NCBI GenBank assembly: GCA_012959665.1
Contig: DUCT01000020.1
Span: 1 to 44,085, forward strand
Origin: Myxococcales bacterium
Lineage (GTDB): Bacteria > Myxococcota_A > UBA9160 > UBA4427
Direction of reading: 5' to 3'
DNA: 44,085 nucleotides
The notes beneath the pieces were generated by a model. That model was given only the letters and a program-made list of their open reading frames with translations, had not been told where the DNA came from and searched no databases. Below, in pieces: positions 1 to 44,085 of the stretch (position 1 is the first letter of the stretch; every line of letters starts with the position of its first letter). Made by a program: the position numbers and the translations under genes.

Positions 1-165
1 GGGCATGGGGCGCGAAGCTATCCGACCCGGCCTGTCTGGGCGAGCGTAGACACCTCGGACCCGGCGTCACGACACCCATATCCTTCGCTCTGACCGGGGT
101 GGGCAGATTCTGGGGGATGGAACTGTCTACTCGCCTGGAGCACCGGCGCTCGCCGAGGCGCTGAA

Positions 166-1206
166 TCAGTGGGCTGGGCGCGCCGCCAGGAATTGTTGGT
201 AGGCGAAAAGCCCGGGGCCGCCCCCGGTATGAAGGAAAATTACCGGGCGCTCGTTGTCTAGACGCCCCTGGCGGATGGCATGGAAGAGCCAGGCCATGGC
301 CTTCCCCGTATAGACCGGATCGAGCAGGATCCCCTCGAGTCGAGCGAGGGATTCGACGGCCTCTTGCATCGCCTGGGTGGGCACCCCATAGCCTGCTCCG
401 AGAAACCCTCCCTCGATGCATAGGCGGTCCTCGGCCGGTGGCTCAAGCCCAAAGAGCGATGCCGTGGCACCGCACAGAGTTCGCAGTTCGGCGGAGCTTG
501 GTCGATCCTCGGGGGCGGATACGTTGACACTTCGCAGGGAGATCGGGCTGCCCACCGCCTGCAGGCCGATCAGCAACCCGGTCTGGGTGCCGAGGCTCGA
601 AGTGGCGTGGACAAGGCTGCTGGGGGCGGTACTCCAATCTGCGATCTGCGTCATCAACTCTGCCGCGCAGCCCACATAGCCCAGGGCACCCGTGGCACTG
701 GATCCGCCGATGGGGACGACGGAGAGTCGCCGGCCGTTGCTTTGGGCTGCTTCGAGAAGGAGGTTCAGCCGTTGGCCAGCCGCGGCCACATCGTTCTCAA
801 GATAAATTTTTGCTCCGAGAAGTTCATCGAGGAGTCGATTCCCCGAGACTTCCCAGGCGGGTTCCCGGTAGTCGACATCGGTGACGAGGATGAGATCGCA
901 AGTCAATCCCAAGGCCGCCGCCGCTGCTGCGGTTTGCCGCGCATGGTTGGATTGGACTGCCCCAAAGGTGACCACGCCGTCGACGCCCTCGGCACGAGCT
1001 GCTCCCATCAGGTATTCGAGCTTGCGCGCCTTGTTTCCACCCATGGCCAATCCCGTGCAGTCGTCTCGTTTGATCCAGAGGGGTGGTCCGCCCAGGGCTT
1101 CGGTGAGGCGGGGCAGGAATTGAAGGGGCGTGGGGAGGTGGGCGAGCCTCTCCCGGGGAAACTCGTCCAGACGGGCGACGAGGGTATCGGTGTCGTGAAC
1201 AGGCAC
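166..1206 (-). CDS. D-cysteine desulfhydrase / ACC deaminase family PLP enzyme
   Basis: Fold-type II PLP-dependent enzyme of 346 residues. The motif GGNKARKLE near residues 57-64 carries the probable Schiff-base lysine (K59). SNHARQTAAAAA near residue 87 and the C-terminal HTGGGPGLFAY are hallmarks of the D-cysteine desulfhydrase / 1-aminocyclopropane-1-carboxylate deaminase group. Expected reaction is alpha,beta-elimination of D-cysteine (or a related D-amino acid) to pyruvate, ammonia and sulfide, in the cytoplasm. Start is GTG, preceded by TAGGG about 7 nt upstream. It is divergent from riboflavin synthase with about 120 nt between them. Family assignment is firm; the real substrate cannot be told from sequence. 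Confidence 0.85.
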   Translation of the reverse strand: MPVHDTDTLVARLDEFPRERLAHLPTPLQFLPRLTEALGGPPLWIKRDDCTGLAMGGNKARKLEYLMGAARAEGVDGVVTFGAVQSNHARQTAAAAAALGLTCDLILVTDVDYREPAWEVSGNRLLDELLGAKIYLENDVAAAGQRLNLLLEAAQSNGRRLSVVPIGGSSATGALGYVGCAAELMTQIADWSTAPSSLVHATSSLGTQTGLLIGLQAVGSPISLRSVNVSAPEDRPSSAELRTLCGATASLFGLEPPAEDRLCIEGGFLGAGYGVPTQAMQEAVESLARLEGILLDPVYTGKAMAWLFHAIRQGRLDNERPVIFLHTGGGPGLFAYQQFLAARPAH

Positions 1207-1327
1207 CGATCGACCCTAGCCGACATCCTGTGTGCTTGCGCAGAGGCGGGCGGGCAGCGACATTCAGAGTTCAAATCCGTGTCCGGAGAGGCCGCTCCGG
1301 GCTGTCTTTGGGCGGAGAAAGGGCCAA

Positions 1328-1942
1328 ATGTTTACCGGGATCGTTCAAGGCACATACGGGGTGACTTCGGTTCACCGCGAGCTCGATCTTTTGACCTATG
1401 CCGTTGATCTCGACGCCGAGCGGGTGGACGGCCTCGAAATCGGTGCGAGCGTTTCCATCGACGGTGTTTGTCAGACAGTGGTTTCCATTGAAGGGCACCG
1501 GGTGTCCTTTGACGCAATTCGAGAGACCCTGGACCGGACCACCCTGGGTGCGTTGCAGGCGGGCGACCAAGTCGCGGTGGAGCGCAGCGCGCGTGTGGGC
1601 GACGAGGTGGGGGGGCACGATGTTTCGGGTCACGTCATCGGCCAAGGCGAAGTCGTACTCGCCCGCAAAGAGGGGCACGTTTGCGTGCTGGGAATAGGGG
1701 TTCCGCCTTCGTGGATGAAGTACGTCCTCAATAAGGGGTTCATTGCCGTCGATGGCTCGAGTCTCACAGTCTGCGATGCGACGGCTGACGGGTCCTTCGC
1801 TGTGCATTTGATTCCGGAGACCTTGCGCCTCACCCGGCTCGGACAAAAGCGACTGGGCGACCGGTTGAACATCGAACTCGATCCGCGCACGGTGGCCATT
1901 GTGGACACCGTGGAACGCGTGATGGAGGAGCGGGAGAGCTAG
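1328..1942 (+). CDS. ribE: Riboflavin synthase, alpha-type
   Basis: Converts two 6,7-dimethyl-8-ribityllumazine molecules into riboflavin, the last step of the pathway. The 204 residues show the two lumazine-binding barrels: N-terminal MFTGIVQG, then S41 and C48 in GASVSIDGVCQTV and H102 in GGHDVSGHV. The second half has KGFIAVDGSSLTV and HLIPETLRLTRLG. The order matches the Escherichia coli enzyme closely. The start was moved from the longer ORF (1232) to ATG 1328 because MFTGIV is the conserved N-terminus and GGAGAAAGG lies just upstream. Unusual for ribE, the motif reads GVCQTV rather than GVCLTV. It stands alone, with no other rib genes nearby and no visible FMN riboswitch. Confidence 0.93.
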   Translation: MFTGIVQGTYGVTSVHRELDLLTYAVDLDAERVDGLEIGASVSIDGVCQTVVSIEGHRVSFDAIRETLDRTTLGALQAGDQVAVERSARVGDEVGGHDVSGHVIGQGEVVLARKEGHVCVLGIGVPPSWMKYVLNKGFIAVDGSSLTVCDATADGSFAVHLIPETLRLTRLGQKRLGDRLNIELDPRTVAIVDTVERVMEERES

Positions 1943-1977
1943 GGCTCCCTTGTGACGCCCTCACTTCGCGTTGGGGG

Positions 1978-2775
1978 CTAACGGCCTTTGAATTCCGGAG
2001 CCCTTTTCTCGAAAAATGCACGGGGGCCCTCGACGGCATCCTCGGACGCCATGACCTTCAGGCCGTGTCGCTGTTCGATCACGAATGCGTCTTCTTCGGC
2101 GAGAGTTTCGGTCTCGCGTAGAGTGGCGAGAATGCCGCGCACGGCCAGGGGACCGTTGGTCGCAATTCGCTCGGCAATTTCGTGCGCTCGACTCAGGGCC
2201 GTGCCATCCGGGACCACGTGGTTGATCAGCCCGAGTTCGAGGGCGCGCCCGGCCGGAAGATCCTCGCCTGCCAGAAGCATTTCGGCGGCGACTGCATAGC
2301 CGATCTGGCGGCGCAGACGCACAGCGGATCCCGCCATGGGAAAGAGTCCTCGCTGAACTTCGGTGATGCCGAAAACCGCGCTCTCGCCCGCTACGCGAAT
2401 GTCCGTGCCCTGAAGAATTTCGGTTCCGCCGGCCCGAGCAAAGCCCTCCGCAGCCAAGATCACGGGCTTGCCGGGTCGATTGGTCTTGAGCCAAGCACCA
2501 TATATCAGCGCTGGTTCCTTCATGACCCGCTCCATGAATTCGTTTTCGGGTTGACCGGTGCGGAGTTTTGGAATTTCGGTCAGGTCCATTCCCGCGCAGA
2601 AGGTGTTCCCTTTGCCGGTCAAGATGGCAACTCGAAGTTCATCGTTCTGGTCGAGTTCCCGCCAGGCGTCGTAGAGTAGGCACATCACCTCGGAGTTGAC
2701 GGCATTTCTTTTTTCGGGTCGGTTCAGGGTGACGACCAGCGTGTGGTTCTTTTTTTCCACGAGTACGGCGGGCAT
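1978..2775 (-). CDS. Enoyl-CoA hydratase/isomerase (crotonase) family protein
   Basis: Crotonase-fold acyl-CoA enzyme, 265 residues, the usual length. The oxyanion-hole segments CAGMDL (60-65) and GFARAGG (111-117) are present. Both hydratase glutamates are conserved in position: E119 in AGGTEI and E139 in GITEVQRGLFP. Hydration of a trans-2-enoyl-CoA is therefore plausible. The stretch PMAGSAVRL replaces the common GGTQRL, so the substrate pocket may differ. ATG start with GAGGAG six bases upstream. It runs convergent to ribE with a 35 nt gap and lies downstream of phaR on the same strand, which fits acyl-CoA or PHA metabolism. Confidence 0.9.
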   Translation of the reverse strand: MPAVLVEKKNHTLVVTLNRPEKRNAVNSEVMCLLYDAWRELDQNDELRVAILTGKGNTFCAGMDLTEIPKLRTGQPENEFMERVMKEPALIYGAWLKTNRPGKPVILAAEGFARAGGTEILQGTDIRVAGESAVFGITEVQRGLFPMAGSAVRLRRQIGYAVAAEMLLAGEDLPAGRALELGLINHVVPDGTALSRAHEIAERIATNGPLAVRGILATLRETETLAEEDAFVIEQRHGLKVMASEDAVEGPRAFFEKRAPEFKGR

Positions 2776-2914
2776 GGCGGGCTCCTCTGGACGGGGGCCA
2801 GCCCCGGGAAGTAAAGGATCCTAACGCGCTCGGGCGACGCGGCCCCTCAAGTCACTTTTTACCTCAAGGTGCGCCGGCGGTCGTTCGCCGTGCCAGAGGA
2901 GTTTTGCGCGAGGA

Positions 2915-3547
2915 CTAGTTCGATTCGGGCGGTTCGCCGACGGAAGCCGCCCCACTTTCCGTCGAGTCACGCTGGGCAAATGCTTCCTCAAGAGCTTCCA
3001 CGGCACCGGCCATCCGTTCAAGATTCTGGTTGAGTGACTCGACGTCCGACCGGCGGGGCAGGTCGAGAAGGCGAAAGACCCGCTCGACCGATCTTTGCAC
3101 CATATCGTCGAGTTCCGGCGGGGAGTGGAAGAAACCCTGGCGGCTACGATCGGGATTGTTAGCGGGGTCGTCTTTGCTTCCGGAATTGGAGTCGGATTTC
3201 CCCTCGGAATCGTCCACGCCCACCATGCGGCGAACGCGCTCCTGAAAATCGCCGATGCCGTCGCTCGCATCGTCGACACCCTTGCGGAGGGCATCGTAGA
3301 GAGCGTCGCCCCCTCTTCCGAGAATCTGGGAAAGCAGGCTGTCCGGAGGCTGGGTATGCGACCGCTCGCTGTCCACGAGGATCTGGGACAAGGCCACAGA
3401 GGTGATGTCCTCGCCCGTCTGCTTGTCGACGACGCGTACCTCTTCGCCGGCATCGAGGAGTTCGGCGATGCCCTTGAGCGTGATGTAGCGACTGGTCTGA
3501 GTGTTGTAGAGCTTCCGGTTCGCGTAGCGCTTAATCAGGATCGCCAT
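2915..3547 (-). CDS. phaR: PhaR/PhbF-type polyhydroxyalkanoate synthesis regulator
   Basis: The N-terminal 60 residues (IKRYANRKLYNTQTSRYITLKGIAELL...VVDKQTGEDIT) are the PHA accumulation regulator DNA-binding domain. Members bind DNA and PHA granules and repress phasin genes when polymer is absent. The downstream half is hydrophilic, with a probable helical segment near residues 150-195, and unlike the classical C-terminal domain. Its presence suggests the cell makes polyhydroxyalkanoate, although no phaC or phasin lies in the window. ATG start. The next downstream gene on this strand is the crotonase, 139 nt away. Confidence 0.85.
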   Translation of the reverse strand: MAILIKRYANRKLYNTQTSRYITLKGIAELLDAGEEVRVVDKQTGEDITSVALSQILVDSERSHTQPPDSLLSQILGRGGDALYDALRKGVDDASDGIGDFQERVRRMVGVDDSEGKSDSNSGSKDDPANNPDRSRQGFFHSPPELDDMVQRSVERVFRLLDLPRRSDVESLNQNLERMAGAVEALEEAFAQRDSTESGAASVGEPPESN

Positions 3548-3695
3548 GAACGACTCACTCGACCTTTGAGGTTTGCCAGGTCGTAGGGATTTGCCTGCGC
3601 ACCGGGCACCCTAGCACAAGGGGCACTCGGCAGGCTTCCGCGCGGAAATCGGAGGGGGGTCCCAACGCCATTCGCGTGCACTTCGGGGACCTCCA

Positions 3696-4187
3696 CTACG
3701 AGTTGAAGGCATCCATGACCGGTGTTTGGGGCCTTCGCACCGGGCGTTTCCGATGGGGTGTACTGTGGGGCATGTGTCGCTCGGCGGGCGGACTGAATTC
3801 CCACAGTATCTCGCGCATCCCGAGAAAGGCATGCAGGACCGTGCGGGCGTTGGAGTCTTTCTGCGCTCTCAGCGCCCATCGGCCGATCTCGGTTTCCAGG
3901 GCTTTGAGCACTTCGGGCAGCCCGGGGGAGGAACGGTCGGGCTCCGGGCCGCGCAGAGTTCCCGCCCAGCGCTCGATGGCCCCCGCCAAATTGGCAATGG
4001 GTGAATTGGGCTGGGCGTGGCGAACCACGGGTTCGTTGGCCAGCAGAATCGACAACGCATCCATCAGCGCCCGGGTCGCCATGAGGGCTTCGGCGGCCGA
4101 ATTGCGTGCGTGCTGGAGGCTACGCGCGAGGGCCTGCTCGATGGTGTCCGGGGGCGGAGGACTGCGCAGTCCACGATCTATCTGCAT
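3696..4187 (-). CDS. Hypothetical protein, 163 residues
   Basis: Not recognised. The product looks soluble and mostly helical in residues 15-125 (alanine/leucine rich, for example TIEQALARSLQHARNSAAEAL). A basic, proline-rich tail (PHRKRPVRRPQTP) follows, with no signal peptide or membrane segment. Coding is supported by position in an otherwise gene-tight region and by its place upstream of phaR on the same strand. It is divergent from the zinc-ribbon gene at 4318, with about 130 nt between starts. It could be a lineage-specific helper of PHA metabolism, but nothing in the sequence proves that. Confidence 0.55.
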   Translation of the reverse strand: MQIDRGLRSPPPPDTIEQALARSLQHARNSAAEALMATRALMDALSILLANEPVVRHAQPNSPIANLAGAIERWAGTLRGPEPDRSSPGLPEVLKALETEIGRWALRAQKDSNARTVLHAFLGMREILWEFSPPAERHMPHSTPHRKRPVRRPQTPVMDAFNS

Positions 4188-4317
4188 GGGCGTACGGTAC
4201 TCGGTCTAGGGCGCGTGCGCAGGCCGAGGGAAAATCGTGCCCCGCCGCACCGCGCGGATCCCAAGGGCCGGGCTAGGATAGGGCGACTCGCGTGGAGCGA
4301 GAGTCGGGGAACATTTT

Positions 4318-5469
4318 TTGATCATTACTTGCCGGAACTGCGAGGCCCAATTCGAATTCGACGAGTTGCGCGTACCCGAAGAGGGCGTTCAGGTCAGGTG
4401 CTCAAGCTGTCAGGCTGTCTTCTTTGTTGCTTCGGAATCTCAGTCGCCCGAGGCGTTTGATTTGGCCGAAGCGGGGCCCGAGTCGGGGGGGGAGGAGAGA
4501 GGCGACCGCGGTGATCCGGCTCCCGGGGATTCGTCGGATGCCTCCGGTTCCATCGAAGATTTGGCTTTCGACGCTTCCCCGCTCACGGAATCCGAGGAGG
4601 CCGCGCCAGCTTTGGAATTCGACGATTCCGACGAGATCCTAGAGGCTACGCCTCTGGCTGAGGACGATTTTTCGGACCTCGGCGCCTCGCCGGACGCGAC
4701 CGAGGAAGACCCTGATCGGCTCGGCGAAGTGGGGCGGGCTTCGCTGGAGCACGAGGCCGAGAACTCGGCTCCAGAGATTGCGGACGAAGTTTCAGAGAGG
4801 GCTGGCCCCCGGGACCCACGCGATGAGTCGCCCGGGGCCGTGCCCGAGTCCAAGGTCGCGATTGGTGCCGTCGCGCTCGCGTCTGTGCCGGCGGGAAGCC
4901 ACCGGGGCGACGCGGCGGTGGAACCCCGTTCACCCGGATTTCGCAAGCGGTTTCGCGCCATGGGGCGAGGGTTGGGGTGGGGGCTGACCGCGGTTCTGGT
5001 CGTTCTCGCCCTGCTGAGCGTGGTCCAAGAGACCACCGATTCGGTGCGGACGACGGATCAGACCATCGAGGTCGGTCGCCTGCTCGCCGAGGGCCTGAAG
5101 GGGGAGTGGGTGGACACCATGGCGGGTCGGACGCTTTTGGCCGTTACCGGCGAGTTGCACAACCCCACGGGTTCGGCGGAGATTCTCGGGGCCATCCTGG
5201 AGGTCTCGCTGGTGGGCCCGGACGGGCGCCGGTTGGTCTGGCCCTCGGCGCCGATGGGGGTTCGACTCACGGAGAGCGAGATTCGCGAGTTGCCGCTGGC
5301 TGGGTTGAAGAGCGCCCAGGGCCGGGCGGCGCGGGCCCTCGCATTAACCGTACTCCCGCCGGGGCAGTCGGTGGCGATCCAAGCCATCATCCCGCGCCCG
5401 CCGGATGACGCCGTGCACTTCGCGTTGGATCTGGGTCCGGCCGTGGGCCGATCGCTGGAGAACGAGTAA
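4318..5469 (+). CDS. MJ0042-type zinc-ribbon / DUF3426-like membrane protein
   Basis: The N-terminus (ITCRNCEAQFEFDELRVPEEGVQVRCSSCQAVFFV) is an MJ0042-family zinc ribbon with two CxxC pairs. A long acidic, low-complexity stretch (about 40-190) follows. Then comes a basic patch (GFRKRFRAMGRG), one membrane helix near residues 218-238 (GWGLTAVLVVLALLSVV) and a C-terminal domain resembling DUF3426/FxLYD-like beta domains (LLAVTGELHNPTG...). Predicted topology is cytoplasmic ribbon, single span, extracytoplasmic C-terminus. TTG start, with GGGGA about 7 nt upstream, puts the ribbon at the very N-terminus. Family function is unknown. It converges on tatA with a 20 nt gap. Confidence 0.75.
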   Translation: MIITCRNCEAQFEFDELRVPEEGVQVRCSSCQAVFFVASESQSPEAFDLAEAGPESGGEERGDRGDPAPGDSSDASGSIEDLAFDASPLTESEEAAPALEFDDSDEILEATPLAEDDFSDLGASPDATEEDPDRLGEVGRASLEHEAENSAPEIADEVSERAGPRDPRDESPGAVPESKVAIGAVALASVPAGSHRGDAAVEPRSPGFRKRFRAMGRGLGWGLTAVLVVLALLSVVQETTDSVRTTDQTIEVGRLLAEGLKGEWVDTMAGRTLLAVTGELHNPTGSAEILGAILEVSLVGPDGRRLVWPSAPMGVRLTESEIRELPLAGLKSAQGRAARALALTVLPPGQSVAIQAIIPRPPDDAVHFALDLGPAVGRSLENE

Positions 5470-5488
5470 GATTCTGGGCCCTGAGCGC

Positions 5489-5701
5489 TCAGCCCCCTCC
5501 AGGGCCGTTCTCACTGCTCTTCCTCGTCACTTCCTCTTTGTCTGGGGTTACGTCGATCTCATCTTCTCCCGAAACTCCGGCTTTGAAGTTCTTGATCGCC
5601 TTGCCAACCCCCGCGCCAATCTCCGGAAGCCTGCGGGCTCCAAAGAGGACGACGACGATCACGAGGATGATTGAGAGTTCTGTGGCGCCGAGTCCAAACA
5701 T
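5489..5701 (-). CDS. tatA: Twin-arginine translocase subunit TatA/TatE
   Basis: Small single-span Tat component: N-terminal membrane helix ([14 protein letters not shown]), hinge [10 protein letters not shown], then an amphipathic helix ([13 protein letters not shown]) and an acidic tail. With TatC it forms the pore for folded, RR-signal proteins; no tatC or tatB lies nearby. The ORF track starts four residues earlier (5713), but GGAG with a 6 nt spacer precedes ATG 5701 and family members begin MFGLG, so 5701 is preferred (70 residues). Confidence 0.92.
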
Positions 5702-5847
5702 CGCGCACTCCATCGCGGTTGAGATTCTGACCGCTTCAGGACCCGAAAGTGCCGCTGGCTTCCTCCCGGGTCAAGCCGTAGGATGCCCCCGATTCGAGTT
5801 GATAGCCATCTCCCTGTTTCCCTGGGGATCTTTTTAAGGAGTCCGGA

Positions 5848-7191
5848 GTGGCAATCTTCAAGGCCTACGACATCCGAGGAGTCGTTCCCGGAGAGCTGGA
5901 CGCTGAGATCGCCTACGGGGTCGGGCGGGCCACGGCTCATTTCATTGGTGCCGAGCGGCTTGTCGTGGGGCGGGATGCCCGGGTCCACTCGCCTGAACTC
6001 TGCCAGGCTCTGATTCGCGGCATTACCGACGAGGGCGTTTCAGTCATTGACCTGGGCTTGGCGGCAACGCCCATGGTCTACTTTGCTGTGGCAGACCTGG
6101 CCGCCGGGGGCGGCGTGATGGTGACGGCATCCCACAATCCTGCGGAGTACAACGGCTTTAAAATCTGTCGTGAGAAGGCCATTCCCATCGGTGAGGCGAC
6201 GGGGCTTAAGGAAATTGAGGCGCGGGTGGCCGAGCGTGTGACGGCTGCGTCCGCGGCCCGTCTCGGCACCGTTGAACAGCGAGATGTACGAGTCGGCTAC
6301 GCGAGCCAGGCTCTTTCGGTGGGCGCGGGGCGTCCATCGGCGCGGGTTGCCATCGATTGCGGCAACGGGATGGCGAGCGTTGGCCTAGAGCCGGTGCTCG
6401 ATCGCTTGTCCCTAACCGTGGAACGCCTGTACTTCGAACCGGATGGGACATTTCCCAACCACGAGGCGGATCCGCTCAAACTCGAGAACCTGTCCGAGGT
6501 CTCAGACGCTGTGCGCCGGGTGGGGGCCGACTTTGGCGTGGCGTTCGACGGCGATGCCGATCGAGCGGTTTTCGTCGATGAAGGGGGGCGTCCCATCGCC
6601 TCGGATTTGATGACCGCCGTCATGGCGCGTCACCAACTCGCTCGAAAGCCCGGCGGTCTCGTGCTCTACGATCTGCGGTCGAGTCGAGCCGTAGCCGAGG
6701 AGGTCGAAGCGGCGGGGGGCCGGGCCGAGATGTGTCGCGTCGGCCATTCCTTCGTGAAGGCTCATATGCGCGAGTCCGGAGCGGTCTTCGCCGGGGAACT
6801 CTCAGGCCATATCTATTTTCGGTTTCCCAATGACCTGATTGCTGATGATGCGATCGCGGCTTTTGTCGCGCTTCTGGATGTTCTTGATGTCGAGCGACGT
6901 CCTCTTTCGGAGATCATCGCTCCCCTACGCCGATACCATGCCAGCGGCGAGATCAACCGTCGGGTTCGGGATACGGGAATCGTGCTGGAGACGATAGAAC
7001 AGGAGCATTTGGGGGCTCCATCGGTGTCGAAACTCGATGGCCTTCGGGTGGGCTATTCGGACTGGTGGTTCAACCTGCGACCTTCGAATACCGAACCCGT
7101 GCTGCGGCTGAACCTAGAGGCCGATAGCGAGGCGAAGATGGTTCTGGAGAGAGACCGGATTCTCGCGCGGGTCGAGGAACTCGGCTCCTGA
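5848..7191 (+). CDS. manB: Phosphomannomutase / phosphoglucomutase
   Basis: Alpha-D-phosphohexomutase of 447 residues that interconverts hexose-1- and hexose-6-phosphates, supplying sugar nucleotides for polysaccharides or glycogen. The catalytic phosphoserine loop TASHNPAEYNG is near residue 95, the metal loop DGDADR near 234, a sugar-binding GELSGH loop near 315 and the phosphate-binding RPSNTEP near 411. GTG start with AAGGAG upstream. It converges on the DsbA-like gene. The AlgC/ManB group is often bifunctional; which sugar is preferred cannot be decided here. Confidence 0.9.
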   Translation: MAIFKAYDIRGVVPGELDAEIAYGVGRATAHFIGAERLVVGRDARVHSPELCQALIRGITDEGVSVIDLGLAATPMVYFAVADLAAGGGVMVTASHNPAEYNGFKICREKAIPIGEATGLKEIEARVAERVTAASAARLGTVEQRDVRVGYASQALSVGAGRPSARVAIDCGNGMASVGLEPVLDRLSLTVERLYFEPDGTFPNHEADPLKLENLSEVSDAVRRVGADFGVAFDGDADRAVFVDEGGRPIASDLMTAVMARHQLARKPGGLVLYDLRSSRAVAEEVEAAGGRAEMCRVGHSFVKAHMRESGAVFAGELSGHIYFRFPNDLIADDAIAAFVALLDVLDVERRPLSEIIAPLRRYHASGEINRRVRDTGIVLETIEQEHLGAPSVSKLDGLRVGYSDWWFNLRPSNTEPVLRLNLEADSEAKMVLERDRILARVEELGS

Positions 7192-7218
7192 GAACAGAGG
7201 ACATCCAGGCCTCGGGGC

Positions 7219-8292
7219 TCACCCCTGGGGTCTGGCGATTTCCTCCTGGATGAGTTCGTCAAAGGCCTCGATGGGTTGGGCGCCGCTCAAGAATATGCCG
7301 TTGACGAAGAAAGCGGGCGTTCCCGAAGCCCCGAGTTGTGCGGCATCCTTGAGGTCTGTGGCGACCAGCGCCTCGGTTTCCGGGGCGCTCATGCAGGTCT
7401 CAAACTTTTCCATATCCAGGGCCAAGGTCGTCGCGTAGCCGGAGAGCTGCTCGCGCCCAAGGGCTCTCTGGTTGGCGAAGAGAAGGTCGTGGTATTCCCA
7501 GAAGCGGTCTTGATTTCCCGCGCAGATCGAGCCGTAAGCAGCGATTCGCGCGTTGTCGTGAAAGCTCAAGGGAAGGTGACGAAAAACGATTCGGACCTGC
7601 TCGGGATACCGGGCGGCGATTTCCTTCATTGTCGGAACGACTTTTGAGCAATAGGGGCATTGGAAATCGCTGAACTCGACAATGGTTACCTGCGCGGTTT
7701 CGGGTCCGAGGGCGTAACCGAGGGGCGCAACGGTCTTCCTCTCCCTGGGAAGCGAAACCACTACGGTTGCTTCGTCTCGGAGTCCTTCGCGAATGCTCGT
7801 CTCCCTGATCTGACCGAGGTATTCACGAATCGGAACCACCAGAGTCTCGAGGGTGGTTCCTGGGGCAAAGCGATTTTGATTCTCTGTATAGAATGTCTGG
7901 ACTTCAGCGTCCGTGACTTCGGGAAGTTCCGTGATTCTCGCGGTCATCCATTCCGTCTCACTCAGCTGGGCGGTCGCGGCTTCTCGCGCAATCAACCTTT
8001 CGTCGATGATTTCGTTGATGGTTTGGCGTCGAGCTTCGTACAGCGCGGCATCACCCTTGCCACCGGGAAATTTTTCGGCGAAGAGGCTGTCTTTGATTCG
8101 CCGGTCGACGTCCTCTAGGGCGATGGGATCGCCGTTGACCAGAGCGATGGGAGGCTGGTCGGAAACGGAGTCATCGTTCGCGTTATCTCCTGCATTTGCG
8201 CAGGCGAGTACCGCGACGAGGCCGAAGAGCACGGTCACTAACCCGGCGACTTGTCGAAGACGGGTGGTGTACTTTCTAATGGATCGCTTCAC
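7219..8292 (-). CDS. SurA-N-like / DsbA-family thioredoxin lipoprotein
   Basis: Probable lipoprotein of 357 residues. A basic, hydrophobic leader ends in a lipobox (VLAC, Cys31). Residues about 48-140 resemble the SurA/parvulin N-terminal helical chaperone region (VNGDPIALEDVDRRIKD, then QTINEIIDERLIAREA). Residues about 195-355 are a DsbA/DsbG-like thioredoxin domain (VTIVEFSDFQCPYCSK) with active site CPYC at 212-215 and a cis-proline loop SGTPAFFVNG. Expected role is extracytoplasmic thiol oxidation or isomerisation, possibly with binding of unfolded clients. The SurA-like plus thioredoxin arrangement occurs in deltaproteobacterial lineages. The domain-family call is firm; the exact function is inferred. 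Confidence 0.83.
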   Translation of the reverse strand: MKRSIRKYTTRLRQVAGLVTVLFGLVAVLACANAGDNANDDSVSDQPPIALVNGDPIALEDVDRRIKDSLFAEKFPGGKGDAALYEARRQTINEIIDERLIAREAATAQLSETEWMTARITELPEVTDAEVQTFYTENQNRFAPGTTLETLVVPIREYLGQIRETSIREGLRDEATVVVSLPRERKTVAPLGYALGPETAQVTIVEFSDFQCPYCSKVVPTMKEIAARYPEQVRIVFRHLPLSFHDNARIAAYGSICAGNQDRFWEYHDLLFANQRALGREQLSGYATTLALDMEKFETCMSAPETEALVATDLKDAAQLGASGTPAFFVNGIFLSGAQPIEAFDELIQEEIARPQG

Positions 8293-8356
8293 GCTGGTTC
8301 CTCCGGGGTTTTTTGCACTCTACCCCAATCGGCTTTGGGGGGTACTCGCTTGAGGC

Positions 8357-8989
8357 TCAGCCTCGCAGAATCCTCAGAAATCTGGCGAGTACTGGGGGCG
8401 CACTCTCGCGCCCGATAGCTTTCTCGGCTTGTCCCTGTCCCTGTCGGTGGCGAATAGCCTCGTTCGCCCGGGTGGATGAGGCCTCGCCCTGACTGTTGGC
8501 TGAGGGGATCGGCGTGAGAGAGAACTCGAGATGGAGGATTCGGAGGGGATCGATTTCCCGGATGGCCGCAGTCGCGTCGAGCAGGCAGCTGAATTCTTCT
8601 TCGGCTTGGGCGAGGAACTGACGAATGAGTACCGAAGGCTCCCCTGTTCCTGTTTGGGCGAGTTCCGCGAGGAGTTGGCGGCTCATCTTTGGACTGCGCC
8701 GAGAACCCAGAAGCGGCCAGTTCGATTGAACGGTGGCGATTCCTCGGGCGAGACAGCGTTCGGCTTCGGGGCTCGGGCTTTCCTGGTCGGCATCGTCGAT
8801 GAATATCGCCAGGGGGTAGGGCGGTGCGCTCTCCACAGGAATTCGGACCCGGGCGGTCACTCTTTCGCCCCGCGCGGTGAATTCCAGTCGCTGGCCAAGC
8901 GAGAGCGGGCCGGGGGTGAGCGAGACCGAGAGAGCTCCTTGGCTTTGGGGTTGAGCCGGGTGGGTAAGGCTGAGTCTCCGGGTGGGCAT
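8357..8989 (-). CDS. Degenerate, truncated alpha/beta-hydrolase-like protein
   Basis: The 210-residue product follows the dienelactone-hydrolase/peptidase pattern: RVRIPVESAPPYPLAIFIDDADQE where PLVVFLHGAG is usual, then RGIATVQSNWPLLGSRRSPK where the family has xxPLHGERxSPK. ILHLEFSLTPI sits where the nucleophile elbow GxSxG should be. The HG motif and elbow glycines are missing, and the chain ends where the C-terminal half with Asp and His would follow. The tail is low complexity (HRQGQGQAEKA). It is probably a catalytically dead relative or a decaying gene. No ribosome-binding site is obvious. It sits between the sigma factor and the DsbA-like gene on one strand. Confidence 0.55.
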   Translation of the reverse strand: MPTRRLSLTHPAQPQSQGALSVSLTPGPLSLGQRLEFTARGERVTARVRIPVESAPPYPLAIFIDDADQESPSPEAERCLARGIATVQSNWPLLGSRRSPKMSRQLLAELAQTGTGEPSVLIRQFLAQAEEEFSCLLDATAAIREIDPLRILHLEFSLTPIPSANSQGEASSTRANEAIRHRQGQGQAEKAIGRESAPPVLARFLRILRG

Positions 8990-9067
8990 CGGGCCAAACG
9001 GTAGCAGCCCCGGCCTATAGGCTATTCGCCCGCCGGTTACCGGGAGAATCCGTATGTTCTGGGGTCC

Positions 9068-9727
9068 TCAGCGCGGCAACAGCAACTTGCGTGCGCGATA
9101 GAGATTTGACTTGATCGCGTCCTCGGACTTCTTGAGCTTTGCAGCAATTTCGCTTATGGGGCGGTCGTCGATGTGGTGCAGGCGAAAGAGCATGCGCTGC
9201 TCATCGGTGAGTTTGTGGGCAGCGGAACTCATTTCCTCGATCCGCTCCTGGCACTCGTATTCCTCCAGCGGAGTGGGTCGAGTGCTGGCGTGGGCGGTGT
9301 TGCTCTCGGAGTTCTCTTCCATCAGAGGAACCGTAGGATGGCGCTTGCGCTTGAACCGGCTGGCGATCACTCGGCGAGTCACGCCGAAGATCCAGGCCGA
9401 GAACGGGGCTTCGCCCCGGTAGGAGTCCAGACAGGAGAAGACGGCGATAAACACCTCTTGGGTCGTCTCTTCCACATCGGCTCGAATGCCCATGCGTCGA
9501 TCGATAAAGCGGTATATGCGCTTGAAATACCGCTCGTAGAGGATCTCGAATGCTTCGCGATCGCCCTTGCGGACCTTGTCCACAATTTCTAGGTCGCTGC
9601 ATTCCTGCACGGGCTGATTGGCCGATGCCGGGCCCACTGGGCAGGCACTCGGTGCCGAGCTCTCGGTGGGCGCGTGTTGCGGAGCCCCACTGGGCTTCGT
9701 TTCGTTCCTGTTTGCCTGTTCTCGCAT
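9068..9727 (-). CDS. RNA polymerase sigma factor, sigma-70 family, ECF-like
   Basis: Region 2 is clear: GDREAFEILYERYFKRIYRFIDRRMG, then DVEETTQEVFIAVFSCLDSYRGEAPFSAWIFGVTRRVI. Region 4 follows: LTDEQRMLFRLHHIDDRPISEIAAKLKKSEDAIKSNLYRARKLLL, with a helix-turn-helix. No regions 1.1 or 3 are present, so the architecture is ECF-type. The roughly 45-residue N-terminus is low complexity, so the true start may be internal. No anti-sigma factor is adjacent; the neighbouring degenerate hydrolase is not an obvious candidate. An AT-rich segment with direct repeats lies upstream (9834-9862). Confidence 0.88.
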   Translation of the reverse strand: MREQANRNETKPSGAPQHAPTESSAPSACPVGPASANQPVQECSDLEIVDKVRKGDREAFEILYERYFKRIYRFIDRRMGIRADVEETTQEVFIAVFSCLDSYRGEAPFSAWIFGVTRRVIASRFKRKRHPTVPLMEENSESNTAHASTRPTPLEEYECQERIEEMSSAAHKLTDEQRMLFRLHHIDDRPISEIAAKLKKSEDAIKSNLYRARKLLLPR

Positions 9728-9833
9728 TCGACTGTCCCCCTGAATTCCCAGATTCAGATCCCAAGGAGCCGCTGCGCCCAGTAAAGGTCGCAGGGACTCT
9801 CATTGGGTTGTGTCCCTGGGGTCCATGGAGGTG

Positions 9834-9862
9834 TCAAAAAAATATTCGAATCGCTCAAAAAA
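9834..9862. promoter_or_regulatory. AT-rich direct repeat upstream of sigma-factor gene
   Basis: TCAAAAAA occurs twice, starting at 9834 and 9855, 21 bp apart (two helical turns). They flank the short palindrome ATTCGAAT. This is the only AT-rich stretch in the 212 nt between the sigma gene and the nuclease-like gene. It is likely part of the promoter or an operator of the sigma gene. Confidence 0.3.
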
Positions 9863-9939
9863 CATTTAACTACCCGGGGGGACGGACGAGGGCGTCAAGA
9901 AGGGGCCCCGGGCACATCCTTCGGCCGAGGTAACGGCCT

Positions 9940-10542
9940 CTACTCGCCCAGGGATTCTTCGGTATCGGATTTGAGTCCGAGGTCGCTGTCTCTCAGATTG
10001 CTCCGGAAGGCGGGTAGTGGCGGGGCGGTCTCCGGTACGGTGAATTTCCTGACCGGGCCTTGTTGTCCCTCCGGGCTCGAAGGGCCTCTGGAGCCGACGG
10101 TTTCCAGTAGGAGGCCCGAATGGGGTCCAGCTCGCACAGCGGTGTACCGGACCAATTGGACGATGCCCGCGCGTAGGCTGCGGGATGCGGCTCTGGTTTC
10201 TGTCGCGAAGCTCGGGGCCAGCAGGATGGCTCGAACCGGTGTGTCTGGAGAGATTTTCAACTCGGGTGCGAGCTTGGCCCAGTCCCCCACGCGCGCTGCA
10301 ACCCATGCACGCTGGGCGAGGGAACGGGTTAAAAGCGCGGCATCACTTTCGCCCTCTAGGGCCAGCAGCATCAGGATCACGTCGCCGTGATCGTTGACCG
10401 TCACCAGATCGATGGGCGAGGCCAGTCCCATGATGTTTTCCGCGATTACGCGAAGTCCCGGATCCAGCTGGTGGAGTTGTGCCTTTACCCCTCTTCGTAG
10501 GTAGTCGATGGATAGGGGCTGGGTTTTTTGAATTTCGGTCAA
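9940..10542 (-). CDS. Hypothetical protein resembling an inactive PD-(D/E)XK nuclease fold
   Basis: A 200-residue soluble protein. The pattern LDPGLRVIAENIMGLASPIDLVTVNDHGDVILMLLALEGESDAALLTRSLAQRAWV resembles nuclease-fold proteins, in which a PIDLV-type acidic residue precedes a strand ending in an ExK. Here the second motif reads LALEGE, so the ExK lysine is not evident. RAILLAPSFATETRAASRSL fits a later strand and helix of the fold. The last about 45 residues are proline- and serine-rich and probably disordered. The TTG start overlaps the stop of the upstream MinD-like gene (TTGA), so the two are probably translationally coupled. Fold assignment is a pattern judgement, not a profile hit. 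Confidence 0.55.
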   Translation of the reverse strand: MTEIQKTQPLSIDYLRRGVKAQLHQLDPGLRVIAENIMGLASPIDLVTVNDHGDVILMLLALEGESDAALLTRSLAQRAWVAARVGDWAKLAPELKISPDTPVRAILLAPSFATETRAASRSLRAGIVQLVRYTAVRAGPHSGLLLETVGSRGPSSPEGQQGPVRKFTVPETAPPLPAFRSNLRDSDLGLKSDTEESLGE

Positions 10543-11333
10543 GGCAGTCCCCGGAGCATGTCGGTCAGCAGGAGTTGGGCTACGTCGCGAAGAGCCCTTG
10601 CCGCGGGGGATTGGGGGTGGGCGAGGCCGATGGGCCTTTGGGCCACGATGGCTCGGTAGACATGCAGGGCGTCGACCAGAAGTCCGTAGCTCTGCACATC
10701 ATGTCCGAGGTTCTTGCGAGCGGCCTGGGCTATACGAGCGAAGGCCGTCTCGGCTTCCGCGCGGCACTCGGCGCCGTGGATTGTGATTCCCACTCGGGCC
10801 TGGGACTGCTTTTGCACGATGGCTCTGGCAGTTTTCAAGGTGTCCTGTAGGTCCGAGGTTTTGGACGAGGTGAAGAGCAGGGTCCAGCGAAGGAGCGCGC
10901 AATTCTTCCACCCGGCGTCGAGCCACGATGGCGGGATGCGGACAAAGATCAGCCCGCCTTCGGCTCCGCCACGCGCCCCCGCGGCGGCCTCTCGGGCAAT
11001 CTGATCGAGGCTCTTGAGATCCTTCGCCAAGGTTGGTCGAAACTCGACGCCCAGAGGGCCCGCACCGGCCTGGGGCCAGAGGGGAGAGGGGCTGACATCG
11101 TCGGGTGAGATGACCAAGGCGTCCCCCCCGAGGCGTGCCACCTCTACGGCGAGGTTCCACGTGAAAGCCGCGCGAACTACGTCCCGGTCGCCGATGGGAA
11201 CGCCGACGATTTGAGGCGGTGAGGGTTGCGAGGAAGGTCTCGGTTCTTTTTGGGCAAGCCTACCCTCGGGCGCGTCCGGCTTAGCCAGTTCGGGTCCGAA
11301 GTGATGAAGGACGTCGGCGAGGTTGCGAGGCAA
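10539..11333 (-). CDS. MinD/FlhG-like protein lacking the Walker A lysine motif
   Basis: 264 residues with the outline of a MinD/FlhG/ParA ATPase. IVGVPIGDRDVVRAAFTWNLAVEVARLGGDALVISPDD aligns with the usual IxxVxSGKGGVGKTxxAxNLAxxLAxxGxxVLLIDxD. Later, DLQDTLKTARAIVQKQSQARVGITIHGAECRAEAETAFARI matches the TPEP-like and NRV-like segments, and AIVAQRPIGLAHPQSPAARALRDVAQLL matches the family C-terminus. The P-loop reads GDRDVVRAAF: KGGxGKT is gone, so ATP hydrolysis is unlikely. The N-terminus NLADVLHHFGPE is a separate short motif. TTG start, 9 nt after the ParA-CBM48 stop; it overlaps the next gene. Possible partner or anchor of the adjacent active ParA. Confidence 0.62.
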   Translation of the reverse strand: MPRNLADVLHHFGPELAKPDAPEGRLAQKEPRPSSQPSPPQIVGVPIGDRDVVRAAFTWNLAVEVARLGGDALVISPDDVSPSPLWPQAGAGPLGVEFRPTLAKDLKSLDQIAREAAAGARGGAEGGLIFVRIPPSWLDAGWKNCALLRWTLLFTSSKTSDLQDTLKTARAIVQKQSQARVGITIHGAECRAEAETAFARIAQAARKNLGHDVQSYGLLVDALHVYRAIVAQRPIGLAHPQSPAARALRDVAQLLLTDMLRGLP

Positions 11334-11342
11334 GCGCAGAGA

Positions 11343-12431
11343 CTAGCGGACGTGGAGAACTGAGTTGGTCTGTCCCATCGGTCCTGCTGAGCTGTTCTGA
11401 TTCGCTGGGTCAACCCTCCACTGGCCGTCTACGAAATAGCGGTATTGGTAGGTTCCGGGCGGCAAGCTCAGCACTTTGACCCATACCCGTGTTCGCCCCT
11501 CGGCTTCGACTCGGGAGAGGACGTTCCGGTCGGGCACCCAGTCGTTGAAGTCGCCGGCAATTCTCACGTCGCCGGCATCCGAGTCCCGGTATTCCACCAC
11601 GACCTCCCGCTTCTCTGGGTTGCTCGATTCCGCGTTATCGGCGGTGGTTGAGGCGACGACTTGTGGTCCACCCAAACTCACCTCCATGGCCAAGGCCGCG
11701 TAGTCCAGAGCGCCATTGGCCTTTGGCGCATATAGGCTGATGGGTTTGCCGTTTTGCGCGGCTTCGCGAATTTTTACGTTGAGTCGGACGACCGAGTCGA
11801 AGCACAGATCCCGGAAAAGCTCCCTGATTTCGCCCAGGGTTTCGCGGGCATAGCGTGTTCGCCCGTCGTAGAGAGTCGGCAGTACTCGAACCGAGAGGGA
11901 GTGCCCGACACGGTCCATCAGCAGGGAGATCGTCTCGAGGAGCTTTTGGACACCGTCAACGGCAAAGGAGCTGGTTTCCAGCGGTACGATGACTTCCTGG
12001 GAAGCCCTCAAAGCATTGAAAGTCAGGAGGCTGACTGCGGGTGGGCAGTCGATCAGGATGAAGTCGTAGTCGGGCTTGAGGGAATCCAGCGCCCGAGAGA
12101 GCCTCTCGGTGCGCGCCTCTTGGTGTTCTGCAGCGAGTTTCTGCTCAAGGGCCGAGAGCACGATTCCAGCAGGCGCAAGATCGACTCCGTGGGAGACATT
12201 GAGGATGATTCGGCTGAGTGCGGTCGCTCCGGCGGGTTCGACGAGAACCTCGTAAAGATTCTCGTCGAGTTCGTCCGGGTTTATGCCGAGCGCAAGGCTT
12301 GCGTGGGCCTGGGGATCCATGTCAACCACCAGAACAGAGAAGCCGTCTGCCGCCAAAGCACCGGCAAGGTTCACCGTCGTCGTGGTTTTCCCGCAGCCCC
12401 CTTTTTGGTTGACGATGCTGATCGTTCGCAT
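11343..12431 (-). CDS. ParA/Soj-type ATPase fused to a CBM48 (AMPK-beta-like glycogen-binding) domain
   Basis: Residues 1-255 are a canonical ParA: deviant Walker A KGGCGKTTTT, DMDPQAHASLALG, and Walker B DFILIDCPPAVSLLTFNAL. Residues about 275-362 are a CBM48/AMPK1_CBM module (VRIAGDFNDWVPDR...PGTYQYRYFVDGQWRVDP...TNSVLHV). It keeps both stacking tryptophans and the late asparagine seen in AMPK beta, with Arg where AMPK has the glycogen-contacting Lys. A short Ser/Asn-rich linker joins the two. Start moved from 12467 to ATG 12431, where family proteins begin MRTISIVNQKGG and GGGGGA lies upstream. No ParB follows; the partners are a MerR regulator upstream and a P-loop-less MinD-like protein downstream. 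Carbohydrate binding and a positioning role are inferred. Confidence 0.88.
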   Translation of the reverse strand: MRTISIVNQKGGCGKTTTTVNLAGALAADGFSVLVVDMDPQAHASLALGINPDELDENLYEVLVEPAGATALSRIILNVSHGVDLAPAGIVLSALEQKLAAEHQEARTERLSRALDSLKPDYDFILIDCPPAVSLLTFNALRASQEVIVPLETSSFAVDGVQKLLETISLLMDRVGHSLSVRVLPTLYDGRTRYARETLGEIRELFRDLCFDSVVRLNVKIREAAQNGKPISLYAPKANGALDYAALAMEVSLGGPQVVASTTADNAESSNPEKREVVVEYRDSDAGDVRIAGDFNDWVPDRNVLSRVEAEGRTRVWVKVLSLPPGTYQYRYFVDGQWRVDPANQNSSAGPMGQTNSVLHVR

Positions 12432-12618
12432 AGCGCATCCCCCGATTACTCGAGAACTTTTAGGCATCTGGCGTGCTGTCGATTCGGTCCAATTTACTTT
12501 TTGCTCGACATGTGCAGGGAAGTGTCCATCCCTTTTCCATTCTTAGGTCCAAAGTGCTAGAGGAATTCACCGCAGTGGTCACTTTTTCATTCGGGTCGGA
12601 GACCTTTCCCCAAGAGTT

Positions 12619-13188
12619 TCAAGCCCCTTTCAATGAGCGCTTGTTTTGCTCGGCTGACGTTGCTCGCTTTACGCTCCGAGGGACGTGTAGTGCGCGCCAT
12701 GCATCGAGTTCGCGCCGAAAGTCACCCACTCGAAATATCCACTCACCTCCCCGAATGGCACGAACATCGCTGCCCTCGCTGAGGACCAACAGCACATCCC
12801 CTGTGGCCACGAGGGTTATTTCTCGGGACCTCCACGCGACTTCCGGGAGAATTTCTCGTAGGGCCTGAATGCTGCTCCGGATTCGCTGGACTGAAACCCC
12901 GGCGTCGATCAAGCGCTTGGCGGCCTTGAGCGCAATCAGGTCCTCGAAGGTGTACCTGTGGTGCCCCCCTTGCGTCCTGATAGAAGGTCGCACCAGATTG
13001 GTCTGCGCCCAGTACTGCAACTGGCGCCGGGAAATGGCAAGCAGTTGCAGCACGTCCCGGGTCCTGAAAATTGCCGGGTCCAAGGGGTCGCTTTCAGGCT
13101 GCACTGGAGATTTGGGCAGTGAAGGCTGTTTCGCGCGATTCTGCCACGCGTCGTATCGCGCTCTAGTAGAACGACCTGCGGAACTCAA
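12619..13188 (-). CDS. MerR-family transcriptional regulator
   Basis: A winged helix-turn-helix lies at about residues 40-110: FRTRDVLQLLAISRRQLQYWAQTNLVRPSIRTQGGHHRYTFEDLIALKAAKRLIDAGVSVQRIRSSIQALRE. This is the MerR pattern, including the GGHHRY wing. The C-terminal part lacks the cysteines of metal sensors and ends in a basic helix, so the effector is unknown. TTG start; the roughly 39-residue lead-in is low complexity and the true start may be further in. It precedes parA-CBM48 by 187 nt on the same strand and is divergent from the 2-phosphoglycerate kinase gene, both plausible targets. Confidence 0.85.
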   Translation of the reverse strand: MSSAGRSTRARYDAWQNRAKQPSLPKSPVQPESDPLDPAIFRTRDVLQLLAISRRQLQYWAQTNLVRPSIRTQGGHHRYTFEDLIALKAAKRLIDAGVSVQRIRSSIQALREILPEVAWRSREITLVATGDVLLVLSEGSDVRAIRGGEWIFRVGDFRRELDAWRALHVPRSVKRATSAEQNKRSLKGA

Positions 13189-13381
13189 ACTGTCCGCCGC
13201 CTTTCTCTGTCAGGGCGATCAATGCGCCCCGTGTCCCCACTCTGCCCCGCTCCAGGGTCGACCTGGGCGACTAACCCACCCGACGTCGAATAAGGGAAAT
13301 CCGGGCAGACGACCTTCCCTCTGATACGCGAGATAAGGCCGTAGAGACCTAGAAGTCAACCCAAAAAAGAGCTATTTTGAA

Positions 13382-13414
13382 CGATTAGGTCTTATAAGCG
13401 GTCCGATTAAGGGA
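13382..13414. promoter_or_regulatory. CGATTA direct repeat in the MerR / 2-PGK intergenic region
   Basis: CGATTAGG at 13382 and CGATTAAGG at 13404 are 22 bp apart, on the same helical face, with palindromic TTATAA between them. They sit in an AT-richer part of the 241 nt between the divergent merR and 2-phosphoglycerate kinase genes. They are candidate operator half-sites. MerR proteins usually use inverted repeats, so the binder may be something else. Confidence 0.3.
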
Positions 13415-13429
13415 TTTCTCCTCCGAACT

Positions 13430-14824
13430 GTGACGGGCCAATCATCGGTGGTGGGCCTTATCGCCCCCACGCCATCGACTGGCCCATTGACTGGCCAATC
13501 GGATCACGTGTCGTTGAGTGCCAGCGGGTACCGCGCTTGGTTTGAGCTGGGACAAGAGGGAGCATTTTTGCCAGGCCCCAAGGCGGTTACTGATTCTGGG
13601 ATCGATGCGACGACCGAGGGTGCCGACTCGACGAAAGAGTTGCGTCGCGAATTGGCTTCGATGAACTCTGAGCAAGCCGAATCAAGGGTTCTGGTCGTGG
13701 AGGGCTCGGGGGTTGCCCGTCCCTATATGCGGGGGATCATGGTCCATGCCCTGATGGCGAAGGGAGTCAGCTTTGACGATGCCTATTCTGCAGCCCAGAC
13801 AGTGGCGGCACAGATTGAAGGCCGCGGAACAGTGGAGCGAGTCGAGTTGAGCAAAATCGTCAAGGAGATCTTGGGCGACGCCCCTGAAAACGAGCCACCC
13901 ATTCCACTGCCCACCGCGATACGAGTTGTGGGTAATCGGGGGAGTACCCATTTCTCAAAGGGCACTTTGTCCCAGAGTTTGCTGGCGGCTTCCCTGGTGC
14001 CCGATGATGCGTTTGAGGTCGCTCGTCAAATTGAAACGGGGTTGATCCTTCAGGGGCGAGATGAGGTCTCCCAGGCCGACTTGCGAGAACTGGCCTTCGA
14101 CGCGCTGCTGGATCGCTTTGGCGAACGCGTGGCCGAGCGCTACTTGGTCTGGCGGGAGTTCGAGGAGCCCGACAAGCCTGTGATAATTCTGCTTGGTGGG
14201 ACGGCGGGTGTGGGCAAGACCTCATTGGCGTTGGCTGTTGCTCAGCGCCTGGGTGTCAGCCGAATGCTTTCGACGGACTCGATTCGTCACATTATGCGAA
14301 TCATGCTGTCCGCTGACTTGGTTCCGGCGATCCATGTCTCTTCTTTTGACGCCTACCGTGAACTGCCGGCGCTGGGCCACGAGGACGATCCCGTGATTGA
14401 CGGGTTTCTTTCCCAGGCGACAACCGTTTCGGTGGGGGTACGCGCGATGATCGATCGCGCCATCGAGGAGAATACCAGTCTAGTGCTCGACGGAGTTGCC
14501 TTGGTGCCAGGTTTGATCGACCTGACGGAATACGCCGATCGGGCTCACGTTTTCTTTCTCATGGTTGGACTCCTGGATGAGAAAGCTTTCGAGAGCCAAT
14601 TTGAAGCGCGTGCACAACGACAGCGGGCACGGAACGCGGCGCGCTACGTGGAGCGACTCGAAGAAATCCTCAAGATCCAACAGTACCTTCTGGAGCAGGC
14701 GGATCGAAACAATGTGCCAATCGTCGACAATGTCACTGTCGATGGCTCTGCTCTCCTCGTGATCCGGCACGTGGTTGATTCTCTGCGTATCGATTGCGGA
14801 ATCGACTTCGCCAAGCGACTCTAA
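13430..14824 (+). CDS. 2-phosphoglycerate kinase-like protein with tandem ATP-cone domains
   Basis: Residues about 86-150 (VLVVEGSGVARPYMRGIMVHALMAKGVSFDDAYSAA...VELSKIVKEIL) and about 160-245 (AIRVVGNRGSTHFSKGTLSQSLLAASLVPDDAFEVA...VSQADLRELAFDAL) are two ATP-cone-like regulatory modules. The kinase domain follows, with P-loop GGTAGVGKTSLA near residue 255 and STDSIRHIMR. It resembles archaeal 2-phosphoglycerate kinase, which makes 2,3-bisphosphoglycerate for cyclic 2,3-diphosphoglycerate. Bacterial homologues are poorly characterised, so the substrate is uncertain. The ORF starts at GTG 13430, but the first 77 residues are low complexity and ATG 13661 (MNSEQAESRV) is a serious alternative. 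Confidence 0.75.
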   Translation: MTGQSSVVGLIAPTPSTGPLTGQSDHVSLSASGYRAWFELGQEGAFLPGPKAVTDSGIDATTEGADSTKELRRELASMNSEQAESRVLVVEGSGVARPYMRGIMVHALMAKGVSFDDAYSAAQTVAAQIEGRGTVERVELSKIVKEILGDAPENEPPIPLPTAIRVVGNRGSTHFSKGTLSQSLLAASLVPDDAFEVARQIETGLILQGRDEVSQADLRELAFDALLDRFGERVAERYLVWREFEEPDKPVIILLGGTAGVGKTSLALAVAQRLGVSRMLSTDSIRHIMRIMLSADLVPAIHVSSFDAYRELPALGHEDDPVIDGFLSQATTVSVGVRAMIDRAIEENTSLVLDGVALVPGLIDLTEYADRAHVFFLMVGLLDEKAFESQFEARAQRQRARNAARYVERLEEILKIQQYLLEQADRNNVPIVDNVTVDGSALLVIRHVVDSLRIDCGIDFAKRL

Positions 14825-14896
14825 TCGGATCGGCTACCTGCTAGGCGCGTCGGTGAATCCCGCACTCCGGTTGCCTTTTCTTTTTCAGAGGGCAAG

Positions 14897-15619
14897 GTGG
14901 TCGATGAAAACGTGTACCTGGCAAGGTACGTTGAAGATCGGACAGGGCTGAAACTCCAAATGGCTCGATCCCTCAACTACGAAATACCGGGAACCGACCG
15001 ACGTTCCGATTCACTGGAATTGGCAGAGCGTGGTTTCGATGGTCTCTTCAGTTCGGAGTTGGAGAACCCTAAGGAACGCGTTCTGGAGATTGGCTTCGGG
15101 CGGGGAGAATTTCTGCTGGAGATGGCGGCCAAGCGCCCTGCGACCGCGTTCCTCGGAATCGAAATTTCATTCAAGCGGGTTCTGAAAATGGCAAGAAAGG
15201 TTGGCCGCGCCGGACTTGTCAACGTTCGATTGATCGAGGCGCGAGGCGAAGTTGTCCTGAGCGACTTGCTCCCATCTGACTTTCTCGACGAGATCTGGGT
15301 GAATTTTTCTGACCCTTGGCCGAAAGACCGGCATGCTCGACGCCGGATTATTCAGGCAGGCTTCGTCGAAAATGCGGCAAAGTGCCTCGTTGTAGGCGGT
15401 GTCTTGCACGTGGCTACGGACGATGTTCCCTACGCCCACCAGATTGGGGAAGTTCTGGCTGGCGAACCCCTGTTCGAGAATGCGTTTGCGCCCGACAAAT
15501 GGCTGCCCGAGGTGCCTGGTCGCATCCAGACGGGCTACGAGATCGATTGGCGGGCGGCGGGCAGGCCTCTGCACTTCTTTGCGGGCCGGCGAAGGCAAGT
15601 CTCGGGATCGGGTTGCTGA
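14897..15619 (+). CDS. trmB: tRNA (guanine-N7-)-methyltransferase
   Basis: SAM-dependent enzyme forming m7G46 in tRNA variable loops. The Rossmann motif is LEIGFGRGEFLLEMA, followed by FLGIEISFKRVLKMARKV. The family signature VNFSDPWPKDRHARRRII contains the PWPKxRHxKxR-like catalytic and tRNA-binding segment. The C-terminus carries YEIDWRAAGRPLHFF. GTG start with AGAGGG upstream; length 240 is usual. It is followed at once by rlmN, whose GTG lies 1 nt past this stop, so the two RNA-modification genes are probably co-translated. Confidence 0.92.
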   Translation: MVDENVYLARYVEDRTGLKLQMARSLNYEIPGTDRRSDSLELAERGFDGLFSSELENPKERVLEIGFGRGEFLLEMAAKRPATAFLGIEISFKRVLKMARKVGRAGLVNVRLIEARGEVVLSDLLPSDFLDEIWVNFSDPWPKDRHARRRIIQAGFVENAAKCLVVGGVLHVATDDVPYAHQIGEVLAGEPLFENAFAPDKWLPEVPGRIQTGYEIDWRAAGRPLHFFAGRRRQVSGSGC

Positions 15620-15620
15620 G

Positions 15621-16706
15621 GTGGATGGGATCGCCCCGCAGTTTTCCGCTGGAAAGCGTCCGAATCTCAAGAGCTTCGGACGCGATTCGCTCCGTGAACG
15701 CTTTGTAGCAGATGGCCTACCCGCCTACCGGGCGGATCAGGTCATGGTCTGGCTCTACGCCCGAGGCGTGGATGACATTCATGCCATGACAAACCTTCCC
15801 CTGGAGTTGAGGCGGGGGCTGGCTGAAACCTGGGAGTGCCGGGCGCTGGAGACACGCGCGATCCAGACCTCTGCCGATGGGACGAAAAAGTTCGTTCTTG
15901 AAACGTGGGATGGGGAAGTACTGGAAGCCGTGCTGATCCCCGAAGAGCGCCGCAATACCCTCTGCATATCCACCCAAGTGGGCTGCCCCTTGGCGTGTTC
16001 GTTTTGTGCGACTGGGAAAATGGGGCTCAAGCGGAATCTTGGCGTGGCCGAAATTGTCGACCAGTTCATACGCGCTAGAGAGGTACTGGCCGACGATGAT
16101 GTCATTACGAATATTGTCTTCATGGGTATGGGAGAGCCTCTGCTAAATCTGGCGGCAGTCAAAGAGTCGATTCGAATATTTACTGAACCCAGGAGCCTGG
16201 GAATGGCTCCTCGGAGGATCACAGTATCGACCTCTGGAATCGTGCCCCAGATTCGTCCTTTGCTTGAAATTGGTCCAATTAACCTCGCTGTTTCGTTACA
16301 CGCGACCACTGATGACGTGCGAGACGAGTTGGTGCCGCTCAATAAGCGCTTCCCCCTGAAGGTTCTGCTCGGAGCGCTCCGCGAAGAAGAGTTAATCACT
16401 AAGAAGAGGCCGGTATTCTTCGAATACACTCTTATGAAGAACACGAACGACAGTCTCGATGACGCCCGGAGGCTTTCTCTCCTTCTTGAAGGTATTCCGT
16501 GCAAGGTGAACCTGATCCCCATGAACCCTCACCCGGATGCGGACTACGAACCCCCGAGCCGAGAGGTTTGTGATGCATTCGCTGCGGAGGTCTACAGGTC
16601 TGGCCTGCGCGTCACCTTGAGGCGGAATCGAGGGCGGGACATCGACGCGGCGTGCGGCCAATTGGCCGCGCGCCACCTGCCCCAGGCGAAGTCCGTCATC
16701 CTCTGA
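15621..16706 (+). CDS. rlmN: 23S rRNA (adenine-2503-C2)-methyltransferase / tRNA A37 methylase
   Basis: Radical SAM methylase acting on A2503 of 23S rRNA and A37 of some tRNAs. Cluster motif CPLACSFC is in STQVGCPLACSFCATGKMGLKRNL. It also has GMGEPLLN, RITVSTSGIVPQI and LAVSLHATTDDVRDELVPLNKRFP. C-terminal RRNRGRDIDAACGQLA carries the methyl-carrying cysteine. The ORF track begins at 15399 inside trmB; GTG 15621 is the first in-frame start after trmB and gives 361 residues, the expected size. The stop is followed by a dyad at the convergent mltD end. Confidence 0.93.
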   Translation: MDGIAPQFSAGKRPNLKSFGRDSLRERFVADGLPAYRADQVMVWLYARGVDDIHAMTNLPLELRRGLAETWECRALETRAIQTSADGTKKFVLETWDGEVLEAVLIPEERRNTLCISTQVGCPLACSFCATGKMGLKRNLGVAEIVDQFIRAREVLADDDVITNIVFMGMGEPLLNLAAVKESIRIFTEPRSLGMAPRRITVSTSGIVPQIRPLLEIGPINLAVSLHATTDDVRDELVPLNKRFPLKVLLGALREEELITKKRPVFFEYTLMKNTNDSLDDARRLSLLLEGIPCKVNLIPMNPHPDADYEPPSREVCDAFAAEVYRSGLRVTLRRNRGRDIDAACGQLAARHLPQAKSVIL

Positions 16707-16719
16707 TCTCACCCTTGAA

Positions 16720-16747
16720 TTAGGCGTATGGGTATACGGCGGCCTAA
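16720..16747. terminator. Dyad between convergent rlmN and mltD genes
   Basis: TTAGGC and GCCTAA pair around an inner CGTAT/ATACG stem with a GGGT-type loop. The dyad lies between two convergent genes and overlaps the mltD stop. No U-tract is seen on either strand, so it may be a Rho-assisted or 3'-stabilising structure. Confidence 0.4.
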
Positions 16748-18849
16748 CGTCTCTCCACGATGGGTGAGATGATTTCGACCCCTGCAGAAGCGGTTTCAAA
16801 ATCGACGTCGGGGTTGTATTGCTGAAGTAGCCACAGCGGAACCTTGAACTGCTGGTGGGCCAGGTCCCAGATGGAGTTGCCAAGCTTCAGAGTGTGGGTC
16901 GTCGTGCCTGTGATCTCCCATTCGGAAAAATATTTCCCCTGAACGGCCCTCTGGAAATGAATCCGTTGTTCTTCAAAGATAGCCTTGGGTACCCGGCTGA
17001 AGTCCAGTCGGAGTCGACTGTGGATCGGAAGTGCTTCGCCGAATTGCAGGTCGTTGCGCACCCGCAGTTCCTGTGCGCGAATGTCGAGCCACTCGGCGTA
17101 GTGTCCCAGGGTTTCTCCAAACTGCACTTCGATCGTGCTGTCGGCGTTCACTCGGTAGTCGGCGGGATCTGCCAGTAGGTTGAGGGGGGCGAGTTCGGAA
17201 CCCGGGCGGGTGGCTTTCTCTTGGCCGGCCGGTGACTCCATCGGGGTCAAGTCGGTGCTCTCTGAGGGATTTTCCGGGAGTTCCGGTTGGGAAGGTACAG
17301 GGGGCCTTTGGGGTTCGGGTTGGCCGGGGAACTGGAGCGCTTGGCCGGCGTGGACGAGGTTGCGATTCCGAATGTTGTTGACCCGTGCAAGGTCCTCCTC
17401 GTCGATGCCGAAACGAAGGGCGATCGAGGTTAATGTGTCGCCCCTGCGGATCGTGTAGACGCCATCCTCGGGAAGTGCGGAAGGGACAACGCCCCGTCTC
17501 CCCTCCGGGCGGAATGTAGACGCATGCTCAATGGGTAGGCTGAGCTTTTGCCCCACCCGGATTCTGTTCCTGTTGCGTAGATTGTTCAGATTTTCGAGTT
17601 CGCGAATGGGAACTCGGTACTTTTGTGCGATTCGCGAAAGTGTCTCGCCCCGACGGACCACGTGGTAGTTGTCCCGGGTCTGGGTCGCGAAGCGCTGGGA
17701 TTGGGGCAGGGAGGCGAGAGCACTGCCCAGGGGCTGGGCCAATTCCGAGACCGGGATCTTGAGATCGAAGCCCTGTGGGATCCTCTTCTGGCCAGTCCAA
17801 ACGGGAGAAAGCAGTGCTGGGTTGGCGGCCTTGAGGCTTTCTATGTCCACTTCAAGAACTCGCGATACAGCTTCAGCAGATGCGTAGAAGGGAAGGGGCT
17901 CGCTGTCGTAGAGAATCGGCGGGTCGACTACGAGGACTCCGAAGTAGTGCTCCGGGTTCTCGGCAATTCGCGATGCAGCCACGAACTCGACGTAGAAATT
18001 GCGAGAGGCGAAACCGAAACGCCTGCTTCTATATTCGCGAATGATCTTTTCGATATCCCGGTGGCCGAGCTTTCGGCTCGCTCGGCGCATTCCCGAGGCG
18101 CCGTGATTGTACGCGGTGATGGCCAGGGGCCAGGATCCAGTGGAACGGCGATTCTGAGCCAGAAGGCGGGCGGCGGCGGCGGTCGCCTTGTAGGGGTCGA
18201 GTCTTTCGTCGACGATTTGATCGACCCGCATGTACCGGCGCCCGGTGGGACGTGTGAATTGCCAGAGGCCGGCGGCGCCCACCCTTGAATAGGCTCCGGG
18301 CGTATAGGACGACTCCACGTGGGGGAGTGCCGCGAGCTGGGGGGGCAGGTTCATATCCCGCAGGATTTTTTGGATGTGATCGGCGTATGCGCCTGCCCGA
18401 ACGAGTCCGGCACGAAATTGGTCCGCCTGCCCGAGTTGGAAACGAATGCGCTTCGTGTGGCCAAGCAGAGTTTTGTTCGAGACCTCTGGGGGGAAGAGCT
18501 CGAGTATCCGGCGCTCCTCGTGAGTGAGGTTTTTGCGATTCCCGAGAGCGAGCCTTTTCAGGATCTTGCGGTAGCGGTCCTTGCTTTTTTCGACATGACG
18601 CTCAGTACCCGAGACGGACAGGTTCTCGGGCAGTTCCAACTCCTCGTAGACAATATGAATATTCCTGGAGTCGTGAAGGAGTCCGCGCTGCTTTCCCACC
18701 CGGGTGTAGATCCTGATCCAGAACTGAATGTCCGGTTCGAGTCCGGTGGGTTCGACGAAGAGCAGCGTGTTTCGTGCCACGGGCTCCGCAACGGGGGTCA
18801 GGATGGGCAGGAACAGAAGACAGGCGAAAACTTGCAGGAAAAGCTTCAT
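16744..18849 (-). CDS. mltD: MltD-like lytic murein transglycosylase with LysM repeats
   Basis: Cleaves peptidoglycan glycan strands to 1,6-anhydro ends. An N-terminal signal peptide (MKLFLQVFACLLFLPILTPVAE) is not clearly a lipobox. The SLT domain spans about residues 165-290, with catalytic E179 in LPHVESSYTPGAYSRVGAAGLWQF and TAYNHGASGM. Two clear LysM modules follow: YHVVRRGETLSRIAQKYRVP and VYTIRRGDTLTSIALRFGI. Two further divergent LysM-like segments occur near residues 575-625 (VQFGETLGHYAEWL) and 650-700 (HTLKLGNSIWDLAHQQFKVPLWLL). At 701 residues it is longer than E. coli MltD. It lies downstream of ffh with a 190 nt gap. Confidence 0.9.
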   Translation of the reverse strand: MKLFLQVFACLLFLPILTPVAEPVARNTLLFVEPTGLEPDIQFWIRIYTRVGKQRGLLHDSRNIHIVYEELELPENLSVSGTERHVEKSKDRYRKILKRLALGNRKNLTHEERRILELFPPEVSNKTLLGHTKRIRFQLGQADQFRAGLVRAGAYADHIQKILRDMNLPPQLAALPHVESSYTPGAYSRVGAAGLWQFTRPTGRRYMRVDQIVDERLDPYKATAAAARLLAQNRRSTGSWPLAITAYNHGASGMRRASRKLGHRDIEKIIREYRSRRFGFASRNFYVEFVAASRIAENPEHYFGVLVVDPPILYDSEPLPFYASAEAVSRVLEVDIESLKAANPALLSPVWTGQKRIPQGFDLKIPVSELAQPLGSALASLPQSQRFATQTRDNYHVVRRGETLSRIAQKYRVPIRELENLNNLRNRNRIRVGQKLSLPIEHASTFRPEGRRGVVPSALPEDGVYTIRRGDTLTSIALRFGIDEEDLARVNNIRNRNLVHAGQALQFPGQPEPQRPPVPSQPELPENPSESTDLTPMESPAGQEKATRPGSELAPLNLLADPADYRVNADSTIEVQFGETLGHYAEWLDIRAQELRVRNDLQFGEALPIHSRLRLDFSRVPKAIFEEQRIHFQRAVQGKYFSEWEITGTTTHTLKLGNSIWDLAHQQFKVPLWLLQQYNPDVDFETASAGVEIISPIVERR

Positions 18850-18929
18850 GGCTCCCTTCTCTTAACAAGCTTTCTAAACGAGCATTTGAGCGGGGTGATT
18901 GAATGTCCCGGCCGGGGCATTGAGACCGC

Positions 18930-18985
18930 CTAGGCCGGAGTCACGACGATTCTGAGCTCTCGTCAATTCCGTCGTCGTGCCCTAG
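18930..18985. terminator. Large stem-loop between ffh and mltD
   Basis: A perfect 8-bp stem CACGACGA (18942-18949) / TCGTCGTG (18972-18979) is enclosed by CTAGG (18930-18934) / CCTAG (18981-18985). The loop contains the palindrome GAGCTC. It lies 55-110 nt after the ffh stop and before mltD on the same strand. It may be a terminator, an attenuator or a structured leader of mltD. No U-run follows. Confidence 0.4.
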
Positions 18986-19039
18986 CGTCGGTCTCCGCTC
19001 AAGGAGTTATTGTTCCCCGGCAGGCATCGAAAGGGGGCG

Positions 19040-20587
19040 CTATTTCTTCTTCTTCTTCTTGCTCCTGCTTTTTTGTCGAGACTTTCGAGCTTGCTGCCGT
19101 TTATTTTTTCGTTGTTGGTTTGATTTGACGCTCCGTGGCTGGACGGGGGCGGCTAGCATTGATCCCATTCCCCCGCCTCCTGCGCCGGAAAGCAGGGTGC
19201 TCGGGCCCATGCCCGCACCGCCCGGTCCGGCGCCGCCCGTCATCTGCCCCATCCCGGGGAGTCGGGAGAGAAGTCCCCCCTGTTTTCCCAGGGAGCCCAT
19301 CATCTCGCGCATTTGCTTGAAGCGGTCGACGAGATCCAGAACCTCTTTGGGCCTGCGCCCACTTCCCCCTGCAATCCGCTTGGCGCGGCTCTTGTTGATG
19401 ATGTCCGGCTTGCCGCGTTCTTGTTGAGTCATCGAATGAAGCATTGACTCTACTTTTGCAAGGTCGCCTTCTTCGACCTTGTCGGCCATGGAACCGAACA
19501 TGGGCATACGTGCGAAGACATCACGCAGCGGACCCATCTTCTGAATCGTGCGAAGTTGGGTGAGTAAATCGTTCAGGGTAAACTGGCCCTTGAGTATTCT
19601 CTCGGTGTCGGCTTCAGCTTGCTTCTCGTCGACGACCTCCTCGAAATCTCGAACAAGCCCGACAACATCGCCCATGCCGAGGATTCGCGAGGCCAGTCCC
19701 TCGGGTCTGAATTCCTCAAGCCTGTCGAGTGTTTCACCTGTACCCAGGAACTTGATAGGGACGCCCGTGACGGCCTTAATGGCCAGCGCTGCCCCGCCGC
19801 GGGCATCGCCGTCCAATTTCGTGAGTACCACTCCGTCCAGCGGGATTCGATCGGAGAAGGCCTGGGCGACGTTGACGGAGTCTCGCCCCATGAGCGAATC
19901 GCACACGAGAAGAGTATTAGCGGGTTGCACCGAACGCTTGATATTCTCGAGCTCCGTCATCAGTTCATCGTCGAGGGCGAGACGGCCAGCCGTGTCATAG
20001 ATGATTGCGTCGAAACCATCGCTTCGTGCTCGGCGATGGGCTTCCGCGCAAATTTCGGGCGGGCTCTGTCCCTCGGTCCCGCTGTGAACGGGAACCTCAA
20101 TGGAGTCGCCGAGGGTAATCAACTGCTGGACCGCAGCGGGCCGATAAATATCGGCGGCGACCAGAAGGGGCCTGCGGCCCTGCTTCTGGAGGTGGCGCGC
20201 CAGTTTCGCTGCGACGGTGGTCTTACCTACGCCCTGGAGTCCAGCGAGCATGATGGATGTTGCCCCGGCGTCCCGTACGAGGCTGGTATCCACGGGCCCC
20301 ATGAGTAGGACCAGTTCGTCTTCGCAGGCCTTGACGAAATGTTGCCCGGGCGTGATCTTGACCGTCCGGCCGGATGCATCGCGCACCCGGGTCTCGACCC
20401 GCTCTCCGAGTGCCCGCTCCTTGACGCGAGCCAGGAAGCCCTTGACCACGCCAAGGTCGACATCCGCCTCCAAAAGCGACATGCGGACGTTCCCGAGGGC
20501 TTCGTCAATATTAGACTCGTGTAGTTCACGAACGCCTCTCAGGCGCTCGGTCGCTGATTGGAATCCCTGGCTTACTGTTTCGAGCAC
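19040..20587 (-). CDS. ffh: Signal recognition particle GTPase Ffh
   Basis: Binds 4.5S RNA and signal sequences of nascent membrane proteins and docks with FtsY. An N-domain helix bundle comes first. The G-domain has P-loop GLQGVGKTTVAAKLA near residue 114, DTAGRLALDDELMTEL and TKLDGDARGG. The methionine-rich M-domain (GPLRDVFARMPMFGSMADKVEEGDLAKVESMLHSMTQQER and SGRRPKEVLDLVDRFKQMREMM) follows. The C-terminal tail is strongly basic and ends in a lysine run (KSRSKKKKKK), giving 515 residues against about 450 in E. coli. No 4.5S RNA gene was recognised nearby. Confidence 0.97.
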   Translation of the reverse strand: MLETVSQGFQSATERLRGVRELHESNIDEALGNVRMSLLEADVDLGVVKGFLARVKERALGERVETRVRDASGRTVKITPGQHFVKACEDELVLLMGPVDTSLVRDAGATSIMLAGLQGVGKTTVAAKLARHLQKQGRRPLLVAADIYRPAAVQQLITLGDSIEVPVHSGTEGQSPPEICAEAHRRARSDGFDAIIYDTAGRLALDDELMTELENIKRSVQPANTLLVCDSLMGRDSVNVAQAFSDRIPLDGVVLTKLDGDARGGAALAIKAVTGVPIKFLGTGETLDRLEEFRPEGLASRILGMGDVVGLVRDFEEVVDEKQAEADTERILKGQFTLNDLLTQLRTIQKMGPLRDVFARMPMFGSMADKVEEGDLAKVESMLHSMTQQERGKPDIINKSRAKRIAGGSGRRPKEVLDLVDRFKQMREMMGSLGKQGGLLSRLPGMGQMTGGAGPGGAGMGPSTLLSGAGGGGMGSMLAAPVQPRSVKSNQQRKNKRQQARKSRQKSRSKKKKKK

Positions 20588-20609
20588 GCTTTCCCCCGGT
20601 GGCGCGGGA

Positions 20610-20631
20610 TCCTAGCAGGCTGAGGCTAGGA
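20610..20631. promoter_or_regulatory. Inverted repeat between divergent ffh and biotinyl-protein genes
   Basis: TCCTAGC and GCTAGGA form a perfect 7-bp dyad around AGGCTGAG. It lies 23 nt upstream of the ffh start and 66 nt upstream of the plus-strand gene. Position and symmetry suggest an operator or 5'-leader hairpin; the binder is unknown. Confidence 0.35.
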
Positions 20632-20696
20632 GGGGGGAAGGGGTGGTCTTGCTCCGGGGGAGCGTCGAGCGCATCCTCTCCTCGTGAGAGTTTCAC

Positions 20697-20939
20697 GTGC
20701 CGGAAGGACGAGGGGAAAGCGAATTGATCGAGATCGAAGCGGAAATTGCCGGAAATGTCTGGAAGGTCGAAAAAACAGTGGGAGACACCGTTGAAGAAGA
20801 GGAAGTCCTGCTGATTCTCGAGTCGATGAAGATGGAAATCCCGGTGGAAGCGCCCTGCCGTGGTACGGTGAAGGAAGTTCGTGTGCAAGAGGGCCAAACC
20901 GTGGATGAGGGTACGGTTCTGGTGGTACTCGACGTCTGA
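20697..20939 (+). CDS. Biotin/lipoyl attachment domain protein (BCCP-like)
   Basis: An 80-residue single-domain carrier. ESMKMEIPVEAPCRGTV contains the biotinylation motif MKM with acceptor K45, and the rest forms the typical swinging-domain halves (GDTVEEEEVLLILE and VQEGQTVDEGTVLVVLDV). Such free-standing carriers serve biotin-dependent carboxylases (acetyl- or propionyl-CoA type). No biotin carboxylase or carboxyltransferase lies in the window, so it must work with partners elsewhere. GTG start. Its TGA overlaps the ATG of the GNAT gene by one base, indicating co-translation. Confidence 0.88.
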   Translation: MPEGRGESELIEIEAEIAGNVWKVEKTVGDTVEEEEVLLILESMKMEIPVEAPCRGTVKEVRVQEGQTVDEGTVLVVLDV

Positions 20940-21805
20940 TGGCTTCCTTGCAGGCAGGGCAGATCAGGGCCGACTTCATGGTGCCGCACCAGACGGAGGA
21001 GGTGCTCGCTCGCCTTCGTCACGAACCGCGCCACAACCTCCTGCTGATGGATCTCGTTGCCAGCACCGAAGAGGATCCCGGTGTCGGGATTCGTAACTGC
21101 GAGGTGGTGGTGGCCTCGCGGGGGGCGGAGATTGTGGGCGTTGCCTCGCTGCGGCCCAGCCTGATCCTCGAGGATGGTCTGAAATCAGAGACCCTGGCTG
21201 CCGTGCTGCCCTTTCTCTCACGCCTGGAAGCGGGCCTCATCAAGAGCCAAGCCCATGCAGTGGGACCGGTTTGGGAGAGTCTGCGCTCTGTTGGCCGCAA
21301 TGCGCTCTTGGATCGGTATGAGGAGTGCCAAGTACTCGCGACAAAAGGCCTCCGTCAGGGGCCGCGGGTCCTACCGTCAGGGGCGTCTTTGCGGAGAGCG
21401 GAATCCAGTGACCTCGATGCGCTCGTGTTCGCCGCTCGATCCAGTTTGCGCGAGGAGGATCGCCCGGATCCCTTCTATGGAGATCCCCATGGATTTCGTC
21501 GCTGGGTTCGGGGACGGATTGGCCGCGCCCGATTACTTGAAGTTGCCGGCCAGCCGGTCTTCGTAGGGTATGCGGATGTATGTCGCCCCGAGGGCTGGTT
21601 GATCCAGGGTGTTTACACCTGGCCCGATCAGCGTCGCCGGGGATATGCGCGGGCCGGAATACTGGGGATGGTTGACGAGGCGGTTCAGGCCGGAGCGGAG
21701 CACGTTCAACTCGCCGTCGTGGTGGGGAATAGGCCTGCGCTGGGGCTCTATGAGAGTCTCGGTTTTAAGGCCTTCTCGCGCCTGCGAACGATTCTTTTCA
21801 ACTAA
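20939..21805 (+). CDS. GNAT-family N-acetyltransferase
   Basis: 288 residues with two parts. The N-terminal about 130 residues are a degenerate GNAT-like or DUF4081-like half (PHQTEEVLARLRHEPRHNLLLMDLV). The C-terminal half is an active-looking GNAT: YTWPDQRRRGYARAGILGMVDEAVQAGAEHVQLAVVVGNRPALGLYESLGFKAFSRLRTILF, with the acetyl-CoA loop QRRRGYA and the NxxALxLYxxLGF end. The acceptor substrate is unknown. It is fused by a 1-nt overlap to the biotinyl carrier gene, a pairing with no obvious biochemical reason. Confidence 0.8.
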   Translation: MASLQAGQIRADFMVPHQTEEVLARLRHEPRHNLLLMDLVASTEEDPGVGIRNCEVVVASRGAEIVGVASLRPSLILEDGLKSETLAAVLPFLSRLEAGLIKSQAHAVGPVWESLRSVGRNALLDRYEECQVLATKGLRQGPRVLPSGASLRRAESSDLDALVFAARSSLREEDRPDPFYGDPHGFRRWVRGRIGRARLLEVAGQPVFVGYADVCRPEGWLIQGVYTWPDQRRRGYARAGILGMVDEAVQAGAEHVQLAVVVGNRPALGLYESLGFKAFSRLRTILFN

Positions 21806-22010
21806 TTTGTCCGCTCCTGCGGCGCTCTGCGCAGATCAAACATTGTGGCCAACGGCTTGAAGGCCCGGCGAGTCGTCGGCTAGTCTCGACCCTCGCCTCG
21901 GGTCATTCCGCGAGATGGACCGGGCCGTCGCTTTCGCCCAGGCAGATTCGGGCGCTCAGTCAATTCAGCCAACTATTGGACGTCAACTCGAGATTAAAGG
22001 AGATTGTTTT

Positions 22011-22880
22011 ATGGGTCTGCTCGACGGGAAAGTCGTAGTCATTACGGGATCTGGTGGCGGTATCGGGCGAGAGCACGCGCTTGCCATGGCCAAGGAGGGC
22101 GCCGCGATCGTGGTCAACGATCTAGGGGGGGCTCGAGATGGAACGGGAGAGGGCAGTGCGATGGCCGATCAGGTTGTCGATGAGATCAAAACCCTGGGGT
22201 CCGAGGCCGCGGCCAATTACGACAACGTTGCCACGGTTGATGGCGGTGAGGGAATCCTGAAAACGGCTCTGGATGCTTTTGGCAAAGTTGATTGTGTGAT
22301 CAATAATGCAGGGATTCTCAGGGATAAATCATTCTCCAACACGACGGAAGATCTCTGGGATTCCGTAATCGCAGTTCACCTCAAGGGAACGTATTGCGTG
22401 ACGCGCCCGATCTTCAATCACATGAAGGAGGCCGGGAACGGCGGCGTCGTCATCAATACGTCCTCGACGTCGGGACTCAATGGTAATTTTGGTCAATGCA
22501 ACTACGGAGCTGCCAAGGCAGGAATCGCAGGCTTTACACGTTGCCTGGCCATCGAGGGCAAGAAGTACGGCATCCGCTGTTTCATCCTCGCCCCTGTGGC
22601 GTTGACCCGGTTGACCGAAGATCTACCGGGCTTTGATGCCAACGCAATGCGGGAACAAATGGCGCCCGGCCTCGTTTCGCCTCTGCTCGGCTATCTGGCC
22701 AGTGACCTGTCCAAGGACATAACGGGGAACACCTTTTTCTGTGGCGGCGGACGCATCGCCGAGATGAAGGTGGTGACAACCCCAGGCATTACGAAGACCG
22801 AAGACGGCGGCCTTTGGACGCCTCTGGAAATTGCAGAGGCAATGAAGCCTGGCGAAATACTACTGCCCAGTAGGGAATAG
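22011..22880 (+). CDS. SDR-family dehydrogenase, (3R)-hydroxyacyl-CoA dehydrogenase type
   Basis: Short-chain dehydrogenase of 289 residues. NAD(P) motif TGSGGGIGREHALAMAKEGAAIVVNDLGG, NNAGILRDKSF, catalytic Ser in INTSSTSGLNGN and Tyr/Lys in NYGAAKAGIAG. The NDLGG and GILRDKSF spellings match the dehydrogenase domain of peroxisomal multifunctional enzyme type 2 and its bacterial relatives, so a 3-hydroxyacyl-CoA or steroid/sterol-type substrate is likely. Start moved to ATG 22011 from 21915 because AAAGGAG lies upstream and homology begins at MGLLDGKVVVITG. Confidence 0.88.
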   Translation: MGLLDGKVVVITGSGGGIGREHALAMAKEGAAIVVNDLGGARDGTGEGSAMADQVVDEIKTLGSEAAANYDNVATVDGGEGILKTALDAFGKVDCVINNAGILRDKSFSNTTEDLWDSVIAVHLKGTYCVTRPIFNHMKEAGNGGVVINTSSTSGLNGNFGQCNYGAAKAGIAGFTRCLAIEGKKYGIRCFILAPVALTRLTEDLPGFDANAMREQMAPGLVSPLLGYLASDLSKDITGNTFFCGGGRIAEMKVVTTPGITKTEDGGLWTPLEIAEAMKPGEILLPSRE

Positions 22881-22901
22881 ACCACTGGACGTTCCGGGGG
22901 C

Positions 22902-22917
22902 AGCGGCGTCTGCCGCT
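22902..22917 (+). terminator. GC hairpin after SDR gene
   Basis: AGCGGC and GCCGCT form a perfect 6-bp stem with loop GTCT, 21 nt after the SDR stop. No U-run follows, so termination is possible but not shown. Confidence 0.35.
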
Positions 22918-23011
22918 CGGGACGCTTCAGGCCGCTCCTGGGCCAGAGGCTCAATCGAAGCGGAACTCTTTCGTTGCTGGCATTGGGGCTGCATGGTACA
23001 TATGCGCAGTC

Positions 23012-25726
23012 ATGTCTGAAGAAAACCACGATCGGGTGGACGAGACTACCTCGTCCCCGGGGCACCCTTCTGCTGCTTCGGGTTCTGCTGCCCCGTCGCC
23101 CTTGGCCGATCCCTATTCGGCGATGACGCCTCGCTTCAACTTCTTCTTTCGCTGGTTTGCTCGGCGATATCTCCAGCATTTCTGTCTTGGAGATGAAGAG
23201 GCGAAGCGACTGCGAGATCTCGAAAGCCGTGGCTCAATTGTCTATGTCATGCGCTATTCGAGCCGCTTGGACTATCTGCTCTTCAATACTCTTTTTCTCC
23301 GCGAAGGTCTTCGGCTCTCAAGCTTTGCGAACGGCATTCACTTCACCATCTACCGCCCGACCCTCGAGGTGCTTCGCTCGATTTTTAGGCGCAAACGCGG
23401 TCGGTCCCGGGCGGTTGAGCACGAAGAGGATCAACAGCATGTTCGTCAACTCTCCCAGGACAAGGCGTCCCTTTTTCTCTTCTTGAGGACCCAGCGCCTG
23501 CAGACCTTCTGGCGGGGGTTGTGGAATCTCAGGCATCGCCAGGATGAGTTCGATTTGATCCAAGAGGTGGTTCGCGAAGTTTGGAGCGGAGGTGACGAAG
23601 TATTCGTGGTCCCCTTGTCGATTTTCTGGCGCAAGGGGCCCCGGACAGCCAACCGCTTTCTCAACCTCGACTACGGGTCGCTCTCCAGACCTTCTGACCT
23701 GGCGAAGGTCTCGTCATTTCTCCTGACCTACCGGAGCCTGTCGGTGAAGATCGGCGAGCCCATCGATTTGCTCGGCTACGTGTCGGAGCATCGTGATGAT
23801 GGGCAGGAGCGTGTGGCTCGGACGGTTCGGCGCTCCCTCCTGATCTACCTTTATCGAGGAGAGAAGGTTGTCGAAGGACCCACCCTGCGATCCGCCCAGC
23901 GCATTTTGGCGGTGATCATGGCCGACAAAGGCGTCCAGGCGGCAATCGCCGAGCGGGCGGGAACGAAGAGGGGCAGCCAGGAAAAGGCCGAGCGTGACGT
24001 GGCCAAGGCTTACCGTGAAATTGCGGCGCGCATGAATTCGACGCTGCTGGCCGTGCTTGCCATGGTGGTTGGGGCAATCGTGCGACGTCTTTTTTCCAAT
24101 GTCGAAACTCGTGGTCTCGACAAGGTGGCCGAGTACGCAAAGAGGCATCCGCTGGTATTGGTGCCCAATCATCGATCCTACTTTGATTTCTTGATCGTCT
24201 CATTACTCTTTTACAATAGTTATCTCGTGCCGCCGCATATTGCGGCCCGGGACAACATGGCATTTGGGCCGTTTGGTCTGATCTTCCGCATGGCAGGTGC
24301 CTTTTATATGAGACGTTCGTTTGACGACCCACTCTATAAACAGGTATTTCGCGCATACGTTGCCTACCTGGTACGCGAGGGGTTCACCCAAGAGTTCTTC
24401 ATCGAAGGCGGGCGTTCGCGTACAGGGAGGACGATGACACCCCGGTTAGGCATGCTGAGTTGGGATCTTGATGCCTTTCTCGAATGCTCCCGGAAGGATC
24501 TTTTTTTTGTCCCCATCGCACTGACCTATGAACGGCTAGTCGAAGAGGGGGGAATGGTGGAGGAACTCGAAGGGGGCAAGAAATCGGAAGAGAGTACGCT
24601 TGCTCTCTTTCGAGCCAGGAAATACCTGAGTAAACGATTTGGATCGGTTCACGTTAATTTTGGCGAGCCGATTTCTCTTGCCGACGCGTTGGGTGAACGG
24701 AGGCAGGAGTTTGAGAGTCTCGTTCGAGGCGATCTGGCCGCGGAATTGTCCGCCAAAGCATCCGCTGCCCATCTCACGGAGACTGTCGAGCGGATCCAGC
24801 AAGAAAAGCGCCGTTTTATCGACGATTTTGGCCACCGACTGGTCGAGCGAATCAACTGGTCGGTCACGGTGAATGCGACTTCGGTGGCCTCGGTGGCCCT
24901 GATGGGGCTTTCTCATCCGGGTCTTTTGCGGTCAGAGCTGATCGAACGAATGCAGCAATTGGTGGACTTGCTGCGTCTGGGCGGGGCTGGAATCACTTCG
25001 GCCCTTCGGGCCGATCAGGGGAGTTTCGCGGACTCGATTGCGTTTATGATTCGAAGCGATCTGGTAAAGGCGGCTGACGACTCCAAGGGAGAGGTCATCT
25101 ATTTCGAACCACAGAAGCGCCGGGCCCTGGACATCTACAGGAACTCAATTGTCCACTATCTGGTCGCTCCGAGTGTCCTGGCCCGCTCCCTGCTTGCCGG
25201 GGCTTCGGCCAAGGAACTGGTGGATGACGTGCAAGTCTGGAGTCAACTCCTCTACCGCGAATTTTTCACCCCGGCCCATGAAGCGGGGGAAGTAGCCGTC
25301 GGCAAAATCTTGAGTCACTTCGAGGCGGCGGGCTGGATCACCTCGGAAACAGATCGACTGCGCGTGACGAGCGAAGGGCAGGGAATTCTCTCCTGTCTCG
25401 ATTTTCAGACCCGGGGCGTGGTGGAGTGCTATGCCGCTGTCTGCCGTGTGGTCTCCGACGCGGATGGCAAACTCTCCCACGAAGCCATTCTTGAGGGGAG
25501 TTCGGAGGTTTTGGACAATGCCTACCGACTCGGGCTTTCGGGGCATCCCGAGGCCGCCAACCGGTCCACTTTCGGCAACGCCCTCGAATTGCTGTTGGAG
25601 CGTCAAATCCTGTCCCGGACCGATCCGTCCGTGGCCATTGGGAAGGCGGATTACGCCCCCGGGGAGGAATGGTTGACCTTGGCCGAACTCCAGGAACTTC
25701 TGGCGCGCTTGGCGACTGCCGGGTAG
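23012..25726 (+). CDS. plsB: Glycerol-3-phosphate 1-O-acyltransferase
   Basis: Membrane-associated first enzyme of phospholipid synthesis: acyl-CoA/ACP plus glycerol-3-phosphate gives lysophosphatidate. At 904 residues it is longer than E. coli PlsB (about 807). The acyltransferase block has motif [12 protein letters not shown] (HX4D near residue 387), the [20 protein letters not shown] block and motif [14 protein letters not shown] near residue 468. Then come [14 protein letters not shown] and the long C-terminal helical region typical of PlsB. N-terminal text [20 protein letters not shown] also matches PlsB. ATG start; no strong Shine-Dalgarno. A short GC hairpin separates it from the SDR gene. 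Confidence 0.93.
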
Positions 25727-25811
25727 GGTCTGCGCCTCGCGCAGCCGGATGGGTCCCGCACCCCCGAGTAGGGACTCAATGGGCGAGCACAGCGAGGAGG
25801 AACCGGTTTCA

Positions 25812-26198
25812 ATGGACCCTGTTGCCCTGCTTGACTTTTCGAAGTCAGGAGGACTCGTGACCGCCATCGCACAAGACGCGCTGAGCGACGAGATCCTGAT
25901 GGTCGCGCACATGAACGAGGAGTCCTTTCGCCTCACCGTTGAAACCGGGGAGGCGGTCTATTGGAGCCGAAGCCGCGGCAGGCTCTGGCACAAGGGCGAA
26001 GAGAGCGGAAATGTCCAGCGAATCGATTCTCTCTATATCGATTGCGATGGCGATGTGGTTTTGATGAAGGTTCAGCAGGTGGGCGACGCGGCGTGTCACA
26101 CGGGGAAGCGCAGCTGCTTCTTTCGTAGAGTCGAGGCGGATTCGGTGGTGGATGTGGGCGTTCAGGTTTTCGACCCGGAGAAGGTCTACAAGAAATGA
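25812..26198 (+). CDS. hisI: Phosphoribosyl-AMP cyclohydrolase
   Basis: Third step of histidine synthesis: hydrolytic ring opening of phosphoribosyl-AMP in the cytoplasm. 128 residues with [37 protein letters not shown], the metal-site [13 protein letters not shown] and zinc cysteines in [11 protein letters not shown]. There is no fused HisE domain. Start placed at ATG 25812 because GAGGAGGAA lies 9 nt upstream and homology begins there; the ORF track start (25749) adds a non-conserved lead. Its TGA overlaps the hisG ATG (ATGA). Confidence 0.93.
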
Positions 26199-27073
26199 GC
26201 GAAGAGAGAAAACTCCGCCTTGCCTTGCCCAAGGGAAGCCTGCAGCAGACGACGTTCGAGCTCTTTGCGAAAGCGGGCTTCGACATCAGGGTCGCTGCCC
26301 GTTCCTACTATCCCTCGATCAATGATTCCGAGATCGAGTGCATCTTGATTCGTCCCCAGGAGATGGCCCGCTATATCGAGCAAGGGGTGATGGATTGCGG
26401 AGTCACGGGCTTGGACTGGATTATCGAAAGCGGGGCGGCGGTGGAACAACTGGCCGACCTGAAGGCACCTTGGCCCAATTACGGGGCCGTGCGCTGGATA
26501 CTGGCCGTGAAGGAGGGGTCGCCATTTCGTGTCCCTGAGGATCTCGCGGGCAAGCGCGTGGCGACCGAGGTGATGGGCCTGACGAAAAGCTATTTCGCAA
26601 ACCGAGGCATCGAAGCTCAACTCGAATTTTCCTGGGGGGCGACCGAGGTCAAACCGCCTCTCCTAGCCGACGCGATCGTGGACGTGACCGAAACCGGTTC
26701 GAGCTTGCGGGCCAATAATCTGAAGGTTCTCGATGTTCTGCTGGAAAGCACTCCACGCTTCGTGGCGAGTCGTGAAGCAGCCGCCGACGAATGGAAGCGC
26801 GGCAAGATGGACAGGATCTTGATGTTGCTAACCGCGGCCATTGCGGCGGCGAGTCGAGTGGGGCTCTCGATGAACGTTCCGCGGAGTGCACTCGATGCGA
26901 TTCTCTCCCTGCTCCCCGATTCTTCGCCCACGCTCTCTCCGCTTTCGGATGAAAATTGGCTGGATGTATTTGTCATTATCGAGGAGGAGAGGGTGCGCGA
27001 TCTGGTTCCGTTACTGTCGGATGCGGGTGCTCGCGTCATCGTCGAAACTCCGCTCAACAAGATCATCGACTGA
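26195..27073 (+). CDS. hisG: ATP phosphoribosyltransferase, long form
   Basis: Commits PRPP and ATP to histidine synthesis. [23 protein letters not shown] opens the catalytic domain; [12 protein letters not shown] and the PRPP loop [16 protein letters not shown] are clear. At 292 residues it includes the C-terminal ACT-like regulatory domain ([40 protein letters not shown]), so it should be histidine-feedback inhibited and not need HisZ. ATGA overlap with hisI shows coupling. Confidence 0.95.
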
Positions 27074-27075
27074 GT

Positions 27076-27642
27076 GTGGGCCGGCTCCGCGCGTTCACGA
27101 AAATTCCGCGGACCTATCTGCGGACTGCTTGGTGGGGGCTGGTGGCGCCCCGCTTCAGCGAGCATGAACCCCTTGTGGTCGTTCAGGCGGTGGTCCTCAG
27201 CGGCGAAGGCGAAGAGATTCTTCTCTCCGTTCGGGCCGATGTGAGAGGCTGGGAACTTCCTGGGGGAAATCTGGAGCCCGGGGAAACCGCCAAGCAAGCA
27301 TTGCGGCGCGAGGTTCAGGAAGAGACCGGCCTGGACGTGGAGGTCGGCGGTCACGTCGGCGACTACACGCGGACAGGTTTCCGCCCCCATGTGGCCCGAG
27401 TCTTTCGCTGTCGCGTTCGAGAGGGGGAACTGCGACCGAGTCGGGAGACTCCCCGGGTCCGGTGGTGGTCAGTCGGCGAATTGCCGGCCACGCTTTTCTC
27501 CTGGTACCGCCAGCCCATCGCCGATGCTCTAGCCAATGAGCCGAACCCCGCCGCGCGCAGCGACCACCAGGGGGTCGCGGTGATTGCCCGGGCCGTTGCC
27601 ATCGATCTCCGGATGCGTTGGATCGAGGGGCGCGAGGGTTAG
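27076..27642 (+). CDS. Nudix hydrolase
   Basis: 188 residues. The complete Nudix box is GGNLEPGETAKQALRREVQEETGLDV, so metal-dependent hydrolysis of a nucleoside-diphosphate-linked substrate is expected. RTAWWGLVAPRF forms an N-terminal extension. GTG 27076 is the first in-frame start after the hisG stop (2 nt gap); the track start at 26956 lies inside hisG. Co-transcription with hisIG is likely, but a role in histidine synthesis is not known and the substrate is undefined. Confidence 0.85.
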   Translation: MGRLRAFTKIPRTYLRTAWWGLVAPRFSEHEPLVVVQAVVLSGEGEEILLSVRADVRGWELPGGNLEPGETAKQALRREVQEETGLDVEVGGHVGDYTRTGFRPHVARVFRCRVREGELRPSRETPRVRWWSVGELPATLFSWYRQPIADALANEPNPAARSDHQGVAVIARAVAIDLRMRWIEGREG

Positions 27643-27683
27643 GGAGAGTCCCCGTCTTGGCCGCTCCTATTCCCGGGAGAGGC

Positions 27684-28172
27684 TCACCCCCGTTGTTCGC
27701 GCAACCCGCTGGCTTCCCATTCCTTGGACAGTTGATCGAGTTTTCGTGCGAATTCTTCGAAGGGGTCGTCGAAGGAGAGGGTGATTTCGGTTGTACGCGG
27801 AATCTCATCGCCATTCAGGAGGCCGCGGTACCGGTTCAAGTTGGCGAGAATCGCTTCGGCGACCTTGAGTGCGCGCTTCTCGGTCTTGATCAGCGGCGAC
27901 TGCAGGGTGTAGACATTGTTTCGACCCCAGAGACTCTCGTCCCGAACGATTCCGATCTCGCGATACACCCCGTTAATGGGATCAAAATTGTATTCGACTC
28001 GGACTTCCTTGAAGATGTCCGAATTACCCGTATAGAACCCACGCTCCTTCTCCACCTTTCCGAGCTGACGGCAACGGGGGCAATAGAAGGTGTCTCCATG
28101 ATTGAGCAGGAAAACGCCCTTGGCGTAATCCTCGCAGTCTGTGCTTTCGCAATACCCTACTCCGCGTTTCAT
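27684..28172 (-). CDS. Zinc-ribbon hypothetical protein
   Basis: Not assigned to a known family. Four cysteines in CESTDCEDYAKG and TFYCPRCRQLG look like a zinc ribbon in the first 45 residues. A mixed alpha/beta region (EVRVEYNFDPINGVYREIGIVRDESLWGRNNVYTLQSPLIKTEKRALKVAEAILANLNRY) and an acidic helical tail follow. No signal or membrane segment. Three starts are possible (28241, 28181, 28172). ATG 28172 has AGGA with an 8 nt spacer and begins just before the ribbon (162 residues). It converges on the Nudix gene. It could be a DNA/RNA- or protein-binding factor. Confidence 0.65.
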   Translation of the reverse strand: MKRGVGYCESTDCEDYAKGVFLLNHGDTFYCPRCRQLGKVEKERGFYTGNSDIFKEVRVEYNFDPINGVYREIGIVRDESLWGRNNVYTLQSPLIKTEKRALKVAEAILANLNRYRGLLNGDEIPRTTEITLSFDDPFEEFARKLDQLSKEWEASGLREQRG

Positions 28173-28248
28173 GCTGGCCATCCTGGTTTCGGAGCGCCTC
28201 CCTGGCGGGGGAACAGTTTCCCCCGTCCTTCCTGATGCCAAGTTGCCA

Positions 28249-28264
28249 GGGTACCCATGTACCC
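28249..28264. promoter_or_regulatory. Palindromic dyad upstream of zinc-ribbon gene
   Basis: GGGTAC and GTACCC form a perfect 6-bp inverted repeat around CCAT, about 77 nt upstream of the preferred start of the minus-strand zinc-ribbon gene. Candidate operator. Confidence 0.3.
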
Positions 28265-28315
28265 AAACATCCCCAGCGCTGGCGCCGCCTCACTACCGGC
28301 TACCCGCGAGCTTCA

Positions 28316-28639
28316 TCACTCGACGCGTAACTTGCGACGACCCATTGTGGATTCCCCAAAAGTCGGAGAATCCGATTTAGTTTTCAGGAGGCTCTGAAAG
28401 GTAACAAGAGCAAGACCCGTACCGGCTATCCCGTTTTTACCCCTACATCTCGGAAAATAAACTTCTTCAACGATGTCGAGTGCCTGTCGCGATTCGTTGC
28501 CGCCTCCGTACCTACCCTTGGACAAGTTCACCAAGATCTTGTCCCAATTTTCTAGCGTCGCACTGTCCAAGTCTTCCCAAAATCTTCCGTCTGGTCCGCT
28601 CACCCCGCATGTTTTGTCTAAGTGATTTCGCGGAGCCAT
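28316..28639 (-). CDS. Doubtful ORF, 107 residues
   Basis: The product (FWEDLDSATLENWDKILVNLSKGRYGGGNESRQALDIVEEVYFPRC...) has balanced amino-acid use and is unlike the arginine-rich shadow ORFs of this genome, which argues for real or formerly real coding. No family was recognised, no membrane segment is present and no strong ribosome-binding site precedes the ATG. It lies in the low-GC intergenic patch. It could be a small orphan gene or a decayed C-terminal fragment of a transferred gene. Confidence 0.3.
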   Translation of the reverse strand: MAPRNHLDKTCGVSGPDGRFWEDLDSATLENWDKILVNLSKGRYGGGNESRQALDIVEEVYFPRCRGKNGIAGTGLALVTFQSLLKTKSDSPTFGESTMGRRKLRVE

Positions 28640-28674
28640 TAGGGGGCAATTACGGACCGCTCACCGACTCATTC

Positions 28675-28735
28675 AGCTTCATTATTCAATATCCAACCGC
28701 ATTCAGCGCAATTCAGCAAAATTCAGCGAACAGCG
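28675..28735. repeat. ATTCAGC short repeats
   Basis: ATTCAGC appears four times within about 60 nt (CATTCAGCTT, CATTCAGCGC, AATTCAGCAA, AATTCAGCGA); the last two are adjacent 10-11 nt units. Reverse complement GCTGAAT faces the doubtful ORF and may be its regulatory region or slipped-strand debris. Confidence 0.45.
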
Positions 28736-28913
28736 AGCTCAAATAACGAAATCAAGCAAGGAAACCCTGCGATTCGCCGCTTTGGACTCATATTTGGCTT
28801 TTGTTGGGGTGTAAATCTTTATCTCGATGGATAACAGCCCCCAATTGGGAATTGGCCGCTGCTCAGGAACTCATACCCTCTGGGAGGGGCTGCTGTCAAC
28901 ATAAATTGCCTTT

Positions 28914-28958
28914 CTCCCTCCTTCACCCCACGGGGGCGGGGGGTGAGGGGATGGAGGG
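28914..28958 (-). terminator. GC-rich hairpin downstream of the ccm operon
   Basis: CACCCC (28924-28929) pairs with GGGGTG (28940-28945), with imperfect outer pairing CTCCCTCC / GGAGGG. It is about 80 nt after the ccmD stop, in the transcribed direction. No clean U-tract follows; it is a plausible 3' end for the ccm transcript. Confidence 0.4.
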
Positions 28959-29026
28959 TGGAGGGGTGAGTGCGGAGCTTCGAAGGCAGAGCGGGGGGCT
29001 GCCGGCGCCGATTCACGTCAATTTTT

Positions 29027-29122
29027 TCAGTCGTCGAGTCGGCGGCGCTCGCGCAAGAGGGCGATGCCGTAGACGAGCAGGGTTCCGAAGGTGATTCCGT
29101 AGGCACAAAGAAGGTAGGCCAT
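29027..29122 (-). CDS. ccmD: Haem exporter protein CcmD
   Basis: A 31-residue single-span protein (MAYLLCAYGITFGTLLVYGIALLRERRRLDD): short periplasmic start, one helix, basic cytoplasmic tail, the CcmD pattern. CcmD helps release holo-CcmE from the CcmABC complex. The ORF track shows it only as the tail of a longer reading frame (to 29359). ATG 29122 is preceded by GAGGAG, which decides the start. It is the last gene of the ccm unit, 73 nt after ccmC. Confidence 0.85.
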   Translation of the reverse strand: MAYLLCAYGITFGTLLVYGIALLRERRRLDD

Positions 29123-29195
29123 GGGTTCTTGCTCCTCGATTCCGTGGAGTGACGGCGCGCGGGCGCCCTGGCAGAAGTGGCGGGGCTGTTTCGGT

Positions 29196-29972
29196 CTAAT
29201 CTTTCGGGGCGCGTGGGCCACCGACTCTCGCTTCCGAACCTTGATCGTCTTCTCGGGCTCGCTGGCTTTCAACCTCCCAACGCAGGAGGAGCAAGTAGAA
29301 GAATGCACCCGCGAGGGCGAGGTTGCCCAGTAGAAAGGGCAATCCCATCCCGTCTCCAAGGCTGCCCTGCTTCAGGTTCTCGGGGTGCATGCTGCGGCTT
29401 CCAAAGATCTCGATCACGTAGTAGTTCAGCGGGATGAGGACCAGCCCCAGGACGCCATAGATCGCAGCGAAGCGTGCGGTGCGCGGGTTCCGGCCACCGA
29501 AACCGCGCAGCAGCAGATAGGCGAGATACACGAACCAGAGCAGGAGGGTCACGGTCAACCGCGCATCCCAGGACCACCAGACTCCCCAAGTTCCCCTGGC
29601 CCAGATCGGTCCGGTCACGAGCATCAGGGTGCAGAAGATCACGCCGACCTCGGCGCTCGCGATGGCCAAGCGGTCCAAGTCCTCCCGCCCGCGTCCGAGG
29701 AACACCATTCCCGCGAATCCGGTAATCACGAAGCCGAGGTACGCGCCGTAGGCTAGGGGAGGGTGGACGTAGAGGATCTTCTGAATCACGCCCTGGGTAT
29801 GGTCGATGGGTGCGCTGACCACCGACCAGGCGTACCCGATCGTCAGCAGCCCGAGGACGATGCCCAGGGGCCGGCGCCAGCGACTCATTCGGGCTTCAAG
29901 GGGCGAGGGAATATCGGCCTCGGGATTCGGCGCGGTTTCGTTGCCGGGTTTCATTGCCGTGATCCTCTTCAT
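29196..29972 (-). CDS. ccmC: Haem exporter permease CcmC
   Basis: Integral membrane protein with about six helices that loads haem onto CcmE. The tryptophan-rich haem-handling loop is GTWGVWWSWDARLT. Flanking axial histidines are in VHPPLAYGAYLG and the later RSMHPENLKQG segment. 258 residues is close to the family norm. ATG 29972 has a poor ribosome-binding site; ATG 29954 has AGAGG 9 nt upstream and is an alternative. An approximately 104 nt gap separates it from ccmB, the largest inside the operon apart from ccmE-ccmF. Confidence 0.92.
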   Translation of the reverse strand: MKRITAMKPGNETAPNPEADIPSPLEARMSRWRRPLGIVLGLLTIGYAWSVVSAPIDHTQGVIQKILYVHPPLAYGAYLGFVITGFAGMVFLGRGREDLDRLAIASAEVGVIFCTLMLVTGPIWARGTWGVWWSWDARLTVTLLLWFVYLAYLLLRGFGGRNPRTARFAAIYGVLGLVLIPLNYYVIEIFGSRSMHPENLKQGSLGDGMGLPFLLGNLALAGAFFYLLLLRWEVESQRAREDDQGSEARVGGPRAPKD

Positions 29973-30076
29973 TCATAATGGTATTGCCAGGGCCCGCTGC
30001 CGGAACCCAGCAATCATCTTAACTCCAATGGTCCCGGTCCCTCGACCGGCTCCCACGCTGAATCGTTGAACACCGC

Positions 30077-30742
30077 TTATTCGTCCAACACGTAGTCGAA
30101 TCCGAGGAATGCGACGATCAGGTAGACGCCGTCGATCACAAAAAGCAGTTGCAATGATTCAAAGGGCACGGGCCTGCCGGCCACCGCCGCCATGCTTCCC
30201 TGGACGGCTCCTGCCAGGATCGGGAAAAGTGCCGGTAAGAGCAAAACCGGCAGCAGGACTTCGCGAAAACCCGTACGAACCGCCATGGCGGCGAGCAGGG
30301 TGCCCGCGGCGCAGATTCCCAGGGTTCCCAGGCCAACGACCGAGGCGAGCCCGGTCAGCCCGGGAAGCAGATCCACGCGGTAGAAGACCGCGAAAACCCC
30401 GGCTGTCAGCACTTGGACAATGGAGATCAGGACCCAGTTGGCGGCGGCTTTCCCCAGGAATATCCAGCCGCGATTGCCAGGTGCCAGGGCGAGTCCTCCG
30501 AGGGCATCGTTCTCCAGTTCCAGGGCGAAGGAGCGGTTGAGTCCCAGGAGCGCGGCAAATAGGTAGGCGGTCCAGAGCAACCCGGGGGTGAGCGCCCGCA
30601 GGGCCTCGGGATCTTGATCGGGCAGGGCAAAGTGGAAAACCACCGCCATCAGGATCGAGAAGATCAACATCGCGACCACCCGATCCCGGGAACGCCACTC
30701 GCTAACCAGGTCCTTCCAAAGGATCGCCAGAGCGACGTTCAC
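30077..30742 (-). CDS. ccmB: Haem exporter permease CcmB
   Basis: Six-helix permease partner of CcmA: 221 residues, beginning LAILWKDLVSEWRSRDRVVAMLIFSILMAVVFHFAL, the conserved CcmB N-terminus. The strongly hydrophobic remainder includes the LxxxRGVLLAPxxR-like ALGGLALAPGNRGWIFLGK. With CcmA it powers release of haem-loaded CcmE by ATP hydrolysis. GTG start overlapping the ccmA stop (GTGA), so translation is coupled. Confidence 0.92.
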   Translation of the reverse strand: MNVALAILWKDLVSEWRSRDRVVAMLIFSILMAVVFHFALPDQDPEALRALTPGLLWTAYLFAALLGLNRSFALELENDALGGLALAPGNRGWIFLGKAAANWVLISIVQVLTAGVFAVFYRVDLLPGLTGLASVVGLGTLGICAAGTLLAAMAVRTGFREVLLPVLLLPALFPILAGAVQGSMAAVAGRPVPFESLQLLFVIDGVYLIVAFLGFDYVLDE

Positions 30743-31437
30743 GGGGCAGCCTCCAGGGCCCGAGCGTAGGCTGCCCGGAGCTCGGCCTCGCTCATCGCGT
30801 CGGAGTCGATCGATTCCTGGACTGTGCCGTCCACGAGGATCACCGCGGACCGGGCGAGCCGGGCGGCACGGCTTATCTCATGGGTGGTCAGCACGAGACC
30901 GTGCCCCTCGGCGGAAAGGGTCGTGAGTCGCTCGGTCAAGCGTTGGGCGGCCGGCTCGTCGAGGCCGGTAAAGGGTTCGTCGAGGAGCAGGAGCTTGGGC
31001 GAATGGACTCGGGCACGGGCGATGGAGAGGCGCTGGGCCATGCCCCGAGAAAAACCGCCGACCCGGCGCTCGGCGACTTCGCCGAGTCCTTCCTCGGCCA
31101 GCAACTGGTCGGCTCGTGCCTGGGGGCTGTTTACCCCGTAGAGACGCCCGGCGAAAATCAAATTTTCCCGGGCGGTGAGTTCGGGATAAAGCAGTGTGGC
31201 GTGGCCCAGGTAACCGACCTGCCCGCGGTCGTGCTTCCCCCCGGCAAATTCGATGCGCCCCGCCGTGGGGTGGGCGAGCCCGGCCATGACCCGCAGCAGG
31301 GTGCTCTTGCCAGCGCCATTGGGCCCCAGAATTGCCAGGCTTCCGCCGGGGGCAAGGGTGATGTCGACGCCCCGCAGCGCGGTGACGGACGCGTAGCGCT
31401 TCCGGACTCCACGCAGTTTGAGCTGAGGAGAATTCAC
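30739..31437 (-). CDS. ccmA: Haem exporter ATP-binding protein CcmA
   Basis: ABC ATPase of 232 residues: Walker A GPNGAGKSTLL, Q-loop region VGYLGHATLLYPELTARENLIFAG, signature FSRGMAQRLSIARA, Walker B LLLLDEPFTGLD, and the H-loop TTHE. GTG 31437 overlaps the stop of the zinc-ribbon gene (GTGA) with AGGAG upstream; the track start at 31515 lies inside that gene. It energises the CcmABCD complex. Confidence 0.94.
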   Translation of the reverse strand: MNSPQLKLRGVRKRYASVTALRGVDITLAPGGSLAILGPNGAGKSTLLRVMAGLAHPTAGRIEFAGGKHDRGQVGYLGHATLLYPELTARENLIFAGRLYGVNSPQARADQLLAEEGLGEVAERRVGGFSRGMAQRLSIARARVHSPKLLLLDEPFTGLDEPAAQRLTERLTTLSAEGHGLVLTTHEISRAARLARSAVILVDGTVQESIDSDAMSEAELRAAYARALEAAP

Positions 31438-33359
31438 CCGGGCTCCTGCCCGGCTTCGAGCCCGCTCCCGCATCCGGCACAAAAGCTCCAGGAACCCTGG
31501 ATGGCAATTCCGCAACCGGGGCAGGTGGCTACGGACTCGGGTCCGGGGACGGCGGCGATTCTGGGTCCCGCCGCGCCTCCGCGGTCCTTCGAAGCGGCGA
31601 GGCGTTCCTCGCGCATGAGCGCGATGGCGTCGCCCCGGAGTTCTTCCCGTAGCACGCGGAAGTCGGCGTCGTCGATCTTTCCGGTCTCGAAGTCGTGGTC
31701 GAGATCGTGGATGGATTCGTAGAGGATTTCCCTTTCGAGGGCGAGCTCCGAACTCGCTACCGCTGGGCCCGGACCGGTACGTCCCCGGAGCGGTGAAACC
31801 ATGAAAAAGGCCGCGAGCACGGCCAATGCCAAGGCTGCAGCACGGCCTCCGGCGGTTGTACCCGCTCCCCGTTGGAGGGGCGTGAGCTTGATGGAGACGG
31901 TTTCGCCGTCCGCAATCTGGTACGCCTCGCGGTGCAGGTAGAAGCGGGTGCCCTGCTTGAAGGGCCGCTTGCGATGCAGGCGTGCGCTTTCGATGATGAC
32001 GCCGGTGTCCGCCACCAACACATTGAGCAGTGCCGTCCCGCGTTCGAAACGAAGATCGAACTGCGCGCTGTCCTCCACCGGGATTCGGTAGCGGTAGCCG
32101 ATGACCGACGGGCCTGGCGCCAGGGGGCCGCGAACCGCTAGGCCGCCTTGGCCGTTGGCCTCGACACCGAGCAGGCGGGTCGATCCGCTGAGGCCGAGGA
32201 ATTCGGCGTTCGGGGGCAGGTCGAAGTTCAGGAGTTGTCCGCCCACCGGAGCCAGCAGACGCGTGGTTCCCGCAACGGAGACATGCATCTCGGCGCTTAC
32301 GCGAATGGCTGTGTCGTCGTGATCGATCCAGAAATCGGCCCGGGAAATCTCGAGTTCGCTCAGATCGCTGGAACTGGCAGGGACGGGCAGCGTTAGGCGA
32401 ACGGGGCCACCCGGGGCAACGGCGTCACCGACGTAGCTCGCGTATTCCACTTCGTCGATGGCGATGCGCTCGGGAGGATCGGCGAGTCCGTTGCCCTGGG
32501 GCGCATCGGTTCCCGCGGCGACAAGGACTCGCAGCTGGCCGGCTCCCGAGGGCAACGCATCCACGACTTCGAATTTATCGTCGGGGGATTCGCCGCTGGC
32601 GTCGGGTCCGTTCAGGAGGTAGCCGTAACGGATATCCTGGGGGCCGGGATAGATAGGCCCCCAGAAGGCGATTCGGTCGCCTTCGCGGACGAGATCAGAA
32701 CGCTTCCCCCCCTGACCGTCGATGTATTCGGTGATGTCTTCGGGGAGCGCTGCGGAAAAGATCGGGGTCTTGGCATCCCGTCGGTCCTCGTTGACATAGA
32801 TGACTTCATCCATGGAGTTGACGACACGATGGGAAACCTGGACGAACAGTTGCCCGCCCACCCAGTCAAATTTGTAGGTCACCTGGGGGATCTCGAGGGC
32901 CTCGCCGCTTTCAACGCTCTCGTGGAGGGTCAACTGGACGATCAGTTCGTTCTGCCCCGGGGCAAACACGGCTCGCTGGGCAAAGGGGACGCCGAGATAC
33001 TCGGTACCGACCAGATAGGTGATATCCCCCGCGCTGGAGATTCCCTCAAAGACGAAGCGACCCTCGGCATCGGTCCGTGTGCCCATCAAGCCGGGTGCGC
33101 CATCCGGCCGCAGGGCGTACAGGGCGACGGGCAGGTCCGCCAGCGGAGCCGGGTTTTCGCCCACCTGGGCCTGGCCCCGGATTACCCCGGAGCCCGCTGG
33201 CGGTTTGGGGACTTCGCGTTGGGGCCCCGTGACCTGGGGAGGCGCCTGGGCCCAAACGAGTCCTGGGATCAGCAGGAGTAACAGGATAATGCCCGCGCGA
33301 CTCCCGCGGAGCGCTCTGCTCCCGATGGTTCTCAGGTCGGTGGCTTTGGGTTGCTTCAT
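31434..33359 (-). CDS. Ccm-operon membrane protein with zinc ribbon, CcmI-like C-terminal region
   Basis: 641 residues, not a described Ccm protein. A signal peptide or anchor (IILLLLLIPGLVWAQ) is followed by a carboxypeptidase-regulatory-like beta domain (about 70-150: PVALYALRPDGAPGLMGTRTDAEGRFVFEGI). Long beta-rich extracytoplasmic regions (150-500) follow. A second membrane helix sits near 508-524. A cytoplasmic helical segment comes next (EREILYESIHDLDHDFETGKIDDADFRVLREEL), of the type seen at the start of CcmI-like proteins. It ends in a double-CxxC zinc ribbon (613-632: CPGCG...CAGCG). Start ATG 33359 overlaps the ccmF stop (ATGA); the track start 33536 lies in ccmF. Position suggests a role with CcmF in handling apocytochrome; this is inferred. 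Confidence 0.72.
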   Translation of the reverse strand: MKQPKATDLRTIGSRALRGSRAGIILLLLLIPGLVWAQAPPQVTGPQREVPKPPAGSGVIRGQAQVGENPAPLADLPVALYALRPDGAPGLMGTRTDAEGRFVFEGISSAGDITYLVGTEYLGVPFAQRAVFAPGQNELIVQLTLHESVESGEALEIPQVTYKFDWVGGQLFVQVSHRVVNSMDEVIYVNEDRRDAKTPIFSAALPEDITEYIDGQGGKRSDLVREGDRIAFWGPIYPGPQDIRYGYLLNGPDASGESPDDKFEVVDALPSGAGQLRVLVAAGTDAPQGNGLADPPERIAIDEVEYASYVGDAVAPGGPVRLTLPVPASSSDLSELEISRADFWIDHDDTAIRVSAEMHVSVAGTTRLLAPVGGQLLNFDLPPNAEFLGLSGSTRLLGVEANGQGGLAVRGPLAPGPSVIGYRYRIPVEDSAQFDLRFERGTALLNVLVADTGVIIESARLHRKRPFKQGTRFYLHREAYQIADGETVSIKLTPLQRGAGTTAGGRAAALALAVLAAFFMVSPLRGRTGPGPAVASSELALEREILYESIHDLDHDFETGKIDDADFRVLREELRGDAIALMREERLAASKDRGGAAGPRIAAVPGPESVATCPGCGIAIQGSWSFCAGCGSGLEAGQEPG

Positions 33360-35326
33360 GCGGGCTGTCCGCTTCCCGGCCGCGCGGGATGCGGCCAGAG
33401 AATCGCGACCCCCCCCATGGCAAAGAGGATCGCACCCGCCCATATCCAGTTGACCAGGGGGTTTTGATAGATCTTTACGGTGGCCGAACCGTCGGGCTCG
33501 ATGGCATTGAGGATCACGTAGATGTCCTCTGACCAAGTCGAGTAGATGGAGGGAATCGTCGAGGGCTGTTGTTCCAGCCAGTAGATCCGCTTCTCAGGCT
33601 CCATGACGGCCAGGGGTTCTCCATCCTTGTAGAGCGCGAGCCGTGCTGTGGCGCCGCCGTAGTGCTGTCGTGTGATGGGCTCCGCGGTGAGGTACTGGAG
33701 TCGATAATCTTGGACCTCGACGGAATCGCCGGGCTCCATGTTCTCCAGGGTCTCGTAATTGAAGACACTTCCGGAAATGCCCAGGAGAATGATCACGACT
33801 CCCATGTGGATGATGTAGCCCCCGTAGCGTCGCTGGTTCTTGCGCAGGAGGGTCATGAACGCCGTTGCGGGTGATTCGCCGTGGGCCCGGACACGGGCCC
33901 GAATGGCCTGGGTGTATTCCTGGCCGATGGTTCCCGCGACAAAGGCGCAAAGCCCCCAGCACGTCAGGGCCCAATACCCCACCTCGCCCCAAAAGATGGC
34001 CGCGAGGACAAGAGTCGAGCCGACGCCCAGGGATACGGGAATCTTGAATTGGCGTCTCAAGCTGGCGGGGCTGGCCTTGCGCCATGCCACCAGGGGGCCG
34101 ACCCCAGTGAGAAAGAGCAGGATCAGCACCAGTGGGCCGGTGACTACGTTGAAGAAGTGAGGGCCCAGGGTTAGTCGCTCACCACTGAGGGATTCGGAAA
34201 AGACCGGCAGCATGGTGAAGCCGAACACGACGGCAAGCAGCACCATGAACACCCAGTTGTTGAGGATGAAACTCGACTCCCGCGACACCACGGATTCCAG
34301 TCGGTTCGGGCTGGCCAGTTCCTTTCGCCGGAAAATGACCGCGCCATAGAAGAGCGTCGCGGCAACGACCACGTAGCTGAGGAAAATCGGCTTGTACCAT
34401 CCCGCGTCGGTGAAGGCGTGGACGGATTGCACGATTCCGCTCCGTGTGAGGAAGGTGCCGAAGAGGCACATCGTGTACGTGAGACCGATCAGTACGACGT
34501 TCCAGGTCTTCAGCATATTGCGCTTTTCCTGGATCATCACCGAGTGCAGGTAGGCGGTGGCAGCCAGCCAGGGCATCAGGGAAGCGTTCTCCACCGGATC
34601 CCAAGCCCAGTACCCGCCCCAGCCCAGCACTTCGTAGGCCCACCGGCCACCCAAGACGATTCCGCAGCCCAGGGTCAGCCAGGCGATGAGACTCCAGCGC
34701 CGGGTGGTGCGAAACCAGGAGGTGCTGAGTTCGCCGGTGACCAGGGCGGCGAACGCGAAGGCAAAGGGTGTCGCGAAGCCCGTAAACCCCAGGTAGAGCA
34801 TGACCGGGTGAATCATCATAACGGGGTGTTGGAGCAGAGGGTTCAAGCCCTGGCCGTCCGAGAGCACCTGGTCGTGGGGAAGGCGTTCGAAGGGATTGGT
34901 CAGAAATTCAAGCAGGCCCAGGAAAAAGGCTGCGTTCAGCAAAAGCATCACGGCGACCCAGGGAATCAGGCTCGGGTGCAGTTTGCGGTTGGCAAAGACA
35001 CCGGCTGACCCGAAGGCCATGAGGAGGAACACCCAGAGCATCAAGGAGCCCGCCTGGCCGCCCCAGAGTGCGCCCAGGCGGTAGTGAAGTTCCATACTGC
35101 GCGCCGAGTGTTGGGCCACGTAGGCCAGGGAAAAGTCGTTCTGGGCCAAAGCCCAGAAGAGGGCAAACATGGCCACGGCCAGAAAGCCGAAAACCAGGTA
35201 GACCGCGCGTTCGGCCACCCGGCCCCAGTCCGCGTTCCGGTTGAGGCCCGCATAGATTCCGGCCACGATCCCGGCACCCGCGGCCAACAGGCCCAGGCGG
35301 ATCGCATAGAGTCCGAGTTCGGACAT
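33356..35326 (-). CDS. ccmF: Cytochrome c haem lyase CcmF
   Basis: Multi-span haem lyase of 656 residues that receives haem from CcmE and joins it to apocytochrome CxxCH motifs. The tryptophan-rich loop GWGGYWAWDPVENASLMPWLAATAYLHSV is exact. Conserved histidine regions include HPVMMIHPVMLYLGF, and FLTRSGIVQSVHAF is present. The C-terminal periplasmic domain (GSVFNYETLENMEPGD...) precedes a last helix. The track start is TTG 35329; ATG 35326 follows directly and has GGGAG with a 7 nt spacer. About 140 nt separates it from ccmE. Confidence 0.95.
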   Translation of the reverse strand: MSELGLYAIRLGLLAAGAGIVAGIYAGLNRNADWGRVAERAVYLVFGFLAVAMFALFWALAQNDFSLAYVAQHSARSMELHYRLGALWGGQAGSLMLWVFLLMAFGSAGVFANRKLHPSLIPWVAVMLLLNAAFFLGLLEFLTNPFERLPHDQVLSDGQGLNPLLQHPVMMIHPVMLYLGFTGFATPFAFAFAALVTGELSTSWFRTTRRWSLIAWLTLGCGIVLGGRWAYEVLGWGGYWAWDPVENASLMPWLAATAYLHSVMIQEKRNMLKTWNVVLIGLTYTMCLFGTFLTRSGIVQSVHAFTDAGWYKPIFLSYVVVAATLFYGAVIFRRKELASPNRLESVVSRESSFILNNWVFMVLLAVVFGFTMLPVFSESLSGERLTLGPHFFNVVTGPLVLILLFLTGVGPLVAWRKASPASLRRQFKIPVSLGVGSTLVLAAIFWGEVGYWALTCWGLCAFVAGTIGQEYTQAIRARVRAHGESPATAFMTLLRKNQRRYGGYIIHMGVVIILLGISGSVFNYETLENMEPGDSVEVQDYRLQYLTAEPITRQHYGGATARLALYKDGEPLAVMEPEKRIYWLEQQPSTIPSIYSTWSEDIYVILNAIEPDGSATVKIYQNPLVNWIWAGAILFAMGGVAILWPHPARPGSGQPA

Positions 35327-35467
35327 CAACTTGCTCCCTCATTCAAGCGCCGGCTTGGCGCAGAGCGCTCAAATCCGACGTGTCGCTTCCGCCCGATGAA
35401 TTTCTACGGGGCTGGTTTCTCCTGCTCCGATTCGGGGCCCGAGCCCAAAGCCTGGCTGGCCGATGAA

Positions 35468-35947
35468 CTAGAGATTGACGGCCTCGCTCGATTCGCCCTC
35501 GCCCAATTCGGCCTCGCGCGCCTTGGCCTCGAACTTCGATGGGCATTTAGCCATGAGGTTGTCGGCAAGAAAGAGCGTATCGGTCCGGTGGTTCTGGACT
35601 CGACCCTCGATGACAACTTCGGCGCCATCCTTGAACATGTCTGGAGTTTCCAACCCGAGAAAGAGGACCTCGAGGGTCTGCTCTCCGGTGATGCCGGCGT
35701 GGGGAGGATCGTTCTGCACCACGAAACGCACGTTCTTGGCTTCGAGGTCGCGGTGGATCGAATCGTTGGCCACGTAGCCGTGCACCCGCAAGGATCGTCC
35801 CTCGAGTTCCTTGTTTTCGGCCAGGAACTCGTTGAGGTTCTGGTAGTACTGGAAGGCGGCTTTGCCCTGGAGGTTCGTGTAGCCGTACCAGCCGAGGAGC
35901 AGGGCGACCAACGCCGCCCCCACTGTAATTTGCGCGCCCTTTGACAT
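35468..35947 (-). CDS. ccmE: Haem chaperone CcmE, cysteine-type
   Basis: Membrane-anchored OB-fold haem chaperone of 159 residues: N-terminal helix ITVGAALVALLLGWYGYTN, then the beta-barrel (LRVHGYVANDSIH, VRFVVQNDPPHAG, VVIEGRVQNHRTDTLFLADNLMAKCPSKFEAK). The covalent haem-binding site is Cys135, as in CxxxY-type CcmE of deltaproteobacteria and archaea, instead of the usual HxxxY. Here the aromatic is phenylalanine (CPSKF), an unusual spelling. Start ATG 35947 is chosen over 36118: AAGG is 8 nt upstream and homology begins MSKGAQ. First gene of the ccm unit. Confidence 0.9.
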   Translation of the reverse strand: MSKGAQITVGAALVALLLGWYGYTNLQGKAAFQYYQNLNEFLAENKELEGRSLRVHGYVANDSIHRDLEAKNVRFVVQNDPPHAGITGEQTLEVLFLGLETPDMFKDGAEVVIEGRVQNHRTDTLFLADNLMAKCPSKFEAKAREAELGEGESSEAVNL

Positions 35948-36171
35948 CCGTGTGCCCTTCGACTGCGTGCGTGCGTGCGGAGTGGTGTGAATTGGATTGG
36001 ATTGGATCGGTGCCGTGGAGAGTAGGGACCCCGCTGGGCTCCCTAAGAGCGAGCCGAGGGTAGCCGCGCGTGGCTCGCGCGTCAAACCGTCAGCAATCAG
36101 AAAAGCTACCAAATTCACATACTTGGGCTCCTGCCCTCGACACTTGCCGGGCGTGTGGCTACCCCCCGGAG

Positions 36172-37350
36172 ATGCGTACCGATCGGTCCCGTGCCCTCGA
36201 GCCTTTTCTCGCCATGGAGATCATGGAGCGCGCCTTTGAACTGGAAGCCGCCGGGGCCCGTGTGGTTCACCTTGAGATCGGTGAACCGGAATTCCCGGCT
36301 CCGGCCTGCGTCGTCGAGGCATGCGAACGCGCGCTTCGTGACGGCCAAACCCACTACACCGACAGCCGTGGGCTTGGGGCGTTGCGAGAGGCCATCGCCG
36401 AGGATTGCCAACGCCGTTCGGGCGTCGCCCCCGATCCCGCCCAGATCATGGTGACGGCGGGGACTTCGCCCGCAATGCTCTTGGTCTTCTCCCTGCTCGT
36501 TGATCGGGGAGACGAGGTGGTGATGGCTACACCCCACTATCCCTGTTACCCCAACTTCATTCGCCACTGCGGGGGAGAGCCTGTCCTGGTCCCCACCCGG
36601 GCCGAAGACGGCTTTGCCCTCGACCCGGACGCCGTCCGCGCCGCCCTGACCCCGCGAACTCGGGCCATCGTGGTGGCCTCCCCGGCCAATCCCACCGGAG
36701 CGATTCATGATCGCGAGACCCTGGAGGCTCTTGCACAACTCGGCCCACCCCTGGTTTCCGATGAGATCTACGATGGTCTGGTCTACGACGGAGCCGAAAC
36801 GACTTCCGTTATGGGAATCTCCGATGAAGCGTTCGTCCTCGATGGTTTCTCGAAACGCTATGCCATGACGGGTTTCCGGCTTGGCTGGGTGGTGGCGCCA
36901 GAGTGGTCCCTTCGCGCGCTTCAGACCATGCAGCAAAATTTTTTCATCTCGGCCAATCACTTCGTTCAGCACGCGGGTATCGCGGCGCTGAAGGGCGGCG
37001 CTCCGGCGGCGGAGCACTTGCGGCGGGCGTGCGCGCGCCGGCGCGGGCGGTTGGTGGATGGCCTTCGGAATCTGGGTTTTGGTATTCCCAGATCGCCCGA
37101 GGGTGCATTCTACGTGCTGGCCGATGCGCGTCGTTTCGGAAGCGATTCGCGTACGCTGGCCTCGGCGCTGCTCGAGCGGGCGCATGTGGGAACGACTCCG
37201 GGCATTGATTTTGGAGCGGCGGCCGAGGGCATGTTGCGCTTTTGTTACGCGGTGAGTGAAGAGGCCCTGGACGAGGCGCTGGCCCGGTTGGCAGAGGTCC
37301 TTCCCGCACTCGAAGCCCAAGCCCAGAACACGATCGAGGGAGAAACGTGA
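36172..37350 (+). CDS. Class I/II PLP aminotransferase (aspartate aminotransferase-like)
   Basis: Fold-type I aminotransferase: HLEIGEPEFPAP, DGQTHYTDSRGLGALREAIAE, VTAGTSPAMLLVFSLLVDRGDEV, PANPTGAIHDRETL, SDEIYDGLVYDG, and the PLP lysine in LDGFSKRYAMTGFRLGW (about residue 226). Such proteins transaminate aspartate, alanine or aromatic acids; specificity is not readable here. The track start 36070 adds an unlikely lead. ATG 36172 opens just before the conserved PFLAMEIMERAFELEAAG region, but GGAG touches it directly, so the start is uncertain. It overlaps engB. Confidence 0.88.
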   Translation: MRTDRSRALEPFLAMEIMERAFELEAAGARVVHLEIGEPEFPAPACVVEACERALRDGQTHYTDSRGLGALREAIAEDCQRRSGVAPDPAQIMVTAGTSPAMLLVFSLLVDRGDEVVMATPHYPCYPNFIRHCGGEPVLVPTRAEDGFALDPDAVRAALTPRTRAIVVASPANPTGAIHDRETLEALAQLGPPLVSDEIYDGLVYDGAETTSVMGISDEAFVLDGFSKRYAMTGFRLGWVVAPEWSLRALQTMQQNFFISANHFVQHAGIAALKGGAPAAEHLRRACARRRGRLVDGLRNLGFGIPRSPEGAFYVLADARRFGSDSRTLASALLERAHVGTTPGIDFGAAAEGMLRFCYAVSEEALDEALARLAEVLPALEAQAQNTIEGET

Positions 37351-37934
37351 AAATTCGACGCGCGGAACTCAATCGGTCGTGCGCTCTGTTGGCTCAATTT
37401 CCAGAGACGACCCGGCCCGAGATCGCATTCCTGGGTCGCTCCAACGTGGGCAAGTCGAGCCTGCTCAACGCGCTCGTTCAGCGAAAGCAACTGGCGCGGA
37501 CGAGTTCAACCCCGGGCAAGACCCGGATGATCCATTTCTTTGAAGTCGATGCAGACTCCAGGGAGGTCATGCTCGTGGATCTGCCGGGCTATGGCTGGGC
37601 CCGGGTATCGCGCAAGGAGCGCGAGAGCTGGCAGGGCCTGATCGAAAGCTACCTCGAGGGGCGTGAGGCCCTGCGCCTGGCCATCCTGCTCCAGGACCTG
37701 CGCAGGGATTTTTCCGAAGACGAAACCCTGCTGCTCGATTGGCTGGCCGAGCGGGGTATCGAGGTCGTGGTGGTCTTCACCAAGGGCGACAAGCTCAAAC
37801 CCATGCGCCGCGCCAAGCGAGCCAAGGAACTGAGGGCTCAACTCGGCAGCCGTTCGGTGACGGTGCAATTGACTTCCGCCCAGGCCAAGCAGGGTATTTA
37901 CGAACTCTGGAAGACGATCCGCGAGCGCCTTTGA
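37347..37934 (+). CDS. engB: Ribosome-biogenesis GTP-binding protein EngB/YsxC
   Basis: Essential-type small GTPase for large-subunit assembly and division. G1 GRSNVGKSSLLNAL at about residue 31, switch TSSTPGKTRMIHFFEV, G3 VDLPGYGWARVSRKE, G4 VVFTKGDKLKP and G5 LTSAQAKQGI. 195 residues, the usual size. GTG start overlaps the aminotransferase TGA (GTGA) and has GAGGGAG upstream, so the pair is translationally coupled. Confidence 0.95.
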   Translation: MKIRRAELNRSCALLAQFPETTRPEIAFLGRSNVGKSSLLNALVQRKQLARTSSTPGKTRMIHFFEVDADSREVMLVDLPGYGWARVSRKERESWQGLIESYLEGREALRLAILLQDLRRDFSEDETLLLDWLAERGIEVVVVFTKGDKLKPMRRAKRAKELRAQLGSRSVTVQLTSAQAKQGIYELWKTIRERL

Positions 37935-37990
37935 GCCCCTGCCCCCGGGCGGGGTGTTCGGCTGATCCCTTGATGGAGCGTCGGGGGAAT

Positions 37991-38016
37991 CAGAGCGATC
38001 AGAGCGATCAGAGCGA
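37991..38016. repeat. 9-nt tandem repeat
   Basis: CAGAGCGAT is repeated nearly three times head to tail in the gap between convergent engB and the exported hypothetical, running into the 3' end of the latter. No function evident. Confidence 0.6.
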
Positions 38017-38376
38017 GAAGGGAAGTTGTACCACGAGGCCCAGGCTTTGGTCCGGCTCCACGGGCGTGCGCGGGGCATCCCCGAGAACGACGGGGCGTAA
38101 GGGAATTCGGTGCAGTCTTTCGACGAGCCCCGTAAAAGCAAAATTGTCCTGCCGGTGCAGTGTCCGGGAGACAAGGGAATAGTCGTTCTCCTTGCCGAAC
38201 TCGAAGGGGGCGGGCAGTAGGGTCTTGGGGAGTTCCGCCGGCGAAAAGCGCTGGGCATCCCACAAGCTGTCCAGGGCGAGGACGGGCCCGGCTGTCAGCC
38301 CGAGTAGAGGGGCGGCGAGCAGGGTGGCTAGAAGTCCGCGTAGGCTCCCTAGGAACGAAGCGGTCTGATTGGGCAT
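38008..38376 (-). CDS. Exported hypothetical protein, 122 residues
   Basis: N-terminal signal peptide (SLRGLLATLLAAPLLGLTAGPVLA, cleavage expected near A35) followed by an approximately 87-residue mature part (LDSLWDAQRFSPAELPKTLLPAPFEFGKENDYSLVSRTLHRQDNFAFTGLVERLHRIP...VVQLPFSL). No family recognised, no cysteines, no membrane helix after the leader. It is downstream of the F420 operon on the same strand but separated by 346 nt with repeats and a hairpin, so it is probably its own transcript. Confidence 0.6.
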   Translation of the reverse strand: MPNQTASFLGSLRGLLATLLAAPLLGLTAGPVLALDSLWDAQRFSPAELPKTLLPAPFEFGKENDYSLVSRTLHRQDNFAFTGLVERLHRIPLRPVVLGDAPRTPVEPDQSLGLVVQLPFSL

Positions 38377-38614
38377 GGTCTGTCCTGGGCTCTTTGGGTT
38401 GGGCTCACGTCCGGTCGGGGGTGCAGGGGTGCGAGCTACTGTTCGGCCGCTGCGGACATTTCAAGAGCCCTTTCTTTTGTGCCGCTTCTCGGGCCAGTGC
38501 CCTCGGGGCGGCTGCCTGTGTTCCGCCGGTGGGCCGGTGCAAGCGGCCCCGAGATTGAACGCCGGGACGAGGGGCATGCGCGAGCGGACGCAAAAGACTT
38601 GAGAATCGAAGCCA

Positions 38615-38662
38615 GGGCCTAGAGAAAGAAGGGCCTAGAGAAAGAAGGGCCTAGAGAAAGAA
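38615..38662. repeat. Three perfect 16-nt tandem repeats
   Basis: GGGCCTAGAGAAAGAA is repeated exactly three times (38615, 38631, 38647). It is followed by related GAAAGAAAG-type purine sequence to 38700. On the cof-operon strand this is a C/T-rich tract just after the last gene. Confidence 0.85.
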
Positions 38663-38702
38663 AGGCGGAAAGAAAGGAAGCCGGCGAGAAAGAAAGCCGG
38701 AA

Positions 38703-38715
38703 CGGACCGGGTCCG
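38703..38715 (-). terminator. Hairpin and pyrimidine tract after cofE
   Basis: CGGAC and GTCCG pair around a 3-nt loop, 7 nt after the cofE TAG in the direction of transcription. TTCCGGCTTTCTTTCT follows. It is a weak intrinsic or Rho-assisted terminator candidate for the F420 operon. Confidence 0.4.
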
Positions 38716-38722
38716 GTGGGGC

Positions 38723-39499
38723 CTAGCGGAAGAGATCTTCCTCGGGCTTGCGCAGTAGGTCCTCGAGCTTGCCCTCGCCAACACGGGGAACGCCTTGGAT
38801 CCAGACCGCGGGAATGCCGGCATCCTTGATCATCAGCAGCCCGGCGGCGGCGGCCAATTGGTCCACCGTGGCCATGGTGGTGACCTGGAGTTCCCGGCCC
38901 ATCCAGTCCTGGCTGCCCCGGATATCGGCGATGGGGGCGATGCCCGCCGAGCCGATACAGACATCCACCAAACCCTCGCGCCAGGGCCGGCCAAAGGTAT
39001 CGCTCACCACGACGGCGAGGTCGGTATGGCCCAGGGCGGCGAGCCCGTCGCGCAGCCGAGCCGCCGAGGCGTCGCTGTCCACGGGCAGCAGCACGGCGAT
39101 ATCACGGCCCGGCGTGTTGGAGAGGTCGACTCCCGCGTTTGCGCAGACGAGTCCGTGGGAGGTCTCGCAGATCATGACCCCGCGACCCCTTCGCACCACG
39201 CGAACGCTTTCGCCCAGAACGATTTCCACGTGTCGGGGATCCTTGCCGTCTTCCTCGGCGATGCGAAGCGCCTCGGCGCGGGGCTCGACATCGGCCAGGG
39301 CCAGGGTGCGGCCCTCGGCCTTGGAGATGATTTTCTGGCAGACCACGAGGATGCCCTCGCCCAAGTCCAGGCCGGCTGCGTCGGCCGCGGTGTGAATCAA
39401 CCCGGCCAGGTCGTCGCCGGTATTGATCGCCGGAATCCCGCCCAGGGCGGTCATGCGGATGGGGGCCGGAACGGCGGGAGAAGTGGCTGAATCGGTCAT
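38723..39499 (-). CDS. cofE: Coenzyme F420-0:L-glutamate ligase
   Basis: GTP-dependent ligase adding the gamma-linked glutamates to F420-0. Clear family text: IRMTALGGIPAINTGDDLAGLI, VVCQKIISKAEGR, ICETSHGLVCANAGVDLSN, LLPVDSDASAARLRDGL, VVVSDTFGRPWREGLVDVCIGSAGIAPI and DQLAAAAGLLM. It is a stand-alone 258-residue CofE, without the C-terminal nitroreductase-like domain of actinobacterial FbiB. Start ATG 39499 chosen because the longer track ORF (39631) overlaps cofC heavily. 10 nt after the cofC stop. Confidence 0.95.
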   Translation of the reverse strand: MTDSATSPAVPAPIRMTALGGIPAINTGDDLAGLIHTAADAAGLDLGEGILVVCQKIISKAEGRTLALADVEPRAEALRIAEEDGKDPRHVEIVLGESVRVVRRGRGVMICETSHGLVCANAGVDLSNTPGRDIAVLLPVDSDASAARLRDGLAALGHTDLAVVVSDTFGRPWREGLVDVCIGSAGIAPIADIRGSQDWMGRELQVTTMATVDQLAAAAGLLMIKDAGIPAVWIQGVPRVGEGKLEDLLRKPEEDLFR

Positions 39500-39509
39500 G
39501 GACGGCGCC

Positions 39510-40214
39510 TCATTGTGGATCCACCGGAGCGGATTTTTTCGTGATCGGAGCCGAGGACGCCGGGGGTTCGGCCGACCAGCCCAGGCTTTCGAGCAGAAGC
39601 CGGGTGTGGGCTCCGCCTTCCTTTTGCCCAAGGAAACTCCGCAAATCTTCGGCGCGGTCCAAATCGATGGCGAGTGAGGGGAGGTCGATTTCGCACAGGG
39701 GGACGCCCGCTATTCGGGCTGCCTCCCGGTGCCGGGCAGCACTTTGGGGGCCGAAGCACGAGGGCAGGGCGGCGTAGGGGCGGCGCAGGAGCGCCGACGT
39801 GCCACCGTCCCGGGAGGGGGCGAGGACCGCGGACGGGCCTGGCGCCATGGCGTCCAACGCATCGAAGAGTCGCTGCACTTCGCCGGACTGGGCACCCGGC
39901 ACGTCGCCCAGAACCACGAGCAAGGGGGCATCGGGCGCGAGACCGAGTTTGCCCGGGGCGGCGTCGATCGCCGCATTCAGCCCGGGGTCGGGGCCGTGCA
40001 ACACGTGGGCGCCCAGGCGGAGCGCGTGCTCGGCCACCCGATCATCCGGGGTCGCGACGGCGACGCGGTCGATTCCCGGGGTTTCATGAAGGGCTCCGAC
40101 CAGATCTTCGAGCATGGCGAGACACAGCGCGTTGAGTTGTTTTCGGGGCAACTCGGGGAGCAGTCTAGACTTGCTCGCCGCCAGGGATTTTACGGGAATC
40201 ACCACGGCCGTCAT
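39510..40214 (-). CDS. cofC: 2-phospho-L-lactate (or phosphoenolpyruvate/3-phosphoglycerate) guanylyltransferase CofC/FbiD
   Basis: Activates a three-carbon phospho-acid with GTP to give the side-chain donor used by CofD. MTAVVIPVKSLAASKSRLLPELPRKQLNALCLAMLEDLV is the nucleotidyltransferase N-terminus. GDVPGAQSGEVQRL and APSRDGGTSALLRRP are the metal and GTP segments, and CEIDLPSLAIDLDRAEDL ends the core. Archaeal, mycobacterial and some proteobacterial enzymes use 2-phospholactate, phosphoenolpyruvate and 3-phosphoglycerate respectively; sequence reading alone does not settle the substrate. ATG overlaps the cofD stop (ATGA). Confidence 0.92.
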   Translation of the reverse strand: MTAVVIPVKSLAASKSRLLPELPRKQLNALCLAMLEDLVGALHETPGIDRVAVATPDDRVAEHALRLGAHVLHGPDPGLNAAIDAAPGKLGLAPDAPLLVVLGDVPGAQSGEVQRLFDALDAMAPGPSAVLAPSRDGGTSALLRRPYAALPSCFGPQSAARHREAARIAGVPLCEIDLPSLAIDLDRAEDLRSFLGQKEGGAHTRLLLESLGWSAEPPASSAPITKKSAPVDPQ

Positions 40215-41182
40215 GCTTCCGACTCCGCGAGTTCGAGGGTGGCGGCCGCGAGACGCGCCGCTGCATCGGGGCTCACCATCATCGAGTCGGTGACTCGGGT
40301 CTCAAGGCCCAGGGCTTTGATCTCGCTCTCGAGTTCGGCGTCGCGCTGATCGAACACGTAGCCGTCAATCCAGGGTTGGTAATGCCGGGCGACGCCCAGG
40401 GCCGAGACCTCCACCCCGATGCCCCGGAGCAGTTGGCTGGCCGGCCCCTTCACGGGCGCGCCGCCCACGATGGGCGAAACCGCCACCACCGGCGCGGGGC
40501 TCTTCGCGATGGCCTCGGCGATGCCGGGCACCGCCAGGATCGGCCCGATGGAAACCACCGGGTTGCTGGGGCAGACCACGATGGCCCGGGCCTGAGCAAT
40601 GGCCTCGAGCACGCCGGGGGCCGGGCGGGCCACCTGGGCGGCGCCGAGATCCACCGATGCCACCGCATCGGGAGCGCCCTCGCGGATCATGTAGTCCTCA
40701 AAATGCATGCGCCGACCGTCGACGAGATCGACCAGGGTGGGGCAGGGATCCTCGGACATGGGCAGGATCCGGGGAACCGCGCCCAGGGTTCGGCGAAGTT
40801 CGTCGGCGATTTCGGCAAGCCCCGCCCCGGCCTTCAGCCGCAGGGTGCGGTGCAGGCAATGAGCGAAGTCGCGGTCGCCCAGGCGGAACCAGGCTGGGTG
40901 GCCCAACTTGTCCAGGGTGTCCACGATCTCGAAGCGATCGCCCTCGAGCCCATAGCCCAGGCTCTCGTTCACCTGCCCGGCCAAGGTGTAGGTGACGATG
41001 TCGAGGTCCGGGGCCACGTGCACCCCGTAGAATTCGCGGTCATCCCCGGTGTTCACGATGGCGACCACGTCTTCGGGGGGCGCGACACGGACGAGGCCGC
41101 GCAGAAAGCGCGCGGCGCCTACGCCGCCCGAGAGAGCGACGATGGGCCGAGAACGACCGGTTTCTCGGGGGGCGGTGGTCAT
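40211..41182 (-). CDS. cofD: 2-phospho-L-lactate transferase (Fo transferase) CofD
   Basis: Transfers the phospho-acid moiety to Fo, giving F420-0 or dehydro-F420-0. IVALSGGVGAARFLRGLVR, NTGDDREFYGVHVAPDLDIVTYTLAG, LGDRDFAHCLHRT, PMSEDPCPTLVD, CPSNPVVSIGPILAVPGI and PIVGGAPVKGPASQLLRG are diagnostic. 323 residues, usual length. The track joins it to a 980-residue frame; ATG 41182 with GAGG 5 nt upstream is the true start. First gene of the cofDCE operon; the Fo synthase genes are not in the window. Confidence 0.95.
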   Translation of the reverse strand: MTTAPRETGRSRPIVALSGGVGAARFLRGLVRVAPPEDVVAIVNTGDDREFYGVHVAPDLDIVTYTLAGQVNESLGYGLEGDRFEIVDTLDKLGHPAWFRLGDRDFAHCLHRTLRLKAGAGLAEIADELRRTLGAVPRILPMSEDPCPTLVDLVDGRRMHFEDYMIREGAPDAVASVDLGAAQVARPAPGVLEAIAQARAIVVCPSNPVVSIGPILAVPGIAEAIAKSPAPVVAVSPIVGGAPVKGPASQLLRGIGVEVSALGVARHYQPWIDGYVFDQRDAELESEIKALGLETRVTDSMMVSPDAAARLAAATLELAESEA

Positions 41183-41492
41183 TCGGACCTCGGCGCGTGC
41201 CCGGGCCCGAAGGCGAGCAGCGTCGGCAGGAGGGAGGGCGCGAGCGGTTGCATGGTCCGCGAGTTTTCTGGAGCCGGGGCGGCGAGTCAAGCACCCCGAA
41301 AGGGCGCCGGGAAACCGAGACCTTCCCGGGTCCCTGCGCCGGTGTGCCGGGGGATCGCCGAGGTCGCCTTGGCGTGGATATTCGGACCGGCCTCGCCGTG
41401 ACCGCAGAGCGACAGAGGGACTCGGGGAGGGGGTTTTCGTCGGTCGCCTCCCGGTTTTTGAGCCGCCGGCGCGGCATGACTCTTGCTCCTTG
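41183..41492. other. Intergenic region between divergent cofD and propeller-like gene
   Basis: About 310 nt of very GC-rich sequence that should contain both promoters. No convincing -35/-10 pair, riboswitch or small gene was found. Long frames crossing it on both strands look like compositional artefacts. Confidence 0.5.
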
Positions 41493-41517
41493 GGAGAGCC
41501 ATGCTCATTGGCTCTCC
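41493..41517 (+). promoter_or_regulatory. Hairpin enclosing the start codon of the propeller-like gene
   Basis: GGAGAGCC (41493-41500) and GGCTCTCC (41510-41517) pair perfectly over 8 bp. The 9-nt loop begins with ATG 41501, and the Shine-Dalgarno GGGAGAG lies in the stem. In RNA this would sequester the ribosome-binding site, a possible cis translational control. Confidence 0.5.
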
Positions 41518-43360
41518 ACGACCCGATCGACAACCGGAATCGGCTCTGCGCCCCCCGCATCCCCCGGTCGTGGCTCCCTGGGGCCGTCGCGTTCTTGTCC
41601 TGAGATCTCTTGTCCTGAAATCTCTGGTACTCAGATCTCTGGCACTCGGAGTTCTGGCCGGGCTCTTGCTCCCCCAGGCCCGGGTGGCGTGGGCCGTGTC
41701 CGCCGAATACGCCGACCCGGGTTGGAACTGGCGTCGGCTGACGGTGAGCGGGGCCGAGGGCCCTCTGCTCGCCGTTGCCATGGATTCGTCCAGGGGTCGA
41801 GTGGCCGTGGCGGATCCCCACGGAGCCTTGTTGGCGGCCTGGCCTTTGGCGGCCGACGAGCCGGTGGGCTGGCGTCGCGCCGCCCGGGTCGACGGCATCA
41901 GCGACCTTCATTTCGACGGTTCCGGCGCGCTCTGGATCGCTTCGTTGAGCGGACTCTGGCGCTTGGATGTCGGGGGCCGGTTGGAGGACCGATCGCCGGG
42001 ACCCGGCGACGCCGCCCGGCGGATCCTGCGAGTGACCTCTTCGGGGGATCTGCATGTCGCTGCCGGGGCAGGCGGCGCCTTCGTTTCCCACGACGGCCTT
42101 GCCTGGCGTCGCCTTGGCGACGGGCTGCCGCACGGCATCGTTCGAGCGGCTGCCTTGGGCGATACGACATCGAGCGGGGGAGCGCCGGGTTGGGGGCTCT
42201 GGCTCCTGGCGGAGCAGGGCCTCTGGCATCTCTTTGTCACCCGAGGGCCCGATGGCATCCAGCCCGGCCCGGCTCGGCGGGTACGGATACCGGGCCGGCC
42301 CCTGGAGGACTCGCCGGTGGATCTGGCTTTGGATCTCGCCGGATCGGAGGTTGTGGTCGTCTACCCGCGTGCCCTGGCGCGAACGCTGCCGGGACGGGTG
42401 GGGCCGCACCGTTGGGAAATCGTCTACCCGGTCTGGCCCGCCGGGGCCGGGGCGGTGCGGATCGTTGGTGGGCCGGGCGGCTTCCTTTGGCTGGCCACCA
42501 ATCGAGGCCTCTTGCGCGCCCGAACCTTTGCCGGGCCCTGGGCCCGAGCGGGCTCGCCCCTGGCCGCGATGTCTGTCGCCGGAGTAACGGCTTCGGGTGA
42601 ACCGGCCCGGGGTGAGGCGCTTGCCGCGGGGGCGCACCCCGATCCCCAGCGCGTTTTGGTGGTGGGTTCCGGAGGGCTCTTTGGCGGGCGCCCCGGTTTT
42701 TGGCGGGGCGCGTCCGGGCCCTTCGTCGATTCGGGTTTGGAGCGCTCGCCCGAGCCCGAGCTGGCTCGAATTCAAGCGCAGGCGCTCCGGCATGCGGGGC
42801 TGGCCCCCGAATATTTCCGGGGTCTCCGGGAAGGGCTGCACCGCCGGGGCTGGTGGCCAGTGCTGGTCTTGCGTGCGGGCGCGGACTTCGACCGGGATCG
42901 CGGGGAAGACCTGGATCAATCCTTCACATTCGGCGAACTCCACAATCTGCGGGACCGATCCGAGGATTGGTCCGAGGGATTCGACGCTTCGATCAGCCTC
43001 GCCTGGGACCTGGGCGATATTGCTTACCCCCCGGACGCCACCGAACTCTCCCGGGAAGCGCGTCAGGTGATCAGTTTGCGGGACAACGTCCTCGACGAAC
43101 TTACTCAACTCTATTTCGACCGCCGAAGGGCACTGTTTGCCCTCGAGTCCCACCCGGATAAACGCTCGCCCGAAGCGGTGGCCCTCGGGTTTCGCGCCGA
43201 GGAACTCGCCGCGGGCCTCGATGCCTGGACGGGGGGCTGGTTCAGTCGGGCCCTTGTGGGCGGGGCGGGCGGCACGGGCGGCACGGGTAGGGCGAGCGGG
43301 GCAGGTAAGAGGGATGAGTCAGTGGCCGTCGGACTTGCGTCCGAGGACGACGCGCCATGA
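41501..43360 (+). CDS. Exported beta-propeller-like hypothetical protein
   Basis: 619 residues. A long leader with a repeated hydrophobic core (LVLRSLVLKSLVLRSLALGVLAGLLLP) is followed by an AWA-type cleavage site. Residues about 60-400 show repeats of the type SGALWIASLSGLWRLD, GDLHVAAGAGGAFVS and GGFLWLATNRGLLRA, matching regulator-propeller blades. The C-terminal part (420-560: ARIQAQALRHAGLAPEYFRGLREGLHRRGWWPVLVLRAGADFD and ISLRDNVLDELTQLYFDRRRALFALE) is a helical domain common in exported deltaproteobacterial proteins, then a Gly-rich tail. Start ATG 41501 has GGGAGAG upstream; TTG 41483 (track) has none. Function unknown. Confidence 0.7.
   Translation: MLIGSPRPDRQPESALRPPHPPVVAPWGRRVLVLRSLVLKSLVLRSLALGVLAGLLLPQARVAWAVSAEYADPGWNWRRLTVSGAEGPLLAVAMDSSRGRVAVADPHGALLAAWPLAADEPVGWRRAARVDGISDLHFDGSGALWIASLSGLWRLDVGGRLEDRSPGPGDAARRILRVTSSGDLHVAAGAGGAFVSHDGLAWRRLGDGLPHGIVRAAALGDTTSSGGAPGWGLWLLAEQGLWHLFVTRGPDGIQPGPARRVRIPGRPLEDSPVDLALDLAGSEVVVVYPRALARTLPGRVGPHRWEIVYPVWPAGAGAVRIVGGPGGFLWLATNRGLLRARTFAGPWARAGSPLAAMSVAGVTASGEPARGEALAAGAHPDPQRVLVVGSGGLFGGRPGFWRGASGPFVDSGLERSPEPELARIQAQALRHAGLAPEYFRGLREGLHRRGWWPVLVLRAGADFDRDRGEDLDQSFTFGELHNLRDRSEDWSEGFDASISLAWDLGDIAYPPDATELSREARQVISLRDNVLDELTQLYFDRRRALFALESHPDKRSPEAVALGFRAEELAAGLDAWTGGWFSRALVGGAGGTGGTGRASGAGKRDESVAVGLASEDDAP
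41594..41653. repeat. 15-nt tandem repeat inside the signal peptide
   Basis: Four decaying units (CTTGTCCTGAGATCT, CTTGTCCTGAAATCT, CTGGTACTCAGATCT, CTGGCACTCGGAGTT) encode LVLRS-LVLKS-LVLRS-LALGV. This is an in-frame expansion of the leader. Confidence 0.75.
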
Positions 43361-43417
43361 GGTCGCCCGCTTTTCCGCTTCGCGTATTCGCGCCCCGCTT
43401 TCCCTCCCCGCTTTCCC

Positions 43418-43449
43418 TTTGCTCCTTCTTTCATTTGCTCCTTCTTTGA
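43418..43449. repeat. 16-nt pyrimidine-rich tandem repeat
   Basis: TTTGCTCCTTCTTTCA is followed by TTTGCTCCTTCTTTGA, within a C/T-rich stretch from 43370 after the propeller-gene stop. Possibly a Rho-type 3' end. Confidence 0.65.
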
Positions 43450-43484
43450 TGTGCATTCCCTCACCCCGCTCGAAAGGATTTTTA

Positions 43485-44085
43485 GTGAACGGTTTTCATC
43501 GTGGGTTCGTTTTCTCTTTTCTCATCCCTCTTGTGGCTTTTATTTTCGTCGGGGCCCTCGCGACCCCGGCCGAAGCCACCGTGATCCTCTCCGAAATCTT
43601 CTACGACGCCGAGGGCAGCGACGACGGCCACGTCTTCGTCGAACTCGCGGGGCCGCCCGGGACGCTTCTCGATGGCTGGCAGGTGGAGGGGGTGAACGGT
43701 TTCAATGGGGCCGTGGGCCCGGTGATCGTGCTGTCGGGTTCGATCCCCGCCTCGGGGCTCTTCGTGCTGGCCGACCGCACCGGGGGCGGGAGTGTGTTCG
43801 TGGCGAACGCCAATCTCGTGGCCAACTTCGATTTTCAGAACGGCCCGGACTCGGTTGTGCTGCGCGATGAGTTCGGCATCGTGGATGCCGTGGGGTATGG
43901 GAGCTTTACGTCGGCGCAGTTCTTTGCCGGGGAGGGCAGCCCCGCCCCGGACCCGCCCGCGGGCTCGAGCGTGGCGCGTTGGTTCGCGGACGTGGATACC
44001 GATGACAACGCGATGGACTTCCGTGTGCTGGGCGAGCCGACGCCGGGAACGGCGGATTTTATCGCGGTGCCGGAGCCGGGGACGG
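43485..44085 (+). CDS. Lamin-tail-domain exported protein with PEP-CTERM motif (partial, 3' end off window)
   Basis: Not in the ORF track because no stop is reached. GTG 43485 follows AAAGGA. The frame reads a signal peptide (GFVFSFLIPLVAFIFVGALATPAEA), then a lamin-tail-like domain (TVILSEIFYDAEGSDDGHVFVELAGPPG, LDGWQVEGVNGF, SGLFVLADRTGGG, DSVVLRDEFGIVDAVGYG). It ends in FIAVPEPGT at the window edge, the opening of a PEP-CTERM sorting signal. Such proteins are exported, cut and anchored or secreted by an exosortase, often in exopolysaccharide-making bacteria. The membrane helix and basic end of the signal should lie just beyond 44085. Confidence 0.82.
   Translation, partial: MNGFHRGFVFSFLIPLVAFIFVGALATPAEATVILSEIFYDAEGSDDGHVFVELAGPPGTLLDGWQVEGVNGFNGAVGPVIVLSGSIPASGLFVLADRTGGGSVFVANANLVANFDFQNGPDSVVLRDEFGIVDAVGYGSFTSAQFFAGEGSPAPDPPAGSSVARWFADVDTDDNAMDFRVLGEPTPGTADFIAVPEPGT

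Follow-up and report, generated by a model that had tools for sequence, protein, structure and literature searches.

The window, a 44,085-nucleotide stretch of the genome of a Myxococcales bacterium, carries a four-gene set that is a clade-wide module and more than a chance cluster. Its core consists of a ParA-type protein fused to a CBM48 domain (H) and a MinD-fold protein (G), which we take, at a probability of about 60%, to be a ParA-type ATPase of the orphan kind with an adaptor of its own that activates the ATPase; binding, ATPase stimulation, a nucleoid gradient and a cargo are the properties that we infer for this pair. By computation, the genes are linked across the clade, the active-site motifs of the ParA are intact, and G has lost its P-loop and starts with a peptide that is exclusive to this position, persists on swapped bodies and is matched by changes in the ParA pocket.

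The four minus-strand ORFs, which the earlier note had described as closely packed, were all confirmed at their coordinates (Table 1). The stop codon of the ParA gene is separated by a gap of 9 nt from the TTG start of the G gene at 11333, the genes of G and the nuclease-like protein (F) share a 4-nt TTGA overlap at 10539-10542, and 151 nt lie between the upstream MerR gene and the ParA gene. The probable start of ParA (MRTISIV) is at 12431, which lies 12 codons into the ORF, because relatives and a GGGGGAT Shine-Dalgarno-like stretch point there. Neither a sigma-70-like promoter nor an Rfam match to a structured RNA was found at the locus, and terminators were at chance level.

Table 1. Features of the locus, with positions in the window.
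Feature	Position	Strand	Remarks
MerR-type regulator (I)	12619..13188	-	189 aa; HTH and conserved C-terminal stretch; Pfam MerR_1 3e-12
ParA-CBM48 (H)	11343..12467	-	ORF 374 aa; AAA_31 1e-50, AMPK1_CBM 1e-12; PDB Soj/ParA 1e-44
ParA deviant Walker A motif KGGCGKTT	12381..12404	-	
CBM48 / AMPK-beta type glycogen-binding domain, ParA C-terminus	11343..11603	-	PF16561; PDB AMPK beta-2 2.5e-10
P-loop-less MinD/FlhG-fold adaptor (G), putative	10539..11333	-	TTG start; AlphaFold2 and Foldseek
N-terminal ParA-binding-like peptide MPRNLADVLHHFGPE of G	11289..11333	-	motif 3' of 78/82 ParA-CBM48 genes
NucS-like PD-(D/E)XK fold protein (F), predicted	9940..10542	-	AlphaFold2 and Foldseek 2vld 6e-5
F conserved C-terminal tail FRSNLRDSDL	9979..10008	-	alignments and motif scan; consensus FRSGLxxxDL
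ECF sigma factor (E)	9068..9727	-	sigma70-ECF 7e-28; conserved 3' neighbour, window's order
Alpha/beta-hydrolase relative (D)	8357..8989	-	relatives match Hydrolase_4 1e-7
DsbA-like thioredoxin with SurA_N domain (C)	7219..8292	-	conserved neighbour

In the Myxococcota class of the window, which comprises uncultured, myxobacteria-like bacteria, the ParA-CBM48 gene was detected in 81 of 91 genomes (two orders, about 45 genera); it was found in none of the 288 other genomes of the phylum searched at the cut-off for presence (E ≤ 1e-55). The 82 proteins of the class served as the homologue set. The gene order recurs in about 30 genomes from 11 families and partly in the second order, and the locus is chromosomal and syntenic. 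The same order in distant genomes, proposed earlier as a sign of a module, was found within this one class and not beyond it.

The conserved block extends 3' of F to an ECF sigma factor, an alpha/beta-hydrolase relative and a DsbA protein; the hydrolase relative is degenerate in the window's genus, and the window copy has no Pfam match. In the window's order, a MerR gene mostly precedes ParA-CBM48 on its 5' side, but several lineages have H and G without it. The second order retains the H-G pair, and neither MerR nor the ECF sigma factor was detected there. MerR was rejected as a constant member, being absent from many ParA-CBM48 loci. The conserved cassette of four genes first proposed stands as a conserved module, of which MerR is an inconstant part and the nuclease-like gene a dispensable one.

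The residues of H agree with the active-looking ParA ATPase that the earlier note had described. The Walker A motif KGGC[G/A]KTT is present in 81/82 homologues, the remaining one being cut at its start, and the catalytic residues D58 and D60 (M. xanthus numbering) are kept in 82/82 each. The catalytic N64 is H in 82/82, and for this reason H is classed, by its sequence, as a relative within the ParA superfamily and not as a standard Soj. The DNA-binding R238, mapped via the M. xanthus ParA structure 8RAY, is K or R in 81/82. Where the CBM48 domain is present, the equivalents of W100, K126, W133 and N150 of AMPK beta, which we take to be its ligand residues, are W (79/79), R (78/79), W (78/78) and N (73/78). 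The domain is missing from two lineages (L060 and L061), in which ParA and the peptide of G are retained. A canonical parA-parB pair is present elsewhere, as a separate locus, in the genomes checked.

The sole match of G in the profile libraries was TIGR01969 (E 0.005). Its AlphaFold2 model (pLDDT 85) matched FlhG, FleN and MinD (Foldseek E 2e-13, TM 0.65), and its sequence profile retrieved FlhG/FleN in the PDB at 2e-12. A Walker A motif or P-loop was found in none of the 76 G homologues, four GK[ST] strings having been judged to fall within out-of-frame 5' ORF extensions and not counted. This absence and the predicted fold bear out the view of G as a P-loop-less MinD relative.

The protein encoded directly 3' of ParA-CBM48 starts with R-x-L-x-D-V-L-H-Y-F even when the rest of the protein is replaced, and the peptide was found directly 3' of 78 of the 82 ParA-CBM48 genes. 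The motif expression gave 47 matches in 5,828 ORFs and the DVLHYF codon pattern, with varying synonymous codons, 20 matches in 41 whole genomes, every one in the gene 3' of ParA-CBM48; the peptide was absent elsewhere in the examined loci and in the 41 genomes. Between the two orders the peptide is 59% identical, versus 20% for the G bodies, and at four loci it is carried by a different or shortened body. Its spacing equals that of the ParB peptide ALGRGLGALI of the same genomes and that of R13, L15, L18 and I19 of M. xanthus ParB, the residues that were mutated to map the ParA interface and of which R13 is critical for stimulating the ATPase (PMC12462528). The low pLDDT of this region in the model of G is consistent with a free peptide. 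Activators of ParA/MinD proteins are described as joining a short, basic peptide at the N-terminus to bodies of diverse kinds (PMC7993993), and G appears to follow this pattern, with a short N-terminal peptide containing R/K and hydrophobic residues before a predicted disordered linker. The peptide, which the earlier note had missed, suggests a mechanism.

The pocket residues of ParA, mapped through 8RAY, are largely retained at two sites, Y81 as Y/F in 80/82 and E82 as E/D in 82/82 homologues. The acidic pocket residues D110 and E117 of M. xanthus ParA are replaced by V/I and K/R, respectively, which together with the N64 to H change indicates that the details of docking and of catalysis must be different from those of M. 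xanthus ParA. In a comparison that rests on two evolutionary events, with the Y81 change noticed before the enrichment test, at least three deviations at ten pocket sites were found in 0 of 78 ParA proteins with an intact peptide partner versus 3 of 4 others. These were L054 and L056, with four and six deviations and a degenerate peptide in both, and L131, with three deviations and the partner lost; all three are also divergent outside the pocket. The V150L and F155L changes recur in two lineages. L128, in which G and F are lost and the pocket is kept, was left out of the enrichment test.

The AlphaFold2 model of F (pLDDT 87) best matched NucS/EndoMS (2vld, Foldseek E 6e-5) at a low TM-score of about 0.4, and the NucS-like assignment rests on this predicted model, the sequence profile having no match in the PDB. 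NucS_C reached at best 0.11, in two F members. The acidic D is kept in 57/60 and the E-x-K positions are hydrophobic, with the catalytic register taken from the sequence pattern and not from residue-level superposition. F is probably a catalytically dead PD-(D/E)XK-fold protein; the nuclease-like fold proposed for it is retained as a prediction, without the catalytic E-x-K. Its conserved C-terminal tail is, by sequence conservation, a second short linear motif in the system.

In the proposed mechanism, H would bind the nucleoid as ATP-bound dimers, and the free peptide (R-x-L-x-D-V-L-x-Y-F) at the N-terminus of G would dock in the pocket that takes up ParB's peptide in ordinary ParA, stimulate ATP hydrolysis and so release H. 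The resulting gradient of H would position or partition a cargo held by the G body and F. The G body, a MinD/FlhG fold without a P-loop, would serve as a binding or dimerisation platform, and F, a NucS-like fold without catalytic residues, would probably be a second adaptor. The CBM48 domain, which is sometimes lost, would add a ligand contact, probably to a glycan or protein surface, and MerR would act as an accessory regulator. The module points to an undescribed system that arranges something in the cell. A version in which a polysaccharide or glycan-bearing structure would be the cargo, or the track instead of the nucleoid, of a ParA with a glycan-binding domain, and in which the activator would be a dead MinD-type ATPase with an acquired ParB-type trigger peptide, is put forward as an unlikely one.

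Somewhat less probable again is control of transcription, by which, as FleN, a relative of FlhG, restrains FleQ, the MinD-fold proteins H and G would act on the MerR and ECF sigma factor encoded beside them and CBM48 would take in the signal. FlhG and FleN are the folds closest to G, and in the window's order the two regulators stand on either side of the genes, but the H-G pair remains in the second order and in the lineages without MerR, and the ParB-like peptide and the pocket covariation are left unexplained. We consider it quite improbable that the ParA holds or senses glycogen granules via CBM48, for storage positioning or carbon sensing. The domain is closest to the glycogen-binding domain of AMPK beta and has retained W100, W133 and, in most cases, N150, and R stands at K126, but ParA and the peptide are kept in the two lineages without it. 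GlgA was found in 13/91 and GlgB in 29/91 class genomes and neither in the window's genus, versus 81/91 for ParA-CBM48; these counts cover GlgA and GlgB, leaving out GH57-type branching enzymes and externally acquired glycans. Glycogen sensing is unlikely because most class genomes, including the window's genus, are without GlgA and GlgB. Of the intracellular organising or carbon-sensing module first suggested, the undescribed module is supported, and carbon sensing in the glycogen sense is not. Least probable of all is that the genes are ordinary neighbours kept syntenic by vertical inheritance without a common function, as the surrounding housekeeping genes (phosphomannomutase, trmB and rlmN) are, since L061 keeps ParA, G and F together apart from their usual neighbours and the peptide is unique and accompanied by pocket covariation.

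Read as an orphan ParA with its activator, the H-G pair shares features with several known systems. Like M. xanthus ParA (8RAY) of ParABS, H has a deviant Walker A, catalytic aspartates, a basic DNA-binding residue and a peptide-pocket tyrosine, but it differs in the extra CBM48, in H at N64 and in the replaced D110/E117. The partner peptide of G has the R-x-L-x-x-hydrophobic-hydrophobic spacing, but a MinD fold replaces the CTPase/Srx and HTH domains of ParB, and the relatives checked have separate canonical parAB. PomXYZ and McdAB also combine an orphan ParA with an activator that has a short N-terminal peptide on an unrelated body (PMC7993993; PMC12204374), whereas the body of G is a P-loop-less MinD fold and its peptide, which includes acidic residues, is less basic. 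G shares its predicted fold with FlhG, FleN and MinD but lacks a Walker A in all 76 homologues, adjoins no FlhF and has a ParB-like N-terminal peptide and linker. F resembles NucS/EndoMS in its predicted core fold and one conserved acidic residue, and differs in its hydrophobic E-x-K positions, conserved C-terminal tail and weak structural match (TM about 0.4). The CBM48 of H is similar to the AMPK-beta domain (2.5e-10) and keeps its aromatic ligand residues, but is joined to ParA, in genomes that for the most part lack GlgA/GlgB.

The set had earlier been said to match neither plasmid partition, flagellar FlhFG nor a known defence system, and this held in each case: no ParB homologue lies at the locus, with canonical parA-parB elsewhere in the genomes checked, FlhF does not adjoin G, which has no P-loop, and no PADLOC system fits. 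Defence was rejected, PADLOC giving only weak generic ATPase/MerR matches, as was a phage or plasmid origin, with only a generic ParA PHROG match at a syntenic chromosomal locus.

A literature search, with most subscription journals outside its reach, found no description of a ParA-CBM48 protein or of a MinD-fold partner or activator of ParA. In the module, a MinD fold without a P-loop has been put to new use, as what is likely the partner of another ParA. Among its relatives, the ParA-activator pair offers naturally occurring cases in which the body is swapped, the peptide is lost and the pocket has changed to match, and it bears on how ParA/MinD systems acquire cargo that is new to them and avoid cross-talk with the chromosomal ParAB of the same cell.

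The earlier note had described four closely packed minus-strand open reading frames (ORFs), and all of them were present with the coordinates and gaps that it gave. H probably starts at 12431 rather than at the ORF start, since its homologues mostly open with MRTI. No significant family was found for G or F in the Pfam search.

Features of the window
Feature	Position	Strand	Details
MerR regulator	12619-13188	-	Pfam MerR_1, 3e-12
H, ParA with C-terminal CBM48	11343-12467	-	Pfam AAA_31, 1e-50; AMPK1_CBM, 1e-12
G, MinD-like without P-loop	10539-11333	-	TTG start, 9 nt past H stop
F, nuclease-fold-like	9940-10542	-	TTGA overlap with G
J, divergent neighbor	13430-14824		ATP-cone and P-loop kinase-like domain
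Alpha/beta-hydrolase relative	8357-8989		Window copy degenerate, without Pfam match
Cytochrome c assembly (two ORFs)	29196-35329		Cytochrom_C_asm ORF, 29196-29972; CcmF-like ORF, 33356-35329
F420 cofactor gene, CofE-like ligase	38723-39631		
F420 cofactor gene, CofD-containing ORF	40211-43153		980 aa, unusually long for a CofD protein; CofD confined to C-terminal end (671-940)

In most of the window's order, the protein encoded next after ParA-CBM48 opens with [M/L/V]-[P/A]-R-x-L-x-D-V-L-H-Y-F-x-P-E; in the second order, the same peptide lies behind a short N-terminal extension. The peptide accompanies 78 of the 82 ParA genes (at locus L157 with one change). It is degenerate at L054 and L056, and G and F were not found at L128 and L131. 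In the first 53 loci (5,828 ORFs), a regular expression for the peptide matched 47 times, always in the gene 3' of ParA-CBM48; all 20 matches to the DVLHYF codon pattern in 41 genomes were in that gene too. Synonymous codons within DVLHYF differ, indicating that selection acts on the peptide. Identity between the orders was 59% for the peptide but 20% for the protein bodies, and at L124 to L127 the peptide is carried on different or shortened bodies, that of L126 being F-like.

The canonical ParB in the same genomes has the N-terminus ALGRGLGALI. In Myxococcus xanthus ParB, L11, L15, L18, and I19 were mutated for mapping the ParA interface, and stimulation of ParA depends critically on R13 (PMC12462528); R13, L15, L18, and I19 correspond to R, L, V, and L in the present peptide, with identical spacing. 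Published accounts describe ParA/MinD ATPase activators as modular proteins in which an interaction domain bears a grafted N-terminal peptide that is short and basic (PMC7993993). Compared with those described, the present peptide is less basic and has acidic residues.

The pocket residues of H were mapped via 8RAY (M. xanthus ParA 21-274 D60A), and deviations were counted over ten published positions. None of the 78 ParA proteins with an intact peptide partner had three or more deviations (maximum, 1); L054 had four, L056 six, and L131 three. At the Y81 position, 80 of 82 have Y or F; only L054 and L056 differ, with C or L, a change already noticed before the enrichment test. Both lineages also have V150L and F155L, which the 78 lack entirely. 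The covariation comprises two events only, and the ParA proteins with deviant pockets are divergent overall, with 20 to 30 deviating columns outside the pocket versus a mean of 6. L128, which lost its partner and kept the pocket, was excluded from the test.

Walker A of H is intact in every complete copy, and D58 and D60 are conserved, as is the basic residue for DNA binding. The catalytic Asn64 position is His in all 82 (DPQAH), and the acidic E117 position of the peptide pocket is K or R in 80, which may insulate H from canonical ParB. The CBM48 is nearest to that of AMPK-beta; of 26 genomes searched, nearly all have no other AMPK1_CBM domain. Equivalents of the ligand residues W100 and W133 are kept, N150 mostly so; K126 is replaced by R, and two further positions are variable. 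The retained tryptophans suggest that the domain may bind some ligand. It is missing from L060 and L061, and in L130 a frameshift splits it. Of the 91 class genomes, 13 have GlgA and 29 have GlgB, and the window's genus has neither, so that glycogen is unlikely as a general cargo; the search took in GlgB but not GH57-type branching enzymes.

The predicted model of G (pLDDT, 85; first 25 residues disordered) has an FlhG/FleN/MinD fold. No Walker A was found among 76 homologues and, unlike MinD/FlhG, G would by its sequence not be a functional ATPase. For F (pLDDT, 87), the top structural match was NucS/EndoMS, for which D160, E174, and K176 are named (PMC7343888). One Asp is conserved in F and the E-x-K positions are hydrophobic; F is likely catalytically dead, which falls short of proof because the residue register was set by sequence pattern. 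In F (9979-10008) and its homologues, a disordered linker precedes a conserved C-terminal motif, FRSGLxxxDL, suggesting a second, putative partner-binding tail. The hydrolase relative (GFSxG) looks intact in most of the order; with the window copy degenerate, several proteins of the block therefore look like dead enzymes.

The window's genome is an uncultured MAG (3.57 Mb, 268 contigs). A search of 84,980 named species genomes gave 42 loci with G relatives, nearly all in MAGs, most labeled Myxococcales, Myxococcota, or Deltaproteobacteria and one Spirochaeta; we take this set to be consistent with GTDB class UBA9160. About 30 genomes of the window's order carry, in this sequence and flanked by the same outer genes, MerR, ParA-CBM48, G, F, ECF sigma, hydrolase, and DsbA. 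In the class's second order, with the same phosphomannomutase and J genes on either side, ParA-CBM48 adjoins a gene that matches the G profile weakly; MerR, F, ECF, and DsbA went undetected. J adjoins ParA-CBM48 in both orders. Among 91 class genomes, 81 carry ParA-CBM48. The 288 other genomes of the phylum gave no match at E ≤ 1e-55, a cutoff that may miss very divergent fusions. Most class genomes that lack the gene are small or incomplete; G032, however, lacks it at 5.0 Mb and 99% completeness, which suggests that it is dispensable. One genome (G015) has two cassettes (L062 and L147) on different contigs, each at a contig end.

The locus is not a member of ParABS, since it has no ParB. The best-supported account, to which we give a probability of about 60%, is that H is an orphan ParA and G its dedicated adaptor/activator. 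H and G would then operate in the manner of ParA-activator positioning systems; H-G binding, ATPase stimulation, a nucleoid gradient, and a cargo are what we infer for this locus.
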